This document shows positions 1 through 64,000 of a DNA stretch of 64,000 bases, piece by piece (the stretch's first letter is position 1; the number at the start of each line of letters is the position of its first letter). The translations under genes were made by a program, and so were the position numbers. The DNA comes from Echinicola rosea (GTDB lineage Bacteria > Bacteroidota > Bacteroidia > Cytophagales > Cyclobacteriaceae). The stretch is from assembly GCF_005281475.1 (NCBI RefSeq), contig NZ_CP040106.1, positions 1,307,501-1,371,500 on the forward strand, given 5' to 3'. The notes under the pieces were generated by a model. It was not told the DNA's origin, did not search any database, and was given only the letters and a program-made list of their open reading frames with translations.

Positions 1-475
1 TATTGAGACAATCTTCCCCGCTGCGGCGGGGAGGTTAGGTGGGGTTATTTTGGAGCAAAGAGAAACACAATAGGATTTTAGTAAATGACTAGCGATTACA
101 ATAATTGATAATGAAAACTAATATTAATCCGGTCAACACCAATCAGGGAAGTACATTGAGTCTTGGACCTAGGACTGGTAAGCATGGAGTTGCTCACTCC
201 AATAAGCAGTTCCTAATTCCTGTGCTGAGCGTGCTCCCATTTTACCGCCCCAATTTCATGCTCCCAATATCCCTTTCCAAGTAGATAATATCCCTATTCA
301 GGTGCAATGTAAGCTTTTCAGCAGGATAGTTCAGGAAGGTTTGGTTACCTTATTAAGTAACTTTACATCAGCAAATTGGGGAAAACCGAGGCTTTGAATA
401 GGTTTTTTCCTTCTTGTTAGATTAACCGTGGTGGAGTGCTTATGGCAAATACCAAAAACCTAAAATTAACTGAAA
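1..475. other. Left-edge intergenic region with repeat fragments
   Basis: No gene is supported here. The stretch holds a GC hairpin at 15-32 (tccccgctgcggcgggga) followed by gttaggtggggtt. The same layout of a palindrome followed by gttagg.ggggtt recurs near 2394-2425. A 44-bp block at 111-154 is repeated almost exactly at 2339-2379. A short ORF at 436-651 overlaps the start of the pectate lyase in another frame and looks spurious. No clear promoter for the pectate lyase was found. Confidence 0.5.
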
Positions 476-2194
476 ATGATATCGATAAAAAAGAAGTCTT
501 TTTGGCAGAAGAGCATATTTATGATGGGCGCTGCTGCCCTAATGAGTGCAGAGGCCTTTGCCCAATATCCGGAAATCCCTCCGGCCTTGCAGGCCAAAAC
601 AGATTCTATCATGGCTTTGGAAGAGGCGAGATTGGACAAGGTATGGGATGAAATTTATCCGACCATCCAGCAGGAAGCCACAGAAGGTAGGCCTTATATG
701 CGCTGGGCTTCTTATCCCAAAGATTTTGTCAAGGCCGATATTCCTGCGTTTCCAGGGGCAGAAGGTGGTGGAGCTTTCACGCCGGGAGGACGAGGAGGAA
801 AAGTCTTTGTCGTGACGAGTTTGGCCGATAGCGGCCCCGGCACCCTACGGGAAGCTTGCGAAGCAGGCGGTGCCAGGACCATCGTCTTCAATGTGGCCGG
901 CATTATCCAATTGGAAAAGCCCATCAGCCTACGGGCACCTTATGTCACCATTGCAGGTCAGACTGCCCCGGGAGATGGGATTTGTGTGGCAGGTGAAACC
1001 TTTGCTGTGGATACGCACGACGTGATCATCCGGCACATGCGATTCCGAAGAGGCGCTACGGATGTCACGCGCAGGGACGACGCCCTGAGCGGTGATCCTA
1101 TGGGTAATGTCATCATCGACCATTGCTCGGTGAGCTGGGGATTGGACGAAAATATCTCCCTGTACCGTAACATGTTCAAGGCAAATGAAAATTCCGATCG
1201 TGAAAAGTTGCCAGCTGCCAATATTACCATTCAGAATACCATTTCGTCCGAAGGATTGGATACCTATAACCACGCTTTTGGCAGCACCATTGGCGGGCTG
1301 AACAGCACTTTTATCAGAAACCTCTGGGCCAATAACATCTCCCGAAACCCTTCCGTGGGCATGTACGGAGACTTTACCTTCGTCAATAATGTACTGTTCA
1401 ACTGGTGGAACCGGTCCGTGGATGGCGGCGATTACCGTTCCCTGTTCAATATCATCAACAATTATTACAAACCGGGGCCGATGACACCTGAAGGCAAACC
1501 CATCAGCTACCGGATCATCAAACCGGAATCCGGTTACTTGGATCCCAAGACTTTTGGTAGAGCATATGTGGAGGGAAATTTCGTAGAAGGCAATCCACAG
1601 GTGACCGCAGACAACTGGGACGGTGGTGTGCAGCCCGGTGATCTCAGCCCTTCAGAGAGGGAAGAGCACTTTGCCTATATGCGCCAATCCAAGCCATTCG
1701 AAATGGCACCGCTCCACATCATGGCCGCCAAGGAAGCCTATGGCTTTGTGTTGGAAAATGCAGGAGCCATTTTGCCCAAAAGGGATGCGGTGGACCAGCG
1801 GATCGTCAAAACCGTGAAAACGGGTAAAATCAATGCGCCGGAAGGAATGGAAATGGAAATCGGTGCTGAATTTATCAATAGGAGACTACCCATAGATTCC
1901 TATAAAAAAGGCATCATTGTTCATCCCGACCAAGTTGGAGGTTATCCAGAATACAAGGGGACTCCTTATCAGGAATCCGATGGTGATGGTATCCCAGATG
2001 CTTGGGAGGAGAAATACGGCCTCGATCCCAATGATCCTTCTGACGCCAATGCCGACCTCAATGGTGATGGCTATACCAACCTCGAAAAATACCTGAACGG
2101 CATCGATCCTACCAAAACGGTAGATTGGACCATCTGGGAGAACAATCATGACACATTATTGGAAAAGGCCAAGAACGGTGGACTTTTACAATAG
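476..2194 (+). CDS. Secreted pectate lyase, PL1 family, with C-terminal Ca-binding repeat
   Basis: A 572-residue secreted pectate lyase of polysaccharide lyase family 1, expected to cleave alpha-1,4-galacturonan by beta-elimination outside the inner membrane. A signal peptide runs to about residue 29 (hydrophobic core, then AFA before Gln30). The parallel beta-helix starts near residue 90 with the typical AFPGAEGGG opening and includes RRDDALSGD and IDHCSVSWGLDE, the acidic calcium and substrate region of the family. The last 75 residues hold DGDGIPD and NGDGYTN, calcium-binding loops of the thrombospondin type-3/dockerin kind, often found in Bacteroidota secreted enzymes. It is the first gene of a long same-strand pectin locus. 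The ATG at 476 gives a complete signal peptide. The family call is firm; exact substrate (homogalacturonan or rhamnogalacturonan-II backbone) is inferred. Confidence 0.9.
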   Translation: MISIKKKSFWQKSIFMMGAAALMSAEAFAQYPEIPPALQAKTDSIMALEEARLDKVWDEIYPTIQQEATEGRPYMRWASYPKDFVKADIPAFPGAEGGGAFTPGGRGGKVFVVTSLADSGPGTLREACEAGGARTIVFNVAGIIQLEKPISLRAPYVTIAGQTAPGDGICVAGETFAVDTHDVIIRHMRFRRGATDVTRRDDALSGDPMGNVIIDHCSVSWGLDENISLYRNMFKANENSDREKLPAANITIQNTISSEGLDTYNHAFGSTIGGLNSTFIRNLWANNISRNPSVGMYGDFTFVNNVLFNWWNRSVDGGDYRSLFNIINNYYKPGPMTPEGKPISYRIIKPESGYLDPKTFGRAYVEGNFVEGNPQVTADNWDGGVQPGDLSPSEREEHFAYMRQSKPFEMAPLHIMAAKEAYGFVLENAGAILPKRDAVDQRIVKTVKTGKINAPEGMEMEIGAEFINRRLPIDSYKKGIIVHPDQVGGYPEYKGTPYQESDGDGIPDAWEEKYGLDPNDPSDANADLNGDGYTNLEKYLNGIDPTKTVDWTIWENNHDTLLEKAKNGGLLQ

Positions 2195-2338
2195 TAGTTT
2201 AGATGAAAGAGGAAAGAACCAAGAAGAAAGAGTTGGGTTGTGCTGGGTCTCTGCCCCAGCACGGGCAAGTTTTGAGTCTCTGACTCAATTAAGCTGTTCC
2301 AGATTTGTAACCTTACCAGTTATTACCATATTTAATAA

Positions 2339-2425
2339 TGAAAACTAATTCATCCGGTCAACACTAATCAGAGAAGTACAGAAAGAGATTCCTCTCCTTT
2401 TAGGGGAGGTTAGGAGGGGTTTTAT
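2339..2425. repeat. Intergenic repeat shared with the left edge
   Basis: Positions 2339-2379 match 111-154 with few differences (core tccggtcaacac.aatcag.ga). They are followed at 2394-2425 by a weak hairpin and gttaggaggggtt, paralleling 15-45. This shows a dispersed intergenic unit duplicated on both sides of the pectate lyase gene. No coding content. Confidence 0.7.
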
Positions 2426-2433
2426 CTTACACT

Positions 2434-2481
2434 GTTCGGGATTTGTAATCCCGAACAAACACTACTGAGGATTTAAAATCC
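2434..2481. repeat. Pair of perfect palindromes upstream of DUF3826 gene
   Basis: GTTCGGGATT-TGT-AATCCCGAAC (2434-2456) is a perfect 10-bp stem with a 3-nt loop. A second palindrome, GGATTTAAAATCC, follows at 2469-2481. Both keep a TTnnAA-type centre flanked by GATT/AATC and belong to the palindrome family scattered through this locus. They lie just before the gene at 2507, so they would sit in the leader or between genes of a transcript. Confidence 0.8.
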
Positions 2482-2506
2482 CCTTCAAACAAAAAATCAA
2501 ATTAAC

Positions 2507-3166
2507 ATGAAAACGAACATAACATCATTTCTTTTTGCCGCCATGATGATCATGGCAATGTCATCGGCAGTACAGGCCCAGGACTTTGATCCTGAATACG
2601 TAAAAGTAACCAATGAAAGGGCCCGTAAGATCGTGGACAATATGGATATTACCGATGCCGGAAAAGCCGATAGGGTGACCGATTATATTGCGAAGCAGTA
2701 CCGAAATCTCAGCCTGATCCATGATGAGCGCGACACGCAGATCGATGCGGCCAAGGAAATGTATGAAGGCAAGAAGCAGGAAAAGAAAATCAAAAAAGCC
2801 GAAAAGAAGGCCAATAAGGCCATGGGCAAATTGCACAAAAAATACTTGGGGCAGCTTTCCTCTGAACTGACCGATAAGCAGGTGGAACAGGTAAAGGATG
2901 GCATGACCTATAATGTGGCTCCCAACACGTTCAAGGTCTATCAGGAGATGATCCCCGACCTTAACGAAGCACAGCAGGACAAAATCTGGGATTGGCTGGT
3001 GGAGGCCCGGGAGCATGCCATGGACGCAGGATCTTCCCACGCCAAGCATGCTTGGTTTGGAAAGTACAAAGGTAAAATCAACAATTACCTGTCTGACTTA
3101 GGCTATGATTTGAAACAAGCCGAAAAGGAGATGTTTGAGCGCAAAAAAGCAGCCAGCAATCAATAG
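2507..3166 (+). CDS. Secreted DUF3826 protein of pectin locus
   Basis: A 219-residue secreted protein resembling the DUF3826 family, which is recurrent in Bacteroidota pectin and rhamnogalacturonan loci and has no established activity that I know of. Residues 1-24 form a signal peptide (cleavage near VQAQ). The rest is helical and highly charged, with a Lys-rich stretch near residues 86-105 (EKKIKKAEKKANKAMGK) and a C-terminal helix rich in Lys and Glu. There are no transmembrane segments after the signal and no catalytic motif I recognise. Its stop codon is directly followed by the GTG start of the next gene, so the two are probably translated together. It could be a binding or chaperone-like helper of the beta-helix protein next door; that is only inference. 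Confidence 0.75.
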   Translation: MKTNITSFLFAAMMIMAMSSAVQAQDFDPEYVKVTNERARKIVDNMDITDAGKADRVTDYIAKQYRNLSLIHDERDTQIDAAKEMYEGKKQEKKIKKAEKKANKAMGKLHKKYLGQLSSELTDKQVEQVKDGMTYNVAPNTFKVYQEMIPDLNEAQQDKIWDWLVEAREHAMDAGSSHAKHAWFGKYKGKINNYLSDLGYDLKQAEKEMFERKKAASNQ

Positions 3167-6100
3167 GTGAAAATTACAGTGAAGCAGTTTAATAGTAAAA
3201 ATAAAAGGTTGATAGGAATTCAAAATTCTGGAAGAAGGTTCTTCCAGAATTTTGTGGTACTTGGCCTGTTGGTCCTTTGGCCGTGTTTGGTCATGGCACG
3301 GCAGGATCAGAACCCCATTAGCCGCCAAGATGACCGTCTTCATTATAAAAAAGATGAAAGAGGAAACAGGATAGTTGATTTTTCTTACTGTGGCTTTCGG
3401 GCCAGTGAGGAAGGTATTCCCAGTATTCCTGCAAAGGTGGTGTTAAGCCCATCAGAGGGGGACATGACGCAACGTATCCAATCCGCACTGGACTATACTG
3501 GGCAGTTGCCTGCTGATAAGAATGGCTTTCGGGGAGCCGTGTTGCTGGAGCCGGGGACATATCAGGTGGGCGGGCAGTTGGTGTTTCGCCATTCAGGCGT
3601 GATCCTAAGGGGAAGCGGACAGGGAAAGACCACAGTGGTCGGCGCGGGCAAGACCCGAGAAACACTCATCAGGGTACTGGGAAAGGATGATCGCAGATTT
3701 GGTGATACCCTAAACATCACCAATGACTATGTTCCTGTCAATGCACAGGAAGTTAGGTTAGATGGTGAGATCGCCACTGGCCAAACGGTCTTGGTGGTGC
3801 GCCCATCGACCCAAGCGTGGATCGATACGCTTCAAATGGTGGATTTTGGCGGTGAAACCGGCTGGATCGGCTGGAAACCCGGCGGACATAACCAATATTG
3901 GGACAGGACAATAGCGAAAACCTCAGAAGGAATATTGTCCTTCGAAGTTCCTTTGACAACTGCCATTGACCAAAAATATGGTGGAGGATATGTGGTGACC
4001 TATCAGTGGCCAGGGAGAATAGAAAATGTGGGGATAGAAAACCTGACCATGCGATCTACCTATGATCAGGCAAACCCAAAGGATGAGGATCACCGGTGGT
4101 CGGCAATCTCGATGGAGAATGTTCAGGATGCTTGGGTGCGTCAAGTAGATTTCCGCCATTTTGCGGGATCTGCCGTGGCCATAAACCAAACCGGAAGGAG
4201 GATCACCGTGGAGGATTGCCGCTCGTTGGCTCCTGTGTCAGAAATAGGCGGTGAGCGCCGCAACACCTTTTTTACCGAAGGACAGCAGACCCTTTTCCAA
4301 CGCTGCTATTCCGAATTTGGCTACCATGATTTCAGCACCGGTCTGGCTACTGCAGGCCCCAATGCATTTGTGCAATGCAAAGCGTACTTGCCCCACAGTT
4401 TCAGCGGTGCCCAGCAGGGATGGGCCTCTGGAGTGCTGTTTGACATCGTGCGAATCGATGGTCATGCATTGGTTTTTGCGAACCGTATGCAAGAAGGCCG
4501 TGGTGCTGGATGGACTGCGGCCAACAGTGTCTTCTGGCAATGTGATGCGGCGGAAATCAGAAACTACAGTCCTCCTACCGCCCAAAACTGGGCCTTTGGT
4601 GCTTGGGCGCAATTTGAGGGTAATGGGCAGTGGGTCGAGACCAATAATCATGTCAATCCCCGCAGCCTTTACTATGCCCAGTTGGAAGACCGCTTGGGGG
4701 ATTTGCCCATGGATCCTTTTCTTATGCCAGTGGGCTCCGAACCAAGCAGCAGTCCAACGGTGGAACAAGCTGAAGAAATGACCATTTTGGCTAGGGAACC
4801 TTTATTGACCATGGAGGAGTGGATTCGACAAGCAGCGGAGAGAAACCCCATAGATACCAAGGCTTCGCAGGCTAAGGCCTTTTCCGATTTAAAAATTGAT
4901 ATAGAAAAAGCCGAAAAAACTACCGCTCCCCCTGTGGTGATCGAGAGTGGGAGGCTCACCTGGAATGGTCAGCTCCTCACCGGCCAGACCCAAACTGTCC
5001 AATGGTGGAGGGGAAGCCTGCGTCCACGGGATGTAGAGCGGGCACGCCCGCATGTAACACGGTTTGTACCGGGAAGGTACGGAACGGGTTATACAGACTT
5101 GATCCCTGAAGTAGTGGCCACCATGAAAGCGGAAGGCAGTGTAGCCCTGGATCACAATTATGGGCTGTGGTATGAGCGAAGAAGAGATGACCATGAGCGG
5201 GTCAGGAGACTTGATCCCGATGTATGGCCGCCGTTTTATGAGCAACCTTTTGCCCGTAGTGGACAAGGAGAAGCTTGGGACAGGCTAAGCAAATACGATC
5301 TGACCAAATTCAACCATTTCTACTGGAGCAGGCTGGATCAATTTGCCGATCTGGCGGAACAGGAAGGTATCCTGCTGATGCACCAAAATTACTTCCAGCA
5401 CAACATCCTAGAAGCAGGGGCCCATTGGGCGGATTCTCCTTGGCGAGCTGCCAACAACATCAATGATACTGGCTTCCCGGAGCCACCACCTTATGCAGGT
5501 GACAAACGGATCTTTATGGATGAATATTTCTATGATGTCGATCATCCGCAACGAAGGAATCTGCATCGGAAATTTATCCGGCAGTGTTTAGGGAATTTTG
5601 CAGATAATAGCAATGTGTTGCAGTTTACCAGTGCCGAATACACGGGGCCACTGCACTTTACGCAATTCTGGTTTGATGTGATCGGGGAATGGGAAGCGGA
5701 GACCGCAAACGATGCCCTGATCGCACTGAGTGCCACGAAAGATGTGCAGGATTCCATTTTGGCCGATCCGGTAAGGAGCAAGTTGGTGGATGTAATCGAC
5801 ATTCGCTATTGGCATCCTGCCGAGGAGGGCGATTATACACCGCAGGGAGGAAAACACATGGCACCTCGCCAGCACGCAAGAAAAATGAAGCAAGGCAAAG
5901 AGTCTCCAGAGGCCATTTACGAAGGTATCAGAAGGTACCGTAAAAAATTCCCCGAGAAAGCCGTCATTTATTCTACGCCAGCCGGTAGCCGGATGGGCTG
6001 GGCAGTGCTATTTGCGGGAGGTTCCTTGCCCAATTTACCCGAAGTGGATGAGCCGGCTTGGAAAGAAAGTTTGGCCACCATGAAACCAGTGGAAGAGGGC

Positions 6101-6334
6101 AGTGGGAATTGGTCGATGAAGAATGAAAAAGGAGATGTGTTGATCTATTGGTCATTAATGGATAAGGCCGGAAATACGGATTTTTCTGATCAAATTCCGG
6201 AAGATGGAGAATTGCTGGTCATCCACTCCGGAAGTGGGGAAATAATCAAAAGAGGGGTAAGCCCTAAAGAAATGAATACTGGTCTGTCGTTAGAAGTCGA
6301 AGGTCCCGTTGTCCTGTGGATTAAGGGGAAATAA
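3167..6334 (+). CDS. Large secreted right-handed beta-helix protein with DUF6298-like C-terminal half
   Basis: A 1,055-residue exported protein. The GTG start directly abuts the preceding stop codon. A hydrophobic segment near residues 28-44 (ending VMARQ) fits a signal peptide with an unusually long basic N-region. Residues about 60-500 look like a pectate-lyase-superfamily right-handed beta-helix (GAVLLEPGTYQVGG, GVILRGSGQGKT, then short repeated N/D-rich rungs). Residues about 595-1050 begin GRLTWNGQLLTGQ and contain WWRGSLRP, HNYGLWYERRRDDHERV and HQNYFQHNILEAGAHW. I associate this half with the DUF6298 family of polysaccharide-utilisation loci; its activity is unknown to me. Many Trp, His and Asp residues suggest a carbohydrate-active fold. 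Neighbours argue for a pectin substrate. The DUF assignment is from memory of the family and is moderate. Confidence 0.7.
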   Translation: MKITVKQFNSKNKRLIGIQNSGRRFFQNFVVLGLLVLWPCLVMARQDQNPISRQDDRLHYKKDERGNRIVDFSYCGFRASEEGIPSIPAKVVLSPSEGDMTQRIQSALDYTGQLPADKNGFRGAVLLEPGTYQVGGQLVFRHSGVILRGSGQGKTTVVGAGKTRETLIRVLGKDDRRFGDTLNITNDYVPVNAQEVRLDGEIATGQTVLVVRPSTQAWIDTLQMVDFGGETGWIGWKPGGHNQYWDRTIAKTSEGILSFEVPLTTAIDQKYGGGYVVTYQWPGRIENVGIENLTMRSTYDQANPKDEDHRWSAISMENVQDAWVRQVDFRHFAGSAVAINQTGRRITVEDCRSLAPVSEIGGERRNTFFTEGQQTLFQRCYSEFGYHDFSTGLATAGPNAFVQCKAYLPHSFSGAQQGWASGVLFDIVRIDGHALVFANRMQEGRGAGWTAANSVFWQCDAAEIRNYSPPTAQNWAFGAWAQFEGNGQWVETNNHVNPRSLYYAQLEDRLGDLPMDPFLMPVGSEPSSSPTVEQAEEMTILAREPLLTMEEWIRQAAERNPIDTKASQAKAFSDLKIDIEKAEKTTAPPVVIESGRLTWNGQLLTGQTQTVQWWRGSLRPRDVERARPHVTRFVPGRYGTGYTDLIPEVVATMKAEGSVALDHNYGLWYERRRDDHERVRRLDPDVWPPFYEQPFARSGQGEAWDRLSKYDLTKFNHFYWSRLDQFADLAEQEGILLMHQNYFQHNILEAGAHWADSPWRAANNINDTGFPEPPPYAGDKRIFMDEYFYDVDHPQRRNLHRKFIRQCLGNFADNSNVLQFTSAEYTGPLHFTQFWFDVIGEWEAETANDALIALSATKDVQDSILADPVRSKLVDVIDIRYWHPAEEGDYTPQGGKHMAPRQHARKMKQGKESPEAIYEGIRRYRKKFPEKAVIYSTPAGSRMGWAVLFAGGSLPNLPEVDEPAWKESLATMKPVEEGSGNWSMKNEKGDVLIYWSLMDKAGNTDFSDQIPEDGELLVIHSGSGEIIKRGVSPKEMNTGLSLEVEGPVVLWIKGK

Positions 6335-6486
6335 AGGAGGCATTTGTTGTCCCGTCGGCTGTGCGAGGGGACTAGCTAAAGTGGAGTCTAAAATTCAATT
6401 TTCATGGTGTAGGGGCAAAGACCCTGCACAACTGACATCATAACCTTAACGCATTGAAATATAAAAAACCTTTCAACAATTATACA

Positions 6487-7914
6487 ATGAAACGCAACAT
6501 CACACTAGGCATAGCAGCCCTTGTGCTAGGCACGCTACTAAGCTGTCAAAGCAACAAAACCGAAACCCAGACGGCCGCAAAGCCGGCTGAAGGGCCGAAG
6601 GGCTTACCTTTTTTAAAAGTGTCAGAAAACGACCGCTATTTTGTAACGACGAGCGGAGAACCGTTTTTTTGGCTGGGCGATACCGGATGGCTGTTGTTTA
6701 ACAAACTAAAGCGGGAAGAAGCTGTACAATATTTTGAGGACCGCAAAGAAAAAGGCTACAATGTCATTCAAGTGATGGTACTACATACCCTCGGTGCGGT
6801 CAATGCGTATGGAGACAGTGCCTTGGTCAACCAAAATGTGGCTACGCCACTGACCCATCCGGGAAGTGATTTCTCGGATTCCGTGGCCTATGATTTTTGG
6901 GATCACATAGATTATTTGGTGCGAGAGGCGGAGAAAAAAGGCATCTATATGGCCATGGTACCCGTTTGGGGCTCCAATGTCAAAGATGGCGCTGTGACCG
7001 TGGAGGAGGCAAGCAAATATGCCAAATTCCTGACCCTACGCTATAAAGATCGTCCCAATGTGATCTGGCTTAATGGTGGTGATACCTTTGGCAACGAACA
7101 TACAGATGTTTGGAATGCCATTGGTGAGACCTTGGACAAGAATGACAAAAACCACTTGATTACTTTTCACCCGAGAGGGAGAATGCAGTCTTCAGACTGG
7201 TTTGCCGATGCGCCTTGGATGGACTTTCACATGTTCCAGTCAGGCCACCGCCGGTATGATCAAGATGATACTGAAAGGGCCTATGGCGAGGACAATTGGA
7301 AATATGTCCAAGCGGATTACAAACTGGAACGTAAGATGCCGACGGTGGATGGAGAGCCTTCCTACGAAGGGATTCCAGAGGGGCTCCATGATCCTGAAGA
7401 AGGGTTTTGGGATGCGGATGCGGTAAGAAGATATGCCTACTGGGCGGTTTTCTCGGGAGCAGCAGGCCACACTTACGGCCATAGTGCAGTGATGCAAATG
7501 CACCGTCCCCAAGATGGCGAAGTGGGTGCCTATGGCAATACCAAGCTCTGGACCGATGCCCTCAATGACCCAGGAGCCAAGCAGATGCACTACCTGAAAG
7601 ACCTTATCCTCCAATTTCCCTACCTGGAACGCGTTCCAGATCAATCTTTGATCGCCAACCAAGGTGAACGCCACGATCACCTGGCCGCCACACGGGGAGA
7701 AAATTATGCCCTTATCTACACCTATACCGGCAGACCTATCCAAGTAAACATGGAAGTAGTCAAAGGTGAAAAAGCCACGGCAAGCTGGTTTAACCCAAGA
7801 AATGGTGAAATGACCAAAATTGGAGAAGTGGATGCCAAGGGCGTTCAGGAGTTTAAGCCGGACGGGAAAGTGCAGGATGGCAACGACTGGGTCTTGGTGT
7901 TAAATTACAAGTGA
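6487..7914 (+). CDS. GH140-type apiosidase-like lipoprotein (DUF4038)
   Basis: A 475-residue lipoprotein of the DUF4038/GH140 type. The ATG at 6487 is chosen over an upstream in-frame TTG at 6454, because it starts a compact lipoprotein signal (MKRNITLG... LLSCQSN, lipobox Cys near residue 20). The TIM-barrel domain follows, with FFWLGDTGW near the N-terminus, WLNGGD near residue 193 and VDGEPSYE near residue 286. Their Asp and Glu match the expected acid/base and nucleophile positions of GH140. A small C-terminal beta domain (about 390-475) resembles the putative collagen-binding domain paired with DUF4038. The characterised GH140 enzyme releases oligosaccharide at D-apiose in rhamnogalacturonan II, so this gene is the best pointer to RG-II as a substrate. 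Family assignment is strong; apiose specificity is inferred. Confidence 0.82.
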   Translation: MKRNITLGIAALVLGTLLSCQSNKTETQTAAKPAEGPKGLPFLKVSENDRYFVTTSGEPFFWLGDTGWLLFNKLKREEAVQYFEDRKEKGYNVIQVMVLHTLGAVNAYGDSALVNQNVATPLTHPGSDFSDSVAYDFWDHIDYLVREAEKKGIYMAMVPVWGSNVKDGAVTVEEASKYAKFLTLRYKDRPNVIWLNGGDTFGNEHTDVWNAIGETLDKNDKNHLITFHPRGRMQSSDWFADAPWMDFHMFQSGHRRYDQDDTERAYGEDNWKYVQADYKLERKMPTVDGEPSYEGIPEGLHDPEEGFWDADAVRRYAYWAVFSGAAGHTYGHSAVMQMHRPQDGEVGAYGNTKLWTDALNDPGAKQMHYLKDLILQFPYLERVPDQSLIANQGERHDHLAATRGENYALIYTYTGRPIQVNMEVVKGEKATASWFNPRNGEMTKIGEVDAKGVQEFKPDGKVQDGNDWVLVLNYK

Positions 7915-8013
7915 GAGTAGTGAGTCATGAGTACTGAGATGTGAGTCTTGAGATTTGAGACTCTTAAGCTGTACGGGATTTGGATATCCGAGCCAATTCA
8001 TGAGGCTCACCTG

Positions 8014-8084
8014 TTCTGGATTTGTAATCCCGATGTTTGGGATTTGTAATCCCGAACCAACAATAATGGGGATTTGAAATCCCC
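8014..8084. repeat. Three tandem palindromes upstream of GH28 gene
   Basis: A cluster of GATT..AATC palindromes: an imperfect one at about 8014-8034, gtttgggatttgtaatcccgaac at about 8035-8057 (two mismatched outer pairs), and perfect GGGGATTTGAAATCCCC at 8068-8084. A decayed copy lies at about 7972-7998. They fill the space between the GH140-type and GH28 genes and end about 20 bp before the GH28 start. Confidence 0.75.
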
Positions 8085-8105
8085 AACTACCTATCAAAAT
8101 AACCT

Positions 8106-9680
8106 ATGAAAAGAATAACAAAATTACTGTTTGTAATAGGCCTTTTTGCCTTCAGTCAATCGTTGACTGCGGCGAATTCGGGCTGGACGAATATTTTGGA
8201 TGTTGGTGGCAACAACGAAGGACAGCTTTGTACGGAAGCCATCCAAAGTGCCATTGACAAAGCCGCTGAGAAAGGAGGGGGTACACTTTATTTTCCTGCT
8301 GGCGATTACCTTAGCGGTGCCATTCACATGAAAAGCAATACCACCCTTCACTTGGATGCAGGAGCGGTGTTGCGGTTCTCTACCAATTTTGATCACTATT
8401 TGCCGTTTGTGCAGATGCGTTGGGAAGGAACGGTGATGAACAATTTCTCCCCATTGATCTATGCCTATGAGGCAGAAAACATCACCATTACTGGGCGCGG
8501 AAAAATAGACGGCCAAGGCAAGGACTGGTGGATGGAAATGTACCGTATCCATGAAGCAGATCCCGAAACCCTCCAAGAGAGTAAGTACCAAAAAATGTGG
8601 ACAGCAGCCAATGAAGGGCTGGAGACTTCTCCCAATTACCAAAAAACCATGCGGCTGAAGTTTTTCAGGCCACCATTGATCCAACCTTTCCGCTGCAAAA
8701 ATGTACGCATCGAGGGTGTGACCATTGTCAATTCCCCTTTTTGGACGGTAAATCCGGCTTTTTGTGACAATGTCACCATAACCGGGGTGACCATCGAAAA
8801 CCCACCTTCACCCAATACAGACGGCATTAACCCCACTTCATGCCGAAATGTGCACATCTCTGACAGCCATATTAGTGTGGGTGATGACTGTATCACCATC
8901 AAATCCGGTCGGGACATTGATGGCCGCAAGTGGGATACTCCGACCGAAAATGTCACCATCACCAACTGCACCATGCTGAGTGGACATGGTGGTGTGGTCA
9001 TCGGAAGTGAGGTTTCGGGAAGCATCCGTAAAGTAACGATCTCCAATTGTGTCTTTGATGGCACCGACAGGGGAATCCGGTTGAAAGCTGCCCGAGGCCG
9101 CGGTGGGGTGGTCGAAGAAATCCGGGTGGACAATGTGGTCATGAAAGACATCCAATTGGAAGCGATCGTGATGAACCTCTTTTATGATAAAAACACCAAA
9201 GAAGGCCCCGTAACGGAAGAGACACCCACTTTCCGCAATATCCATATTTCCAATGTCACGGGAAGTGAAATCAATGTGGCCGGAAAAATCCTTGGTATTC
9301 CTGAAATGCCCATCGACCAGATCAGCTTCTCCAATGTCAACATGGAAGCCAAAGAGGGAATTTCGATCCATACCGCTACCAATGTGGAACTGCATGATGT
9401 GCAAATCACCACAGGGATGGGACCATCTATAAGTGTGGAGGACACCGAAGGGGTCATCTTGGACAATATCAAAAGCCGCCGACCCCATGCCGATCGACCA
9501 GTAATCGAAATGACCAATGTCAGCAATGCATTGGTCACCAATAATTTTCCAATGGTCAGCACCCCGAATTTCCTGAAAATTACGGGTGAAAAGAGCATGG
9601 ATATTTTCATTCAAAACAATGAGTGGCACAATGTGACAGAGCCGGTGGTAAAGGGCGATGAGGTAGGAGAGATAAATTAG
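8106..9680 (+). CDS. Secreted GH28 polygalacturonase / rhamnogalacturonan hydrolase
   Basis: A 524-residue exported glycoside hydrolase of family 28, which hydrolyses galacturonan or the Rha-GalA backbone with inversion. A signal peptide covers about residues 1-23 (ends SLTAANS). The beta-helix carries all four GH28 signatures: NTDGINPTSC near residue 237, VGDDCITIKSG near 259, GHGGVVIGSE near 293 and RGIRLKAARGRGG near 322, including the three catalytic Asp residues and the His. The N-terminus (AIQSAIDKAAEKGGGTLYFPAGDY) is the usual pectate-lyase-superfamily entry. The extended C-terminal helix (to residue 524) is longer than in minimal fungal enzymes but normal for Bacteroidota. It lies between GH140 and GH43 genes. 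The choice between homogalacturonan and rhamnogalacturonan cannot be made from motifs alone. Confidence 0.92.
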   Translation: MKRITKLLFVIGLFAFSQSLTAANSGWTNILDVGGNNEGQLCTEAIQSAIDKAAEKGGGTLYFPAGDYLSGAIHMKSNTTLHLDAGAVLRFSTNFDHYLPFVQMRWEGTVMNNFSPLIYAYEAENITITGRGKIDGQGKDWWMEMYRIHEADPETLQESKYQKMWTAANEGLETSPNYQKTMRLKFFRPPLIQPFRCKNVRIEGVTIVNSPFWTVNPAFCDNVTITGVTIENPPSPNTDGINPTSCRNVHISDSHISVGDDCITIKSGRDIDGRKWDTPTENVTITNCTMLSGHGGVVIGSEVSGSIRKVTISNCVFDGTDRGIRLKAARGRGGVVEEIRVDNVVMKDIQLEAIVMNLFYDKNTKEGPVTEETPTFRNIHISNVTGSEINVAGKILGIPEMPIDQISFSNVNMEAKEGISIHTATNVELHDVQITTGMGPSISVEDTEGVILDNIKSRRPHADRPVIEMTNVSNALVTNNFPMVSTPNFLKITGEKSMDIFIQNNEWHNVTEPVVKGDEVGEIN

Positions 9681-9689
9681 TGTACAGGA

Positions 9690-9825
9690 GGCGAGACTGC
9701 TTCGCTCCACTATTGTACCGCTACCGATGACGTCCTTTATTTCATCTCGGTAGGAAGTATGACGAAGCAATCCCTTCTTCGGAACACAAGATTGCTTCTT
9801 CCCTTCGGTCATCGCAATGAAATAT
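9690..9825. repeat. Degenerate 'gcaatc/tcatcgcaatga' repeat
   Basis: The gap between GH28 and GH43 genes is made of repeated tgacgaagcaatccc / gattgcttcttcccttcggtcatcgcaatga modules, related to the cgtcattgcga...gtggcaa motif in the larger MITE-like elements elsewhere in the window. The module ends about 25 bp before the chosen GH43 start and adds a false N-terminal extension to that frame. Confidence 0.6.
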
Positions 9826-9849
9826 GGATTTCTTGAACAACTTATAGTG

Positions 9850-10794
9850 ATGAATAGAACAGTAAAAAATAGCCTGACCAATTTAGCCATTTTACTTTTT
9901 GGTATCTTGGCACTCGGATGCCAATCAGAAAAGGAATATTACATTTTTACTTCTTTTCGAGAGCCAGCTGACGAGGGACTTTACTTGGCGTACAGCGAGG
10001 ATGGCTATCACTGGGAAAGCCTAGGCGGCCCCTTCCTTCCTCCAGAAGCGGGCAAAAGCAAGATCATGCGCGATCCCTCTGTGGTAAAAGGGCCAGACGG
10101 GACTTATCACATGGTCTGGACCACCGACTGGAAGGGCGGCAATGGTTTCGGATATGCCAGCACCAAGGATTTTATAGAGTGGTCCGACCAGCAGTTTATC
10201 CCGGCCATGTCCCATGAACCCGAGGTGGTGAATGTTTGGGCACCGGAGATTTTTTACGATGATGAAGAAGAACGCTACATCATCATTTGGGCTTCCACCA
10301 TTCCTTTCCGGTATGAAAAAGGAGAGGAAGAAGAGCGTAATAATCACCGGATGTATTATACCACCACTAAGGATTTTGAGAAATTTACACCGACCAAGCT
10401 ATTTTTGGAACCCGGATTTAGTGTGATTGATGCGGTGATCGTAAAGCGCAAAAAAGACGATTACGTGCTGGTATTGAAAGACAATACCCGGCCAAACAGA
10501 CATATCCAAGTGGCTTTTGGCGAATCTCCATTAGGTCCCTGGAAAAATTATTCGGAGCCGTTTTCGGATTTCCTTACCGAGGGGCCCACCGTCCTGAAAG
10601 ATGGAGACAAATGGTTGATTTATTTTGATAGCTATGGTGCCAAAACCTACCAAGCGGTCAGCACTACAGATTTCAAAACCTTTACCAATATCGATGACCA
10701 AATCAGCTTACCCGAGGGCCATAAACACGGTACTATCAGCACGGTTTCAAGGGCTGTGCTGGACAAGCTAAAAGCCAACGCGAAAACAAAATGA
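9850..10794 (+). CDS. GH43-like five-bladed beta-propeller lipoprotein
   Basis: A 314-residue lipoprotein with the GH43 five-bladed propeller, expected to cleave arabinofuranosyl, galactosyl or similar side chains. ATG 9850 is preferred over 9817: the extra residues at 9817 are translated repeat, while 9850 begins a clean lipoprotein signal with lipobox LGCQSEK. Motifs: RDPSVV (Asp base) near residue 74, VWAPEIFYD near 122, SVIDAVIVK (Asp) near 187 and a Glu in TEGPTVL near 239, matching the Asp/Asp/Glu triad. The stop codon overlaps an ATG of the next frame (ATGA at 10791), but that ATG is probably not used. It could also belong to a less-studied propeller family such as GH143; sugar specificity cannot be read from the sequence. 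Confidence 0.78.
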   Translation: MNRTVKNSLTNLAILLFGILALGCQSEKEYYIFTSFREPADEGLYLAYSEDGYHWESLGGPFLPPEAGKSKIMRDPSVVKGPDGTYHMVWTTDWKGGNGFGYASTKDFIEWSDQQFIPAMSHEPEVVNVWAPEIFYDDEEERYIIIWASTIPFRYEKGEEEERNNHRMYYTTTKDFEKFTPTKLFLEPGFSVIDAVIVKRKKDDYVLVLKDNTRPNRHIQVAFGESPLGPWKNYSEPFSDFLTEGPTVLKDGDKWLIYFDSYGAKTYQAVSTTDFKTFTNIDDQISLPEGHKHGTISTVSRAVLDKLKANAKTK

Positions 10795-10864
10795 AAATGC
10801 TTTATAGAGATAAGAATAAAGAGGAAAGAGTAATGTGCGGGACAGTGGACAGCGGTTCCAAGTT

Positions 10865-10939
10865 TGAGCTGTTCCGGATTTTTGAGCTGTTCCGGTTTTG
10901 CAATCCGGAATTTGCCATAAGGGGGATTTGTAATCCCCA
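10865..10939. repeat. Palindromes upstream of BNR-propeller gene
   Basis: The repeat gagctgttccggattt/ gagctgttccggtttt followed by gcaatccgga and gggggatttgtaatcccc (about 10921-10937) are members of the GATT..AATC palindrome family. Translated in frame they give low-complexity FELFRIFELFRF, a sign that the long upstream extension of the following gene is not real protein. Confidence 0.7.
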
Positions 10940-10958
10940 ATACAGGAGTTGTTTTTTG

Positions 10959-12770
10959 ATGCTGTGTATGATGGTCATTACCTCATCCCCGCTATTGGCC
11001 CAGGACACCTTGCACTATAGCGGCAGTACCTTGTCCAGAGTAGATTATCACCATGGGCAGCTGAAACCGGCCATTGGGGTGCATGCTGTACAGACCATGC
11101 GGGCGAATAGGGAACAACCGGAAAAGGGAGATGGCTTTGGCTGGACCTATAATCATGCGCCGATGATCGCTTATTGGAATGATAAATTTTATGTGGAATA
11201 TCTCAGCGATCCCGTTGGAGAGCACATTGCTCCTAGCCAGACGCTTCTTCAAGTATCGGATGATGGCTATGGCTGGACCAAGCCCGAAGTCCTCTTTCCT
11301 CCATATCGCATTCCTGATGGCACGAGCAAGGAAAACCACGATGGGGCAGCCAAAGACCTGGACGCTGTCATGCACCAACGAATGGGCTTTTATGTAGCGG
11401 AAAACGGTAAGTTTTTGGCGCTGGCCTATTATGGGATTGCCTTGGATGCGCACGATGGCCCAAATGATGGCAACGGCATCGGCCGAGTGGTAAGGGAAAT
11501 CAAAGCTGACGGCAGTTTTGGCCCTATCCATTTTATCCGGTATAACCACGGTTGGAATGAAGAGAATACCGATTATCCATTTTATAAATCCAGCAAGGAC
11601 AAGGGTTTTGTGGAGGCTTGTGACGAATTGCTCGGTAAACCATTGATGATGCAGCAGTGGGTCGAAGAGGCCGATCGCGATGACCCTTTGATTCCCTTGA
11701 AGAAACAATATAAAGCATTTAGTTATTACCACCTTCCTGATGGCCGCGTGGTCGGCTTGTGGAAACATGCCCTTACCAGTGTCAGCCATGATGGGGGCAA
11801 GTCTTGGGAATATAATCCCCTGCGTGCTCCTGGCATCGTCAATGGCAATGCCAAAATCTGGGGACAGCGCACTGCTGACGGAGCCTATGCCACCGTGTAT
11901 AATCCTTCGGAATACCGCTGGCCACTTGCAGTTTCTACCAGCCAGGATGGAATTGACTATACTGATTTGCTTTTGGTACATGGCGAAATTACCTCCATGC
12001 GCTATGGTGGAAACTACAAATCATACGGGCCACAGTATGTTCGAGGAATTTTGGAGGGTAATGGGACTCCGCCGGATGGAAAGATGTGGTTGACCTATAG
12101 TGTCAATAAAGAGGATATTTGGGTGGCTTCAGTGCCTACGCCCATTACGGCCGAAGCTGCCGGCCACGCCCATGAGATCTTTGACCAATTGCCCGAAGGA
12201 CGGGAGCTGGAATTATGGAACACCTATAGTCCTCAATGGGCCAAAACCCAAATCACTGAAAAAGATGGTAAAAAGTACCTGACATTCCATGACAAAGATC
12301 CTTTTGACTATGGAAAGGCCCAACGTATCGTACCCAGCAGCAAGCAGCTGCATGTGGAGTTTACGGTCACGCCAGGGCAAAGCGACCATGGAAAATTCCA
12401 GATCGAAATCCAAGATGGCAAAGGCCGTCCTGGCGTACAACTGATATTTGACGAGGATGGCTTGTTCAAGACCCGGGCAGGTTACCGCATGAATACCCTT
12501 ACCGAATTTGAAGAAGGAGAAAGCTATCATGTGGAATTGGATTTAAATGCTGAAACTCGCTTTTACCAGATCAAGGTAAATGGCAAAGAGAAAGGGCCAA
12601 AGCTCTTCTTTGCGCCTTTGGATGCGATGGAGCGTGTGGTCTTCAGGACGGGTACCCAGCGGTATTTTCCAAATGCGGAAACACCGACCGACCAAGACTA
12701 TGACTTGGACAATGCCGGCGAGGAAGACCCGGAAGCCGTGTTTTATTTGGAGTCGCTGGTGACGTATTAA
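10959..12770 (+). CDS. Secreted BNR/sialidase-like beta-propeller protein with jelly-roll C-terminal domain
   Basis: A 603-residue exported protein. I start at ATG 10959 (preceded by aggag; MLCMMVITSSPLLAQ signal peptide), not at ATG 10791, whose extension translates the palindromic repeat. Residues about 30-420 form a BNR-like propeller, with Asp-box-like segments (VSDDGYGWTKP, VSHDGGKSWEY, STSQDGIDYTD) and conserved blocks NHAPMIAYWNDKFYVEY and GYAIALD-like GIALDAHDGPNDG. Residues about 440-603 look like a concanavalin/LamG jelly roll. The fold is shared by sialidases acting on ulosonic acids and by several propeller lyases and rhamnosidases, so the enzyme class is open. In this pectin locus it is a candidate for a terminal RG-II sugar, possibly Kdo or Dha; that is speculation. 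Its TAA stop lies inside the terminal repeat of a MITE-like element. Confidence 0.65.
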   Translation: MLCMMVITSSPLLAQDTLHYSGSTLSRVDYHHGQLKPAIGVHAVQTMRANREQPEKGDGFGWTYNHAPMIAYWNDKFYVEYLSDPVGEHIAPSQTLLQVSDDGYGWTKPEVLFPPYRIPDGTSKENHDGAAKDLDAVMHQRMGFYVAENGKFLALAYYGIALDAHDGPNDGNGIGRVVREIKADGSFGPIHFIRYNHGWNEENTDYPFYKSSKDKGFVEACDELLGKPLMMQQWVEEADRDDPLIPLKKQYKAFSYYHLPDGRVVGLWKHALTSVSHDGGKSWEYNPLRAPGIVNGNAKIWGQRTADGAYATVYNPSEYRWPLAVSTSQDGIDYTDLLLVHGEITSMRYGGNYKSYGPQYVRGILEGNGTPPDGKMWLTYSVNKEDIWVASVPTPITAEAAGHAHEIFDQLPEGRELELWNTYSPQWAKTQITEKDGKKYLTFHDKDPFDYGKAQRIVPSSKQLHVEFTVTPGQSDHGKFQIEIQDGKGRPGVQLIFDEDGLFKTRAGYRMNTLTEFEEGESYHVELDLNAETRFYQIKVNGKEKGPKLFFAPLDAMERVVFRTGTQRYFPNAETPTDQDYDLDNAGEEDPEAVFYLESLVTY

Positions 12771-12942
12771 CCTGAGCTCAACTTAATTTTAGTATTAAAA
12801 GCGTCATTGCGAACCCTTTCAAGGAGGATGTGGGTTGGAAAAGGGTGTGGCAACTCGCCGCGGCGAGCTGCCACGGCTTCCACCCCTCATATCTCCCTCT
12901 AAGCCTCGCAGTGACGATTTTATAATCGAACTGAGGTTATTA
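12765..12942. repeat. MITE-like 178-bp element, copy 1
   Basis: Begins tattaacctgag and ends ctgaggttatta (inverted ends). Inside are cgtcattgcga, then gtgggttggaaaagg, a perfect hairpin gtggca-actcgc/gcgag-ctgccac, and cctcgcagtgacgattttataatcg. It matches 34102-34280 almost throughout and 42878-43057 with a different central hairpin. Its first bases provide the stop codon of the upstream gene. There is no ORF; it would need a transposase in trans. Confidence 0.85.
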
Positions 12943-13213
12943 GTGGGTTGGATAGAACGTAGAGGACGCTGATATAATGGATTGGCGCAGATTGAATAAG
13001 ATAATAGGTTGTGGTGGTGCCAAGTCCGTGACTTGGTACTTCTTAGCAATGAGTTCCTGACTCAAAAGCACGATGTCGGTGGTAAAGAAAAGCTGAGTCG
13101 GGAGACTCAACTTTCACCGTCCCGCATCAGAGACAGCGCGACAGCCGATCATAGACACGATTATTGTTTAAACAATTGAAAATTTGAAAAAAAACATACA
13201 ACATAAAAAAGAA
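12943..13213. repeat. Intergenic stretch with GAGTC...GACTC palindromes
   Basis: No gene. The stretch contains ccaagtccgtgacttgg (13020-13036), gagttcctgactc (about 13051-13063) and tgagtcgggagactca (about 13092-13107), followed by tttcaccgtcccgc.tcagag..gcg. The last block recurs at 17178-17232. These form a second palindrome family, with centre GTCnnnGAC rather than ATTnnAAT. Confidence 0.65.
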
Positions 13214-16018
13214 ATGTGGGGCCTAAGAAAGGGACTGCTGCTTTTTCAAATTGCAGCAGTATTGCTTTTTGCATGTGACCCTGGGCCTAAGGGCACGGTT
13301 CTCCAGGTGGTCAAAACCACCACAGAATTGGCCAATAATCCCTTGAACATCGAAAAGACATCGCCGCGATTTGGTTGGCAGCTTTTGGGAAGTGAAAATG
13401 GTGCACAACAATCCGCCTATCAAGTGGTGGTGTCCCATTCTTCCAGTAATGAAGAAGCGGCGATCGTCTGGGACAGCGGCAAAGTAAGCAGCAGCCAAAG
13501 CCAACTTATCCCCTATCAAGGTGGCTCCTTGATCAATGGGGAGCGGTACTATTGGAAGGTTAAGGTTTGGAACGAAGAGGGAATTTCCTCGGATTGGAGC
13601 GACTTGGCCTTCTTTGAGATGGCACCTTATGAGCTGGAAAAGGAAGCCCAGTGGATCGGGGCCATCACCCGTGCGGAAAGTGGCTTGCCGACTGGGAGAA
13701 ATTACCATCAGCCGGATATGCGCCGTAAGGAAAATAAAGCAAAATGGGCAAAGGTAAAGCCATTGGCCAAGCAAAGTATCCAACTACGCAAGGCGTTCGA
13801 AACGGGAAAAGAAATTACCAAAGCCACCGTATTTATCAGTGGACTTGGCCATTATGAACTGACACTTAATGGTGAAAAAGTAGGTAACAGTGAATTTGCG
13901 CCGTTATGGTCAGATTATGACAAAACGGTTTATTATAATACTTATGATGTCACTGAGCGGGTTGAAAATGGTGAAAATGCCATTGGCGTATTGTTGGGCA
14001 ATGGCATGTACAATGTGTCAGGGGACCGTTACGCCAAATTTTTGATCAGCTTTGGGCCGCCGACACTATTTTTCCACATGAAAGTAACTTATGCTGATGG
14101 TCAGGAGCAAGTGATTTCATCTGACGATTCCTGGAAGTGGTCAGCAAGTCCCATTACGTTTAATTGTGTTTTTGGCGGGGAGGATTATGATGCCAATTTA
14201 GAACAGACAGGCTGGGACAAGGCAGGCTTTGACGACCAACACTGGAAGTCCGTCGTGTTGCAACAAGCGCCTCAAGGCAAACTCCGACCCCAGCAGGCAG
14301 CTCCCGTGCTCATCCAACAGCAATACGACATCAAGGAAATCACTGAACCTGAAGCAAACACCTATGTTCTGGACATGGGTCAAAATTTGGCCGGATTTCC
14401 TTCCATCAAAGTGGAGGGTGAAAGAGGCCAAAAAGTTAAATTGATCGTCGGTGAGCATATCAAAGACAACGGCCTTGTGGGCCAAGGAAGAACTGGGGGG
14501 CCACATTACTATGAATATACGCTCAAAGGCGATGGTGAAGAATCTTGGCAGCCAAGGTTCAGCTTTTACGGCTACCAGTACATCCAGGTGAGCGATGCCA
14601 ACGTGCCGGGCAAAGAACAGCAAGAAGGCCGGCCCACCATTACGGAGATCAAATCCAATTTTATCTATAACGATGCCCAGGAAAAAGGCACCTTTGAGAG
14701 CTCCAATGAGATTTTTAACCAGACCCATTGGCTGATCAATAACGCCGTCAAAAGTAATATGCAGAGTGTGTTTACCGATTGTCCACATCGGGAAAAGCTC
14801 GGCTGGCTGGAAGAGACACACTTGAACGGCCCCGGACTGTTCTTTAACTATGACCTCACACAATTGGTGCCTAAGATCATGCAGGACATGGCCGATGCCC
14901 AGCGTGAAAATGGGCTGGTGCCGAATATCGCGCCGGAATATGTGGTCTTTGGCGGTGACTTTACGGATTCTCCCGAATGGGGCGTGGCGGCGGTGGTGCT
15001 GCCTTGGATGTATTACGATTATTATGGCGACAGTACCCTGATACGGGAGTACTATCCCATGATGAAAAAATACATCGATTACCTGGGCACCACGGCCGAA
15101 AACCACATTGTATCCCATGGATTGGGAGACTGGTACGACTACGGAGAGCATGCGGCAGGATACTCCAAAAACAGTCCGATTGCCCTTTCGGCCACTAGCC
15201 ATTACTATTTTGGCGTGAAATTATTGAAAAAGGCAGCGCTGATGCTTCAGCGAGGGGAAGATTACCGTGAATATGGTAGGTTGGAAGAGGAAGTGAAAAG
15301 GGCTTTCAATGATAAATTCTTTGATCCGGTTACGAGCCAATATGGTACGGGCAGCCAGTTTTCCAATGCCGTACCGCTGTTTTTGGACATGGTGGACTCG
15401 ACCGATCGTGAGGCGGTATTGGATAATCTGGTGCAGGATATTCAAAATCACGGCTATCGGCTGACCACTGGCGATGTGGGCAATCGGTACCTGTACCAGA
15501 CCTTGGCCAGAAACGGACTGAATGAGGTGATGTACAAAATGCACAATCACTACGACACACCAGGTTATGGTTTTCAGATCAAATTTGGCCTGACGACCCT
15601 GACCGAGCAGTGGGATCCCCGCAAGGGCAATAGCTGGAATCACTTTATGATGGGACAAATCGAAGAGTGGTTTTACCGTGATTTGGCAGGCATTCAGCCT
15701 GATCCAGCCCAGCCAGGCTTTAAGCATTTCTTTCTGAAGCCACAGCTGGTGGGCGAAATGACCTTTGTGAAGGCTACTTATGAAAGTATTTACGGAACCA
15801 TTGGTTCGGAATGGAAAAAGAAAGAGGGCAGCGTTCAATTCCTTTTTGACATTCCCGCCAATACAAGTGCTACCGTGGTACTTCCCATGGCCAAAACGGC
15901 GCAGGTTTTTATTAATGGAAGCAAGGCTGAACATACCAATACAGTTACCAAATCGGAACATCCCTCTCACCCTGCATATACCTTGGGTTCGGGAAGATAT
16001 AGTATCGAGGTGAAATAA
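13214..16018 (+). CDS. GH78 alpha-L-rhamnosidase, lipoprotein
   Basis: A 934-residue family 78 alpha-L-rhamnosidase that removes rhamnose from pectic side chains or rhamnogalacturonan fragments. ATG 13214 is chosen over TTG 13184; it starts MWGLRKGLLLFQ... with lipobox LLFACDPG. Domain order is the standard one: an Ig-like N-terminal module (to about 150), the rhamnosidase N-terminal beta domain (about 175-350), a second beta domain (about 360-460), the (alpha/alpha)6 barrel (about 475-815) and a C-terminal beta sandwich. The family motif DCPHREKLGWLEE lies near residue 522 and holds catalytic acidic residues. Length is normal for Bacteroidota GH78. A second, diverged GH78 lies at 30190, suggesting two rhamnose linkages are targeted. 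Confidence 0.93.
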   Translation: MWGLRKGLLLFQIAAVLLFACDPGPKGTVLQVVKTTTELANNPLNIEKTSPRFGWQLLGSENGAQQSAYQVVVSHSSSNEEAAIVWDSGKVSSSQSQLIPYQGGSLINGERYYWKVKVWNEEGISSDWSDLAFFEMAPYELEKEAQWIGAITRAESGLPTGRNYHQPDMRRKENKAKWAKVKPLAKQSIQLRKAFETGKEITKATVFISGLGHYELTLNGEKVGNSEFAPLWSDYDKTVYYNTYDVTERVENGENAIGVLLGNGMYNVSGDRYAKFLISFGPPTLFFHMKVTYADGQEQVISSDDSWKWSASPITFNCVFGGEDYDANLEQTGWDKAGFDDQHWKSVVLQQAPQGKLRPQQAAPVLIQQQYDIKEITEPEANTYVLDMGQNLAGFPSIKVEGERGQKVKLIVGEHIKDNGLVGQGRTGGPHYYEYTLKGDGEESWQPRFSFYGYQYIQVSDANVPGKEQQEGRPTITEIKSNFIYNDAQEKGTFESSNEIFNQTHWLINNAVKSNMQSVFTDCPHREKLGWLEETHLNGPGLFFNYDLTQLVPKIMQDMADAQRENGLVPNIAPEYVVFGGDFTDSPEWGVAAVVLPWMYYDYYGDSTLIREYYPMMKKYIDYLGTTAENHIVSHGLGDWYDYGEHAAGYSKNSPIALSATSHYYFGVKLLKKAALMLQRGEDYREYGRLEEEVKRAFNDKFFDPVTSQYGTGSQFSNAVPLFLDMVDSTDREAVLDNLVQDIQNHGYRLTTGDVGNRYLYQTLARNGLNEVMYKMHNHYDTPGYGFQIKFGLTTLTEQWDPRKGNSWNHFMMGQIEEWFYRDLAGIQPDPAQPGFKHFFLKPQLVGEMTFVKATYESIYGTIGSEWKKKEGSVQFLFDIPANTSATVVLPMAKTAQVFINGSKAEHTNTVTKSEHPSHPAYTLGSGRYSIEVK

Positions 16019-16118
16019 TGGTATTGAGACATGAGAGGTGAGTTCATTATTCTTCCTTGTAATGACGGATGAAAAGTTGGTCTTTGGTCTGAAATCTAAA
16101 TACAGCAATCTAAAGAAA

Positions 16119-17015
16119 ATGAAAAAACAATATCAAGGCGTGGTGGTACCGATGGTGACACCGCTGACGACAAAAGGAGCCATAGACCGAGAGGGGGTGG
16201 CCAGGATCATGGGCCAATTTGCCCAAAACAACATCTCCCCTTTGGTCTTGGGAACCACAGGTGAATCAGCGTCATTTTCCGACCAAGAAAGTTTTGAAAT
16301 GATCGAGGCCACCGTGGCCGCCAAGGAGGCTAATCAGCAGGTGTACGCAGGAGTTGTCAGTAATCTGGTAGAAGAGCAGTACCGTCGTGGCAGCCAATAT
16401 TTGGATCACGGCGTAGATGCTATTGTGGCGACCTTACCCGCATATTATATCCTTTCGGATGATCAAATGAAACGTCATTTTGAAGGCCTTGCCGATCACT
16501 TGAAGGGGCCGCTTCTGATGTACAATATCAAAGCCACGACCCAAATGTCCATTCCTCTTTCGGTAGTAGAGGAAATGAGCCATCATCCGCATATTTGGGG
16601 CTTGAAGGATTCGGAAAGGGACATTTCCAGGATGCATGCTGCCATTGACCAATACCGGGGAAGACCTGATTTTTCCTTTTTCTGCGGTTGGGGAGCCCAG
16701 TCTGCCAACAGTCTCAGGACAGGGGCGGATGGTATTGTGCCAAGTACGGGCAATATTGTACCGGAGCTTTACAAAGCCCTCTATGCTGCGGCTCTGGAAG
16801 GGGACGAAGAAAAAGCGGTGCATTATCAGGAATTGACCGATGAAGTGGCCAAAGTTTACCAAGGAGGAAGAAGCCTTGGTGCTTCCTTAGCAGCTTTGAA
16901 GACCCTGATGCATCAAAAAGGATGGTGTCAGCCTTATATGAAGCCGCCTTTGACCGAACTGAGCAAAGGTGAGATGAAAAAGGTGGTAAGTGAGTGGAAT
17001 CAGCTGATGGAGTGA
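16119..17015 (+). CDS. DHDPS/NAL-family pyruvate aldolase
   Basis: A 298-residue cytoplasmic aldolase of the dihydrodipicolinate synthase / N-acetylneuraminate lyase family. ATG 16119 starts MKKQYQG; an upstream in-frame start at 16038 would add 27 residues unlike the family. Visible signatures: LGTTGESASF near residue 45, AYYILSDDQ (catalytic Tyr) near residue 107 and GLKDSERD near residue 165, whose Lys forms the Schiff base with pyruvate. No signal peptide. A housekeeping DapA is unlikely in this setting: it opens a block with a symporter, Fe-ADH, PdxA-like dehydrogenase and DUF1537 kinase inside a pectin locus. It is therefore predicted to cleave, or form, a 2-keto-3-deoxy sugar acid giving pyruvate plus an aldehyde. 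The exact substrate is inferred in the findings. Confidence 0.85.
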   Translation: MKKQYQGVVVPMVTPLTTKGAIDREGVARIMGQFAQNNISPLVLGTTGESASFSDQESFEMIEATVAAKEANQQVYAGVVSNLVEEQYRRGSQYLDHGVDAIVATLPAYYILSDDQMKRHFEGLADHLKGPLLMYNIKATTQMSIPLSVVEEMSHHPHIWGLKDSERDISRMHAAIDQYRGRPDFSFFCGWGAQSANSLRTGADGIVPSTGNIVPELYKALYAAALEGDEEKAVHYQELTDEVAKVYQGGRSLGASLAALKTLMHQKGWCQPYMKPPLTELSKGEMKKVVSEWNQLME

Positions 17016-17359
17016 GGGGATTGCAAGTCCCCATTATCCGTAGTTCCAGATTTCAAATCTGGAACAGCAAAGTTGTTCGGATGAAGTGAGGAATGTGAAA
17101 TTAATAATGAGGAATGAACGGACCGTAATACCAAAAGTTATCTTGTAGTTCTGTCAGCTGTTCTGCGGATGATGGTAAATGAGTCAGGAGACTCAAATTT
17201 TCACAGTCCCGCGTCAGAGAAGGCGGGACAACAGGGGAACGAAAGAACAACAGCTAAATTTACCTTGGCGACCTAGTGCCTTAGTGGTAACCGTTCAACT
17301 TTATAACATCAAAACGTAACAACCTTGACAACCAAGAAACAATTTAACCCAATAACCAC
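17016..17359. repeat. Intergenic palindrome cluster before the symporter
   Basis: No gene. Contains GGGGATTGCAAGTCCCC (17016-17032), perfect GTTCCAGATTTCAAATCTGGAAC (17043-17065) and a gagtcaggagactc palindrome near 17180 followed by ttttcacagtcccgcgtcagagaaggcgggac, matching 13092-13145. The last 100 bases before the symporter are AT-rich with no motif I can identify. Confidence 0.75.
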
Positions 17360-18940
17360 ATGAATGCATCATTACACTGGATAGATTACTTGTTGATTGT
17401 TGCCTCGATTTTTGGGACGATATATATGGGAATCTATTTTTCCAAGCGTCAAAAAAGCAGTGAGGATTACTTTGCCGGAGGTGGTGGGATTCCCTCTTGG
17501 GCCATCGGGATGTCCATTTTTGCCACGCTGATCAGCAGCGTAACGTTTTTGGCCTATCCCAGTGCGGCCTATAAGTCCAATTGGATCCTGCTGGTGCAAG
17601 GGCTAATGGTGCCCATTGTCCTGGTGTGTATGATCTGGGTGATCGTACCGCTTTTCAGAAGGGTGATTGGGCTGAGTACCTATGAATATTTCGAAAAGCG
17701 CTTTGGTTTCTTTGCCAGGCTATACAGTTCGCTGGCCTTTGTGCTGACCCATTTTTCCAAAATGGGAACGGTGCTATACCTGGTGAGCTTGGCCTTAAGC
17801 AGCATGATGGACGTCAATATCTTTATGGTCATCGGTGTGCTGACCTTTGTCATTATTGTATTGACCTTGCTGGGGGGCATTGAAGCGGTGATCTGGATGG
17901 ATGTGATCCAAGGGTTTTTGCTCATTGGCGGGGGCTTGTTCTGTTTGGGATTGCTGCTTTTTGTGCCCGAAGGAGGCCCCGAGCGGGTGATGGAAGAAGC
18001 CATCAATATGGATAAGATAGGCTTTGGCCCATATGACATCGACTTTACCCAGCTCACCTTTATCGTCATGGTGGTCAATGGAATTTTCTATGCCGTTCAA
18101 AAATACGGTACCGACCAGACAATCGTCCAGCGGTATTTGACGGCCAGAAACGACCGCGAGGCCAAAAAGGCAGCTTATATGGGAGTGTTCCTAAGTGTGC
18201 CAGTGTGGGCCCTGTTTATGCTGATCGGTTCCCTGCTGTTTGTGTTTTACCAGATTTCCGGTTCCGTGCTGCCGGAAGGTACCAGTGTGGATGCCGTATT
18301 TCCATACTTTATCATGACCGAACTTCCACCGGGCGTAACGGGCTTGGTCTTGGCAGCTTTGGCTGCTGCGGCGATTTCCAGCTTGGATTCTGACATGAAT
18401 TGCCTGGCGGCCGTGGGCGTGGAGGACTACTATAAGCGCTTTAATCCCAACTGCAATACCCACCAAAAACTTAAGGTTGGTCGTATCCTGGTGTTGATAT
18501 CGGGCCTGGCAGCAGCAGGGGTGGCAGTCCTATATGTGCTTTGGCAGGGAGAAGGGGTCTTGGGAGCGGTATTTGGCCTGTATGCGATTTTCTCTGCCGG
18601 TATTGTGGGGATATTCTTACTTGGGCTTTTTAGCCGTAGGGCTAATAAGGAAGGGCTTTATGTCGGAATTGTAGCCTGTATCCTCTTTACCGCTTATGCC
18701 CTGTTGACCTCCACGCCGATGAGCTTTGGCGGCGGAGAAAAAACCTTGCTACTGGACTTAGGCAAATTCAACTTTAACCAACACAAATATATGTTAGGGG
18801 TGTACAGCCATTTGATCGTGCTTATTGTGGGCTATATAGCCAGTTTGTTCTTCAAACGCCCACCAGCCGATGAAAACCTGACCATTTACGGCTATTTCAA
18901 GCAAAAGCAGAAGATGGAAAGGGCAAAGGAGGTAGTCTGA
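17360..18940 (+). CDS. Sodium:solute symporter (SSS family)
   Basis: A 526-residue inner-membrane transporter with about 13-14 hydrophobic helices, of the SSS/SLC5 family that couples Na+ entry to uptake of sugars or organic acids. The N-terminus has DYLLIVASIFGTIYMGIYF followed by the family region SSEDYFAGGGGIPSWAIGMS. The central SLDSDMNCLAAVGVEDYYKR block after AAISS is typical of the conserved Na+-site helix 8 region. Length is normal. It sits between the aldolase and the Fe-ADH on the same strand, so its cargo is probably the sugar acid that the module degrades. Specificity is not visible in the sequence. Confidence 0.9.
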   Translation: MNASLHWIDYLLIVASIFGTIYMGIYFSKRQKSSEDYFAGGGGIPSWAIGMSIFATLISSVTFLAYPSAAYKSNWILLVQGLMVPIVLVCMIWVIVPLFRRVIGLSTYEYFEKRFGFFARLYSSLAFVLTHFSKMGTVLYLVSLALSSMMDVNIFMVIGVLTFVIIVLTLLGGIEAVIWMDVIQGFLLIGGGLFCLGLLLFVPEGGPERVMEEAINMDKIGFGPYDIDFTQLTFIVMVVNGIFYAVQKYGTDQTIVQRYLTARNDREAKKAAYMGVFLSVPVWALFMLIGSLLFVFYQISGSVLPEGTSVDAVFPYFIMTELPPGVTGLVLAALAAAAISSLDSDMNCLAAVGVEDYYKRFNPNCNTHQKLKVGRILVLISGLAAAGVAVLYVLWQGEGVLGAVFGLYAIFSAGIVGIFLLGLFSRRANKEGLYVGIVACILFTAYALLTSTPMSFGGGEKTLLLDLGKFNFNQHKYMLGVYSHLIVLIVGYIASLFFKRPPADENLTIYGYFKQKQKMERAKEVV

Positions 18941-19156
18941 TATTCTTGGTTGAATAGGCGCAGCTGTGAGGTAAATCATCGGGTATTGCTCCATCCGCGC
19001 TACTCCCTGGCCACAGTGGTTTTGCTCCGCTGGCTGAGCGGAGTCGAAGCAATAGCCTTGTTTGTCACCGAACATGCCGAAAATGACAGTAAAGACTACT
19101 TCCTACGAGTGATCCTAAACGAAAACCAATTAACGAATAACAAATAACGAAATAAG
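18941..19156. repeat. Intergenic repeat with tccgctggctgagcgga hairpin
   Basis: The stretch contains tccgctggctgagcgga followed by gtcgaagc near 19028-19051 (a common dispersed intergenic motif in bacterial genomes), then cgaacatgccgaaaatgacag. No coding content. It separates the symporter from the Fe-ADH by about 215 bp, so the module is not tightly packed at this point. Confidence 0.45.
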
Positions 19157-20302
19157 ATGAGGGCGATAACATTATTACAACCCCAAAAACTGGTATTTGG
19201 GGCGGGGGCCTTTTCCCGCTTTGTGGAGGACACCATAGCCGCCAGCCACAAGCGGATTTGGATATTGGTGGCGCAGCCGCTAGTGGATACATTGGACGGT
19301 GGCTTGCAAGAAATGAGAGGAGCCGGAATAGTCGTAGAAGTGGCCGTTTATGATGTCGGAGAGCCTACTTTTAGTCATTATGAGGACTTTTTAAAGCAAG
19401 TGAAGGATTTTGGAGCCGATACGATCGTGGGTATCGGTGGGGGCAGTGTATTGGACTTGGCCAAACTTTTGGCGGCCATGCAGGACAGTACTGGGCAGTT
19501 ATCCGATTTTGTTGGTATAAATTTGTTAAGAAGCAGGAACACACAGATGGTGTGTATACCGACGACCGCCGGTACGGGCAGTGAGGTTTCTCCAAATGCC
19601 ATCTTGCTGGATGAAGCGACATTGGAGAAAAAAGGTATCATCAGTCCATTTCTGGTGCCTGATGCCACCTATATCGACCCGGCACTGACCATTGGGCTAC
19701 CGCCAAAGATCACAGCGGAGACGGGAATTGACGCCTTGTCGCATTGCATTGAGGCTTATACGAACAAGTTTAGCCATCCGCTCGTGGATGATTATGCGTT
19801 GAGGGGGATAGCCCTCATCGGGCAAAATTTACTCCGCGCATATGAAGCTCCCGATGACATGGATGCCCGATCTGCAGTGGCACTGGGAAGCATGTACGGA
19901 GGATTATGCCTCGGGCCGGTGAATACCGCAGCGGTACATGCCCTTTCTTATCCGTTAGGAGGAAAGTACCATGTGCCTCACGGATTGGCCAATGCCGTGC
20001 TACTTCCAGAAGTGATGGCCTATAACCTTTCTTCCAATGTGCAGAAGCATGAGCAAATCGCGTTGGCCTTGGGAGCAGAAAGAGGTAGCACACCAGAGGA
20101 AACGGCCAAGAATGGCGTGGAGAAAGTAAAGGAGTTGGTGAAGCTTTGTGAAATTCCCCAGACCCTCACCACGCTGGGTGTTCAGCGCGAGGATGTGGCC
20201 GAATTGACAGGCTTGGCCATGAAAGTTACCCGGCTGCTTAAAAATAACCCGAGAGAGGTGACTTTCTCAGATGCCGAGGAGATTTATGGCCGCTTGTTTT
20301 AA
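19157..20302 (+). CDS. Iron-containing alcohol dehydrogenase
   Basis: A 381-residue cytoplasmic NAD(P)-dependent oxidoreductase of the group III, Fe-dependent alcohol dehydrogenase family. The nucleotide-binding part holds GIGGGSVLDLAK near residue 94 and TTAGTGSEVS near 136. The metal site is seen in HCIEAYTNKFSHPLVDDYA (near 195), HALSYPLGGKYHVPHGLANA (near 259) and its His residues. The family interconverts an aldehyde and an alcohol; here a likely job is reducing the aldehyde left by the aldolase encoded at 16119. The neighbouring pdxA-like and DUF1537 genes support that, since they need a hydroxy-acid substrate. Start ATG 19157 gives a normal-length protein. Family certain, substrate inferred. 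Confidence 0.9.
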   Translation: MRAITLLQPQKLVFGAGAFSRFVEDTIAASHKRIWILVAQPLVDTLDGGLQEMRGAGIVVEVAVYDVGEPTFSHYEDFLKQVKDFGADTIVGIGGGSVLDLAKLLAAMQDSTGQLSDFVGINLLRSRNTQMVCIPTTAGTGSEVSPNAILLDEATLEKKGIISPFLVPDATYIDPALTIGLPPKITAETGIDALSHCIEAYTNKFSHPLVDDYALRGIALIGQNLLRAYEAPDDMDARSAVALGSMYGGLCLGPVNTAAVHALSYPLGGKYHVPHGLANAVLLPEVMAYNLSSNVQKHEQIALALGAERGSTPEETAKNGVEKVKELVKLCEIPQTLTTLGVQREDVAELTGLAMKVTRLLKNNPREVTFSDAEEIYGRLF

Positions 20303-20311
20303 AGGGTAGTG

Positions 20312-20470
20312 AGACGTGAGTATTGAGATATGAGAAATAGGAATGCTGGGGCTGAGCCCTCCGCATAGCCGATAAAAAGAGGAAAGTACTTAGGAAAAAG
20401 AAAGTTAGGTCAAGATGGAGATTGAGACCAAAAATCTCATGTCTCCTATCTCACATCTTATGTCTAGATA
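20312..20470. repeat. Inverted gtgagtattgagatatgaga repeats
   Basis: gagacgtgagtattgagatatgaga (from 20312) and tctcatgtctcctatctcacatct (about 20437-20460) are imperfect inverted copies about 100 bp apart. Related words occur at 7912-7965 and 16021-16042. The stretch fills the gap between the Fe-ADH and pdxA-like genes and could form a long imperfect stem in RNA. Confidence 0.5.
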
Positions 20471-20481
20471 ATTAGAAAAAT

Positions 20482-21534
20482 ATGGAAAGACCAATTATAG
20501 CCATCACCATGGGCGATCCTGCAGGGATCGGTCCCGAGATCATCGTAAAGAGCTTTCGGAATGGAGGATTACATGCCAAATGTCAGCCATTGGTGGTGGG
20601 CGATGCGGCGACCATTGCGCGTATGGCCAAACAGTTAAATGCTCCATTGACCGTGAGGGCGATCCAGGAGGTTCGGGAGGCCAGCTTTGACCCGCAAGTA
20701 ATCGAGGTGGTGGACTTGGACAATGTGGATGTCGATCAGCTGGAGATGGGCAAGGTCAGTGCCATGTCTGGAGCAGCGGCTTTTCAATCGGTAAAAAAAA
20801 CCATTGAACTGGCGTTAAGTGAAGAAGTTGATGCGACTGTCACCAGCCCCATTAACAAAGAATCGATTAATTTGGCTGGTCATCACTATGCCGGCCATAC
20901 AGAGATATACGCAGAATTTACCGGTACGGAGAAATTTGCGATGTTGCTCGTGGAGCAAAACCTTCGGGTAATCCATGTGACTACGCATGTGCCCTTGCGA
21001 GCGGCCTGTGATCTGGTAAAAAAAGACCGGGTGCTGGACGTCATCCGTTTGCTGCACCAAGCCTGTGTGCAGTTTGGCATCGAAAAACCACGCATTGGCG
21101 TGGCGGGGCTAAACCCCCATGCCGGTGATGGCGGGCTCTTTGGCACCGAGGATGATAAGGAGATTTTGCCTGCTGTACAGACTGCCCAAGCAGAAGGATA
21201 TGAAGCCGAAGGTCCTGTTCCACCGGACACCCTTTTTGCCAAAGCCGTGCAGGGATATTACGATGGCTGTGTGGCCATGTACCACGACCAAGGGCATATT
21301 CCTTTTAAAATGGTCGGGTTCAAATGGAACAATGAATCCAAGACCATGGAGAGTGTAAAGGGCGTTAACATTACCCTTGGTTTACCGATCATTCGTACTT
21401 CTGTGGACCATGGTACTGCCTTCGAGATTGCAGGGCAGGGAATCGCCTCAGAAGATGCGTTGAACTTAGCGATTGATTATGCCATTCCAATGGCAAAAAA
21501 CAGAAAGAAACATGATAGCAGTTATAGCCGATGA
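20482..21534 (+). CDS. pdxA: PdxA-like 4-phospho-hydroxyacid dehydrogenase (PdxA2 type)
   Basis: A 350-residue member of the PdxA family, NAD-dependent and divalent-metal-dependent oxidative decarboxylases. Motifs: GDPAGIGPEI near residue 11, HYAGHTEIYAE (metal His) near 133, THVPLRAACD near 172, GLNPHAGDGGLFG near 212, MYHDQGHIPFK near 266 and TSVDHGTAFEIAG near 303. Housekeeping PdxA acts on 4-phosphohydroxy-L-threonine for pyridoxal phosphate. PdxA2 paralogues paired with DUF1537 kinases act on 4-phospho-D-threonate or 4-phospho-D-erythronate, giving dihydroxyacetone phosphate and CO2. This gene overlaps a DUF1537 kinase by 23 bp and sits in a sugar-acid block, so the PdxA2 role is favoured, though residues that discriminate the two cannot be checked here. 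Confidence 0.88.
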   Translation: MERPIIAITMGDPAGIGPEIIVKSFRNGGLHAKCQPLVVGDAATIARMAKQLNAPLTVRAIQEVREASFDPQVIEVVDLDNVDVDQLEMGKVSAMSGAAAFQSVKKTIELALSEEVDATVTSPINKESINLAGHHYAGHTEIYAEFTGTEKFAMLLVEQNLRVIHVTTHVPLRAACDLVKKDRVLDVIRLLHQACVQFGIEKPRIGVAGLNPHAGDGGLFGTEDDKEILPAVQTAQAEGYEAEGPVPPDTLFAKAVQGYYDGCVAMYHDQGHIPFKMVGFKWNNESKTMESVKGVNITLGLPIIRTSVDHGTAFEIAGQGIASEDALNLAIDYAIPMAKNRKKHDSSYSR

Positions 21535-22687
21535 TATTACCGGGGCTGCCGAAATAGCCGGTGTATGCCTGAGATGGGGAATTCCCGTATCCTTTTCCTT
21601 GGATGCCAGTCCCGCAAGTGGTGCTGACGTGATGGTGATCGCCACGGACACCCGATCCATGACCGAGGCGGCCGCCCTAAAAGAAACGGACAGGATCGCC
21701 TCCGAGCTGATGAACATGGGCATCACCTGGATCTTCAAAAAATCCGATTCCGTGATGCGTGGCCATGTGGCCAAAGAGCTAAAGGTACTGGCCAAAAATC
21801 TCCACAAGGAAAAAATGCTCTTGGTACCGGCCAATCCCTACACCGGCCGAAGCATCAGTGAGGGAATTTATTATGTGAAAGGAAGACCGTTGAACGAAAC
21901 TAGTTTTAAGGACGATCCTACATTTCCGGCTTTTTCTGCCAATGTAAAGGACCTTTTGCGAGAGGATGAACTGCCTGTAGCTTATGGAAAGTTTTCTGAA
22001 GAAGAGGACCTTCAAGCCGGGTTTAACATCCCTGACTCCCAGACTATGCAGGACTTGTACACCTGGGCCAGCTTAATGGATGATTCAGTGCTGCCTGCAG
22101 GAAGTGCCGCATTTTTTGAGATGTGCCTGAAGCGTAATTTCCCGGAATGGATGCTTGGGCAAGAACCGGATCCGCTTTCCTTTTTGGGCAATAGCCTGAT
22201 GATCGCCGGCAGTAGCCATCAAAACAGCAAGGACTTTGTCGAAAAAGCAGTGGAAAAAGGCGTTCACCTTAGCGAAATGCCAGATTTGCTAACCGAAGAA
22301 ACGTATAATCCCGCCGGTACCGAAGCTTGGGTGCAGGATGTAAGCCAAGGACTAAAAGATAGTGACCGGGTCATCATGGGGTACGGTAAAAAGAAAGTGA
22401 GCTTTGACAATTACCCGGCAATCCTTAAAAAGCGCACTGCCCAGGCGGTCTCAAGGGTGATCGAAGAAGTGCCCGTGCGGGAATTATTACTGGAAGGTGG
22501 AGCGACCACCTGTGCGGTGATCGAAGAACTTTCCCTCGGTGCGTTGATTCCCATGCAGGAGCTTAGCCCTGGTGTCGTACGGTTAAAAGCTGTGGACCTT
22601 GATATGGTGTTGACCATCAAGCCAGGAAGCTACGCTTGGCCCGAGGCTGTGTACAAGTACTTTGAACTCGAAAAGCCAATGGTGTGA
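21512..22687 (+). CDS. DUF1537 four-carbon acid sugar kinase (threonate/erythronate kinase type)
   Basis: A 391-residue cytoplasmic kinase of the DUF1537 family, shown in other bacteria to phosphorylate D-threonate, D-erythronate, L-threonate or related acids with ATP. ATG 21512 begins MIAVIADDITGAAEIAG, the conserved N-terminal acid-sugar-binding motif; the upstream in-frame ATG at 21473 adds 13 unlikely residues. Further signatures: TDTRSM near residue 46, FKKSDSVMRGHV near 72, and the C-terminal nucleotide-binding part with LLLEGGATTCAVIEEL near 326 and LKPGSY-like IKPGSYAWP near 371. It overlaps the pdxA-like gene by 23 bp, so kinase and dehydrogenase are probably made together. The pair fits the known D-threonate route; exact stereochemistry is inferred. 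Confidence 0.9.
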   Translation: MIAVIADDITGAAEIAGVCLRWGIPVSFSLDASPASGADVMVIATDTRSMTEAAALKETDRIASELMNMGITWIFKKSDSVMRGHVAKELKVLAKNLHKEKMLLVPANPYTGRSISEGIYYVKGRPLNETSFKDDPTFPAFSANVKDLLREDELPVAYGKFSEEEDLQAGFNIPDSQTMQDLYTWASLMDDSVLPAGSAAFFEMCLKRNFPEWMLGQEPDPLSFLGNSLMIAGSSHQNSKDFVEKAVEKGVHLSEMPDLLTEETYNPAGTEAWVQDVSQGLKDSDRVIMGYGKKKVSFDNYPAILKKRTAQAVSRVIEEVPVRELLLEGGATTCAVIEELSLGALIPMQELSPGVVRLKAVDLDMVLTIKPGSYAWPEAVYKYFELEKPMV

Positions 22688-24210
22688 TGGGTAGAAGGAG
22701 ATGGGGTTCAGTTGATTTGGCTATGAAAGGCCGTCCACTGTCCACTGTCCACTGTCGACAGTGGGTTGGTGTGCTGGCCTCCCCTATAGGGAACCGAGGG
22801 GTCCGCTATGGGAAGCATCAATGGACTGCTTTCCTTTTGATCATGACTACCCTGTTTTTGCTGTCCAAAGTTACAGATCTATCTGCTCAAGATGCTGACA
22901 ATCATTATAACGCTACATTAAAAGAGACCCTTGAAAGGATTGAAACGACTTTTCACGTTACACTCCACTATGATGGGAAATTAGTGGACGGCAAGGAACT
23001 GGATTATGCCTTTTGGCGAATCCGGCAAGGTGACCTGGATAATTCCCTTACGGCCGTGCTGGCTCCTTTTGACCTTACCTATTATCAGGAAGATGAAGAT
23101 ACTTATTCCATTAAGCCATTTCAGTACCACAAAAAATCCATCTCAATTGCCAAGGAAGAACTGGCCTTTTTTGAAACGCTATATGCTACCAAAATGGCTT
23201 GGGAAGACAGAAAATCCCAGTTGCGTCAGTGCATGATCGAGGCCTTGGGGTTGTTGGCACTTCCCGAAAAGCCTTCTTCTGCTCCCATCATTACCAAAAA
23301 AAGAAAATACAAAGGCTATACAGTAGAAAATGTGGCCTTGGAAGTGTTGTCGGGGGTTTACACCACCGGTTCAGTATATAAGCCTCGTCCGCTGAAGGAC
23401 AACCATCCCATTATCATCATGCCAAACGGGCACTTTGGCCAGGGACGTTATCGCGAAAGCGAACAAATCAGAGCAGCCACCTTGGCCAAAATGGGAGCGG
23501 TGGTCGTCACCTATGATTTGTTTGCTTGGGGAGAATCCCAATTGCAGTTTGCCTCTGAAGACCATCGGCTTAGCGCTGCCCACACCATCCAAACCTGGAA
23601 TGGGCTGCAATGGATCGATTACCTTTCAGCGCTCAAGGAAACGGATCCTCAGCGTGTGGGCATTACGGGTGGGTCAGGCGGTGGGTCACAAACCATGCTG
23701 CTGACAGCCATTGATGATCGCATCAAAGTAGCCGTGCCCACCGTGATGGTTTCTTCCCATTTTTCGGGAGGTTGTCCATGCGAAAGTGGGAAGCCGATCC
23801 ATCTTTGTGCTGGAGGCACTAATAATGCGGAGATTGCTGCGATGGCAGCACCTCGGCCCATGCTGGTCATCTCTGATGGCGGCGACTGGACGCACACTGT
23901 TCCTGAATTAGAGTTTCCATTTATCCAACGGACCTATGGGTTCTATGGAGAAAAAGATAAAGTAACTAATGCTCATTTTCCCTCCGAAGGGCATGATTAT
24001 AAGTATTCAAAACGGCAAGCGATGTATCCGTTTATGGCCAAGTATTTGGATTTGGATATCGACAAGTTAAAAGATGATGAGGGTTATATAGATGAAAGTG
24101 GCGTGACCATCGAAGATGAGAATGCCCTGAAAGTGTTCGGGGAGAATGGGGATGGACTTCCGGAAAATGCTATTAAAGGGAAGGATGCCTTATTTAATGT
24201 CATGGAGTAG
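22684..24210 (+). CDS. Exported alpha/beta-hydrolase esterase with N-terminal STN domain
   Basis: A 508-residue frame in ATGA overlap with the kinase gene. The real start is uncertain: the first 50 codons run through a palindromic repeat (22735-22764), and a later start (GTG 22771 or ATG 22843) would still keep the hydrophobic export segment ending DLSAQ. Next comes a domain of about 70 residues like the secretin/TonB N-terminal (STN) domain (LERIETTFHVTLHYDG... LDNSLTAVLAPFDLTYY). The remaining part is an acetylxylan-esterase-like alpha/beta hydrolase with GITGGSGGGSQT as nucleophile elbow and GHDYKYS near the C-terminus holding the likely His. Esterases in RG-II loci remove methyl or acetyl esters, and CE19-type assignment is possible. 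The STN fusion is unusual. Confidence 0.72.
   Translation: MMGRRRWGSVDLAMKGRPLSTVHCRQWVGVLASPIGNRGVRYGKHQWTAFLLIMTTLFLLSKVTDLSAQDADNHYNATLKETLERIETTFHVTLHYDGKLVDGKELDYAFWRIRQGDLDNSLTAVLAPFDLTYYQEDEDTYSIKPFQYHKKSISIAKEELAFFETLYATKMAWEDRKSQLRQCMIEALGLLALPEKPSSAPIITKKRKYKGYTVENVALEVLSGVYTTGSVYKPRPLKDNHPIIIMPNGHFGQGRYRESEQIRAATLAKMGAVVVTYDLFAWGESQLQFASEDHRLSAAHTIQTWNGLQWIDYLSALKETDPQRVGITGGSGGGSQTMLLTAIDDRIKVAVPTVMVSSHFSGGCPCESGKPIHLCAGGTNNAEIAAMAAPRPMLVISDGGDWTHTVPELEFPFIQRTYGFYGEKDKVTNAHFPSEGHDYKYSKRQAMYPFMAKYLDLDIDKLKDDEGYIDESGVTIEDENALKVFGENGDGLPENAIKGKDALFNVME
22735..22764. repeat. gtccact tandem and 16-bp perfect palindrome
   Basis: Tandem gtccact units lead into CCACTGTCGACAGTGG (22749-22764), a perfect 16-bp palindrome with the GTC..GAC centre of the second palindrome family. 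It lies within the nominal 5' coding part of the esterase frame, which makes the far-upstream start doubtful. A related ggacagtggacag word is at 10849. Confidence 0.6.
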
Positions 24211-24212
24211 TT

Positions 24213-24423
24213 GGCATTGCAAATGCCGAGCTCGTTGGGCCACTCGTTACAAACGAGGGCCAGCGTCGGAAATGCGATTAAGGGTAGAGCAGCCTTATTC
24301 AATGTTTTGAAATAGGCAGTATTTCAAATTATAGCTGTTTGGGATTTTAAATCCCAAACCCAAATAATCCGGGCAGGGGATTTTAAATCCCCAATTATTC
24401 GGAGTCCAGATTGCAAATCTGGA
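24213..24423. repeat. Palindrome array between esterase and GH95 genes
   Basis: GGCATTGCAAATGCC (24213-24227), a CTCGTTACAAACGAG hairpin (about 24243-24257), perfect GTTTGGGATTTTAAATCCCAAAC (24337-24359), GGGGATTTTAAATCCCC (24376-24392) and tccagattgcaaatctgga (24404-24422). Five different stems share the same short A/T centre, the clearest display of compensated stem variation in the window. Confidence 0.85.
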
Positions 24424-24474
24424 TTAGTGCGGTTAGCACATTATTACTCAATAACCTAATAACCATAAAATCAA

Positions 24475-26916
24475 ATGCGTAGGACAACAAGCTTAATTTT
24501 CGTTTTTTTAGTAACGATACTTACCCTTCACGCGCAGGATACTTCCTGGAAATTGTGGTATGATAAACCCGCCTCAAACTGGAACGAAGCGTTGCCACTG
24601 GGCAATGGCCGCTTGGGCGCGATGGTCTTCGGGGCACCGGCAATGGAGCGATTGCAATTGAATGAAGAGACCATCTGGGCAGGATCACCCAACAGCAATG
24701 CTCATACCAAGGCCAAAGAGGCCATTCCTTATGTGCAGCAATTGATTTTTGAAGGAGACTATCAGGCCGCACAGGAATTGGCCGATGAAAGGATCATGTC
24801 ACAAACCAATGACGGGATGCCTTATGAAACGTTTGGGAATGTTTACATTTCTTTTCCGGGACATCAAGGTTATGAAGATTATTACCGTGACCTGAACTTG
24901 GAGGAGGCCACCAGTACCGTAAGTTATTCTGTGGACGGTGTCCAGTACAAAAGAGAAGTCCTCAGCGCTTTTGAGGATGATGTCATTATGGTGAGGTTGA
25001 CAGCAGACCGACCCGGCAGCATTACGTGTAATGTCCAAATGACCAGTCCACATGACAATGCCGATGTACGGATCAGGGAAGACCAACTTACCCTTTCGGG
25101 AGTTTCCCAAACACACGACCACCAACGTGGAGGAGTGAAGTTCCAAGGAAGAATCAAAGCTAAAAACAAAGGTGGCGAAATGGTGACCAAAGATGGACTC
25201 ATCAGTGTCGCAGGTGCCGATGAGGTGACCTTGTATATTTCCATTGCCACCAACTTTAAGAATTATAAAGACCTATCAGTTGAATATGAAAAGAAGGCGG
25301 CCGAGATTCTAAATGCTTCCTTCCAAAAGGATTTTGATGCCATTAAAAGTGCACATATTGCCTATTATCAGCAGTTTTATGACCGTGTGGCCATTGACCT
25401 TGGCAGCACCGAGGCTGCAGAAAAACCAACCGACCAGCGGATCCAGCAGTTTGCTGAAGTCAATGATCCCCAACTGGCAGCGCTTTATTTTCAGTTTGCA
25501 CGCTACCTGCTGATATCCTGCTCCCAGCCGGGCGGCCAGCCGTCTAACCTGCAGGGTATTTGGAATGATATGCTATTTCCACCTTGGGAAAGTAAATATA
25601 CCGTGAACATCAATGCGGAGATGAACTATTGGCCAGCAGAGCTCACCAATCTGAGTGAGATGCACGAGCCGTTTTTGCAGATGGTACGGGAAGTGAGCGA
25701 AACAGGCCGAGAAACGGCCAAAATGATGTACGGTGCCCGCGGCTGGGTGCTTCATCATAATACGGACATTTGGCGTATCACTGGCCCGATCGATTATGCC
25801 GCATCAGGCATGTGGCCAAGTGGAGGAGCTTGGCTGACCCAGCACCTTTGGGAGCGGTACCTTTACAGCGGTGACGAGGATTTTCTGAAAGAAGCATATC
25901 CGATCATGAAGGGAGCCGCTCAGTTTTTTCTGGATGTGCTGATCGAGGAGCCAGAGCATGGCTGGTTGGTCGTGTCTCCTTCGAGTTCTCCAGAAAATAG
26001 CCATGTGCATGGCGCGACCATTGCGGCAGGGGTAACGATGGATAATCAGTTGATGTTTGATTTATTTTCCAACCTGATCCGTTCCAGTGAAATTCTGGGA
26101 CAAGATGAGGCGTTTGCAGATACGTTAAAAGCCACCCGTAAGCGATTGGCACCGATGCAGGTGGGACAATACGGACAGCTGCAAGAGTGGATGCACGACT
26201 GGGACGATCCAGCAGACAAGCACCGCCATGTGTCACACCTTTATGGTGTATTCCCAAGCAACCAAATTTCCCCATTTCGGACACCGGAGTTATTTGATGC
26301 TGCCAGAACTTCCCTGATGTTTAGGGGCGATCCATCCACTGGCTGGTCTATGGGGTGGAAAGTGAATCTCTGGGCACGTTTTTTGGATGGCGACCATGCC
26401 TACAAACTCCTTCAAAATCAACTGAGCCTTGTTACTCCTTCCACACGCGGTGGTGGGACTTATGCCAATATGTTTGACGCTCACCCACCGTTTCAGATAG
26501 ATGGGAATTTTGGCTGTGCAGCAGGGATTGCAGAGATGCTCATGCAAAGCCAGGAAGGCGCCATTCATCTCCTGCCAGCACTTCCCAACGTCTGGGATAA
26601 GGGTAGCATCGAAGGATTGCGGGCCAGGGGAGGGTTCGAAATTGTGGGGCTGACCTGGAAAGACAATAAAGTGGATAAAGTCGTGATCAAATCCACCCTC
26701 GGCGGGAATTTACGATTGCGCGCTGGCAATAAACTTAAAGCAAAAGGGCTGGAAGAAGCTTCTGGAAATAATCCTAATCATTTCTTTGATCTGCCGGAAG
26801 TGAAGCAGCCGTTGGTTTCCGAACAAGCGACATTGAATCCGGTAACATTGCAGGAGTACTATGAATATGACTTGGATACAGAGGCGGGCGAAGTATATGA
26901 GATTTCAGGTAGGTAA
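24475..26916 (+). CDS. Secreted GH95 alpha-L-fucosidase / alpha-L-galactosidase
   Basis: An 813-residue exported glycoside hydrolase of family 95, inverting enzymes that remove terminal alpha-L-fucose or alpha-L-galactose. Signal peptide about residues 1-20 (LTLHAQ). The opening LWYDKPASNWNEALPLGNGRLGAMVFG and LNEETIWAGSP are the family hallmarks of the N-terminal beta domain. The (alpha/alpha)6 barrel contains QPGGQPSNLQGIWND, NINAEMNYWPAE and SPSSSPENSH...TMDNQLMFDLF, which hold the conserved Asn, Asp and Glu residues of the active site. A C-terminal beta domain closes the protein. Length is normal. In RG-II degradation a GH95 acts on L-galactose of side chain A; whether this one acts on galactose or fucose is not decidable here. 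Confidence 0.93.
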   Translation: MRRTTSLIFVFLVTILTLHAQDTSWKLWYDKPASNWNEALPLGNGRLGAMVFGAPAMERLQLNEETIWAGSPNSNAHTKAKEAIPYVQQLIFEGDYQAAQELADERIMSQTNDGMPYETFGNVYISFPGHQGYEDYYRDLNLEEATSTVSYSVDGVQYKREVLSAFEDDVIMVRLTADRPGSITCNVQMTSPHDNADVRIREDQLTLSGVSQTHDHQRGGVKFQGRIKAKNKGGEMVTKDGLISVAGADEVTLYISIATNFKNYKDLSVEYEKKAAEILNASFQKDFDAIKSAHIAYYQQFYDRVAIDLGSTEAAEKPTDQRIQQFAEVNDPQLAALYFQFARYLLISCSQPGGQPSNLQGIWNDMLFPPWESKYTVNINAEMNYWPAELTNLSEMHEPFLQMVREVSETGRETAKMMYGARGWVLHHNTDIWRITGPIDYAASGMWPSGGAWLTQHLWERYLYSGDEDFLKEAYPIMKGAAQFFLDVLIEEPEHGWLVVSPSSSPENSHVHGATIAAGVTMDNQLMFDLFSNLIRSSEILGQDEAFADTLKATRKRLAPMQVGQYGQLQEWMHDWDDPADKHRHVSHLYGVFPSNQISPFRTPELFDAARTSLMFRGDPSTGWSMGWKVNLWARFLDGDHAYKLLQNQLSLVTPSTRGGGTYANMFDAHPPFQIDGNFGCAAGIAEMLMQSQEGAIHLLPALPNVWDKGSIEGLRARGGFEIVGLTWKDNKVDKVVIKSTLGGNLRLRAGNKLKAKGLEEASGNNPNHFFDLPEVKQPLVSEQATLNPVTLQEYYEYDLDTEAGEVYEISGR

Positions 26917-26964
26917 GGCTTAAGTTTTGAATGTTGGAAGGTTTGAAAATTTCATATTGCAAAA

Positions 26965-27183
26965 GGCATTTCAAATGCCGGTGTTCGTGAGGCGGCTCGT
27001 TGCAAACGAGCGCCATTTAGGGCCATTTTGGGTTTGAATCCGGACTGCTTAGGATGGCTTAGGCTTCAAAAAATGCTAAAGAGCATTTCAAATGCTCAGG
27101 CTCGTTGGCCACTCGTTACAAACGAGAGCCATTAGCGGCCGGGTCTCTTCCCCAGCACCTTGAAACTTGAGTCTCGGACTCAA
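26965..27183. repeat. Palindrome array between GH95 and GH105 genes
   Basis: GGCATTTCAAATGCC (26965-26979), ggctcgttgcaaacgagcgcc (about 26994-27014), gagcatttcaaatgctc (about 27081-27097), actcgttacaaacgagag (about 27112-27129) and ttgagtctcggactcaa (about 27167-27183). It mixes members of three stem types: GCATTnnAAATGC, CTCGTTnnAAACGAG and GAGTCnnnGACTC. Confidence 0.8.
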
Positions 27184-27198
27184 TAAAATAAAAATGAG

Positions 27199-28422
27199 AT
27201 GAAAAAGAACATTATCAATTATACGTTGATCTGGGGAGCAGTCATCATGCTGATTTCCTGTGGTGGCAAAAAAGAAACCAACCAGGCGCAAGAAGAAACC
27301 GCGCCACCTTCAGAGGAAAAATGGTCTGTGCGGTTGGCAGATTCTGATATTTCTCGTTTGGAGGACTGGATCGTGGGCGATCCCTATTGGGGTTACCATG
27401 AAGGCTTGGTATGCAAGGCCATGTTGGACATGTGGCAGTACACGGGCGATGACAAGTATTTTGAATTTGTGAAAGGTTTTGGTGATAACATCATCGAGGA
27501 AGATGGCACCATCAAAACCTACAAGATGGAAATCTATAATATCGATAACATCAATTCCGGAAAAGTACTGATTCCGCTCTATCAGGAAACTGGGGAAGAA
27601 AAATTTCGCAAGGCTTTGGATACCTTGATGCAACAATTGGAGAAGCATCCACGGGTTTCGGATGGTGGATTCTGGCATAAGAAAAAATATCCCCATCAGG
27701 TGTGGCTGGATGGCCTGTATATGGCAGGGCCTTTTTTGGCAGCTTATGGAGCTACTTTTGATCAGTCCGCACAGGTGGATGACGCCGCGGCGCAATTGAT
27801 TGCTGCCTATGAGGTGCTTTTTGATCCTGAGAAGCACTTGCTCTATCACGGTTGGGATGAAAGCAGGGAGCAAGACTGGGCAGATAAGGAGACCGGACTA
27901 TCGTCCAATTTCTGGAGCCGTGGCATGGGCTGGTTTGTGATGGCGATCGTGGATGTCCTGGATTATATGCCTCAGGATCATCCAGACAGGGCCAAGCTGA
28001 TAGAGATGGCCAATAGCATTGCCGTCGGCATAAAGGACCATCAGGACCCAAAGACCGGTGCTTGGTACCAAGTGACCGATCAGGGAGATCGTGAGGGAAA
28101 TTACCTCGAAGCTTCCGGAACAGGGATGTTTGTGTATTTTCTGTATAAGGGCGTTCGTAAAGGATATTTGCCCGAAACCTATTTAGCTACGGCCAACAAA
28201 GGCTATGAAGGCCTGGTCAATCAGTTTTTTAAAGTGGAAGCAGATGGTACCGTTACCGTGACCGATGTCTGCTCTGTAGCGGGACTGGGCGGTGATGGTA
28301 ATCGTGATGGGAGTTTTGAATATTACATTTCCGAACCGATCAAAGAGAATGACCCCAAAGGCACCGCTCCAGCTGTGATGGCCAGCATAGAACATGAAAG
28401 ATCTTTGGCCGAAAATCAATAA
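27199..28422 (+). CDS. GH105 unsaturated rhamnogalacturonyl/glucuronyl hydrolase, lipoprotein
   Basis: A 407-residue lipoprotein (lipobox MLISCGGKKE) of glycoside hydrolase family 105. These enzymes hydrolyse the 4,5-unsaturated uronic acid left at the non-reducing end by pectate or rhamnogalacturonan lyases. The (alpha/alpha)6 barrel carries KYPHQVWLDGLYMAGPFLA near residue 166 with the catalytic Asp, WSRGMGWFVMA near 237, ASGTGMFVYFLYKGVRKGYL near 301 and the final GLGGDGNRDGSFEYYISEPI. It fits as the partner of the PL1 lyase encoded at 476, clearing its unsaturated products. Being a lipoprotein with an export signal, it should act in the periplasm or at the cell surface. The next gene starts 8 bp downstream. 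Confidence 0.93.
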   Translation: MKKNIINYTLIWGAVIMLISCGGKKETNQAQEETAPPSEEKWSVRLADSDISRLEDWIVGDPYWGYHEGLVCKAMLDMWQYTGDDKYFEFVKGFGDNIIEEDGTIKTYKMEIYNIDNINSGKVLIPLYQETGEEKFRKALDTLMQQLEKHPRVSDGGFWHKKKYPHQVWLDGLYMAGPFLAAYGATFDQSAQVDDAAAQLIAAYEVLFDPEKHLLYHGWDESREQDWADKETGLSSNFWSRGMGWFVMAIVDVLDYMPQDHPDRAKLIEMANSIAVGIKDHQDPKTGAWYQVTDQGDREGNYLEASGTGMFVYFLYKGVRKGYLPETYLATANKGYEGLVNQFFKVEADGTVTVTDVCSVAGLGGDGNRDGSFEYYISEPIKENDPKGTAPAVMASIEHERSLAENQ

Positions 28423-28430
28423 TATAGGAC

Positions 28431-30017
28431 ATGCATTACTCAAAAAAACTTAGCGCTTTTGCGCCTTTGCGAATACTTTTTCTCGGTCTTCTGATTGCGG
28501 TTTTGTTGGGCAGCTGTGCCACGACGGCCGATGCTCAGGGGCCAGCTATTCTAAATAAGCAAGACTTTAAACACTATGCGGAATACTTTAACCGCATGGA
28601 AGACGAAAATATTGCCCAAGCCATTCCAAATTCAGAATCTTGGGAATGGATGGAGGAAAATATCCCACTATTTGAAGCTCCTCAGGAGAATTTCGAAGAG
28701 ATGTTTTACTACCGATGGTGGTCACTGCGAAAGCATATCAAGGAAACTCCCGTGGGCTATGCCATGACCGAATTTTTGGTGGAACGGTCTTATTCTGATA
28801 AGTACAATTTGATCAGCTGTGCGCTGGGGCATCACATTTATGAGTCCCGATGGCTGCACGATCCCAAATACCTGGACCAGATCGTCCACACGTGGTACCG
28901 CGGCAATGAGGGTGAGCCCATGGAAAAGCTGCATAGTTTTAGCAGCTGGACAGCGGATGCCTTGTACCAACGCTATTTGGTGACCGGGGACAAACAATAC
29001 CTGCTGGATATGCTTCCAGACCTTCTGAAAGAATACCAATGGTGGGTGGACAATCGGCAGCGGGAGGATGGTCTGTTTTGGCAAATCGACGTAAAAGATG
29101 GCATGGAAGAATCCATCAGTGGCGGACGACATGTCAAAAATGTGCGTCCTACCATCAACAGCTACATGTACGGCAATGCGAAGGCCATAGCCAAAATCGC
29201 AGCACTCAAAGGGGATGATGCCATGGCAAAAGAGTACGAGGAAAGGGCCGCCCGTATCAAGGAATTGGTGCAGGAGCACCTGTGGAACCAAGAGGATTTG
29301 TTCTTTGAGACAGTGAAAGAAGAGGGCGGCTTTGCGCAAGTTCGGGAGGCCATCGGTTTTATCCCTTGGTATTTTAACCTTCCGGAGGACAAAAATCCCT
29401 ACCATGCCGCTTGGGACCAAGTGACAGACGAAGGTGGCTTTATGGCTCCTTTTGGCTTGACCACTGCCGAGTGTCGCCATCCTGATTTTAGGACCCATGG
29501 GTGCTGTAATTGCGAATGGGACGGAGCCATTTGGCCATTTGCTACTAGTCAGACCATGACGGGCATGGCGAATTTATTGAACAACTACCATCAGGACATG
29601 GTGGATAAATCCGATTATTTTACCCAAATGGAAAAATATGTGGAGTCTCAATATTACCGCGGGCGCCCGTATATCGGAGAATACCTGGATGAAAAAACCG
29701 GCTTTTGGCTGAAAGGCGACCAAGAGCGAAGCCGCTACTATAACCATTCTACTTTTAATGACATGATCATCACTGGACTCGTGGGATTCCGGCCAGGTCC
29801 GGGAGGTCGGTTTGAGGTAAACCCATTGGTGCCAGCAGCAAAATGGGATTGGTTCTGTCTGGATAATGTTGCCTATCAGGGAAATATCGTAACCATATTC
29901 TGGGATAAAACTGGTGAAAAATACAATAAGGGAAAAGGGTTGCATGTGCTGGTAAATGGAGTGGAAGTGGGGCACGCAGAAGGATTGGAGCGAATGGCAT
30001 TGCAAATGCATCACTAA
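28431..30017 (+). CDS. (alpha/alpha)6-barrel glycoside hydrolase (MGH1/trehalase-like), lipoprotein
   Basis: A 528-residue lipoprotein (lipobox LLGSCATT) with an (alpha/alpha)6 toroid related to the MGH1-like/trehalase/glycogen-debranching clan. Conserved-looking segments: FYYRWWSLRKHI near residue 92, SSWTADALYQRYL near 171, RPTINSYMYGNAKAIAKIA near 240, CNCEWDGAIWPFATSQT near 363 and YNHSTFNDMIITGLVG near 439. The Trp-Asp-Gly of EWDGAIWPF is a plausible catalytic-acid region. GH142 (beta-L-arabinofuranosidase on RG-II) has a comparable fold, so that is one possibility, but I cannot assign the family. The last residues (MALQMHH) are read from a GCATTGCAAATGC palindrome, so the original C-terminus has probably been changed by repeat insertion. 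Confidence 0.68.
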   Translation: MHYSKKLSAFAPLRILFLGLLIAVLLGSCATTADAQGPAILNKQDFKHYAEYFNRMEDENIAQAIPNSESWEWMEENIPLFEAPQENFEEMFYYRWWSLRKHIKETPVGYAMTEFLVERSYSDKYNLISCALGHHIYESRWLHDPKYLDQIVHTWYRGNEGEPMEKLHSFSSWTADALYQRYLVTGDKQYLLDMLPDLLKEYQWWVDNRQREDGLFWQIDVKDGMEESISGGRHVKNVRPTINSYMYGNAKAIAKIAALKGDDAMAKEYEERAARIKELVQEHLWNQEDLFFETVKEEGGFAQVREAIGFIPWYFNLPEDKNPYHAAWDQVTDEGGFMAPFGLTTAECRHPDFRTHGCCNCEWDGAIWPFATSQTMTGMANLLNNYHQDMVDKSDYFTQMEKYVESQYYRGRPYIGEYLDEKTGFWLKGDQERSRYYNHSTFNDMIITGLVGFRPGPGGRFEVNPLVPAAKWDWFCLDNVAYQGNIVTIFWDKTGEKYNKGKGLHVLVNGVEVGHAEGLERMALQMHH

Positions 30018-30050
30018 ACTAAGGCTCGTTACAAACGAGCCTTAGTTTAG
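30014..30050. terminator. Perfect 17-bp stem hairpin over the stop codon
   Basis: CTAAACTAAGGCTCGTT, loop ACA, AACGAGCCTTAGTTTAG: a perfect 17-bp stem that includes the TAA stop (30015-30017) of the preceding gene. It is a grown member of the CGTTnnAAACG palindrome family. No long U-tail follows, so it may protect a 3' end or weakly terminate rather than act as a classic terminator. Confidence 0.5.
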
Positions 30051-30143
30051 TGATGCTTAGTCTAGTGAATGGGCTAGTGCTGGGTCATTCGCATTATAAT
30101 TGCCATGTTCGTTTGTCGCTTGTTACAAACTTGTTCCTCGTTC

Positions 30144-30170
30144 CTGTTCCTCGTTTCAAACGAGGAACAG
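30144..30170. repeat. 13-bp-stem palindrome before second GH78
   Basis: CTGTTCCTCGTTT-C-AAACGAGGAACAG is a perfect inverted repeat of 13-bp arms with one central base, ending about 20 bp before the GH78 start. A tandem half copy (ttgttcctcgtt) precedes it at about 30131. Confidence 0.75.
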
Positions 30171-30189
30171 GAAGTTTAAATAATATTAC

Positions 30190-32913
30190 ATGATGAAACG
30201 ATTAACTGCTTCGGGACTTTTAATTTTTATGTTGATATCCATGGTCATGGGCCATCCTGAAGGTGATGTGGCTGTGGAAGGGCTTAAGGTGGAGATGCTC
30301 ACCAATCCGTCAGGCATTGATGTGCGATTTCCGAAATTAAGCTGGCAAATTTCGACAGATCAAAAGGCCACCTACCAAGAGGCATATCAAGTGTTAGTAG
30401 CATCATCACCGGAGCTGTTGAATACTGAGGAGGCGGATTTGTGGAATTCCGGGAAGGTCGCTTCGGATGAGTGCTTAAACGTGCGATATGCAGGTGAGGA
30501 GCTGGAAAAGGATACCAAAGTCTATTGGAGGGTAAAAGTCTGGACGAATCATGGGTCGAGTGCTTGGAGTGCTACGGCACATTGGAGTTTTGGATTGCCG
30601 TACTACAAGGATTGGCGGGGGCGCTGGATAGGTTTCGACAGGGCTTTTCCTTGGGAAGATATTTCGACTTTTCCGACTTTGGGAGCGCGGTATTTCCGGA
30701 ATGAATTTGAAGTAAAAAAGCAGATCAAGCGAGCCACTGTTTACCTCATGGGTTTGGGGCTTTATGAGCTGCACCTAAATGGCCAAAAAGTGGGTGATGC
30801 GGTGCTGGCACCCTCTCCGACAGACTATACCCAAAATGTAAAATACAATACCTATGATGTCACTGAAATGCTCCGTGGAGAGGCCGAAAATGCCGTGGGG
30901 ATTATGTTAGGGAATGGCCGGTATTTTACCATGCGCCAAAATTATAAACCCTATAAAATCAAGAATTTCGGTTTTCCAAAGGTGCTTTTTAACCTTATCA
31001 TCCACTATGCAGATGGCAGTAAAGAGGTGGTTTCGACCAGTGACGAATGGAAGGGTACCGCCGATGGCCCGATCAGGAATAACAATGAATACGATGGAGA
31101 ATACTACGATGCCAACAAGGAATTTCCCGGATGGGACAGCGTAGGTTTTGATGATTCATCCTGGCTTCAAGCCGAATATGTGCAGGAACCACGAGGGGAT
31201 TACGAGGCGCAGATGAACGAAAATATGAAAGTGATGAGGGAAGTTGTGCCTATATCGCTGGAAGCGATTGGCGGAGACCGATACATCCTGGACATGGGCC
31301 AAAATATGGTGGGATGGCTGCAGATGACGGCGCAAGGAGAAAAAGGAGATACCGTAAAGTTAAAATTCGCCGAGTCCCTGCAAGAAGATGGTGAGCTTTT
31401 TATGACCAACCTCCGTGACGCTAAAGTCACCGATACCTACATTCTTAAGGATGACCAAGAAGTCACTTGGGAGCCGCGTTTTACCTATCATGGATTTCGA
31501 TTTGTGGAGATTTCAGGTTACCCAAGAGAGCCGAAGATAGAAGACTTTTTAGGCAAAATGGTGTACGATGATATCAGGACTTTGGGGCAATTCGAAACTT
31601 CAGATCCTGTGCTAAACCAAATCTATCAAAACGCCTGGTGGGGCATTGCCGGTAATTACAAAGGTATGCCGGTGGACTGTCCGCAGCGGAATGAACGGCA
31701 GCCTTGGCTGGGAGACCGCGCGGTAGGAGCGCATGGTGAGTTTTACATGTTTGATAATGTACGGTTGTATAAGAAGTGGCTGGAGGATATACGACTGGCT
31801 CAGAAAGCAGATGGAGCCTTGCCTGATGTAGCCCCTGCTTACTGGCGCTATTACAGTGACAATATGACTTGGCCGGGTACTTACCTAATGATCGCTGATA
31901 TGCTGTATCAGCAGACAGGAGATACCAGCGTGATCCGTGAAAATTATGCTGCCATGAAAAAGTGGCTTGTCTATATGGCTGACCGTTATATGAACGATGA
32001 ATTTATCGTCACCAAGGACAGCTATGGCGACTGGGTGGTGCCACCTCCCAGTATCGAAGCGGGAACAGGCCAAAATGCAGATGTAAAGCGGCCAAGTGCA
32101 CTGATCTCCACCGCTTACTATTACCATTTTATGGAAATGATGAGCGATTTTGCGCGTGTTCTCGGTAAGCAAAGAGATATCCCGGAATATCAAGCCCTAA
32201 AGGAAAGAGTGCATGAAGGTTTTCAGCAGGCGTTTTATCAGGACGGTTTTTATGGCGAAAATAAAATGACCGATAATTTGCTGCCATTGGCATTTGGAAT
32301 GGTACCCGAAGATGATCGACAGCAGGTTTTTGATCAAGTGGTAGAGACCATCCAAGTCAAAAACAACGGTCACCTGAGCACTGGCCTTATCGGCACACAG
32401 TGGTTGATGCGGACGCTTTCTGATTTTGGCAGGGCTGATCTGGCATTGAAAATAGCCACCAATACGACTTTTCCCAGTTGGGGCTATATGATCGAAAACG
32501 GTGCTACTACCATCTGGGAGCTTTGGCACGGCAATGTGGCCAAGCCCACTATGAACTCCCAAAACCACACCATGCTCTTAGGGGATTTGACAGTTTGGTT
32601 TTACGAGTATTTGGCGGGGATCAAAGCGGGTGCAGACAGCCCTGGCTTTAAAGTTTTTGAATTGCAGCCCGTGTTTGTAGAAGGCTTGGACAGCGTAAAA
32701 GCAAGTTTCGATTCCCCATATGGGACAATTGGAAGTCATTGGGAACGGATGGGCGAACAGATCACTTGGAAAATTAAAGTGCCTGTAAATACTACGGCGA
32801 TTGTAAAAATGCCCATTGCTGCAACGGGAGAGATTTTACTGAACGGGGAAGTACTCCGTTCAGGAGAAATGGAGGTAAGGTTGAGTTCCGGAGAATATGA
32901 ATTGGTGTTTTGA
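30190..32913 (+). CDS. Second GH78 alpha-L-rhamnosidase, secreted
   Basis: A 907-residue family 78 alpha-L-rhamnosidase, clearly diverged from the one at 13214. The signal peptide is about residues 1-21 (ends MVMGHP), without a lipobox, so this enzyme is soluble and exported while the other is lipid-anchored. Domain order is standard: an Ig-like module (VEMLTNPSGIDVRFPKLSW), N-terminal beta domains with GLYELHLNGQKVGDAVLAP, a barrel with VDCPQRNERQPWLGDRAV near residue 495 (catalytic acids), and a C-terminal domain starting near 820 with DSPYGTIGSHWER. It is the last carbohydrate-active gene of the locus. Two adjacent ATG codons open the frame (30190 and 30193). Confidence 0.93.
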   Translation: MMKRLTASGLLIFMLISMVMGHPEGDVAVEGLKVEMLTNPSGIDVRFPKLSWQISTDQKATYQEAYQVLVASSPELLNTEEADLWNSGKVASDECLNVRYAGEELEKDTKVYWRVKVWTNHGSSAWSATAHWSFGLPYYKDWRGRWIGFDRAFPWEDISTFPTLGARYFRNEFEVKKQIKRATVYLMGLGLYELHLNGQKVGDAVLAPSPTDYTQNVKYNTYDVTEMLRGEAENAVGIMLGNGRYFTMRQNYKPYKIKNFGFPKVLFNLIIHYADGSKEVVSTSDEWKGTADGPIRNNNEYDGEYYDANKEFPGWDSVGFDDSSWLQAEYVQEPRGDYEAQMNENMKVMREVVPISLEAIGGDRYILDMGQNMVGWLQMTAQGEKGDTVKLKFAESLQEDGELFMTNLRDAKVTDTYILKDDQEVTWEPRFTYHGFRFVEISGYPREPKIEDFLGKMVYDDIRTLGQFETSDPVLNQIYQNAWWGIAGNYKGMPVDCPQRNERQPWLGDRAVGAHGEFYMFDNVRLYKKWLEDIRLAQKADGALPDVAPAYWRYYSDNMTWPGTYLMIADMLYQQTGDTSVIRENYAAMKKWLVYMADRYMNDEFIVTKDSYGDWVVPPPSIEAGTGQNADVKRPSALISTAYYYHFMEMMSDFARVLGKQRDIPEYQALKERVHEGFQQAFYQDGFYGENKMTDNLLPLAFGMVPEDDRQQVFDQVVETIQVKNNGHLSTGLIGTQWLMRTLSDFGRADLALKIATNTTFPSWGYMIENGATTIWELWHGNVAKPTMNSQNHTMLLGDLTVWFYEYLAGIKAGADSPGFKVFELQPVFVEGLDSVKASFDSPYGTIGSHWERMGEQITWKIKVPVNTTAIVKMPIAATGEILLNGEVLRSGEMEVRLSSGEYELVF

Positions 32914-33046
32914 TAGGTAGGAGCCAAGTACTTTTCCCTAAAATTGTAAGAGGCTTTGCCTTTTAGGAGGGAAATTAATTAAATTTATAGCACATTTGTT
33001 CGCTACTCCATCTACTGTTATAACATTAAGAAAACAATATGTTGTT

Positions 33047-33424
33047 ATGGGTAGGATGAATGTAGTGTGTGTTATCATGATTCTTTTAGGGGCCTGTCAG
33101 CCGGCGAGCCCTGATTATCCCGAATCCAACTGTGCTGAAGCCACTGAGTTTGTCCAAGAAGTGGAAAATAGAAAGGGACTTTTGTCCCGCATGGAAGATT
33201 CGGATAAATATGCGATCAGCTATCATTTTCCCGGGACATATGATGTGATAGAGGTTGGTGTGGTATGCTCTATACTGGCTGATTTTTCCCTACCAGAAGG
33301 TGGGGAGGAGCCTATGGAGGTGATTTTTAGCGGATATTACTGGAAATATACCAATGTTCCACCAAGTCTGCCAGCTGGAAGCGCTGCTTATTATTTGGAG
33401 GTGACTGCCATAAGTCAGGAATGA
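33047..33424 (+). CDS. Small hypothetical lipoprotein
   Basis: A 125-residue predicted lipoprotein of unknown function. ATG 33047 gives MGRMNVVCVIMILLGACQPAS, a good type II signal with lipobox LGAC; a longer in-frame start at 32996 is TTG and lies in AT-rich intergenic DNA. The mature part has two further Cys residues (SNCAEATEF, VVCSILADF) that might form a disulphide, and a beta-rich C-terminus (VIFSGYYWKYT). No family is recognised. It lies 130 bp after the last glycosidase on the same strand but shows no link to pectin use. Composition looks native. Confidence 0.6.
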   Translation: MGRMNVVCVIMILLGACQPASPDYPESNCAEATEFVQEVENRKGLLSRMEDSDKYAISYHFPGTYDVIEVGVVCSILADFSLPEGGEEPMEVIFSGYYWKYTNVPPSLPAGSAAYYLEVTAISQE

Positions 33425-34101
33425 TACCGAATAATTATTCCCCAAAAATCCCGCTGTGCATCTATTGGCCTAAAATTAAAACCTTCCCTAAAGCAGGCAA
33501 ACTCCTTCTTTTCTAGCAGCCAATATTCTTTTTGGCTAGTATTTCGTCAAACAAGCCTGCCTTTTTGCCTACCCGCTTTTTAATTTCTTAACGCCCAATA
33601 CCTGCAAGGGGGATCCGATTAATAAGTTTCTTATGAATACATTATCATCATTATTCCATGTAGTGGTATATTTTCTTAAGTAACCAAGTTGAGCCGGAAC
33701 TATAAGCCCCCCTGAGCCAAAAAAGGTATCGCTTCCTTATGACGACCCTTGGTATGCCTGTTTTCCAGCCGATGGTGGAGGCCGTTAAGAAAGGGAGTTG
33801 GCTCGCGTCGTGGAACAGCGAGACCCACTCGCTTTTAGGCCGTAGCCATCGGGTGGAAATTAAAATGGGTGACGGATCCACGTCGCAGGGGAAATCCATG
33901 TTCCATTTTAAAGGGCAGACCACCGGCCTAGATTTTTTTCTTTCTTTTTTCATCAATGGAAAAAAGGAAAAGGATAAAGTCCACCAGGATGATCAGGTTT
34001 CCCCAGCCAAAGTCAATCAAAAAAAGGACTTTTAGGTATTTGAAAAGAAGGAAATCCCCTTAACTAAACGGCATTGAACCCGCATTATGCATTAGTCTAT
34101 C
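33425..34101. mobile_element. Composite non-coding repeat element, copy 1 (left-truncated)
   Basis: Part A (about 33459-33612: atctattgg.ctaaaattaaa to acctgcaagg) matches 41866-42006 and, inverted, 56313-56520. Part B (33831-33959, 129 bp) is nearly identical to 42039-42167. The right end carries ccttaactaaacggcattg (about 34058-34076), the terminal inverted repeat seen at the other copies. The stretch between parts A and B (33640-33830) is unique to this copy and has no recognisable gene. Short reading frames here are not supported. The next element, a 178-bp MITE copy, is inserted about 25 bp beyond the right end. Confidence 0.7.
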
Positions 34102-34280
34102 TATTAACCTGAGCTCGACTTAATTTTAGTATAAAAAGCGTCATAGCGAACCCTTTTAAGGAGGATGTGGGTTGGAAAAGGGTGTGGCAACTCGCCGCGG
34201 CGAGCTGCCACGGCTTCCACCCGCTCAGGCCTCCCTCTAAGCCTCGCAGTGACGATTTTATAATCGAACTGAGGTTATTA
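34102..34280. repeat. MITE-like 178-bp element, copy 2
   Basis: Same structure as 12765-12942: tattaacctgagctcg at the left, ctgaggttatta at the right, central hairpin gtggcaactcgccgcggcgagctgccac. It sits between two cattag/ctaatgcat words (34078-34092 and 34287-34301) that look like parts of the neighbouring composite repeat, so it may have inserted into that element. Confidence 0.85.
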
Positions 34281-34394
34281 CGATTCCTAATGCATAAAAC
34301 GGGTTGAATTTTTTTTAGGGATAAAATCCATTGCTAGTTTTTGATATATTGGTGCCTGTTAACGTGTTATGTTTTTGGTTTTAACAGGTGTCTG

Positions 34395-35054
34395 ATGGAT
34401 GATTTCGCATTTGATTTTATTTTAGGTCTCCATATCGTTGGTGGAGGAGTCGGTTTACTTTTTGGGACGATCACCATGATTCGCCCCAAAGGTGATGGCC
34501 CACATCGAAAGTTTGGAAAAGGGTTTTATGGGGGGATGCTATTGGCCAGTTTATCAGGATTGGTGTTGTCGGTGATGCATCCCAATACGTTTTTGTTTGT
34601 TATTGGAGCGTTTACCTTGTATATGGTCGGATCGGGTTATCGGTACTTGAAGTTAAAAGGGTTACCACACCGTAACAAGGCAAAATGGATTGATTGGGGG
34701 TTAACGGTAATGATGATACTTTTTGCATTGGTTTTTTTTGTGCAAGGAGCCAGAAGCCTTTCCCAAGGGAATTTCTTTGGGGTGGTCATGCTGGTGTTTG
34801 GAGCAATCGGAACATTAATGGTTTATGGTGACATTAAGTTTTACCAAGGGGTCATAAAGAGCCAGACATTTTGGTTGCGGGGACATATTGCCCGGATGTG
34901 TGGGGCATATATTGCCAGTTTGACGGCTTTTTTGGTGGTGAATATCTATTTTCTTCCTCCATTGCTTATTTGGTTACTGCCTACAGTGACCATTACTCCT
35001 TTGATCGTGAAGTGGAGCAGAAAGTACAAAAAGCGACCTTTTGGTAGAATATAA
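34395..35054 (+). CDS. Hypothetical inner-membrane protein (DUF2306-like)
   Basis: A 219-residue integral membrane protein with about six hydrophobic helices. ATG 34395 starts MDDFAFDFILGLHIVGGGVGLLFG; the extra 18 residues from an upstream start at 34341 look like leader. His in LHIVGG, the PHRKFGKGFY loop and LRGHIARM recall the DUF2306-type membrane proteins, but the match is by general pattern only. It ends with a basic tail (SRKYKKRPFGRI). It is convergent with the winged-helix regulator gene, with a 20-bp gap, and no function can be assigned. Confidence 0.6.
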   Translation: MDDFAFDFILGLHIVGGGVGLLFGTITMIRPKGDGPHRKFGKGFYGGMLLASLSGLVLSVMHPNTFLFVIGAFTLYMVGSGYRYLKLKGLPHRNKAKWIDWGLTVMMILFALVFFVQGARSLSQGNFFGVVMLVFGAIGTLMVYGDIKFYQGVIKSQTFWLRGHIARMCGAYIASLTAFLVVNIYFLPPLLIWLLPTVTITPLIVKWSRKYKKRPFGRI

Positions 35055-35074
35055 TGGATTTTGGTTTATGTGGA

Positions 35075-35368
35075 TTACTTTTTACCCACCTGCAGATAGG
35101 CTTCTAGAGCTTGGACATACTCTTCGAAGGCCTGGATTCCCTTTTTGGTAATTTTGCAGGTGGTAAGGGGGAAATTATCACGGAAGGATTTTTCCACCTC
35201 GATATACCCGGCAGTTTTTAGCTTTCCGATCTGGATGGATAAATTACCTGAGGTAGCACCTGTCTTTTCCTTGATAAACGTAAACTCCGCATTTTCCACA
35301 GACATCAGTAAGGAAACAATGGCCAATCGGAGTTGGCTGTGCAGTATGGGGTTTAGTGCTTTGAACAT
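35075..35368 (-). CDS. Winged-helix DNA-binding regulator (HTH_34/MarR-like)
   Basis: A 97-residue single-domain transcription regulator. The winged helix-turn-helix runs over most of the protein: HSQLRLAIVSLLM (helix 1), FIKEKTGATSGNLSIQIGKLKTAGYIEVEK (helices 2-3, recognition helix around SGNLSIQIGKL) and a wing TTCKITKKGIQAFEEY. Small proteins of this type in Bacteroidota usually lie next to a membrane protein gene, as here. The start ATG overlaps the stop of the upstream membrane protein gene (TGATG), so the two are co-translated. It may regulate that pair; the ligand is unknown. Confidence 0.85.
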   Translation of the reverse strand: MFKALNPILHSQLRLAIVSLLMSVENAEFTFIKEKTGATSGNLSIQIGKLKTAGYIEVEKSFRDNFPLTTCKITKKGIQAFEEYVQALEAYLQVGKK

Positions 35369-35949
35369 CAGTTGTTGGGAATTTTTGCTTTCATTAAATG
35401 GGCGGGGATGATATAACTGGTCAAAACAGCCACCATTAGCAGGATAAGTTGGTATTGGAAGGGTTGGCTAAAAGCGATAAAGCCGCAGATAGAACTGGCA
35501 ATCCCGCCAATCATTAGTATCCGGTACTTCAAGGCCATGGCCGTGGCATAAGAAGCTGTTCCGTATAAAATCATAAAGATAGGATACGCAATCTCCCATC
35601 CAATGGTAAAGGCCTTGAAAAGTACCAAGATAATTGCAATTCCCATACCTCCCCAGATTCCTGCCATCACGCGGCCCATATAGCTTTTTACCTTGCTGTG
35701 CTTTTTTCGTCTTCCTAAGTAAACGAAATGTGCTACACCACCAAGTGCCATCAACATCCACACGCGATATGGATGAGCATAGGACAAGACATAGCCAGAA
35801 ACATAATGTGCCACCGCACATCCAAGCGTCAGGTAGCCCCATAGAAAATAGAGAAATCGGTCTTGGTAGATTTGATATTTGGTGGATTCTACCATTGATC
35901 GGATGAGGTGAAGGCTTTCCTTTTCATTCCATTGTTTTGTGCTTTCCAT
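35368..35949 (-). CDS. Five-helix hypothetical membrane protein coupled to regulator
   Basis: A 193-residue inner-membrane protein with a cytoplasmic N-terminus of about 30 residues (MESTKQWNEKESLHLIRSMVEST) and five or so hydrophobic helices. A basic loop (GRRKKHSKVKSY) lies near residue 85. No catalytic motif. Its stop overlaps the start of the winged-helix regulator, forming a two-gene operon. Pairs of such a membrane protein with a small winged-helix protein recur in Bacteroidota, but the function is not known to me. Divergent DNA upstream is repeat-rich. Confidence 0.7.
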   Translation of the reverse strand: MESTKQWNEKESLHLIRSMVESTKYQIYQDRFLYFLWGYLTLGCAVAHYVSGYVLSYAHPYRVWMLMALGGVAHFVYLGRRKKHSKVKSYMGRVMAGIWGGMGIAIILVLFKAFTIGWEIAYPIFMILYGTASYATAMALKYRILMIGGIASSICGFIAFSQPFQYQLILLMVAVLTSYIIPAHLMKAKIPNN

Positions 35950-36188
35950 GATTGTTTGGTTAAAGTTTCAAATATATCACTAATATAAATAAGTTTATTT
36001 TATAAACCAAATAAGAATCAATTACTTATAAATTTCACTTTGATTATAAAACCGTCACTGCGAGGCTTAATATTTATAAAGACATGGGGAGATCTTTATT
36101 ATCTACTGCTACCAGCATCAAGGAGCAGTTTCCAATTTTTGTTTTGTCCAGAATTACCCACAGTAAATCAAGTTTGACTAAAAAACAA

Positions 36189-36207
36189 CCCGGTTTTTTT
36201 CCGGGTC
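36189..36207 (-). terminator. Intrinsic terminator, best on minus strand
   Basis: ACCCGG-TTTTTTT-CCGGGT hairpin. On the minus strand it is followed by TGTTTTTT, a good U-tail. It lies about 360 bp downstream of lspA and could end the ileS-lspA transcript. Confidence 0.65.
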
Positions 36208-36213
36208 TTTTGG

Positions 36214-36560
36214 ATTATAGTGGGTAAAGATAAAATGCCAGCTATTGCATCGTTGATTCATAATCTTTTGTTCTGCCTGAGGTATTTGACGTTAAGAAAT
36301 CAAAGAAGTGGGCTGGAAAAGGCGCAGGATTGATTGACGTGAGTCGGCACACAAAGCTGGTCTGCTGCTCACATGTAGGAGTTCACCTGCGCGAGTGCTG
36401 GCTTTGATTTTAGCCGAAATCGCTCACCGCAGCGGGTTTTCCACCACGGGCGGATAGGTTTGGGTTACTTTTTTGACCTAACGTAAAAAAGTAACAAGGT
36501 AACAAAGTGATCGTCACGCTATTACTTGGCAAACAAAATAAAAGTTACCCACAGTAAATC
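36214..36560. repeat. Intergenic mosaic repeat downstream of lspA
   Basis: Starts tatagtgggtaaagat and ends cagtaaatcatatagaacctta. Both borders and the word tgaggtatttgacgttaagaaatcaaagaagtgggctgg recur at 62929-63172. The middle (36330-36500) contains gggttacttttttgacctaacgtaaaaaagtaac, a hairpin of the kind the group II intron has invaded at 56538. No gene. 35950-36213 is AT-rich and holds only a short cgtcactgcgaggctta remnant of the 178-bp element. Confidence 0.65.
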
Positions 36561-36570
36561 ATATAGAACC

Positions 36571-37209
36571 TTATTTTTCTTCTATAAATTGACGTTGTAT
36601 TTCGTCTTCTTCCTCTTCCTGGTGAGGTTTGGTATCTTCTGTAAAGAATTTCTTTTGGAATAATAGGATAAATACTACCCCCATAAAGATCGAAGCGTCG
36701 GCAACATTAAATATGGGCCATAACGCCGTATAACTTCCTCCCCACAAGGGTACCCAGTCGGGGATAAAACCCTCCCAAATATCGATATAAAACATATCTA
36801 CTACCTGACCGTGAAACCAAGGCGTGCTGGCATCAAAAGGGGCATTTCCCATCAATACGCCGTAGAAGACGCTGTCCACCAAATTACCGATGGCTCCGCC
36901 CAAAATCATGGCGATACACACGATATAGCCTGGGTGGACCTTTTTCTTGATCAGGTAATAGAGGTAATAACCGATGCCCACCATGGCGACAAGCCTGAAA
37001 GTGGTCAAGATCAGCTTCCCATATTCCGAACCGAGCTGCATGCCGAAGGCCATTCCCGGATTGGTAGTATAATGGAGCTTAAACCAGTCACCGAAAATCT
37101 TGATCTGGCCGGCAGTTCCCATAGCCATATTTGTATCCACGGCCAATTTTACGATTTGGTCGATCAAGATGACCAGTAAGGTAATGCCAAAGTATTTTAA
37201 ATATTTCAT
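36571..37209 (-). CDS. lspA: Lipoprotein signal peptidase II
   Basis: A 212-residue inner-membrane aspartyl peptidase that removes the signal peptide of diacylglyceryl-modified prolipoproteins. Four hydrophobic helices. The family boxes are present: VDTNMAMG, HYTTNPGMAFGM, GGAIGNLVDSVFYG with the first catalytic Asp, and WPIFNVADASIFMG with the second. It is longer than enterobacterial LspA (about 165) because of an inserted loop after the GNLVD box and an acidic cytoplasmic tail (HQEEEEDEIQRQ), both usual in Bacteroidota. It lies 48 bp downstream of ileS, a common gene pairing. Confidence 0.95.
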   Translation of the reverse strand: MKYLKYFGITLLVILIDQIVKLAVDTNMAMGTAGQIKIFGDWFKLHYTTNPGMAFGMQLGSEYGKLILTTFRLVAMVGIGYYLYYLIKKKVHPGYIVCIAMILGGAIGNLVDSVFYGVLMGNAPFDASTPWFHGQVVDMFYIDIWEGFIPDWVPLWGGSYTALWPIFNVADASIFMGVVFILLFQKKFFTEDTKPHQEEEEDEIQRQFIEEK

Positions 37210-37257
37210 TTGCTATAAGTTCAGCGAATCATAATACAATGACCGCACTTGTTTAGT

Positions 37258-40200
37258 TTATACTTTATCTACCTTTACTTTCAGTTCGAAGTCATCCATG
37301 TCCAGCACCGTTCCTTCTTCCACATCTCCATTTACGGAAAGTGATAGGGCTTGTGTTTCGGCCTGGATGTAGGCCGAGAAGTTTTCCAGTGCACTGTCCA
37401 CTTGCTCGCTTAGCTGGGCCACTTTGATGGTGATTTTGTCCTGCACTTCCAGTCCCATGTCCTTTCTCAGGTTTTGGATTCTATTGACCAAATCCCTGGC
37501 GATTCCTTCTTGTTTGAGTTTCTCGGTCAGCGTGACGTCCAGCGCAACGGTGATGCCATTGGCGCTGGCTACAGACCAGCCGGGAATATCCTGAGAGGTA
37601 ATGAGCACCTCATCCAGGGCCAAGCTGGCTTTTTCGCCATCTATGTCGATCTCGATGGAGCCATTCCGTTCCAGTGTGTTGATCTCCTCCTGGCCCCATT
37701 TCCCGATCGCAGCGGCCACCAGCTTCATTTTGGGACCAAAGCGCTTGCCGAGCAGCGGGAAGTTAGGTTTGGCATTTTTCACCAATATCCCTGAAGCATC
37801 ATCGATGTACTCGACACCTTTGATATTAACTTCAGATTTGATCAGTTCTTCCACGTGCTGGATTTGCTGCCTGGTCTTTTCGTTCAGGATAGGAATTAGG
37901 ATCTTTTGTAGAGGTTGACGCACCTTCAGTTTGTCCTTTTTCCTCAGGCTGTGCACCAAAGATGAAATGTCCTGCGCCAATTGCATGCTGGCTTCCAGGT
38001 CTTCATTGATCAGCGCATCGTCCGCTGTCTTCCAGTCGGTCAGGTGTATCGATTCCGGTAAATCCTGTCCTGCTTCTTTTGCACCTTCAGTAAGGTTGGT
38101 AAACATCCAGTCCGCATAAAATGGCGCAAAGGAAGACATCAATTGGCTCAGTGCCATCAGACATTCGTACAATGTCTCATAAGCAGCCTTTTTATCTTGG
38201 TTCATTTCGCCTCTCCAGAAGCGTTTCCTGGCCAGCCTCACATACCAGTTGGACAATTGGTCCACTGTAAAGTTCATAATGGCACGGGTTGCTCTGGTGG
38301 CGTCATAATTGTCCATGGAGCTTTCCACTTCCTTGATCAGTGACTGGAGCTTCGAAACGATCCATCTATCCAGTTCCGGCCTTTCACTTACGGCCTCGGT
38401 TTTGGTAGGATCATAGGTAAATGCATCCAGATTAGCATATAACGCAAAGAAGTTATAGGTATTTTGCAATGTCCCGAAGAACCTGCGCTGCACTTCAGCC
38501 ACCCCTTCCAAGTTAAACTTCAAGTTGTCCCATGGATTGGCATTGGCGAGCATGTACCAGCGGAGAGCATCCGGGCCATATTCTTTGAGGGTTTTGAACG
38601 GATCGACGGCATTGCCAAGGCGTTTGGACATTTTATTGCCATTTTTGTCCAGCACCAAGCCATTGGCAATCACATTTTTGAAGGCCACACTGTCAAAAAG
38701 CATCACCGCAATGGCATGAAGGGTAAAGAACCACCCTCTGGTCTGGTCCACGCCTTCTGCAATATAGTCTGCCGGATAATTGGCTTTGAAGATGTCTTCA
38801 TTTTCGAAAGGGTAATGCCACTGGGCATAGGGCATCGCCCCTGAGTCAAACCAAACATCGATCAGGTCCGGTTCACGGAACATTTTATTGCCTTGGCTGT
38901 CCACCAAGATCACGTCATCCACGTATGGTCGGTGGAGGTCGATCTCTTCTCCTTTAAATGGAGACGCTTTCATAATGCCCTTGGCAATGGATTTTTCGAT
39001 CTCTTCGTTCAGTTCAGCGATGGAGCCGATACATTTGGTTTCGGTAGCATCTTCGTTTCTCCAAACCGGCAACGGCGTGCCCCAGAATCGGGAACGGCTC
39101 AGGTTCCAGTCCACCAGATTTTCCAGCCAGTTGCCAAAGCGGCCGGTTCCAGTGGCTTCCGGTTTCCAGTTGATGGTCTTGTTTAGCTCCACCAAGCGAT
39201 CCTTGCAAGCGGTGGTTTTTACAAACCAGCTTTCGAGTGGATAATATAGCACGGGCATGTCTGTCCTCCAGCAGTGGGGATAACTGTGCTCGTATTTTTC
39301 TACTTTGAACGCTCTATTTTCATTTTTGAGGATAATGGAAATGATCACATCGGTGTTTTTGTATTCCGCGGCATTTTCATCCTCCTTCAGGTAATTCTTC
39401 ACATAGAAATCATCCACCGTATATTCCTTGTGGGCAGTGATTTCGTGCTCCTTCATCTTGGCCAAAAGGTATTCGCCTACAACGGGCAAGAACTTACCTT
39501 TTTTGTCCACTACAGGGATTTCATTGTCCTGTTCGTCCTTGACAAATACACCGGGAACACCTGCTTGTACCAAGGTCCTAAAGTCATCCGCACCGAAAGC
39601 TTTGGCGAGGTGCACGATTCCCGTACCGTCTTCGGTGGTCACATAGTCCGCTGGAATAACAGTATAAGCGGGATGTGGAAGCTTGATGCCCTCAATGGGG
39701 AAAAGCGGTTCGTACTCCATGCCCAGCATGTCGCTCCCCTTGAATTCTTCCACCACTTCGTACGGGATCAATTTGTCCCCGGGCTTGTACTCCTCTAATT
39801 TCAGCTCAGCAGCTTTTTTGTTGAAGAAAGCGCTCATCCTGGCTTTTGCCAAAATTACCGTTTGTGGCTGGAAGGTGTAAGGGTTAAAGGTATTGACTTT
39901 GACATAGTCCAGCTTCTCGCCGACTGCCAATGCAGAATTTGAAGGAAGTGTCCATGGGGTGGTGGTCCAAGCGATGATGTATTCATTTTCGCGGCCTTTT
40001 ACCTTAAACTGCGCTGTGATGGAGGTGTCCTTCACATCACGGTAGCAGCCCGGTTGGTTGAGCTCGTGAGAACTCAGACCTGTACCTGCCGCTGGGGAAT
40101 AGGGCTGGATGGTGTAACCTTTATAAAGGAGGTCTTTATCGTATAACCGCTTCAGCAGGCTCCAAAGCGTCTCGATATATTTTGGGTCAAAGGTGATATA

Positions 40201-40644
40201 GGGATCATCAAGATCAACCCAATAGCCGATCTTTTCGGTCAGGTCATCCCATTCGTCCTTAAACCGCATGACCGTTTCACGGCATTTTTTATTGTATTCT
40301 TCTACAGAAATTTTCTTTCCAATATCCTCTTTGGTGATGCCAAGCTCTTTCTCTACTTGCAGCTCCACCGGCAGACCATGGGTATCCCAGCCGCCCTTAC
40401 GCTTCACTTGGTATCCCTTCAGGGTCTTGTACCGACAAAAAATATCCTTCAGTGTTCTGGCCATCACGTGGTGAATGCCCGGGGTACCGTTTGCTGACGG
40501 GGGGCCTTCAAAAAAGGTAAATGTCTCGGCTCCCTCGCGGTTTTGCACGGACTTTTCAAATACCTTGTTCTCTTGCCAGTACTGCAGGACACTTTCTCCT
40601 ATTCCGGGATAATCTACTTGTTTGAACTCCTGATATTTTTTCAC
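37258..40644 (-). CDS. ileS: Isoleucyl-tRNA synthetase
   Basis: A 1,128-residue class I aminoacyl-tRNA synthetase charging tRNA-Ile. HIGH motif appears as GIHHVMART near residue 56 and KMSKRLGNAVD near residue 671. The editing domain (CP1) lies between about 200 and 400, with TTPWTLPSNSALAVG and GTGIVHLAKAFGADD. The long C-terminal part (GIARDLVNRIQNLRKDMGLEVQDKI) lacks the C-terminal zinc motif of E. coli-type enzymes and matches the eukaryal-like IleRS2 form, usual in Bacteroidota; such enzymes are generally less sensitive to mupirocin. It is the upstream gene of ileS-lspA. The start ATG 40644 fits the family N-terminus (KQVDYPGIGESVLQYW). Confidence 0.96.
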   Translation of the reverse strand: MKKYQEFKQVDYPGIGESVLQYWQENKVFEKSVQNREGAETFTFFEGPPSANGTPGIHHVMARTLKDIFCRYKTLKGYQVKRKGGWDTHGLPVELQVEKELGITKEDIGKKISVEEYNKKCRETVMRFKDEWDDLTEKIGYWVDLDDPYITFDPKYIETLWSLLKRLYDKDLLYKGYTIQPYSPAAGTGLSSHELNQPGCYRDVKDTSITAQFKVKGRENEYIIAWTTTPWTLPSNSALAVGEKLDYVKVNTFNPYTFQPQTVILAKARMSAFFNKKAAELKLEEYKPGDKLIPYEVVEEFKGSDMLGMEYEPLFPIEGIKLPHPAYTVIPADYVTTEDGTGIVHLAKAFGADDFRTLVQAGVPGVFVKDEQDNEIPVVDKKGKFLPVVGEYLLAKMKEHEITAHKEYTVDDFYVKNYLKEDENAAEYKNTDVIISIILKNENRAFKVEKYEHSYPHCWRTDMPVLYYPLESWFVKTTACKDRLVELNKTINWKPEATGTGRFGNWLENLVDWNLSRSRFWGTPLPVWRNEDATETKCIGSIAELNEEIEKSIAKGIMKASPFKGEEIDLHRPYVDDVILVDSQGNKMFREPDLIDVWFDSGAMPYAQWHYPFENEDIFKANYPADYIAEGVDQTRGWFFTLHAIAVMLFDSVAFKNVIANGLVLDKNGNKMSKRLGNAVDPFKTLKEYGPDALRWYMLANANPWDNLKFNLEGVAEVQRRFFGTLQNTYNFFALYANLDAFTYDPTKTEAVSERPELDRWIVSKLQSLIKEVESSMDNYDATRATRAIMNFTVDQLSNWYVRLARKRFWRGEMNQDKKAAYETLYECLMALSQLMSSFAPFYADWMFTNLTEGAKEAGQDLPESIHLTDWKTADDALINEDLEASMQLAQDISSLVHSLRKKDKLKVRQPLQKILIPILNEKTRQQIQHVEELIKSEVNIKGVEYIDDASGILVKNAKPNFPLLGKRFGPKMKLVAAAIGKWGQEEINTLERNGSIEIDIDGEKASLALDEVLITSQDIPGWSVASANGITVALDVTLTEKLKQEGIARDLVNRIQNLRKDMGLEVQDKITIKVAQLSEQVDSALENFSAYIQAETQALSLSVNGDVEEGTVLDMDDFELKVKVDKV

Positions 40645-40966
40645 GATATCTTCCTTATTTCTTCTTGATCAAATGCTTGCCAGCCGGGTATGCCCTTTCG
40701 GAAGGAAAAGCAGTACCTGGCTAATTGTTTCAAAAGCAGGCACAAAGTTAATAGAAAAGTAGGGTTTATGTATGGAGAAAGCTGAAAAACTCACTTTCCC
40801 CTACCTATTCGCAAAAAACACCCTTTCCTTCCTGAAAGTATTTATGCAGAAGATCTCCATTTCAGCCCATTTGATTCTCTTTTATTTAATGGGTTGGGCT
40901 TGGGAAAGGGCACAAAATTCCAGTTATTAGTAAAATTGTTTTACCCCCATTACTACTGCGATTAAC
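40645..40966. other. Divergent intergenic region, ileS / LOG gene
   Basis: A 322-bp gap between divergent genes. It must hold promoters for both ileS (minus) and the LOG-family gene (plus), but I see no perfect TAnnTTTG box. No palindromes of the locus families and no RNA gene could be recognised. Confidence 0.4.
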
Positions 40967-41536
40967 ATGAAAAAAATAACCATCTACTGCGGCTCCAATA
41001 CCGGTAATAATCCTGCCTATAAAAAAGGTGCGATTGCCTTGGCAGAAGAAATGATATTGAGGAAGATGGATTTGGTGTATGGAGCAGGGAAAGTAGGTTT
41101 GATGGGGATTATCGCGGATCACATGCTGAGTGTGGGAAGAAATGTCTATGGCTTCATTCCCCAGAAATTAGTAGATGTGGAAGTCGCCCATCATGGCTGT
41201 ACAGAGCTGACGGTGGTGGAGACCATGCGGGACCGCAAGTGGCTGATGGCTGAGACCGGTGATGGCTTTATCGCCATGCCTGGGGGGATAGGAACACTTG
41301 AGGAGCTTTTTGAGATCATGACCCTCAATCAACTTGCCTATATCCAAAAGCCTTTGGCGCTCTATAACGTGGAGGGGTATTACGATAAATTGATCGAGTT
41401 TCTGAATTTTTCCGCACAAGAGGGGTTCCTCAAACAAGCCCAAATGGACCTGTTGATCATCAGTGATAATCCTGCCGAGATGTTGGACAAAATGGCTGCC
41501 TATCAGCCCAAATTGGTGCCCAAATGGGGTAAATAG
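40967..41536 (+). CDS. LOG-family cytokinin-riboside-5'-monophosphate phosphoribohydrolase
   Basis: A 189-residue Rossmann-fold protein of the LOG (lonely guy) family, TIGR00730 type, which hydrolyses nucleoside 5'-monophosphates to base and ribose 5-phosphate. Motifs: YCGSNTGNNPAY near the N-terminus, VYGAGKVGLMG near residue 42, METMRDRK-like VETMRDRKWLM near 84 and the diagnostic PGGIGTLEEL near 104. Length and layout are normal. It is a single gene, divergent from ileS, and followed by a large repeat region. Its natural substrate in this organism is not shown by the sequence. Confidence 0.92.
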   Translation: MKKITIYCGSNTGNNPAYKKGAIALAEEMILRKMDLVYGAGKVGLMGIIADHMLSVGRNVYGFIPQKLVDVEVAHHGCTELTVVETMRDRKWLMAETGDGFIAMPGGIGTLEELFEIMTLNQLAYIQKPLALYNVEGYYDKLIEFLNFSAQEGFLKQAQMDLLIISDNPAEMLDKMAAYQPKLVPKWGK

Positions 41537-41649
41537 AAATCACGGATCCATGCTCCCTAACCTGGCGGCTATGGGTCACCAGAAGGTTCACCATAGCAAG
41601 ACTATGCCTCAACCTCCAAACAGCCTGATTTTCTTGTAGTTTCAGCTCT

Positions 41650-42320
41650 CATAACGATTCCTAATGCATAAAGCGGGCAATGCCATTTAGTTAGTGTGTA
41701 TCTGGAAAATACAGGTTCTATTTTTTTTCCTTGGGCAGTTATTTTTCTAGCTAAATTCCTAGGTGGTTTTCATCCCTTTACCTTTGTTACTTTTTTGCTT
41801 CAGATCAAAAAAGTAACCCAAAAACCCCGCCGCTACGCCACGGCGCACAGGTGTGCAGCTATTGGGCTAAAATTAAAGCCTACCCCCATGCAGGCAAACT
41901 CCTCCTTTTCTAGCGGCCAACATTCTTTTTGGTCAGCCTTTCGTCAAACAAGCCTGCCTTTTTGCCCGCCCGCTTTTTAATTTCTTAACGTCCAATACCT
42001 GCAAGGCGAATTCAGCTAATAAGTCCCAAAAATGTACCGCTTTTAGGCCGCAGCCATCGGGTGGAAATTAAAATGGGTGACGGATCCACGTCGCAGGGGA
42101 AATCTATGTTCCATTTTAAAGGGCAGACCACCGGCCTAGATTTTTTTCTTTCTTTTTTCATCAATGGCCTGCCCCGAAGGCGTTCGGGGGAAAAAAGGAA
42201 AAGGATAAAATCCACCAAAATGGCCAAAGCCATACAGTTAAAGTCAAATAGAAAAGAAACTCCTAGCAGGTGAAAACAGGGAAATGGCCTTAACTAAACG
42301 GCATTGAAAGCGGGTTTAAA
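41650..42320. mobile_element. Composite non-coding repeat element, copy 2 (intact, with inverted ends)
   Basis: Left end agcgggcaatgccatttagttag (about 41669-41691) and right end cttaactaaacggcattgaaagcggg (about 42289-42314) are imperfect inverted repeats. Inside: GTTACTTTTTTG...CAAAAAAGTAAC (about 41785-41816), a 12-bp inverted repeat that is the empty target of the intron at 56538; part A (41828-42006); and the 129-bp core B (42039-42167). An inserted gcctgccccgaaggcgttcgggg follows core B only in this copy. No ORF is convincing. It looks like a large MITE or an element moved by an unlinked transposase. Confidence 0.75.
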
Positions 42321-42593
42321 AGCGATTTCCCTGGCCTCCTGCAACCGTTTGATTGGGTTTTAGCAGGGAAATGCGGCTAAAACCGAAAACGTTGGATGGG
42401 CAATTTACCACTGGCTTCACCCATGGCTATGAACATGTCGCTCCTCTGGGGCTAGCTTTCGAGTGTAATCTTTCAATGCAGGCCCAACATGCATTTGGTG
42501 CCTTTAGGACGTTGCGGCATTTTTATGTATCGGTGGTTTTTCCATATAAGTAAACTGGCAGCCCCCAACTTTTCCGCTTGATCCGTTAAAAAA

Positions 42594-42626
42594 AGCCAGG
42601 GAGCTAAACGTGTAGCAGCCCTGGCT
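42594..42626 (-). terminator. Intrinsic terminator for the minus-strand GH43 gene
   Basis: AGCCAGGG...CCCTGGCT inverted repeat (42594-42601 and 42619-42626). On the minus strand the right arm is followed by TTTTTTAAC. It lies about 440 bp past the GH43-discoidin gene. The rest of 42321-42877 holds no gene that I can support. Confidence 0.55.
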
Positions 42627-42877
42627 GTTGCGGTTGATTTGATTTTGAATAATATAGTGCATGATGTGTGCCAATCTTTTATAGCTATTTAAAGCAGTAG
42701 CCTTGGCGATTTTTTGGGTATTTTCATGGAATGTTTCCTAAGGTTGAACAGCCCGCCCAAAAGGACAGGCTGTTACAAACACACTTACAATTAACCATAA
42801 CAACCCAAAAAGGGTTCTCTTTAACTCAGTTTATGCATAGGGAACCATTACAGATTGGTAATGCATATTCCGGTTTT

Positions 42878-43057
42878 TATTAACCTGAGCTCGACTTAAT
42901 TTTAGTATAAAAAGCGTCATACGAATCCTTTTTAGGAAGATGTGGGTTGGAAAAGGGTGTGGCAATCCCGAAATACTGAGACTGCCACAGCTTCCACCCG
43001 CTCAGGCCTACCTCTAAGCCTCGCAGTGACGGTTTTATAATCTAACTGAGGTTATTA
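42878..43057. repeat. MITE-like element, copy 3 (variant hairpin)
   Basis: Ends tattaacctgagctcg and ctgaggttatta as in copies 1 and 2, but the central hairpin is gtggcaatcccgaaatactgagactgccac instead of the actcgccgcggcgag form. It ends 10 bp beyond the stop codon of the minus-strand GH43 gene, again directly at a gene end. Confidence 0.85.
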
Positions 43058-43066
43058 GCTTTTGTA

Positions 43067-44902
43067 TCATTCAGTATATAATATTTCGCTTTTCTTCGAA
43101 ATACCATTTTCATCAAATGCCTCTACTTGGTAATAGTAGCTTTGATCGGTATTGAGCGCGCGCAGTTCGTATTCACTTTGGTCGTACATCAGTGCGGAGA
43201 GGTTGAGTTTTTCCTTACTGATTCCCCAATAGATCACATAGCCCGTGGCTCCGTCCACCGGATCCCAGCTGAGGAGGGTATTCCGTCGGTCGCTTTGCCG
43301 CTTCACGGCAAAATTTGAAGGAGTTTCAGGAAGGGCTTCTTGTCCGTTGCCAAATACCCTCAGCTCAGAAATGGCCAAAAACTTATTGGTGCAATAAACG
43401 TGCTCATAGCGAACATATCGTGCTTCCACCGCTTTGTCCAATTCGATATAGCCATGAGGCATGTCGCGTTGGTTATTGGAGTAGTCCGCGACGATTTCCC
43501 AATTGGCACCGTCCAGGGAGGTTTTGATCACAAACTGTTGCCGAAGGGTGTCAGGACGTCCGAAAATCTCACTGTTAAAATCCTGGAAGTTGATCTGCAC
43601 TGCTTTTACATCCATTGGTTTTTCCAAATCCACCTCCACATAGATGGAATCGTTATTGGCCTCAGATACCCAGTAGGACCGTATTTCTTCGTCATTGATC
43701 TGGCTAATGTCAAATTCCCTGATCTGTTCTTGCATATAGCCTCCTTCACTTTCGTCCACCACATTGATATCCATATTGACTTCAGCGGAATTGGTTTTTA
43801 CGGGTTTGTTAAAAGATAGCAGCATCCAGCCTGTAAAGCGGTGCTTGTGCTCCTCCACATCGGTGTCCGGGAGATAATGTGGATAATCCCCGTATGCCGT
43901 GTTCACAAACATCTGTCCATCTTCCTCAAATCCTGCTGGATACATCCCGATCCTGCGTTCAAATTTAAAGTTCACCGAAATGGCCATCGTTGCAAAATGC
44001 CAATGGTTACCGTTATTATCTTCCACCGTGCTGCCATGGCCGGAGCCTTTAAGAAATCCGCCAGGTTTATAGGAAATAGGATTGTAGGGTGCATACGTGA
44101 AAGGTCCAAGGGGACTATCACTGGTATAAACCCCATCTGCATAGACATTCCATTGTGTACCGGGAGCACCGTACTCCAGGTAGTAGGTGTTATTGTGCTT
44201 CACCATCCAAGGCCCTTCGATAAAGGGCTTTAGGTCACTTTTATGATCTTGGCCGAATCGCTCCCAGCCGTGTTTGTCTGGTTCAAGATTAAAGAGGTCC
44301 ACCTGCTCGCCCATTGGGATGAAATAATTCTCAGCATCCAGTTCTATGCCATGAATGGGCCATTTATTGGAGGATTCTTCGTAGAGATAGACTTTGCCGT
44401 CATCATCTACAAAGAGATTGGGATCCTGCACACCACCAGGTACATTGATCACTGCAAAATTCGTTTTCCAATCACCTAAATCAGGATTATCCGTTTCGAT
44501 CACCGCTCCGCGTCCGGATGGATCTCCCAACAGGATGATCTTTCCGTCTTTCACCGCCGCTGCGGGAGCATTTGAACCATTGAAGTACCAGCTTTGGGGG
44601 CGGATAAATTCCCAGTTGCTCATGTCGTCCGATACCCAATAGCCATGCGAACGGGTGACAAAGAGGTAGTATTTGCCCTTAAAATTCACAATGGCCGGAT
44701 CGGCACCGGAGCGATAGGATACATTGTTCCTTGCCCGGTAATGGGACATATAGGTGTAGTCGATATCTATGGGGTTGCAGTACGTCTTAAACCTACGCTC
44801 GGAGACTGCTGGGGCAGAAGGTCTGTTATCCTCCTTTTTGGTCTCAGGAGAACAGGCGGCCAACATCCCAATCGATAATAAAGAAAGTACTATTCTTTTC
44901 AT
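43067..44902 (-). CDS. GH43 lipoprotein with discoidin (CBM32-like) and FN3 domains
   Basis: A 611-residue lipoprotein (lipobox LAACSPE). Residues about 40-360 are a GH43-type five-bladed propeller: SGADPAIVNFKGKYYLF (Asp), GGVQDPNLFVDDDG (Asp) and FIEGPWMVKHNNTYYL (Glu). Residues about 375-520 form an F5/8-type discoidin module (FVIKTSLDGANWEIVADYS... ARYVRYEHVY), and 525-611 a fibronectin type III domain (PSNFAVKRQSDRRNTLLSWDPVDG). It should cleave arabinosyl or xylosyl residues at the cell surface; the substrate is open. It lies alone, 10 kb from the pectin locus and on the other strand, flanked by repeats, so it may have moved or may serve another glycan. Confidence 0.85.
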   Translation of the reverse strand: MKRIVLSLLSIGMLAACSPETKKEDNRPSAPAVSERRFKTYCNPIDIDYTYMSHYRARNNVSYRSGADPAIVNFKGKYYLFVTRSHGYWVSDDMSNWEFIRPQSWYFNGSNAPAAAVKDGKIILLGDPSGRGAVIETDNPDLGDWKTNFAVINVPGGVQDPNLFVDDDGKVYLYEESSNKWPIHGIELDAENYFIPMGEQVDLFNLEPDKHGWERFGQDHKSDLKPFIEGPWMVKHNNTYYLEYGAPGTQWNVYADGVYTSDSPLGPFTYAPYNPISYKPGGFLKGSGHGSTVEDNNGNHWHFATMAISVNFKFERRIGMYPAGFEEDGQMFVNTAYGDYPHYLPDTDVEEHKHRFTGWMLLSFNKPVKTNSAEVNMDINVVDESEGGYMQEQIREFDISQINDEEIRSYWVSEANNDSIYVEVDLEKPMDVKAVQINFQDFNSEIFGRPDTLRQQFVIKTSLDGANWEIVADYSNNQRDMPHGYIELDKAVEARYVRYEHVYCTNKFLAISELRVFGNGQEALPETPSNFAVKRQSDRRNTLLSWDPVDGATGYVIYWGISKEKLNLSALMYDQSEYELRALNTDQSYYYQVEAFDENGISKKSEILYTE

Positions 44903-45530
44903 TTGGTAAGGGTTGGTTTTACTTTTTGGGCTTACAATGTGAATAAATCAGGCTCAGGGAACCATCCATTGAAATTCATGATCAAGGTAGGGCAATCACC
45001 TGACTGTAGGTGGATTTTCAATAGTTTATTGAGAATATCATCGGTTTATTTTAGAAGGTTTTAAGCTTAAAAATCCCGTTTTAATTACATGAGAAAATTA
45101 ACGCACATCGCTATTTTACGAGCTTTAGACCTTGAGGGTCACCATTGAATACTAATGCTGTGGATAATATATAAGGAGCTCTATGTATAATCTGGACTAA
45201 AGGTGGTTTGGTTAAAAGGAGAGTCTCCTTATGTGTTAATAAAATAGGGACCACTCTATCGTCAAGGCACTGATATTTGTAAAAAACTAGTCCATTTGTG
45301 GATAGCACAGACACCAATAAGAATATAAATTTTCAGGAACTTGCGGAAGTTAGCCTTTCGGCTATGCACTGATTCAGCTTGTAGTTTCCATTTGATGGTT
45401 ATGGCCTAGAATGCATTGGCTCTGGCTAATGAAGCTATAAGTGGACGCCCTTCTTATAAGGTTTAACGGCCATTTATCATCCAAAGCTAAGATTTCGCAA
45501 AAATCAGAACGATTTCTAGGCATTTTCCGT
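44903..45530. other. Intergenic region without recognised genes
   Basis: About 630 bp between the GH43 gene (minus) and the feo operon (plus). AT-rich; the small reading frames are not supported. No repeats of the main families were seen. The GH43 promoter should lie within the first 150 bp, but no clear box is visible. Confidence 0.4.
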
Positions 45531-45560
45531 TAATTTTGCAGCAATTTAGATTCAATCTAA
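45531..45560 (+). promoter_or_regulatory. feo promoter -7 box and DtxR-like operator
   Basis: TAATTTTG (45531-45538) fits the Bacteroidota -7 consensus TAnnTTTG, though no TTG is seen at the expected -33. Eight bases later is TTAGATT-C-AATCTAA (45546-45560), a perfect 15-bp palindrome at the expected transcription start. It resembles operators of iron- or manganese-responsive DtxR/IdeR/MntR repressors. Position just upstream of feoA supports iron repression. Confidence 0.65.
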
Positions 45561-45568
45561 TTCAATTA

Positions 45569-45727
45569 ATGACAAATATCGATTTGATATCCAAGGATTC
45601 GGCTTTTGTAAGCGATGCTGAACGTGAGGGTTTCGTGCCTTTAGCTTTCAGGAGGTTTAAGGAATGCGTTTTCTTGGAATTCATCTCGTTGAAGGATACA
45701 CCTAATGCTATAACGCACCAGATATGA
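45569..45727 (+). CDS. Possible 52-residue leader protein coupled to feoA
   Basis: An ATG at 45569, eight bases after the operator palindrome, opens a 52-codon frame (MTNIDLISKD...NAITHQI) whose TGA stop overlaps the feoA ATG as ATGA. That arrangement suggests translational coupling. The peptide has no signal sequence, one Cys, and no family I recognise. It contains an aggagg stretch (cttTCAGGAGGtttaag) inside, which might instead be a ribosome site for a shorter product. It could be a leader peptide, a small Fe-uptake accessory or chance; only the position argues for it. Confidence 0.4.
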   Translation: MTNIDLISKDSAFVSDAEREGFVPLAFRRFKECVFLEFISLKDTPNAITHQI

Positions 45728-45951
45728 GGACGGCAGATACCATACAACAAGGAGAAGTGGCTATTATTGATAAAATTTTGCCCAGCGAATTGACCCTAAA
45801 CCTAATGGAGATGGGGTTTTTGCCCGGTAAACGGATATCCTTGTTGCAGCGGGCACCGCTGAAAGACCCGATGGCCTTTAGGCTGGGGAATACCGTCATT
45901 GCGCTCCGTAAAACTGAAGCCCAACTCATTGAAGTGATCCTAGAAAACTAA
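45724..45951 (+). CDS. feoA: Ferrous iron transport protein A
   Basis: A 75-residue cytoplasmic SH3-like FeoA protein that assists the FeoB ferrous iron channel. The family pattern is clear: LPSELTLNLMEMGFLPGKRISLLQRAPLKDPMAFRLGNTVIALRKTEA, with the conserved MGF.PG and final LR...A segments. The ATG overlaps the stop of the possible leader frame, and feoB starts 7 bp after the stop, so the genes form one operon. Regulation by iron is likely from the palindrome at 45546-45560. Confidence 0.95.
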   Translation: MRTADTIQQGEVAIIDKILPSELTLNLMEMGFLPGKRISLLQRAPLKDPMAFRLGNTVIALRKTEAQLIEVILEN

Positions 45952-45958
45952 TTGCTGT

Positions 45959-48091
45959 ATGCCAGAAGTACTCACCCCTGAGAAGTTATCGACCTTTACT
46001 GTTGCCCTCATTGGAAATCCGAATGTGGGAAAAACAACGATATTTAACCGTCTGACCGGATTACGCCAAAAGGTAGGGAATTATCCTGGTGTGACGGTGG
46101 ATAAGCGCTATGCCTCCCTGAAAATAGGCAACCAAAGTGCTACCATCATTGATCTACCTGGTACGTACAGCATTTACCCCAACTCCGAAGACGAAGTGAT
46201 CGTCCACCGCGTGCTCAATGGACTGGACAAGACCTCCAAGCCCGATTTTGTGTTGGCAGTAGTGGACATGTCCAGCATGGAGCGAGGCCTGTTTTTGGTC
46301 ACGCAGATCATGGACTTGGGGCTACCCATGGCGGTAGTGCTCAACATGTCCGATACAGCAGAAGAGCAAGGGATCAAAGTCAAGACCCACCAACTATACA
46401 AGGCACTCGGCGTACCGGTCATCCAAACCAATGCCCGCAGCAACAAAGGCATCAGCGGCATTACTGACCTGATCGGCGACCAGATGTTTGAACAGCCAGC
46501 ATCGTTTTTGGAAAGCGACCGACTTTTGCCTGAGCAACTGTCCACTGCTATCCAAGAGCGTTTTTCACTGACCAATTCTTACCAAGCCTATCAGCTGATC
46601 CGTTTTCATGACAAAGAACCTATTCTAAGCCACGAAGAAAGTGAATGGCTAAGACAAGAAATAAAGGGGGCAGATTTTGACATCAAGTCCAAGCAGCTCC
46701 AAGAGACCCAAGACCGCTACGCTGCCATTCAGCAGGTGTTGGAAACAGTGGTCGAGAAGACGGATATGAAGAAAAAGCGGTTAACCGACAAGCTGGATCG
46801 GATTTTTTTACATAAGGTAGGCGGCTATGCCATATTCTTGGGCATTTTATTAATGATTTTCCAAGCAGTTTTTGCTTGGTCAGCAATGCCTATGGACCTG
46901 ATTGATGGTTTTTTTGCCAGCTTGAGTGCATCCGTGGCAGGACTATTACCGGAAGGAGTCCTTACTGACCTGATTACAGAGGGGATTATTCCGGGGATCG
47001 GTGGTGTGGTGATTTTCATTCCGCAGATTGCACTGTTGTTTGCTTTTTTAGGGATTTTGGAAGATACCGGATACATGTCACGCGTGGTCTTCTTGATGGA
47101 CAGGGTCATGCGTCCTTTTGGATTGAATGGCAAGAGTGTAGTGCCGTTGATTTCAGGAATTGCCTGTGCCATTCCGGGGATAATGGCCACTCGTAATATT
47201 GGTAATTGGAAGGATCGTTTGATCACTATTATGGTTACGCCTTTGATGAGCTGCTCGGCCAGGCTTCCCGTTTATGTGATCCTTATTGGCATTGCTGTTC
47301 CGGCTACGAATATTGGTCCGTTTAACCTGCAGGCGCTGGTCATGCTGGGCATGTACCTCTTGGGCGTAATAGCTGTATTGGTGACCGCCTGGGTATTGAA
47401 GCTTGTCCTGAATTTTAAAGAAAGAAGTTACCTGATGGTAGAGATGCCATTGTTTAGAGTGCCGCGATGGAAAGACGTCCTGATCACGATGTATTCCAAG
47501 TCAAAAACCTTTGTGTTTGAAGCTGGAAAAGTGATCTTGGCCATTTCGATCGTGCTTTGGGTGCTGGCGAGCTACGGGCCCTCCGGTGCGAGGGAAGAAG
47601 CTATTGCTGCGGTAGAAGTTCCGGCTGACGGTGCTTCTGAAGAAGTGATGCTAGATTATCAGCATAACCTTGAATCAGCAGAACTGGAATCTTCGTATAT
47701 AGGAATAGCCGGACAGTTTATAGAGCCGGCCATTAGGCCTTTGGGTTATGATTGGAAAATCGGCATTGCGCTGATTACTTCTTTTGCAGCCCGTGAGGTT
47801 TTTGTCTCCACAATGGCCACGCTCTACAGCGTGGGCAGTGAAGTGGAGGATGAGCTGACCATTCAGGAAAAACTGAAAAGCGAGGTGAATCCTAATACTG
47901 GTGAAGCGGTATTTAACCTGGCCACTGCGATTTCACTGATGGTCTTCTATGCTTTTGCGATGCAGTGCATGAGCACTTTAGCGGTAGTTTACCGTGAGAC
48001 CAAAGGATGGAAGTGGCCCCTGATTCAAACCATCTATATGACGGTCTTGGCTTATGTATCAGCCTTCATCGCCTATCAGCTGTTTTCGTAA
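45959..48091 (+). CDS. feoB: Ferrous iron transporter B
   Basis: A 710-residue inner-membrane Fe(II) transporter with an N-terminal GTPase. The G domain shows G1 GNPNVGKTT near residue 19, G3 DLPGTYSI near 67 and G4 NMSD near 126. A helical GDI-like spacer follows to about 275. The membrane part (about 280-710) has two Gate-like halves, with VPLISGIACAIPGIMATR and SCSARLPVYVILIG in the first; the second contains SFAAREVFVSTMATLY. Length is normal. It is co-transcribed with feoA and a Cys-rich small protein gene just downstream. Confidence 0.96.
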   Translation: MPEVLTPEKLSTFTVALIGNPNVGKTTIFNRLTGLRQKVGNYPGVTVDKRYASLKIGNQSATIIDLPGTYSIYPNSEDEVIVHRVLNGLDKTSKPDFVLAVVDMSSMERGLFLVTQIMDLGLPMAVVLNMSDTAEEQGIKVKTHQLYKALGVPVIQTNARSNKGISGITDLIGDQMFEQPASFLESDRLLPEQLSTAIQERFSLTNSYQAYQLIRFHDKEPILSHEESEWLRQEIKGADFDIKSKQLQETQDRYAAIQQVLETVVEKTDMKKKRLTDKLDRIFLHKVGGYAIFLGILLMIFQAVFAWSAMPMDLIDGFFASLSASVAGLLPEGVLTDLITEGIIPGIGGVVIFIPQIALLFAFLGILEDTGYMSRVVFLMDRVMRPFGLNGKSVVPLISGIACAIPGIMATRNIGNWKDRLITIMVTPLMSCSARLPVYVILIGIAVPATNIGPFNLQALVMLGMYLLGVIAVLVTAWVLKLVLNFKERSYLMVEMPLFRVPRWKDVLITMYSKSKTFVFEAGKVILAISIVLWVLASYGPSGAREEAIAAVEVPADGASEEVMLDYQHNLESAELESSYIGIAGQFIEPAIRPLGYDWKIGIALITSFAAREVFVSTMATLYSVGSEVEDELTIQEKLKSEVNPNTGEAVFNLATAISLMVFYAFAMQCMSTLAVVYRETKGWKWPLIQTIYMTVLAYVSAFIAYQLFS

Positions 48092-48121
48092 TTAATACAA
48101 AAACGCAAGAACTTAGAATTT

Positions 48122-48265
48122 ATGTGGCAAGAACTAATTGTATGGACGTTGTTTGTGGGGATTATTGGCTGGAAAGTGTACCAATATTTCAAGCCCAAGA
48201 AATCAAGTGGGCTGGACTGTGGCTGTGGTAAGTGTGATATGGCCAAGAAAGGGGATTTGAATTGA
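48122..48265 (+). CDS. FeoB-associated Cys-rich membrane protein
   Basis: A 47-residue protein starting 31 bp after feoB: one transmembrane helix (ELIVWTLFVGIIGWKVYQYF) followed by a cytoplasmic LDCGCGKCDMAKK tail with three Cys. The helix plus CGCGKC arrangement matches the small Cys-rich proteins regularly found after feoB, which may take the place of FeoC. The Cys cluster could bind iron or sense redox state. It is easily missed because of its size. Start ATG 48122 and stop TGA 48263-48265 are clear. Confidence 0.82.
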   Translation: MWQELIVWTLFVGIIGWKVYQYFKPKKSSGLDCGCGKCDMAKKGDLN

Positions 48266-48317
48266 TTGGAAAATTAGAAGATTGAAATATTGTAATAATT
48301 AATCCAACGCTTTTTCA

Positions 48318-49196
48318 TTACTTATTGCCGGCAGGTACTTCGGCTTCCCCCATCTTCACCGTAGCACCAGCCAGGGAAACCACCGCAGTGATCAAAAAGA
48401 AAAGTAGGCTAAAGGCTACAGCAATATTCTTATCGATGCCCATGTATTCATGGCTAAAGATAAACACCAATTCACGCGCGCCCACACCGCCGATGGTAAG
48501 TGGCAATACCGCCACGATCGAAGACAATAGAAAAACGAATTGGTAGGCGAGGAGTTGTTCATGTATTCCCAGGGCAAGAAGGATAAAATAGGCACAAATA
48601 AGCTGGGCAGACTGTACCAAAAGTGAATAGCCACTGGTAATAGCCGTAGCACGCCGAAAGGTAGGAAACCACCACCTCACCACGCCGACAAAAACCAAAG
48701 GTACGATGGCCAGACCAATTGCCGCTACGATATCCAAGTTAATCCCCCATGGAGCTTTCCACTCGACCTCTACAGAAAACCAAATGACCAGCAGTAGCCA
48801 TACCAAGGCGACAAGCCCGCTCACACGGTCAAGCAATACAGCTGCGAGGAGTTTTTTCACCTTGGTGTCAAAGCGTTTACGAAGCCAATAGACCTTGTAA
48901 CCGTCGCCGCCTATTCCTCCGGGAAGGAAGAGATTATAGAACATCCCAATCCAGTACAGCTTAAGGTTTTGGCGCTCACTGAGGCGTGCTGCCAGGATAC
49001 GGAAAAGGCAATTGAGCCGGAGGGAAGAGAGGGCTTTGGAGAGCACAAAACACAGTGCTGCGATGACGAGGTATCCGAAATTGGCCTTCTTGATTACCTG
49101 CCAGGTCGCTTCCAGGTCAATTTTTCGAAACACCAAGTAAATGGCCACTCCTGTGAGCAGCAGCTTCAGGAGCAGCTTTAGCGTTTTCTTACTCAC
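48318..49196 (-). CDS. LPG-synthase-TM family (UPF0104) membrane protein
   Basis: A 292-residue inner-membrane protein with about eight helices of the lysylphosphatidylglycerol-synthase transmembrane family, without the cytoplasmic transferase domain; flippase-like roles are proposed for such proteins. GTG 49196 is chosen because it overlaps the upstream stop by 8 bp and begins VSKKTLKLLLKLLLTG; an ATG at 49244 is the alternative and would add 16 basic residues. The family segment FYNLFLPGGIGGDGYKVYWLRKRF and a C-terminal TIGGVGARELVFIFSH are present. It follows a GT2 gene and lies near a GT39 gene, so it probably serves lipid-linked sugar transfer. Confidence 0.85.
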   Translation of the reverse strand: MSKKTLKLLLKLLLTGVAIYLVFRKIDLEATWQVIKKANFGYLVIAALCFVLSKALSSLRLNCLFRILAARLSERQNLKLYWIGMFYNLFLPGGIGGDGYKVYWLRKRFDTKVKKLLAAVLLDRVSGLVALVWLLLVIWFSVEVEWKAPWGINLDIVAAIGLAIVPLVFVGVVRWWFPTFRRATAITSGYSLLVQSAQLICAYFILLALGIHEQLLAYQFVFLLSSIVAVLPLTIGGVGARELVFIFSHEYMGIDKNIAVAFSLLFFLITAVVSLAGATVKMGEAEVPAGNK

Positions 49197-50130
49197 CTTC
49201 GAAAACTTCTTTGATGGTATAGGTCTTCTTATCTTGTGACTCAAAGTACGTCCTGACGATGATCTCCGCCACGATACCTGTCGTGATCAGCTGCAGTCCC
49301 CCCAAAATCAAGATCAGTCCAACCAGCAGAATAGGCCTGCCCCATATGTCTTCACCAAGGATTTTGAGTACTAAAAGGTAAAAATTGATCAGGGCACCTG
49401 AAATCAACGCCAAAAGCCCCAGTCCACCGAAAATATGGATGGGCCGCTGGAGGTACTTTTGGAAAAAAAGCATCAGGATAAGGTCAGCCAAAACCTTAAA
49501 GGTCCTGTTCAAGCCATACTTGGAAGTACCATGGATCCGTGGGTGATGCTTGACATTCACTTCTGTCATCCGGGCACCTTCCTGCTTGGCAAGTACTGGG
49601 ATAAATCGGTGCAATTCCCCATAAAGCCCCATGTTCTGGGCGATATTTGCCTTATATACCCGCAAACTACAGCCATAATCCTTTAGATAGACTTTAGTGG
49701 TATTTCGAATCATCCAATTGGCAAACTTGCTGGGTAATTTTCTCAAGACAAAACCATCCTGTCGATTGGCGCGCACACCGGCCACGACATCCCAATCCTC
49801 ATCGATGGCTTTCTGGAGCATCATCGGAATGTCGGAAGGGTCATTTTGCAAGTCCCCGTCCATCGTGACGATGTACTCTCCGGTGGCCTTGTCAATACCA
49901 GCTGCCAAGGCAGTGGTCTGTCCATAGTTTTTGTTAAAAATAAGCACTTTGGTATTTCCGTTGGCGTGTTGTTTGGCCATGGCCACCGTCTTGTCGGTAG
50001 AGCCATCATCGACCAAAATGAGTTCGTAGGAAATCCCTTCTAAGGCTTCAAAAACAGCAGCTAGGAGTGGTTTAATATTTTCTTCCTCATTATAAACCGT
50101 GACAACGAGAGAAAGCTGTAACTTGGACAT
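49189..50130 (-). CDS. GT2 polyprenyl-phosphate glycosyltransferase (GtrB/DPM1-like)
   Basis: A 313-residue membrane-bound family 2 glycosyltransferase. ATG 50130 (MSKLQLSLVVTVYNEEENI) is preferred to 50178. The GT-A domain has VDDGSTDKT near residue 41, MDGDLQNDP near 91 (DXD-like metal site) and a QEGARMTEV...HHPRIHGTSKYG stretch typical of the dolichyl/undecaprenyl-phosphate sugar transferases. Two C-terminal helices (about 230-290) anchor it. It is expected to load a hexose or a related sugar on undecaprenyl phosphate, which the divergent GT39 enzyme could use. It overlaps the downstream flippase-like gene. Confidence 0.88.
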   Translation of the reverse strand: MSKLQLSLVVTVYNEEENIKPLLAAVFEALEGISYELILVDDGSTDKTVAMAKQHANGNTKVLIFNKNYGQTTALAAGIDKATGEYIVTMDGDLQNDPSDIPMMLQKAIDEDWDVVAGVRANRQDGFVLRKLPSKFANWMIRNTTKVYLKDYGCSLRVYKANIAQNMGLYGELHRFIPVLAKQEGARMTEVNVKHHPRIHGTSKYGLNRTFKVLADLILMLFFQKYLQRPIHIFGGLGLLALISGALINFYLLVLKILGEDIWGRPILLVGLILILGGLQLITTGIVAEIIVRTYFESQDKKTYTIKEVFEGE

Positions 50131-50216
50131 ACCGTATAAAATTTGGTCAAAATTACAGCTTTTTTGAACGGGCACCAAGTCCGATTATCAAAACCTAACT
50201 TTTTGATAATGCTTTC

Positions 50217-50250
50217 TTGACATCAGGGAGAACGAAAGCACGTAATTTTG
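50217..50250 (+). promoter_or_regulatory. Bacteroidota-type promoter for the GT39 gene
   Basis: TTG (50217-50219) and a perfect TAATTTTG (50243-50250), spaced 23 bp, slightly longer than usual. The ATG at 50255 is only 5 bp beyond, so transcription would start at or just inside the gene, implying a leaderless mRNA if this box is used. Confidence 0.45.
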
Positions 50251-50254
50251 ACCT

Positions 50255-51847
50255 ATGGAAAATATCCTGGATAAAAAGGGAGTCGTAGGAGGAGTGTTGC
50301 TACTCATTGCGTTTTTTCTGCATTTTTCTAATATCAATGGGCTAAGTGTCTATGCCTTGGATGAGGCCAAAAATGCAACTGCCGCAATCGAAATGCTCCA
50401 GCGGGGAGAATGGATCGTGCCGACCTTTAACGGTGAATACCGCTTTGACAAACCCCCTTTGCACTATTATTTTTTTATGCTTTCCTACCAGCTTTTTGGA
50501 ATCAATGAATTTGCTGCAAGGTTCTTTCCTGCTTTGTTTGGCTTTTTGACCGTGTATTTTACCTATCGGTTTGCCAGAAAGAACCTTGGATACCGGGCTG
50601 GAATCCTGACGCTGTTGGTGCTTGCCTCCAGTCTTCATTGGTACATCCAGTTTCACATGGCCGTGCCGGATCCATTCTTGATATTTTTTATGAGTATGGG
50701 GCTGATGGCATTTTATGAATGGTCGCTTTCTGGTTTTCGATCTACCATGCTGATGCTGGTCACTTATGGATCATTAGGGCTGGCGGTATTATCCAAAGGT
50801 CCGGTAGGTGTGGTGTTGCCTGTCATTGCGCTGTTGGTGTATGGGCTGGCGATGCAGCTGCTGAACGGCAAGAGACTGCGCCGGATTTTCCATCCCATGG
50901 GCTTGGCTGTATTTTTTCTGATCGCCCTGCCTTGGTATGTTCTGGTAGCCACCAAAACAGACGGGGTGTGGATAGAAGAGTTTATCTTTAAGCATAACCT
51001 CAACCGGTTTTCGGCTCCTATGGAAGGACATGGCGGAGGGTTTTGGATGACTTGGATTTTTATACTCGCGGGCATGCTCCCCTTTACTTTTTTCTTGTTT
51101 CAGGGGGTGTTTCACACCCTGAAATATCGAACCAATCGCGTCACAACTTTCGCTTTGATCTGCGCAGCGGTGATCATCTTCTTTTTCATGCTATCAGGCA
51201 CAAAGCTTCCTAACTATACTGTGCCAGCTTATCCATTTTTGGCCATCATCATTGGGAATTATTTGGCTGCGCTGACCAAAGGCAGGAAAAGGAAAAGCCT
51301 GCTGCTTCCCGGAATCGGGTACGGGGTGGTGCTGGTATTATTGCCATTTGGGGTGTACTATGGGTTGTCAGCAGACCCGACATTGCAGGTGCCCAAAAGT
51401 CTCCTTTGGTGGTTTATGGTGCCTGTTTTAGCCCTTTTTCCAATGGTAAGGACATTTTTTAAAAGACAAACTGAGCAGTTTCTTGTTTGGTTTGGGGGGG
51501 GATTCATGTTGGTGGCACTGGTTTTCTTTTGGTTTGCATTTCCGCTCATTGATCAGCAAAACCCTGTTTTACAAGCCAAGACTTCACAGCTTGCTTCAGC
51601 GGATTTATATTACTTTAAAATCTACAATCCAGCATTTTCATTTTACCTGCAACAACCCTTGAAAGATATCCAGAAAGTGGCGGTTCCCCATCAGGTAAGG
51701 GGCTATCTGATTACCAGAAAGCAACACCTGGAGGAATTGGACGAAATGGGGCTGCATTATCAAAAGGTTTATGAAGGAAAAGATCTTTTTGAATCACCTT
51801 TTACGGTGGTTCTTCGGCTTCTTCCCCATGAGCAAGCGATGAAGTAA
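50255..51847 (+). CDS. GT39/ArnT-like membrane glycosyltransferase
   Basis: A 530-residue polytopic membrane enzyme (about 11-12 helices) of the PMT/ArnT clan, which moves a sugar from a polyprenyl-phosphate donor to an acceptor such as lipid A or a protein on the periplasmic side. The first periplasmic loop carries YALDEAKNATAAIEML with the DE motif and GEWIVPTFNGEYRFDKPPLHYY, the family signature. Then come HMAVPDPFLIFFMSMGLMAFYEW and LSKGPVGVVLPVIALL. The C-terminal soluble part is short. Divergent from the GT2 and flippase-like genes with a 125-bp gap. The sugar and the acceptor are unknown. Confidence 0.88.
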   Translation: MENILDKKGVVGGVLLLIAFFLHFSNINGLSVYALDEAKNATAAIEMLQRGEWIVPTFNGEYRFDKPPLHYYFFMLSYQLFGINEFAARFFPALFGFLTVYFTYRFARKNLGYRAGILTLLVLASSLHWYIQFHMAVPDPFLIFFMSMGLMAFYEWSLSGFRSTMLMLVTYGSLGLAVLSKGPVGVVLPVIALLVYGLAMQLLNGKRLRRIFHPMGLAVFFLIALPWYVLVATKTDGVWIEEFIFKHNLNRFSAPMEGHGGGFWMTWIFILAGMLPFTFFLFQGVFHTLKYRTNRVTTFALICAAVIIFFFMLSGTKLPNYTVPAYPFLAIIIGNYLAALTKGRKRKSLLLPGIGYGVVLVLLPFGVYYGLSADPTLQVPKSLLWWFMVPVLALFPMVRTFFKRQTEQFLVWFGGGFMLVALVFFWFAFPLIDQQNPVLQAKTSQLASADLYYFKIYNPAFSFYLQQPLKDIQKVAVPHQVRGYLITRKQHLEELDEMGLHYQKVYEGKDLFESPFTVVLRLLPHEQAMK

Positions 51848-51909
51848 GTTTTTATGCCATTTATCCACATAAGTATTTTTTATTTTATACAGATGCCCTA
51901 AATTTTGGG

Positions 51910-53508
51910 ATGGATGCACAAAAATATGCCCTTGTTCTGATTTTATCCTTCTTCAGTTTACTCTTACATAGCTGTGAAAATGCTGCCACCAGCGTAGAAG
52001 GTCCCAATATAATTTTAATTTACGCTGACGATCTGGGCAAGGGGATGCTCAGCCATGAAGGTCAAAAGCACCTCACCACGCCAAACATCGATCGCTTGGC
52101 TGCAGAAGGAATGCGGTTTACCCATGCGACAGGGAGCATGTTGTGTGCCCCAGCCCGGGCGTCCTTGATCACGGGCCTGCACGATTGCCATGCACCTGGA
52201 TTTCCGATTACCAATGGACAAATGTACAAGCATATCGGGGATAGTGCCCATACCCTCCAGCAAGTAGAAGAGATGATCAATACCGTGCTAGATCCTATTC
52301 CGGATGCTCAGGTGTTTTTGGGACAAGTGGCACAGGAAGCAGGATACGTCACAGGGCAATTTGGTAAATTGGAGTGGGGATTTTCAGCATCTGACTATCA
52401 AATGAAGCGTCATGGATGGAACCAGTATTTTGGTTATCTCGACCATAATCGGGCGCACGGTTTTTATCCACCATATCTTTTCGAGAATGGCCAGCTAGTG
52501 AACATTCCGGGAAATACGCGTGAAGATTGCGGGAAGACCATCGAGCGTGAGACGCAAAAAGCCTTTGAAGACCGATGGGATATGACGGGCAAAGCCGTTT
52601 ATTCACAGGATTTGTTTATGGATATGGTGCTCACGTTTATCCGGGACCATAAAAATCAGCCTTTCTTTCTCTATTTTCCTACCCAGCTACCCCATGGACC
52701 AGTGGCCGTTCCGTCCGTTCATCCTGAAGTAGCCGCATCCACAGCACTCACCCAAATAGAAAAAGAATATGCTTCTATGGTGAAAATGCTGGACGATAAT
52801 ATTGGCCAAATTTTGGAGGAACTGGACCGGCTGCAGATCGCCGAAAACACGTTGGTCATCTTCACTGCGGATAATGGCCATGAAATTTATTATACCCAAG
52901 AGGGCAGGGTCCTGAAACCTTACACCAATATGCAAACGGGTGAGCGATTTGACAATTTGGAAGACAAATATTACAGTGATCTTGCAGGAGATATCTTTAA
53001 TGGAAATAATGGCCGTGCGGGCATGAAGCGGAGTAATCTACAAGGTGGCCTCGAAGTACCCCTTGTGGTGAGATGGCCCGGCAAAATTACAGCGGGCAGC
53101 ACTTCTGACCTTTTGGTGACCAATTACGACTGGCTGCCAACTGTAGCGGAGATCGTAGGCTTTCAGGGGGATTTGGCTACTGACGGGGTCAGCTTCTTAC
53201 CTGAAATGATTGATAAAGGACAAACCCAAGAGCACGATTTTATTGTTCATTCCTCATTTGAAGGGCCTACTTTGATTGCCAAAGATGGCTGGAAATTGCG
53301 GTATTTTATCCAAAAAGATGTCTTCGAGCTGTATTACCTTCCTGATGACTATAGAGAAGCAGAAGATCTTTCGGCCAAGTATCCGCAAAAACGTAAAGAG
53401 ATGAAGGCATTGTTACTTGAATCCTGCGATGGAAATTTTGAAAATGGATGGTACAGGCCTGCTGTCAATCAGTTGGACGTGGCCTCTAAGTGGAGGAGTA
53501 TGCATTAG
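51910..53508 (+). CDS. Sulfatase (S1 family), lipoprotein
   Basis: A 532-residue formylglycine-dependent sulfatase with a lipoprotein signal (LLLHSCENA). The activation motif CAPARASLITG lies near residue 80 (C-X-P-X-R), so the Cys should be converted by a maturase not in this window. Other family parts: IILIYADDLGKGML near 36 (metal Asp pair), TPNIDRLAAEGMRFTHA near 56, QLPHGPVAVPSVH near 257 and VIFTADNGHE near 316. It lies alone between the GT39 gene and the riboswitch, away from the pectin locus. Bacteroidota use such enzymes on sulfated glycans; the substrate cannot be read here. Confidence 0.9.
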   Translation: MDAQKYALVLILSFFSLLLHSCENAATSVEGPNIILIYADDLGKGMLSHEGQKHLTTPNIDRLAAEGMRFTHATGSMLCAPARASLITGLHDCHAPGFPITNGQMYKHIGDSAHTLQQVEEMINTVLDPIPDAQVFLGQVAQEAGYVTGQFGKLEWGFSASDYQMKRHGWNQYFGYLDHNRAHGFYPPYLFENGQLVNIPGNTREDCGKTIERETQKAFEDRWDMTGKAVYSQDLFMDMVLTFIRDHKNQPFFLYFPTQLPHGPVAVPSVHPEVAASTALTQIEKEYASMVKMLDDNIGQILEELDRLQIAENTLVIFTADNGHEIYYTQEGRVLKPYTNMQTGERFDNLEDKYYSDLAGDIFNGNNGRAGMKRSNLQGGLEVPLVVRWPGKITAGSTSDLLVTNYDWLPTVAEIVGFQGDLATDGVSFLPEMIDKGQTQEHDFIVHSSFEGPTLIAKDGWKLRYFIQKDVFELYYLPDDYREAEDLSAKYPQKRKEMKALLLESCDGNFENGWYRPAVNQLDVASKWRSMH

Positions 53509-53625
53509 CCAGGGACTGATAACAGCTATCCTGTACCAAGAATGTTCATGCTTCGAAATTGTAAATATGATTCTCCTGAGCGAACGAACGATTGCAAACA
53601 TTTTTTCTTTCTTCGATAATCCTTC

Positions 53626-53633
53626 TACCTTTG
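53626..53633 (+). promoter_or_regulatory. -7 box upstream of the TPP riboswitch
   Basis: TACCTTTG fits TAnnTTTG and lies about 16 bp before the first riboswitch stem. No TTG is found at the usual distance upstream, so the call is tentative. Confidence 0.4.
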
Positions 53634-53647
53634 CAGCAAGAATAGAT

Positions 53648-53727
53648 CGAGTTAGGGGTGCCCAAAATTTACGGGCTGAGATCATACCCATATTACCTGA
53701 TCCGGGTAGTGCCGGCGAAGGGAAATG
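53648..53727 (+). ncRNA. TPP riboswitch (THI element)
   Basis: The conserved parts appear in order: ttaggggtgccc, then gggctgagatcatacccat, then acctgatccgggtagtgccggcgaaggga. These are the THI-box stems, including CUGAGA, ACCUGAUCCGGGU and GCCGGCG.AGGGA that form the pyrimidine and pyrophosphate pockets for thiamine pyrophosphate. It lies about 95 bp before the TonB-dependent receptor gene in the same direction. TPP binding should reduce expression of that receptor. Confidence 0.93.
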
Positions 53728-53822
53728 CGATTTCCATAACACATGGAACTTTGGGTAAACAATGAATGGAGCTGTCACCCCTGGATTGCTCCGATGTTTA
53801 ACCAGCTTAATTAATTTTCAAT

Positions 53823-56210
53823 ATGAAACGTTTATTGCTGACTGCAGCATTGCTGCTGACAGGGATGTGTGCCATGGCACAACATCACATCACCGGTACT
53901 GTAAAGGATGCCGAAACCGGTGAAGCACTTATCGGTGCCAATGTAATCTTAGAGGGCACTGGTCGGGGAAGTACCGCGGACATGGATGGTGCTTTCATGA
54001 TCAAAAATGTCCCTAGCGGGCAATACCAGCTTAAGGTGTCTTTTGTTGGATATGAGGCAAGTATTCAGCCTGTAGATGCTCCAAGCACAAAATTAGAGGT
54101 CCTGTTGGAGCGTAATTCTCTGCTGACAGAAGAATTTATCGTTTCTGCTACCAGGGCTTCTGAAACCACGCCCACGACCTTCTCTACCGTAAGCAAGGAG
54201 GACCTTGCCAAAAACAACCTCGGTCAGGACATGCCCATGTTGCTGAATTACACGCCATCTGTGGTGACCAATTCAGATGCCGGAGCAGGTATCGGCTACA
54301 CAGGCCTGCGGATCAGGGGATCCGACCAGACAAGGATCAATGTTACGGTAAATGGAATCCCGATGAATGATGCCGAATCCCATGGCGTTTTCTGGGTAAA
54401 TATGCCTGATTTTGCCAGCTCAGTGGACAATATCCAGATCCAACGTGGTGTGGGCACGTCCACCAATGGTGCGGCTACTTTTGGCGCCAGCATGAACATC
54501 CAGACGGATACCAAAAAGGAAGAAGCGTATGGTGAGGTGGCTTCCTCGTTTGGGTCTTTTAATTCCCAAAAATATACCGTCCAAGTTGGTTCAGGACTTC
54601 TGAATGATCGCTGGGCTGTGGATGCCCGCCTTTCCCAGATCAAATCTGACGGCTATGTGGACAGGGCTACATCTGACCTGAAATCCTATTTCCTATCTGG
54701 CGGCTATTACGGTGATGACCACGTCTTCAAAGTCAATGTCTTCTCTGGCAAAGAAAAAACCTATCAGGCATGGTATGGACTTCCAGAAGATAAATTGGAG
54801 ACCGACAGGACATTTAATTATTACACCTATGACAATGAGACCGATAATTACCAGCAAGACCATTACCAATTTATCTATACTGGGAAATACGGCCAAAACT
54901 GGAAGACTCATGCAGCCTTGCATTATACGTATGGCCGAGGATATTATGAACAATACCGCGCGGAGGACGACTTTGCAAGTTATGGCCTGGATCCAGTGGT
55001 GATCGGTGATGAAACGATCGAGCGTACGGACATTATCCGAAGGAGATGGCTGGACAATGACTTCTTTGGAGGGGTATTTTCCGTAAATTATGTCTCCGAT
55101 GACGGTCGCTGGGACCTTATCCTTGGTGGTGGTGCCAACCGCTATGATGGTGATCACTTTGGCGAGATCATCTGGGCACGGGTCGCTGGGGATACCGATA
55201 TCCGAGATCGTTATTATGATAATAATGCTGTAAAAGATGATCGTAATATCTATGCAAAGGGCACTTACGAAGTCGCAGACCGGTTATACTTATTTGGTGA
55301 CCTGCAGTTTAGGCAGATTGATTACCGCTTTGAGGGCGTCAATGACGACCAGCGAGTGGTAGACGGAGCGCAGCATTACAATTTCTTCAATCCAAAATTC
55401 GGCATCAGCTATGAAAGTGGAAAAGGTGAAACCTGGTATGCCTCCTATGCAGTGGCCAATCGGGAACCTGTCAGAAGTGATTTTACAGACAATCCGATTA
55501 CTGAAATCCCACGCCCTGAGCGGCTTCATAACGTAGAAGCAGGAATCCGCGCACAAAAAGGCAACTTTAGCTACAATGCCAATTTCTACTACATGGGCTA
55601 TAAGGACCAACTGATCCTGACCGGACAGATCAATGATGTCGGTGCTTACATTCGGGAAAATGTGGATAATTCCTACCGCGCAGGGATCGAACTGGATGGA
55701 GCCGTGAAGCTATCCCCCAAGTGGACCCTTGGCGGAAACATTGCCTTTAGCAGCAATAAGATCGATGCCTTTACAGAATATGTGGATGACTATTCCAGCG
55801 AGGTATTCCAACAGGAGGAATTTACCTATGAAAATACAGATATCGCCTTTTCACCCAATATCGTAGGGTCAGCCATGGTGGATTTTCAGCCGATCAAGGA
55901 CATGGAGGTTAGCTGGATGGCCAAATTCGTGGATGACCAGTACTTGGACAACACCCAGAATGATGGACGGAAGTTGGATGCCTTCTTTACCAATGACATC
56001 CGTTTTGCCTATACACTTCGTCCAAGGTTTTTAAAGGCCCTGGAGTTTAATGTGAAAGTGAACAATGTATTTGATGTCATGTACGAGCCAAATGGATATA
56101 CCTTTAGCTATTTTGTTCAGGGAGAAGCAAATAGGGAGGTGGTGACCGAAAATTATTATTACCCTATGGCCGGAACCAATTTTATGGCAGGGGTAAATGT
56201 AAAATTTTAA
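53823..56210 (+). CDS. TonB-dependent outer membrane receptor, predicted thiamine uptake
   Basis: A 795-residue outer-membrane receptor. Signal peptide about residues 1-20 (CAMAQ). Residues 22-100 are a CarboxypepD_reg-like beta domain (ITGTVKDAETGEALIGANV...VSFVGYEASI). The plug follows at about 115-225 (DMPMLLNYTPSVVTNSDAGAGIGYTGLRIRGSDQTRINVTVNGIPMNDAES), then a 22-strand barrel ending in the aromatic GVNVKF. It is not SusC-like, since no SusD gene is adjacent and the length is shorter. The TPP riboswitch upstream points to thiamine or a precursor as cargo, as in thiamine-regulated receptors known in Bacteroidota. No inner-membrane partner gene such as pnuT follows; repeats do. Confidence 0.88.
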   Translation: MKRLLLTAALLLTGMCAMAQHHITGTVKDAETGEALIGANVILEGTGRGSTADMDGAFMIKNVPSGQYQLKVSFVGYEASIQPVDAPSTKLEVLLERNSLLTEEFIVSATRASETTPTTFSTVSKEDLAKNNLGQDMPMLLNYTPSVVTNSDAGAGIGYTGLRIRGSDQTRINVTVNGIPMNDAESHGVFWVNMPDFASSVDNIQIQRGVGTSTNGAATFGASMNIQTDTKKEEAYGEVASSFGSFNSQKYTVQVGSGLLNDRWAVDARLSQIKSDGYVDRATSDLKSYFLSGGYYGDDHVFKVNVFSGKEKTYQAWYGLPEDKLETDRTFNYYTYDNETDNYQQDHYQFIYTGKYGQNWKTHAALHYTYGRGYYEQYRAEDDFASYGLDPVVIGDETIERTDIIRRRWLDNDFFGGVFSVNYVSDDGRWDLILGGGANRYDGDHFGEIIWARVAGDTDIRDRYYDNNAVKDDRNIYAKGTYEVADRLYLFGDLQFRQIDYRFEGVNDDQRVVDGAQHYNFFNPKFGISYESGKGETWYASYAVANREPVRSDFTDNPITEIPRPERLHNVEAGIRAQKGNFSYNANFYYMGYKDQLILTGQINDVGAYIRENVDNSYRAGIELDGAVKLSPKWTLGGNIAFSSNKIDAFTEYVDDYSSEVFQQEEFTYENTDIAFSPNIVGSAMVDFQPIKDMEVSWMAKFVDDQYLDNTQNDGRKLDAFFTNDIRFAYTLRPRFLKALEFNVKVNNVFDVMYEPNGYTFSYFVQGEANREVVTENYYYPMAGTNFMAGVNVKF

Positions 56211-56213
56211 CCC

Positions 56214-57275
56214 GTTTTATCAATGTCGTTTAGTTAAGGGGATTTCCCAATACGAATCGTTCATTAAGAAAATTATGGTTTTAATTCTTGGCCTATTTAA
56301 ACCTGTATAAAATGGATCCGCCTTGCAGCTATTGGGCGTTAAGAAATTAAAAAGCGGGCGGGCAAGAAGGCAGGCTTGTTTGACGAAATACTCGCCAAAA
56401 AGAATGTTGGCTGCTAGAAAAGGTTTACCTGGCTTTAGACAGGAGGAGTTTGCCTGCATGAGGGAAGGTTTTAATTTTAGGCCAATAGCTGCACACCTGT
56501 GCGCCGTGGCGTAGCGGCGGTTTTTTTTGGTTACTTTGTGTGTCCTGAAGTTCGGGAAACCGGACATGCTATCCAACTGATGTCGAATAGGGCGTTACAA
56601 CCCTTGGCACGACGGCTGGGACTGGATCAGGCAGACCAGTCAAATTCCCCTGATGGTGCTGCGCTTTCAAGGCTGTGGTACTGAGCGATCAGAAGGAATA
56701 CGTTTCGAAAAGCTGAACGAAAGTGAACCGTTCGATGAAGTGTCGTGAAAAATACTTCCTGTCAAAACCGGGGGCTAGAGTAACTTCCGGGACAAAATAG
56801 GCAGCGCAGACTGAGAGTTGGCCTATTGGCAGGCGGCATTAAGGCTGCAGGAGTTCGAAACAGGCGGTTGGATGGAACAGGAGAACCATCCCCTTTGATA
56901 GGGATGGGGCGGATCAGTCCGTAGTAGTGTTGAAAGCTCTGGAAACGGAGAAAGAGCGAAGGGACTGAGGCAATCGGTTTTGAATGGTTCCACAACCTAA
57001 AAATTAGGGAAGATGGAGTTGTTTGAAACAAAATCTGGAACATCAGATTTGATTGCCAAGAGCCGTATGACGGGAGACTGTCACGTACGGTTCTGAGAGA
57101 GGCTTGGGCATAGTGCCCAGGCCTACTCGACTTTGACCTGAAGCAAAAAAGTGACAAAGGTAAAGAGGTGAAGACCATCTTGGAATTTAGCAGAAAAACA
57201 ATAGAACCAATATTTCCAAATTCACACTAACTAAACGACATTGCCCATTTTATGCATGAGGAATCGCCATACCTG
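56214..57275. mobile_element. Composite repeat element, copy 3 (inverted, intron-interrupted)
   Basis: Left end acccgttttatcaatgtcgtttagttaagg and right end cactaactaaacgacattgcccattttatgcatgaggaatcg are inverted counterparts of the ends at 41650-42320. Part A is in reverse orientation (about 56313-56520). Core B is absent. The hairpin after part A is split by a group II intron at 56538-57131. The left end begins right after the receptor stop codon. Between 57275 and 57592 no gene or repeat is recognised. Confidence 0.75.
56538..57131 (+). mobile_element. ORF-less group II intron, 594 nt
   Basis: Begins GTGTGTCC and ends CTCGAC. Domain V is 57061-57094: GAGCCGTATG, then GACGG-GAGA-CTGTC capped by a GNRA loop, then CGTACGGTTC, with the AGC triad. 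Domain VI follows (aggc.tgggcatag tgccca.gcc) with a candidate branch A at 57125, seven bases from the 3' end. EBS1 AGAGTAAC (56777-56784) pairs with IBS1 GTTACTTT (56530-56537) with one G-U. Removing the intron restores ggttactttttt, as found uninterrupted in the copy near 41785-41816. There is no reverse transcriptase gene: domain IV is short, so mobility must depend on a protein encoded elsewhere. Confidence 0.93.
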
Positions 57276-57592
57276 TGCTCTAAGGCTTCGCTGGTCTAAT
57301 TGTATATTCTGGGGCATAGCCCATATCGATGGCACGTAGGTGAATGTTGATTAGAAGAGATAAACACTAATAATATCTGTGAATGTCATCTAATCTTAGT
57401 TCTCTGCGTGCCATTGGTTTATCGGAAAATGAGTGCATTTTTATACTCACTTCCAAGATGAACTGTTGATCCTCGAAAAGGCAACGTGCAGTGCATTGTG
57501 ATGGATACAGGCAACATGCTGATTGTTGTGCGATGTCGTTTCTCTTTTGCTAAGTACACTTTACGCTCCGGCACAATGGCTGGCAAGCAAGA

Positions 57593-58357
57593 TCACCATT
57601 CCAAAAAATCCCTTACCATTTGCATTGTAGTCGCCTCTTGTTCAAACATCCCCATATGACCAGCATCGGGAAGTTCATGGTAGATATCCACATACACCTG
57701 ATGTTTTCTGCTGTCGTCTATTTTTACTGCGCCGTCAAGAACTCCGGCAATCATTAGCTTTTTGCCACTAAAATCACGGAGCACATCCATCCTGTCTTTC
57801 CTGTCCCGCATAGCTTTGGTAAAGGACACCAATCCTTCATAGGTGGTTTTGCGGGCGATTTGAACGACTTTCTGGATGGTAGCTTTCATGGATTCACGGT
57901 GCGCTTGTGTAAACAGTGGAGGGACAAAGGAGTCCACGAAAACGTTGACACCATGTTTTTTTACGAAAGTAAGGGTGCGGTTTCGGACACCGATTTTTTC
58001 CTCATCATCTGCAAAGGCCGTGGAGTGAAAAAGCCCCAATCCTCCAAGTTCATCGCCCATTAATTCCGCCAAGGCCAAGGCTGCATAGCCGCCAAGGGAA
58101 TGTCCTATAACCACTGGTTTTTCCAATGCCAGGTCATGGATCCAGTCTTGCAGCATTTCTGCCGCTTGCTCCAAGGAGATCGTTTCATCATACCAGCGGG
58201 AATCACCAAAACCGGGTAGATCAGGACATAATACCCGGTATTCACCGGAAAATGCCTCAATGAATTTTCCCCACATCTCCTTCGTCTCACAAAACCCATG
58301 GACAAAAATCACGGGCTTTCCATGTCCTTGGTCGGTATATTCGATAGTAGCGGTCAT
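57593..58357 (-). CDS. Alpha/beta-fold hydrolase
   Basis: A 254-residue cytoplasmic alpha/beta hydrolase. ATG 58357 (MTATIEYTDQG) is chosen over 58393, whose extra 12 residues are hydrophobic and unlike the family. Features: HGFCETKEMW (oxyanion region) near residue 20, CPDLPGFGDS near 44, nucleophile elbow GHSLGG with Ser87, a lid region with RKTTYEGLVSFTKAMRDRKDR, and DAGHMGMFEQ with the catalytic His near 235. Esterase, lipase or haloperoxidase-like activity is possible; no substrate can be given. It lies just downstream of dxs on the same strand with about 130 bp between, and may be transcribed with it. Confidence 0.88.
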   Translation of the reverse strand: MTATIEYTDQGHGKPVIFVHGFCETKEMWGKFIEAFSGEYRVLCPDLPGFGDSRWYDETISLEQAAEMLQDWIHDLALEKPVVIGHSLGGYAALALAELMGDELGGLGLFHSTAFADDEEKIGVRNRTLTFVKKHGVNVFVDSFVPPLFTQAHRESMKATIQKVVQIARKTTYEGLVSFTKAMRDRKDRMDVLRDFSGKKLMIAGVLDGAVKIDDSRKHQVYVDIYHELPDAGHMGMFEQEATTMQMVRDFLEW

Positions 58358-58490
58358 AAAAATGAAGTTAAGAATAAAGTGGGTAATTGCCAATGGAAAG
58401 GTGCAGTGCTACAGGCCCGGCGTAGATAACATGTCATAGGGCTGCTGATATCTGCTAAGCCCCCACCATTTTAGTCACATGAAAATGCTA

Positions 58491-60407
58491 TCAATAATTC
58501 GCAGAAACGGCTGCCGCCATTTTTTTTACAGCTGCTACGATGCCATCTGGATCCATACCACATTCCTTGTGCAGTTCCAGCTGGGTGCCATGTTCGATTA
58601 CCTCATCAGGGATTCCCAGTCGCTTGATTTGTGCTTGGTAATCATGGTCCATCATCCATTCCAGTATAGCACTTCCAAAGCCTCCCATCAGACAGCCGTC
58701 TTCGATGGTAACCACTTTCTTGAATTTGCCAAATACTTCATGAAGCAGTTCTTCATCCAAAGGCTTGACAAACCTCATGTCATAGTGAGCAGGATTGAGC
58801 CCTTCCTTGGTCAGTTTATCACATGCTTCCACTGCGTAATTTCCAATATGGCCTATAGAAAGGATGGCCACATCTTCACCTTCTTTGACGATTCGTCCCT
58901 GCCCGGTAGCCACCTCTCTCATCGGCTTCCTCCAGTCAGGCATGACCCCTTGGCCACGTGGGTAACGGATCGAATAGGGCCCTTCATAAACAGAGGCCGA
59001 ATACATCATGTTTCTGAGTTCCTCTTCGTTCATAGGAGCTGCAACGACCAAGTTCGGAATACACCTGAAATAGGCCAAATCATAGGCGCCATGATGCGTA
59101 GGACCATCAGCACCGGCAAAACCTGCCCTGTCCAGGCAAAAAACAACTGGTAAGTTCTGCAAGCAGACATCATGCACCACTTGGTCATAGGCGCGCTGCA
59201 TAAAGGTGCTGTAGATATTGCAGAAAGGTTTCATGCCCTGCGTCGCGAGACCTGCCGAGAAAGTCACGGCGTGTTGCTCGGCGATGCCCACATCAAAAGC
59301 CCTGTCTGGCATGGCTTTCATCATGATGTTCATGGATGACCCTGAAGGCATAGCAGGCGTGACACCCATGATGTTTTCGTTTTCTTCTGCCAGTTCTACG
59401 ATGGTATGTCCAAAGACATCTTGGTATTTGGGTGGCTGTGGGGTATCATATACTTTCTTGGCAATCTCTCCGGTGATTTTATCGAATTTCCCTGGAGCAT
59501 GCCATTTGGTTTGATCTTTTTCAGCCAAGTCATAGCCTTTACCTTTTACGGTGAGGCAATGCAAAATCTTGGGACCAGGAATTTTCTTGAGGTCATGCAT
59601 CACTTCTACCAAGTGATTGACATCATGGCCATCCACTGGGCCAAAATAGCGCAGGTTAAGGGATTCGAACAAGTTACTTTGGTTCAAAAGGGCAGATTTA
59701 ACAGCTCCCTCTACTTTGGATATGACCTCTTGGGCACTGGATCCGAATTTGCTGAACTTGCCCAATATCCGCCAGAGATCATCTTTGAACCTATTATAAG
59801 TTTGGGAGGTAGTGATGTCTGTCAGGTAATCCCGGAGGGCACCCACATTGGGGTCGATGGACATGCAATTGTCATTGAGAACAATGATCATATTGGTATC
59901 CGAGACGCCGGCATGGTTCATGGCTTCAAAAGCCATTCCACCGGTCATGGATCCATCGCCGATGACTGCTACATGCTGCTTGAGCCCATCGCCTTTGTAT
60001 TTTGAGGCCATGGCCATTCCCAAGGCTGCAGAGATGGAGGTGCTTGAATGGCCCACTCCGAAAGCATCGTATTCGCTTTCCTTTCTCTTTGGAAAACCTG
60101 AAATTCCTTTGTAAAGCCTATTGGTATAGAATTTTTCCCTTCTTCCAGTCAGGATTTTGTGGCCATAGGCTTGGTGGCCCACATCCCATATGAGCTGATC
60201 TGAAGGGGTATTGAGCACGTAGTGCAAAGCTACCGTCAATTCCACGACGCCAAGACTTGCCCCAAAGTGACCTCCATACACAGAGACACTGTCAATGATG
60301 TATTGACGCAACTCTTCACAAATCTGGACAAGCTGATCTTTTCTAAACTGCTTGAGGTCAGCAGGAGAGTTGATCTGGGCAAGTAATTTTCCTGGTTCTA
60401 TTAACAT
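58491..60407 (-). CDS. dxs: 1-deoxy-D-xylulose-5-phosphate synthase
   Basis: A 638-residue TPP-dependent enzyme that condenses pyruvate and glyceraldehyde 3-phosphate to DXP, first step of the MEP isoprenoid pathway. ATG 60407 (MLIEPGKLLAQINSP) matches the family start; the longer frame to 60461 adds an unlikely hydrophobic leader. Motifs: GHFGASLGVVELTVALH near residue 45, WDVGHQAYGHKILTGR near 73, VIGDGSMTGGMAFEAMNH near 150 (TPP/Mg site), DVGIAEQHAVTFSAGLA near 375 (catalytic Glu) and PTHHGAYDLAYFRCIPN near 436. Being a thiamine-diphosphate enzyme, it lies near a thiamine-regulated receptor gene, but no shared regulation is visible. Confidence 0.96.
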   Translation of the reverse strand: MLIEPGKLLAQINSPADLKQFRKDQLVQICEELRQYIIDSVSVYGGHFGASLGVVELTVALHYVLNTPSDQLIWDVGHQAYGHKILTGRREKFYTNRLYKGISGFPKRKESEYDAFGVGHSSTSISAALGMAMASKYKGDGLKQHVAVIGDGSMTGGMAFEAMNHAGVSDTNMIIVLNDNCMSIDPNVGALRDYLTDITTSQTYNRFKDDLWRILGKFSKFGSSAQEVISKVEGAVKSALLNQSNLFESLNLRYFGPVDGHDVNHLVEVMHDLKKIPGPKILHCLTVKGKGYDLAEKDQTKWHAPGKFDKITGEIAKKVYDTPQPPKYQDVFGHTIVELAEENENIMGVTPAMPSGSSMNIMMKAMPDRAFDVGIAEQHAVTFSAGLATQGMKPFCNIYSTFMQRAYDQVVHDVCLQNLPVVFCLDRAGFAGADGPTHHGAYDLAYFRCIPNLVVAAPMNEEELRNMMYSASVYEGPYSIRYPRGQGVMPDWRKPMREVATGQGRIVKEGEDVAILSIGHIGNYAVEACDKLTKEGLNPAHYDMRFVKPLDEELLHEVFGKFKKVVTIEDGCLMGGFGSAILEWMMDHDYQAQIKRLGIPDEVIEHGTQLELHKECGMDPDGIVAAVKKMAAAVSANY

Positions 60408-60526
60408 CGTGGCGTATATCGCTTCTATACAAATAACTATGACGGCAAATGAATGTTTCAATATAGCTAAAATTTAGCCAAACTTTTTATCTGCAAGTTT
60501 TCTTGCTGATTTTGAACCGTCTCATA

Positions 60527-60555
60527 TTGAATTTTGTATTTATGTAATATCTTTG
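60527..60555 (+). promoter_or_regulatory. Bacteroidota-type promoter for scpA
   Basis: TTG (60527-60529), 18-bp spacer, then TATCTTTG (60548-60555), matching TTG/TAnnTTTG. It would give a leader of about 40 nt before the GTG at 60601. Also in this divergent gap is CAAAATTA (about 60575-60582), a possible minus-strand -7 box for dxs. Confidence 0.6.
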
Positions 60556-60600
60556 ATATTCAATCTGATCGCAAAATTAAGAGAAATTTAATAGTATCCA

Positions 60601-61350
60601 GTGAGTTTCGAGATCAAATTACCGCTTTTTGAGGGGCCGTTCGATTTGCTTCTGTTCTTTATTGAGCGGGATGAGCTGGATATATATGATATTCCTATTT
60701 CCAAAATCACCCATGATTTCCTTGATTACCTCAAGCATCTGGAACAAATGGAAATCGAAGTGGCCAGTGAATTCATCCTTGTGGCGGCCACATTGATGAA
60801 GATCAAGTCCAAGCTGCTGATCCCCAGGCCAGAGCTGGATGAAAATGGAGAGGAGATTGACCCCAGAGAGGAGCTCATCAGACACCTGCTGGAGTACAAG
60901 AAGTACAAATCCGTCATCGGTGAGCTCACCGAGATGGAGGCTGCCCGAATGACCAAAGAAAAAAGGGGAAATATTGCTTCAGAACTCAAAGAGCTCAGCA
61001 AAGCAGAAGATGTCGAAAGTGAAATCCAGGATCTGGATCTGTACAAAATCCTCAAGGTTTTCCAGCGCGTAATGGCCCGGTATGCTGCCCGAACTGATGA
61101 AACCAAACACACTGTGGTGCAATATCCCTACACCATTGATCAGCAAAAAAACTTTGTGCTGGACAAGATCAGTTTTAAAAAGCGGATACCTTTCACGGAG
61201 TTTATTGAATATAAGCCCGACAAGATCTTTGTGATTTATACATTTTTGGCCATTTTGGAGCTTCTTCAACTTTCCTTGGTCACCATTAAGCTGGGAGAAG
61301 GCTTCAATAACTTTTGGGTAGAAAAATTAGAGGAAATCCCAGCAGCGTAA
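60601..61350 (+). CDS. scpA: Segregation and condensation protein A
   Basis: A 249-residue kleisin-type subunit of the SMC-ScpAB complex in chromosome compaction. GTG start at 60601 with the typical opening FEIKLPLFEGPFDLLLFFIERDELDIYDIPISKITHDFLDYL. The centre has FILVAATLMKIKSKLLIPRPE near residue 60; the C-terminal winged-helix part carries ILDKI-like FVLDKISFKKRIPFTEF and TFLAILELLQLSLVTIKLGEGF. Length is normal. No scpB gene is adjacent. The next gene starts 5 bp downstream, so the two are probably one transcript. Confidence 0.95.
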   Translation: MSFEIKLPLFEGPFDLLLFFIERDELDIYDIPISKITHDFLDYLKHLEQMEIEVASEFILVAATLMKIKSKLLIPRPELDENGEEIDPREELIRHLLEYKKYKSVIGELTEMEAARMTKEKRGNIASELKELSKAEDVESEIQDLDLYKILKVFQRVMARYAARTDETKHTVVQYPYTIDQQKNFVLDKISFKKRIPFTEFIEYKPDKIFVIYTFLAILELLQLSLVTIKLGEGFNNFWVEKLEEIPAA

Positions 61351-61355
61351 ATTTT

Positions 61356-62411
61356 ATGAAGTTAGACAACAAAGAGATTTTCAAGACGCTTAATCCGAAC
61401 AAAGTCTGGATTCCTGTGCTGTTGGGACTGGGGATTGTCTTTGTGATGTTCTACTCTGATCCCTCCATCACACGAGAAAACCTTCGGGGTGTATTCGATG
61501 CTTCCTGGCCCTCTATTTTATTGGCCTTATTGGTGATCTTTATGCGTGATGCGGGGTATGTCTATCGGATCAGGGAGATTACCGATAAGCACCTCAGCTG
61601 GACAAGAGCCATTTATGTGATCATCCTTTGGGAGTTTGCTTCAGCAGTGACGCCTTCGATCGTGGGAGGGACCGCAGTGGCCGTGTTTATCCTTCATAAA
61701 GAAGGTATCAAGTTGGGAAAGGCCATTGCATTTGTAATGGTGACTGCGATATTAGACAATTTGTTTTTCGTCATCGGTGCCCCTCTAGTATTGTTTTTTG
61801 CCCAAGGAAGCATTTTCCCGGATAGTCACGTCTTGGAACTTAGATTGGGAAAAAGCCTGAATTATATCTTTTGGGTGAGCTATTCCTTATATGCGCTTTA
61901 TTCGCTGATCATGGCGGCAGCGTTATTTTATCGACCGAGGGTCTTTAAATGGGTTTTATTGAAGATCTTTAGTATCCGTTGGATCCGTAAGTGGAAGTAC
62001 AATGCCAGTGAGTATGGGGATCAAATCATCGAATCCAGTAAGGAACTGCAAGGAAAAAAAGCCAAATATTGGATTACCATAGCCATAGCGACGATTTTTA
62101 TCTGGTCATCCCGATACCTGATGCTAAATGCCCTGATGACGGCTTATGTGGATCTTAGTTTTACAGAACATATTTTGGTCTTTGCGAGACAGATCATCAT
62201 GTGGATCGTCATGATGATTTCTCCTACTCCGGGTAGTAGTGGTACGGCAGAGTTTTTCTTTGCCCAGTTCTTTTACGAATTCCTGACCAACTACACCTTC
62301 GTGGGAAGTATCCTGTGGAGAATGTTCTCTTATTATCCCTATTTGCTCTTGGGTGCGATCTTCCTTCCAAGGTGGATCCGACAGGTCTTTTTCAAGAAGA
62401 AAGAAGCGTAA
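61356..62411 (+). CDS. LPG-synthase-TM / flippase-like membrane protein
   Basis: A 351-residue inner-membrane protein with about eight helices, of the same broad lysylphosphatidylglycerol-synthase transmembrane family as the gene at 48318 but long diverged from it. ATG 61356 starts MKLDNKEIFKTLNPNK, 5 bp after scpA. Family-like segments: RDAGYVYRIREITDKHLSW near residue 65, ALWEFASAVTPS-like ILWEFASAVTPSIVGGTAVAVF near 90, and MMISPTPGSSGTAEFFFAQFF near 289. The SPTPGSSGTAE box is typical of this group. No soluble transferase domain is present, so aminoacylation of lipids is not expected; lipid translocation is a guess. Confidence 0.85.
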   Translation: MKLDNKEIFKTLNPNKVWIPVLLGLGIVFVMFYSDPSITRENLRGVFDASWPSILLALLVIFMRDAGYVYRIREITDKHLSWTRAIYVIILWEFASAVTPSIVGGTAVAVFILHKEGIKLGKAIAFVMVTAILDNLFFVIGAPLVLFFAQGSIFPDSHVLELRLGKSLNYIFWVSYSLYALYSLIMAAALFYRPRVFKWVLLKIFSIRWIRKWKYNASEYGDQIIESSKELQGKKAKYWITIAIATIFIWSSRYLMLNALMTAYVDLSFTEHILVFARQIIMWIVMMISPTPGSSGTAEFFFAQFFYEFLTNYTFVGSILWRMFSYYPYLLLGAIFLPRWIRQVFFKKKEA

Positions 62412-62600
62412 GCTCCGGAAGGATATCAGGATTTTACCTGTGGGATAGAGGTGACTTGTGTTGTCGGTCCGCTGTCGATTGTCCACAGGAGTCAAGGAGC
62501 ATCTGACTTTCCAGGATCATCACCCCTAACTCAACTTACACCGGAAAGGTTTGTCCGTAAGTTTATTGTAAAAAACATGCGTAGCAAGTAATTTAGTCAT

Positions 62601-62828
62601 ATGAACAGTGAGACAGGAAAATGGATTATAGGCATCGGCTTGGCCATAGTAGCAATTGGCCTGATCGTATATTCCGTAGGGGATAAATTGCACTGGCTTG
62701 GAAGATTGCCTGGTGATATTCACGTGGAAAGGGAAAATTTCAGCTTTTACTTTCCCATTACCACCATGATCTTGGCCAGCATTATCATCTCACTGATTCT
62801 TCGTCTCGTGCATTACTTGGGAAGATAA
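62601..62828 (+). CDS. DUF2905 small membrane protein
   Basis: A 75-residue protein with two transmembrane helices (WIIGIGLAIVAIGLIVYSVG and ITTMILASIIISLILRLVHYL) separated by LGRLPGDIHVERENFSFYFP, the conserved DUF2905 loop. Function unknown; widespread in Bacteria as a single small membrane gene. It stands alone between the flippase-like gene (190 bp upstream) and repeat DNA. Confidence 0.88.
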   Translation: MNSETGKWIIGIGLAIVAIGLIVYSVGDKLHWLGRLPGDIHVERENFSFYFPITTMILASIIISLILRLVHYLGR

Positions 62829-63170
62829 TTTTAACCTGCATTCCAAGACATCGGCAAAAAGTGACGTAAAGCAGCTACCCTTGACTAAACGGCACCGATT
62901 TCGGGTTTAATTTCGGCTCTATATGGACTATAGTGGGTAAAGATATTAGTCCGGTCAAATTAATGTTGATTCATGTTCCTATTCAGTGGGCAATTTTCTA
63001 TTCTGCCTTGAGGTATTTGACGTTAAGAAATCAAAGAAGTGGGCTGGAAAAGGGTGTGGCAATCCCGAAATACTGAGACTGCCACGGATTCCACCCCTCA
63101 TATCTCCCTCTAAGCCTCGCAGTGACGATTTTATAATCGAACTGAGGTCCATAGTAAATCATATAGAACC
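62829..63170. repeat. Chimeric intergenic repeat
   Basis: 62873-62896 has cttgactaaacggcaccgatttcggg, a relic of the composite-element end. 62929-63038 matches the left part of the mosaic at 36214-36330. At gggctggaaaag (63041-63052) the sequence switches to the right part of the 178-bp MITE (to about 63148, with the copy-3 type hairpin), and 63152-63172 returns to catagtaaatcatatagaacctta, the right border of the 36214 mosaic. No gene. Confidence 0.75.
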
Positions 63171-63638
63171 TTAATTTCTAATTCCCTCTGAGAAAAAATT
63201 CTTCTTCCACATTTCTCTACAGACAAAATTGACACAATCTAAAATTTGGTAGATGTTTTTGGGCAGGAAGGGGCTCAGACTGATTTGGTAGTTGCCATGT
63301 CGATCCTTTTGGATGTCCATTTCATATTGGGTTTTTAGTTGTAGCAATTCTCTTGGAAAAAAAATCTGCACATGGGTGGAGGTGATTTCAGAATGAATGC
63401 CAAATCGCTTCTTCTTGTGGTGAAACCGATGCTGAACAGATTTTTCCTGAAACAATTTTTCGGATATGTGAAGGGCTGATTCTTGCCACAGCTTCGGGTT
63501 CAACTGATGGGTGACTTGGATATTTCCCTTTAGAAACTTATAACTTACATGATGGTCCAGCTCCAATTTTACGGGCAAGTTGTTTTTAATGGATAAAAAC
63601 CTCCAAAGGTTATCGATTTTTTTTACGTCCATTTTCAT
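63171..63638 (-). CDS. Hypothetical protein, 155 residues
   Basis: A 155-residue protein of unknown function, rich in Lys, His, Phe and Gln, with no signal peptide and no transmembrane helix. It starts MKMDVKKIDNLWRFLSI and has possible beta strands (LPVKLELDHHVSYKFLKGNIQVTHQL, THVQIFFPRELLQL). Two Cys lie near the C-terminus (LDCVNFVCREMW). Its 3' end abuts a repeat, which may have replaced the original C-terminus (SEGIRN). It is 12 bp downstream of another unknown gene on the same strand, so the two may be an operon. I do not recognise any family. Confidence 0.55.
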   Translation of the reverse strand: MKMDVKKIDNLWRFLSIKNNLPVKLELDHHVSYKFLKGNIQVTHQLNPKLWQESALHISEKLFQEKSVQHRFHHKKKRFGIHSEITSTHVQIFFPRELLQLKTQYEMDIQKDRHGNYQISLSPFLPKNIYQILDCVNFVCREMWKKNFFSEGIRN

Positions 63639-63650
63639 GGTGTTTTGGGT

Positions 63651-64000
63651 TTATTCTACCAGCTGAAAGTAATCTTCAGCAGTTGTTGAAAAGGCCGCTT
63701 GTTCTTCTTCAGTTTCCAGAATAGGATGCCATTCATTGGCAATCTTTACTTGAAACTTGGTTTGTCCGTCTATCAATGGCCAGATTTTCTTGACAAAATG
63801 ATGATGACTCCTTCGATCTCCTTGCTGAAAACCAAGGGTGTCTTGAACCTGCTTATCCTTAAGCCACCTCACGTACACTTGTGCTTCATTTTGAAGCCTT
63901 TGCGAAGGCTCAATAAAGATATAGGCTTTATTTCTTATACGGCTTATGATAAGAGAAAGGTTGAAAAATATCAAATTTTTGTCCTTGAAACGGCTCTTTA
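63651..64000 (-). CDS. Hypothetical protein, 5' end beyond window
   Basis: The reading frame is open from the right window edge to the stop at 63651. An internal TTG at 63974 gives 107 residues, but the frame continues upstream (…RFKDKNLIFFNLSLII), so the true start may lie outside. The visible part has a hydrophobic stretch (FFNLSLII), then a soluble acidic and aromatic domain (VYVRWLKDKQVQDTLGFQQGD; WPLIDGQTKFQVKIANEWHPILETEEEQ). No family is recognised. Possibly in one operon with the next minus-strand gene, 12 bp downstream. Confidence 0.5.
   Translation of the reverse strand, partial: KSRFKDKNLIFFNLSLIISRIRNKAYIFIEPSQRLQNEAQVYVRWLKDKQVQDTLGFQQGDRRSHHHFVKKIWPLIDGQTKFQVKIANEWHPILETEEEQAAFSTTAEDYFQLVE

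Follow-up and report, generated by a model that had tools for sequence, protein, structure and literature searches.

A conserved five-gene block in an RG-II locus of Echinicola rosea is predicted to degrade Dha through D-threonate

Introduction

Dha (3-deoxy-D-lyxo-2-heptulosarate) is a rare seven-carbon acid sugar of the complex plant pectin rhamnogalacturonan II (RG-II), and the glycosidases that dismantle RG-II are already known. What happens to Dha once a bacterium has released it? The question is raised by five genes of Echinicola rosea that lie in a pectin locus and encode a DHDPS-family aldolase, a sodium/solute symporter of the SSS family, an iron-type alcohol dehydrogenase (Fe-ADH), a PdxA2-type dehydrogenase and a DUF1537 kinase. 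Among the literature matches listed, which were limited to open-licence papers, we found no described route of Dha catabolism; as excerpted, PMC12168206 gives RG-II as the only place in plants where Dha is so far known.

Results

We analysed a window of 64,000 nucleotides on contig NZ_CP040106.1 (Table 1). The initial annotation had placed the aldolase, symporter, Fe-ADH, PdxA and DUF1537 genes in a row inside a pectin locus with a GH140-like gene; both statements hold, the former through five intact open frames, all on the + strand, with matching Pfam domains, and the latter through the apiosidase-type match and the pectin genes around it. The start of the kinase gene overlaps the 3′ end of the PdxA gene (21512 vs 21534). 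The Fe-ADH is recognised as an iron-containing alcohol dehydrogenase by PF00465 and its C-terminal domain, and reaches no NCBIfam equivalog cut-off.

Table 1. Genes of the window discussed in the text.
Feature	Position	Strand	Basis
DUF3826 protein	2507-3166	+	PF12875
DUF6298 protein	3167-6334	+	PF19815
GH140-like apiosidase (RG-II context)	6454-7914	+	PF13204 385 bits
GH28 pectin hydrolase	8106-9680	+	PF00295
GH43/GH32-like arabinosidase-type protein	9817-10794	+	PF22847, PF00251
GH143-type Dha hydrolase, BT1020 N-terminal half as own gene	10791-12770	+	PF24067 412 bits; 5mqr_A 24-606, E 1.8e-238
GH78 alpha-L-rhamnosidase	13184-16018	+	PF17389
DHDPS-family aldolase	16119-17015	+	Pfam DHDPS 158 bits; ATG inside longer mechanical ORF from 16038
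SSS sodium/solute symporter	17360-18940	+	PF00474 SSF 131 bits; TIGR00813 218 bits (cut-off 184)
Iron-type alcohol dehydrogenase (Fe-ADH)	19157-20302	+	PF00465 122 bits; PF25137 ADH_Fe_C 181 bits
PdxA2-type dehydrogenase	20482-21534	+	PF04166 368 bits; TIGR00557 367 bits (cut-off 290)
DUF1537 kinase	21512-22687	+	SBD_N 128 bits, NBD_C 31 bits; mechanical ORF from 21473
Alpha/beta-hydrolase esterase	22684-24210	+	weak GCE_fung/Peptidase_S15/AXE1 matches
GH95	24475-26916	+	PF22124 613 bits
GH88/GH105	27199-28422	+	PF07470 379 bits
GH142-type beta-L-arabinofuranosidase, BT1020 C-terminal half as own gene	28431-30017	+	5mqr_A 611-1102, E 2.8e-235
Second GH78 rhamnosidase	30190-32913	+	PF17389

The block is flanked by two genes that the initial annotation did not identify, a GH143-type and a GH142-type gene, which match the whole N-terminal and the whole C-terminal half, respectively, of BT1020 of Bacteroides thetaiotaomicron (GH142 + GH143; PDB 5mqr/5mqs), both nearly end to end. 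Unlike in BT1020, each module has its own gene here, and the catabolic block lies in the roughly 16 kb that separate the two. The excerpted text of PMC6811678 describes GH143 as the Dha-hydrolase family, has the two-module BT1020 take arabinofuranose off RG-II chain D and then free Dha, and mentions a catalytic Tyr-Glu pair for GH143. In the window's GH143 protein, similarity sets in only from residue 70 on, and the gene therefore probably begins further downstream than the mechanical ATG. A signal peptide was seen in this gene by eye.

The block quite probably degrades Dha via D-threonate to pyruvate, dihydroxyacetone phosphate (DHAP) and CO2. In this scheme, in which each catalytic step, the cargo of the transporter and the order of steps are predictions, the GH142 enzyme would strip the capping arabinofuranose, GH143 would then free Dha outside the cytoplasm, and the SSS symporter would import it. 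The aldolase would form a Schiff base on Lys163 and cleave Dha between C3 and C4, which would yield threo-2,3-dihydroxy-4-oxobutanoate besides pyruvate. Reduction of this C4 aldehyde acid by the Fe-ADH would provide D-threonate; the DUF1537 kinase would phosphorylate D-threonate to D-threonate-4-phosphate; and the PdxA2 dehydrogenase would oxidise the latter, with loss of CO2, to DHAP. The predicted net conversion is Dha + ATP to pyruvate + DHAP + CO2, redox-neutral if one cofactor serves both dehydrogenases. The proposal that the lyxo centres of Dha lead to the D isomer agrees with our recomputed stereochemistry, in which cleavage and reduction yield (2S,3R), that is, D-threonate.

The aldolase belongs to the DHDPS/NAL superfamily of class I pyruvate aldolases, with the Pfam DHDPS domain and the Schiff-base Lys, the Tyr and the TT motif, whose roles we take to be the usual ones. 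Whether it is a true DapA, a check set by the initial annotation, is answered in the negative: it scores 146.8 bits against the dapA model TIGR00674 (cut-off 206), the genome's sole over-cut-off DapA (298.6 bits) is located elsewhere, and at the column of E. coli Arg138, where the genome's DapA has Arg, Thr stands in 81/81 aligned module aldolases (the one from G110 short of a few C-terminal residues in alignment A1, where its fetched stretch ended). All 81 also share a KDSER motif, whose Arg167 is predicted to contact the distal carboxylate of the substrate; an Arg in the same column occurs in one of five paralogues as well. The module aldolases thus form, by sequence, a subfamily of their own within the superfamily. 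Fold and Schiff-base chemistry residues are shared with DapA, N-acetylneuraminate lyase and YagE, from which the window aldolase differs in its KDSER subfamily and in its 16-27% identity to the fifty solved structures listed in a fold search; the substrate was not indicated among those matches. The structure model of the aldolase drew on the window sequence and 56 of 74 aldolase references.

The lower half of the route has a precedent: Zhang et al. (2016) reportedly described a D-threonate pathway in which the DUF1537 kinase DtnK and the dehydrogenase PdxA2 give DHAP. The window likewise has its DUF1537 and PdxA genes side by side, with the difference that D-threonate is the imported substrate there and a proposed internal intermediate here, and that the window's kinase and dehydrogenase, unlike the DtnK/PdxA2 families, fall below the curated D-threonate cut-offs. 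Both DUF1537 domains are present in the kinase, which scores 97.8 bits against the D-threonate kinase model NF047819 (cut-off 450), the better of the two families listed; the best solved match of the kinase model, which drew on the window kinase and 53 of 65 kinase references, is the DUF1537 protein H16_A1561. The dehydrogenase scores 347 bits against PRK03371, D-threonate 4-phosphate dehydrogenase (cut-off 583), and higher against the generic PdxA models, with 388 bits for PRK03743 (cut-off 470) and 367 for TIGR00557. We class it as PdxA2-type as a PdxA family member that adjoins a DUF1537 kinase in a genome with a second PdxA (two copies in all, the other, elsewhere, at 374 bits). The names DtnK, for a D-threonate kinase, and PdxA2 appear in the excerpted texts of PMC10971088 and PMC9997740, respectively.

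We scanned about 85,000 genomes for the aldolase with patterns derived from the aldolases of two GH143-bearing genomes, and kept the best 80 of 132 relatives. The five genes occur in one block in 67 of these 80 loci, in two gene orders (46 and 21), a recurrence in other genomes that speaks against a chance assembly of these genes. Pedobacter glucosidilyticus, at locus L115, has such a set. An esterase homologue follows within 1.2 kb in 14/80. GH143 scores above its curated cut-off in 74 of the 79 genomes with aldolase loci (35/39 and 39/40), compared with 12 of 395 genomes in a class-level draw (Fisher p 4e-67, an overstatement given that the module genomes are not phylogenetically independent, the source of the patterns and the selection of 80 out of 132). 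The concern of the initial annotation that the set might be widespread without RG-II enzymes is not borne out among the genomes examined. Together with the BT1020 halves and the stereochemistry, these patterns lend genomic support to its reading of a path from Dha to D-threonate. GH143 lies inside the fetched locus in 18/80 loci, and so is often more than 10 kb away or on another contig, a count blurred by short contigs.

At closer taxonomic range the association persists with exceptions. In a draw from the window's family (n = 176), in which G497, G517, G532 and G599 were scored for the kinase alone, the module kinase scores at least 379 bits in each of the 10 genomes whose GH143 reaches 390 bits; two genomes of the same genus lack both window-like GH143 and the module kinase, and three genomes of the draw have a weaker kinase relative and no GH143. 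These three are G488 and G554, which have kinase and PdxA without the rest in the fetched stretch, and G477, a partial variant in which a 39% aldolase relative stands in line with kinase and PdxA; G548 has the full block with a GH143 of the lower-scoring class only. Of the 11 class-draw genomes whose GH143 scores at least 384 bits, only G000 and G110 carry the block, and its absence from the other nine implies that it is not required wherever Dha is released.

Apiose is another RG-II sugar, and its catabolism through D-apiose and apionate (AplK/AptAB; OiaK/OiaX) includes, in the OiaK branch, a DUF1537 kinase. The window kinase differs from OiaK in subfamily and partners: it has no match to OiaK (NF042436) up to E 0.001, and a scan of the window's genes between 0.5 and 33 kb found no RuBisCO-like (OiaX) gene. 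In another part of the genome, its OiaK-like gene (414 bits) has an OiaX-like gene (514 bits) as neighbour, both below their 700-bit cut-offs. The DUF1537 genes that lie 20-50 kb away from GH143 in G065, G080, G110 and G300 were rejected as associations with the Dha module, being OiaK-like and sitting with OiaX-like genes, one in each of these regions and in G065 directly adjacent; the overlap of PF24067 and PF07005 (5/395 class-draw genomes) was for this reason not counted for the module.

Discussion

GH143 marks RG-II degraders generally, so co-occurrence alone cannot pick Dha among the RG-II sugars, and we weighed other substrates. It is unlikely that the block serves another 2-keto-3-deoxy acid of pectin, KDG or one derived from a uronate, with the aldolase releasing pyruvate and glyceraldehyde, the Fe-ADH acting on the C3 aldehyde, and kinase and PdxA using D-threonate or D-erythronate from a separate source. 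This would leave unexplained both why all five genes keep together, in either order, and why they are linked to GH143: of the 71 class-draw genomes with GH78 above cut-off, 59 have no GH143 over its cut-off and 12 do. Kdo of RG-II chain C, like Dha known in plants from RG-II only according to the excerpted PMC12168206, differs from Dha at the far end only, yet is a very improbable substrate: its cleavage to pyruvate and D-arabinose would leave a C4-acid kinase and PdxA without a role, and a better candidate for Kdo seems to be a different DHDPS gene that has an SSS symporter of its own next to it.

An assignment of the DUF1537 gene to apiose/apionate catabolism, as OiaK, was considered because GH140 releases apiose, and the OiaK-like kinases of four GH143 regions lend it some plausibility; with no OiaK match, a PdxA partner and an OiaK/OiaX-like pair elsewhere in the genome, we rejected it as extremely unlikely for the window kinase. 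To see housekeeping genes here, with the aldolase as the DapA of lysine synthesis and the PdxA as that of vitamin B6 synthesis, is almost certainly wrong: the PdxA does exceed the generic TIGR00557 cut-off, but another PdxA is present elsewhere, as is the real DapA, and the aldolase has both a sub-cut-off dapA score and Thr in the DapA Arg column.

The predicted Dha route resembles the D-galactarate/D-glucarate pathway (GarD-GarL-GarR-GarK), where an aldolase likewise cleaves a 2-keto-3-deoxy diacid and the aldehyde acid formed alongside pyruvate then undergoes reduction and phosphorylation. The Gar pathway differs in using other enzyme families for each step, a six-carbon substrate and a C3 aldehyde acid, and in having no decarboxylating dehydrogenase. 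A short, redox-neutral Dha route would explain the fate of free Dha in bacteria and close that gap, would reveal a source of internal D-threonate, and would make the block a mark of organisms that use RG-II chain D in full. Dha standards are described as lacking in the excerpted PMC12168206; if our reading is right, the aldolase run in reverse could supply one by joining the C4 aldehyde acid to pyruvate.

G175, G188 and G300 have, in their GH143 regions, a second DHDPS gene with its own SSS symporter; in L139 and L146 such a pair immediately precedes the block. L117:7690-8673 encodes a DHDPS protein of this second kind. Tentatively, RG-II-digesting Bacteroidota might carry parallel aldolase-symporter modules, the five-gene block for Dha and this second pair for Kdo. 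If true, the two modules, along with OiaK/OiaX or transketolase-type apiose genes, would complete much of intracellular RG-II catabolism. In favour of an RG-II role for the five-gene block, in G110 and L130 it adjoins a split transketolase that is 41-52% identical to the transketolase of the E. coli SE15 D-apiose cluster.

Reconstruction of the block and its probable substrate

The five-gene block of the window (DHDPS-family aldolase, SSS symporter, Fe-ADH, PdxA and DUF1537 kinase) is a new combination of known families and very probably constitutes a catabolic module for Dha, a sugar of RG-II chain D. Reading frames and Pfam matches bore out the initial annotation, which had named these families: all five genes are present on the plus strand of a genome assembled as a single 6.06-Mb contig. 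The pectin locus said to enclose them is an RG-II/pectin array spanning about 0.5-32.9 kb of the window, and it additionally encodes the Dha-releasing enzyme itself, as the two halves of BT1020. These halves were recognized through 5mqr, which we take to be BT1020, in agreement with the Pfam name BT_1020-like. Because they match two window proteins, GH142 and GH143 are separate genes here, with the block between them (see table). According to excerpts of PMC6811678, GH143 was founded on an RG-II enzyme of B. thetaiotaomicron that releases Dha; of its two active centres, one removes L-arabinofuranose from chain D and the other then takes Dha off the backbone. A table in PMC7761036 lists GH143 as a Dha hydrolase and GH142 as a beta-L-arabinofuranosidase.

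The proposed origin of D-threonate was reproduced when the stereochemistry was recomputed with lyxo as C4 left, C5 left and C6 right (Fischer form): breaking the C3-C4 bond and reducing the resulting aldehyde yields (2S,3R)-2,3,4-trihydroxybutanoate, whose descriptors are those of D-threonate. The seven carbons are accounted for by pyruvate (3), dihydroxyacetone phosphate (3) and CO2 (1). In the RG-II sugar list excerpted from PMC6353982, the 2-keto-3-deoxy acids are limited to Kdo and Dha, of which Dha alone gives a four-carbon acid; on this main argument, we infer that the block acts on Dha and not on RG-II sugars generally. Among the matches listed in open-licence literature, no described Dha catabolic route was found, and the initial annotation likewise knew of none.

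Two further window proteins were noted. A secreted protein, pectate-lyase-like by eye, contains a TSP3-like repeat that scores weakly (19.8 bits, under the cut-off) and has look-alikes in 9 of 11 GH143 regions compared. Outside the array, a GH43 protein also carries F5/8 type C and fn3 domains.

Coordinates of features in the window and in related genomes (L, aldolase loci; G, genomes)
Feature	Location	Strand	Remark
GH143 protein	window 10791-12770	+	5mqr_A residues 24-606, E 1.8e-238
GH142 protein	window 28431-30017	+	5mqr_A residues 611-1102, E 2.8e-235
Secreted protein	window 476-2194
GH43 protein	window 43067-44902	-
Module-kinase relative	G488:C2:784474-785640		adjoins PdxA; no full block or GH143
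Module-kinase relative	G554:C533:1991-2905		adjoins PdxA; no full block or GH143
Module-kinase relative	G477:C116:18583-19713		adjoins PdxA; no full block or GH143
LacI-type regulator	L072:8949-10004
LacI-type regulator	L128:870-1886
GH143 frame with stops	G437:C26:110272-110978
Second DHDPS gene	L117:7690-8676
Second DHDPS gene	L139:7843-8829
Second DHDPS gene	L146:7849-8826
BNR_2 protein	L114:7690-8829		379 aa
Solute-binding/CoA-transferase III set	L086:6185-10253
Solute-binding/CoA-transferase III set	L063:1355-4900		G000:C1, about 1.88 Mb

Conservation of the block and co-occurrence with GH143

Genome contigs were scanned with an alignment of the window aldolase and its relative in genome G110, yielding 132 relatives, of which the best 80 loci were kept, all from Bacteroidota by record title. 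The complete block is present in 67 of these best 80, in the window's order (46) or as FeADH-DHDPS-PdxA-DUF1537-SSS (21). Six of the 13 incomplete loci lie at a contig end (L075, L076, L079, L090, L119, L134) and seven do not (L091, L112, L118, L128, L138, L140, L145); L091 has all five matches, with a gap interrupting the block. Directly upstream of the block, L072 and L128 carry a LacI-type regulator (by eye) that likely controls it, and whose protein cluster occurs in eight loci.

In 18 of the 80 loci, GH143 falls inside the stretch that was fetched. The association of the gene set with GH143, put forward initially as a neighbourhood check, held at genome level: PF24067 exceeded its curated cut-off in 74 of 79 genomes holding the aldolase loci (35/39 and 39/40; L106 left out) versus 12 of 395 genomes in a draw from the window's class, and in 12 of the 71 class-draw genomes with GH78 rhamnosidase over its cut-off, although Fisher tests of this co-occurrence ignore phylogeny and overstate significance. 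The misses (L089, L090, L094, L103, L109) are all MAGs by title, and the L090 contig bears a partial GH143 gene (tblastn) although its genome was counted as a miss; among the positives, the genome of L143 has a short match of 41 bits. Conversely, among 11 class-draw genomes with GH143 of at least 384 bits, only G110 and the window's own (G000) have the block, so Dha release does not require it. In G437, a Bacteroides MAG (genome of L110), the GH143 frame contains in-frame stops, through either decay or assembly error, and the block is still present.

Within a draw from the window's family, GH143 occurs in 28 of 176 genomes, in two score classes: 390-426 bits (10 genomes at or above 390, window-like) and 293-350 bits (best match in 18). 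The module kinase (at least 379 bits; 11 genomes) accompanies 10 of 10 higher-class versus 1 of 18 lower-only genomes, which suggests another specificity for the lower class; the exception, G548, has the full five-gene block. Nine of the ten window-like pairs of GH143 and kinase share a contig, about 5-13 kb apart, and those of G532 are on different contigs. GH143 matches are present in the same-genus genomes G612 and G634; the family-draw search found neither GH143 nor the module kinase in G519 and G579, also of the genus.

Weaker kinase relatives occur in G477 and G488 (307-320 bits) and G554 (134 bits), the remaining kinase-profile matches scoring at most 66 bits; GH143 was not found in these three by the family-draw genome search. 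The fetched stretches of G488 (19.5 kb) and G554 (5 kb) hold only kinase and PdxA; in that of G477, an aldolase relative (39%) forms a row with kinase and PdxA, a 25% Fe-ADH lies on the opposite strand, and no symporter was found. These odd cases, with G548, indicate that a bare kinase-PdxA pair can occur without GH143, perhaps serving plain four-carbon acid catabolism. The aldolase-bearing full block accompanies GH143 wherever checked in the family draw, with G477 a partial exception.

Other DUF1537 genes and neighbours of the block

DUF1537 genes near GH143 in G065, G080, G110 and G300 were rejected as block members: they resemble OiaK, the apionate-branch kinase, and are accompanied by genes like its RuBisCO-like partner OiaX. 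The PdxA partner thus matters, DUF1537 by itself being a poor marker. An OiaK/OiaX-like pair is also present elsewhere in the window's genome; upstream of that pair, and immediately following the Dha block at L086, lies a solute-binding-like gene followed by two CoA-transferase III genes (one assigned by Pfam, the others by eye), possibly another RG-II sugar-acid route.

The G110 block is separate from the GH143 locus and is neighboured by genes for a fucose-isomerase-like protein, an FGGY kinase, an ABC transporter and a split transketolase. Six genes of the E. coli SE15 D-apiose cluster, which in excerpts of PMC13001218 lacks the isomerase, have counterparts here at 37-48% identity: both transketolase halves, the FGGY kinase and three parts of the transporter. 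At locus L130 the block again stands with these isomerase and transketolase genes, and the transketolases share 45-52% identity with those of SE15. As apiose is in the RG-II sugar list excerpted from PMC6353982, the block accompanies RG-II sugar catabolism even where it is apart from the glycosidases.

A second, distinct DHDPS-family gene, in which FANCLSSEM replaces GTTGE, directly precedes the block at loci L117, L139 and L146 and recurs in the GH143 regions of G175, G188 and G300; its own SSS symporter adjoins it in G175, G188, G300, L139 and L146. It may encode a Kdo aldolase or else an alternative enzyme for cleaving Dha. In L114, a sialidase-like BNR_2 protein directly upstream of Fe-ADH is a possible extra 2-keto-3-deoxy acid hydrolase.
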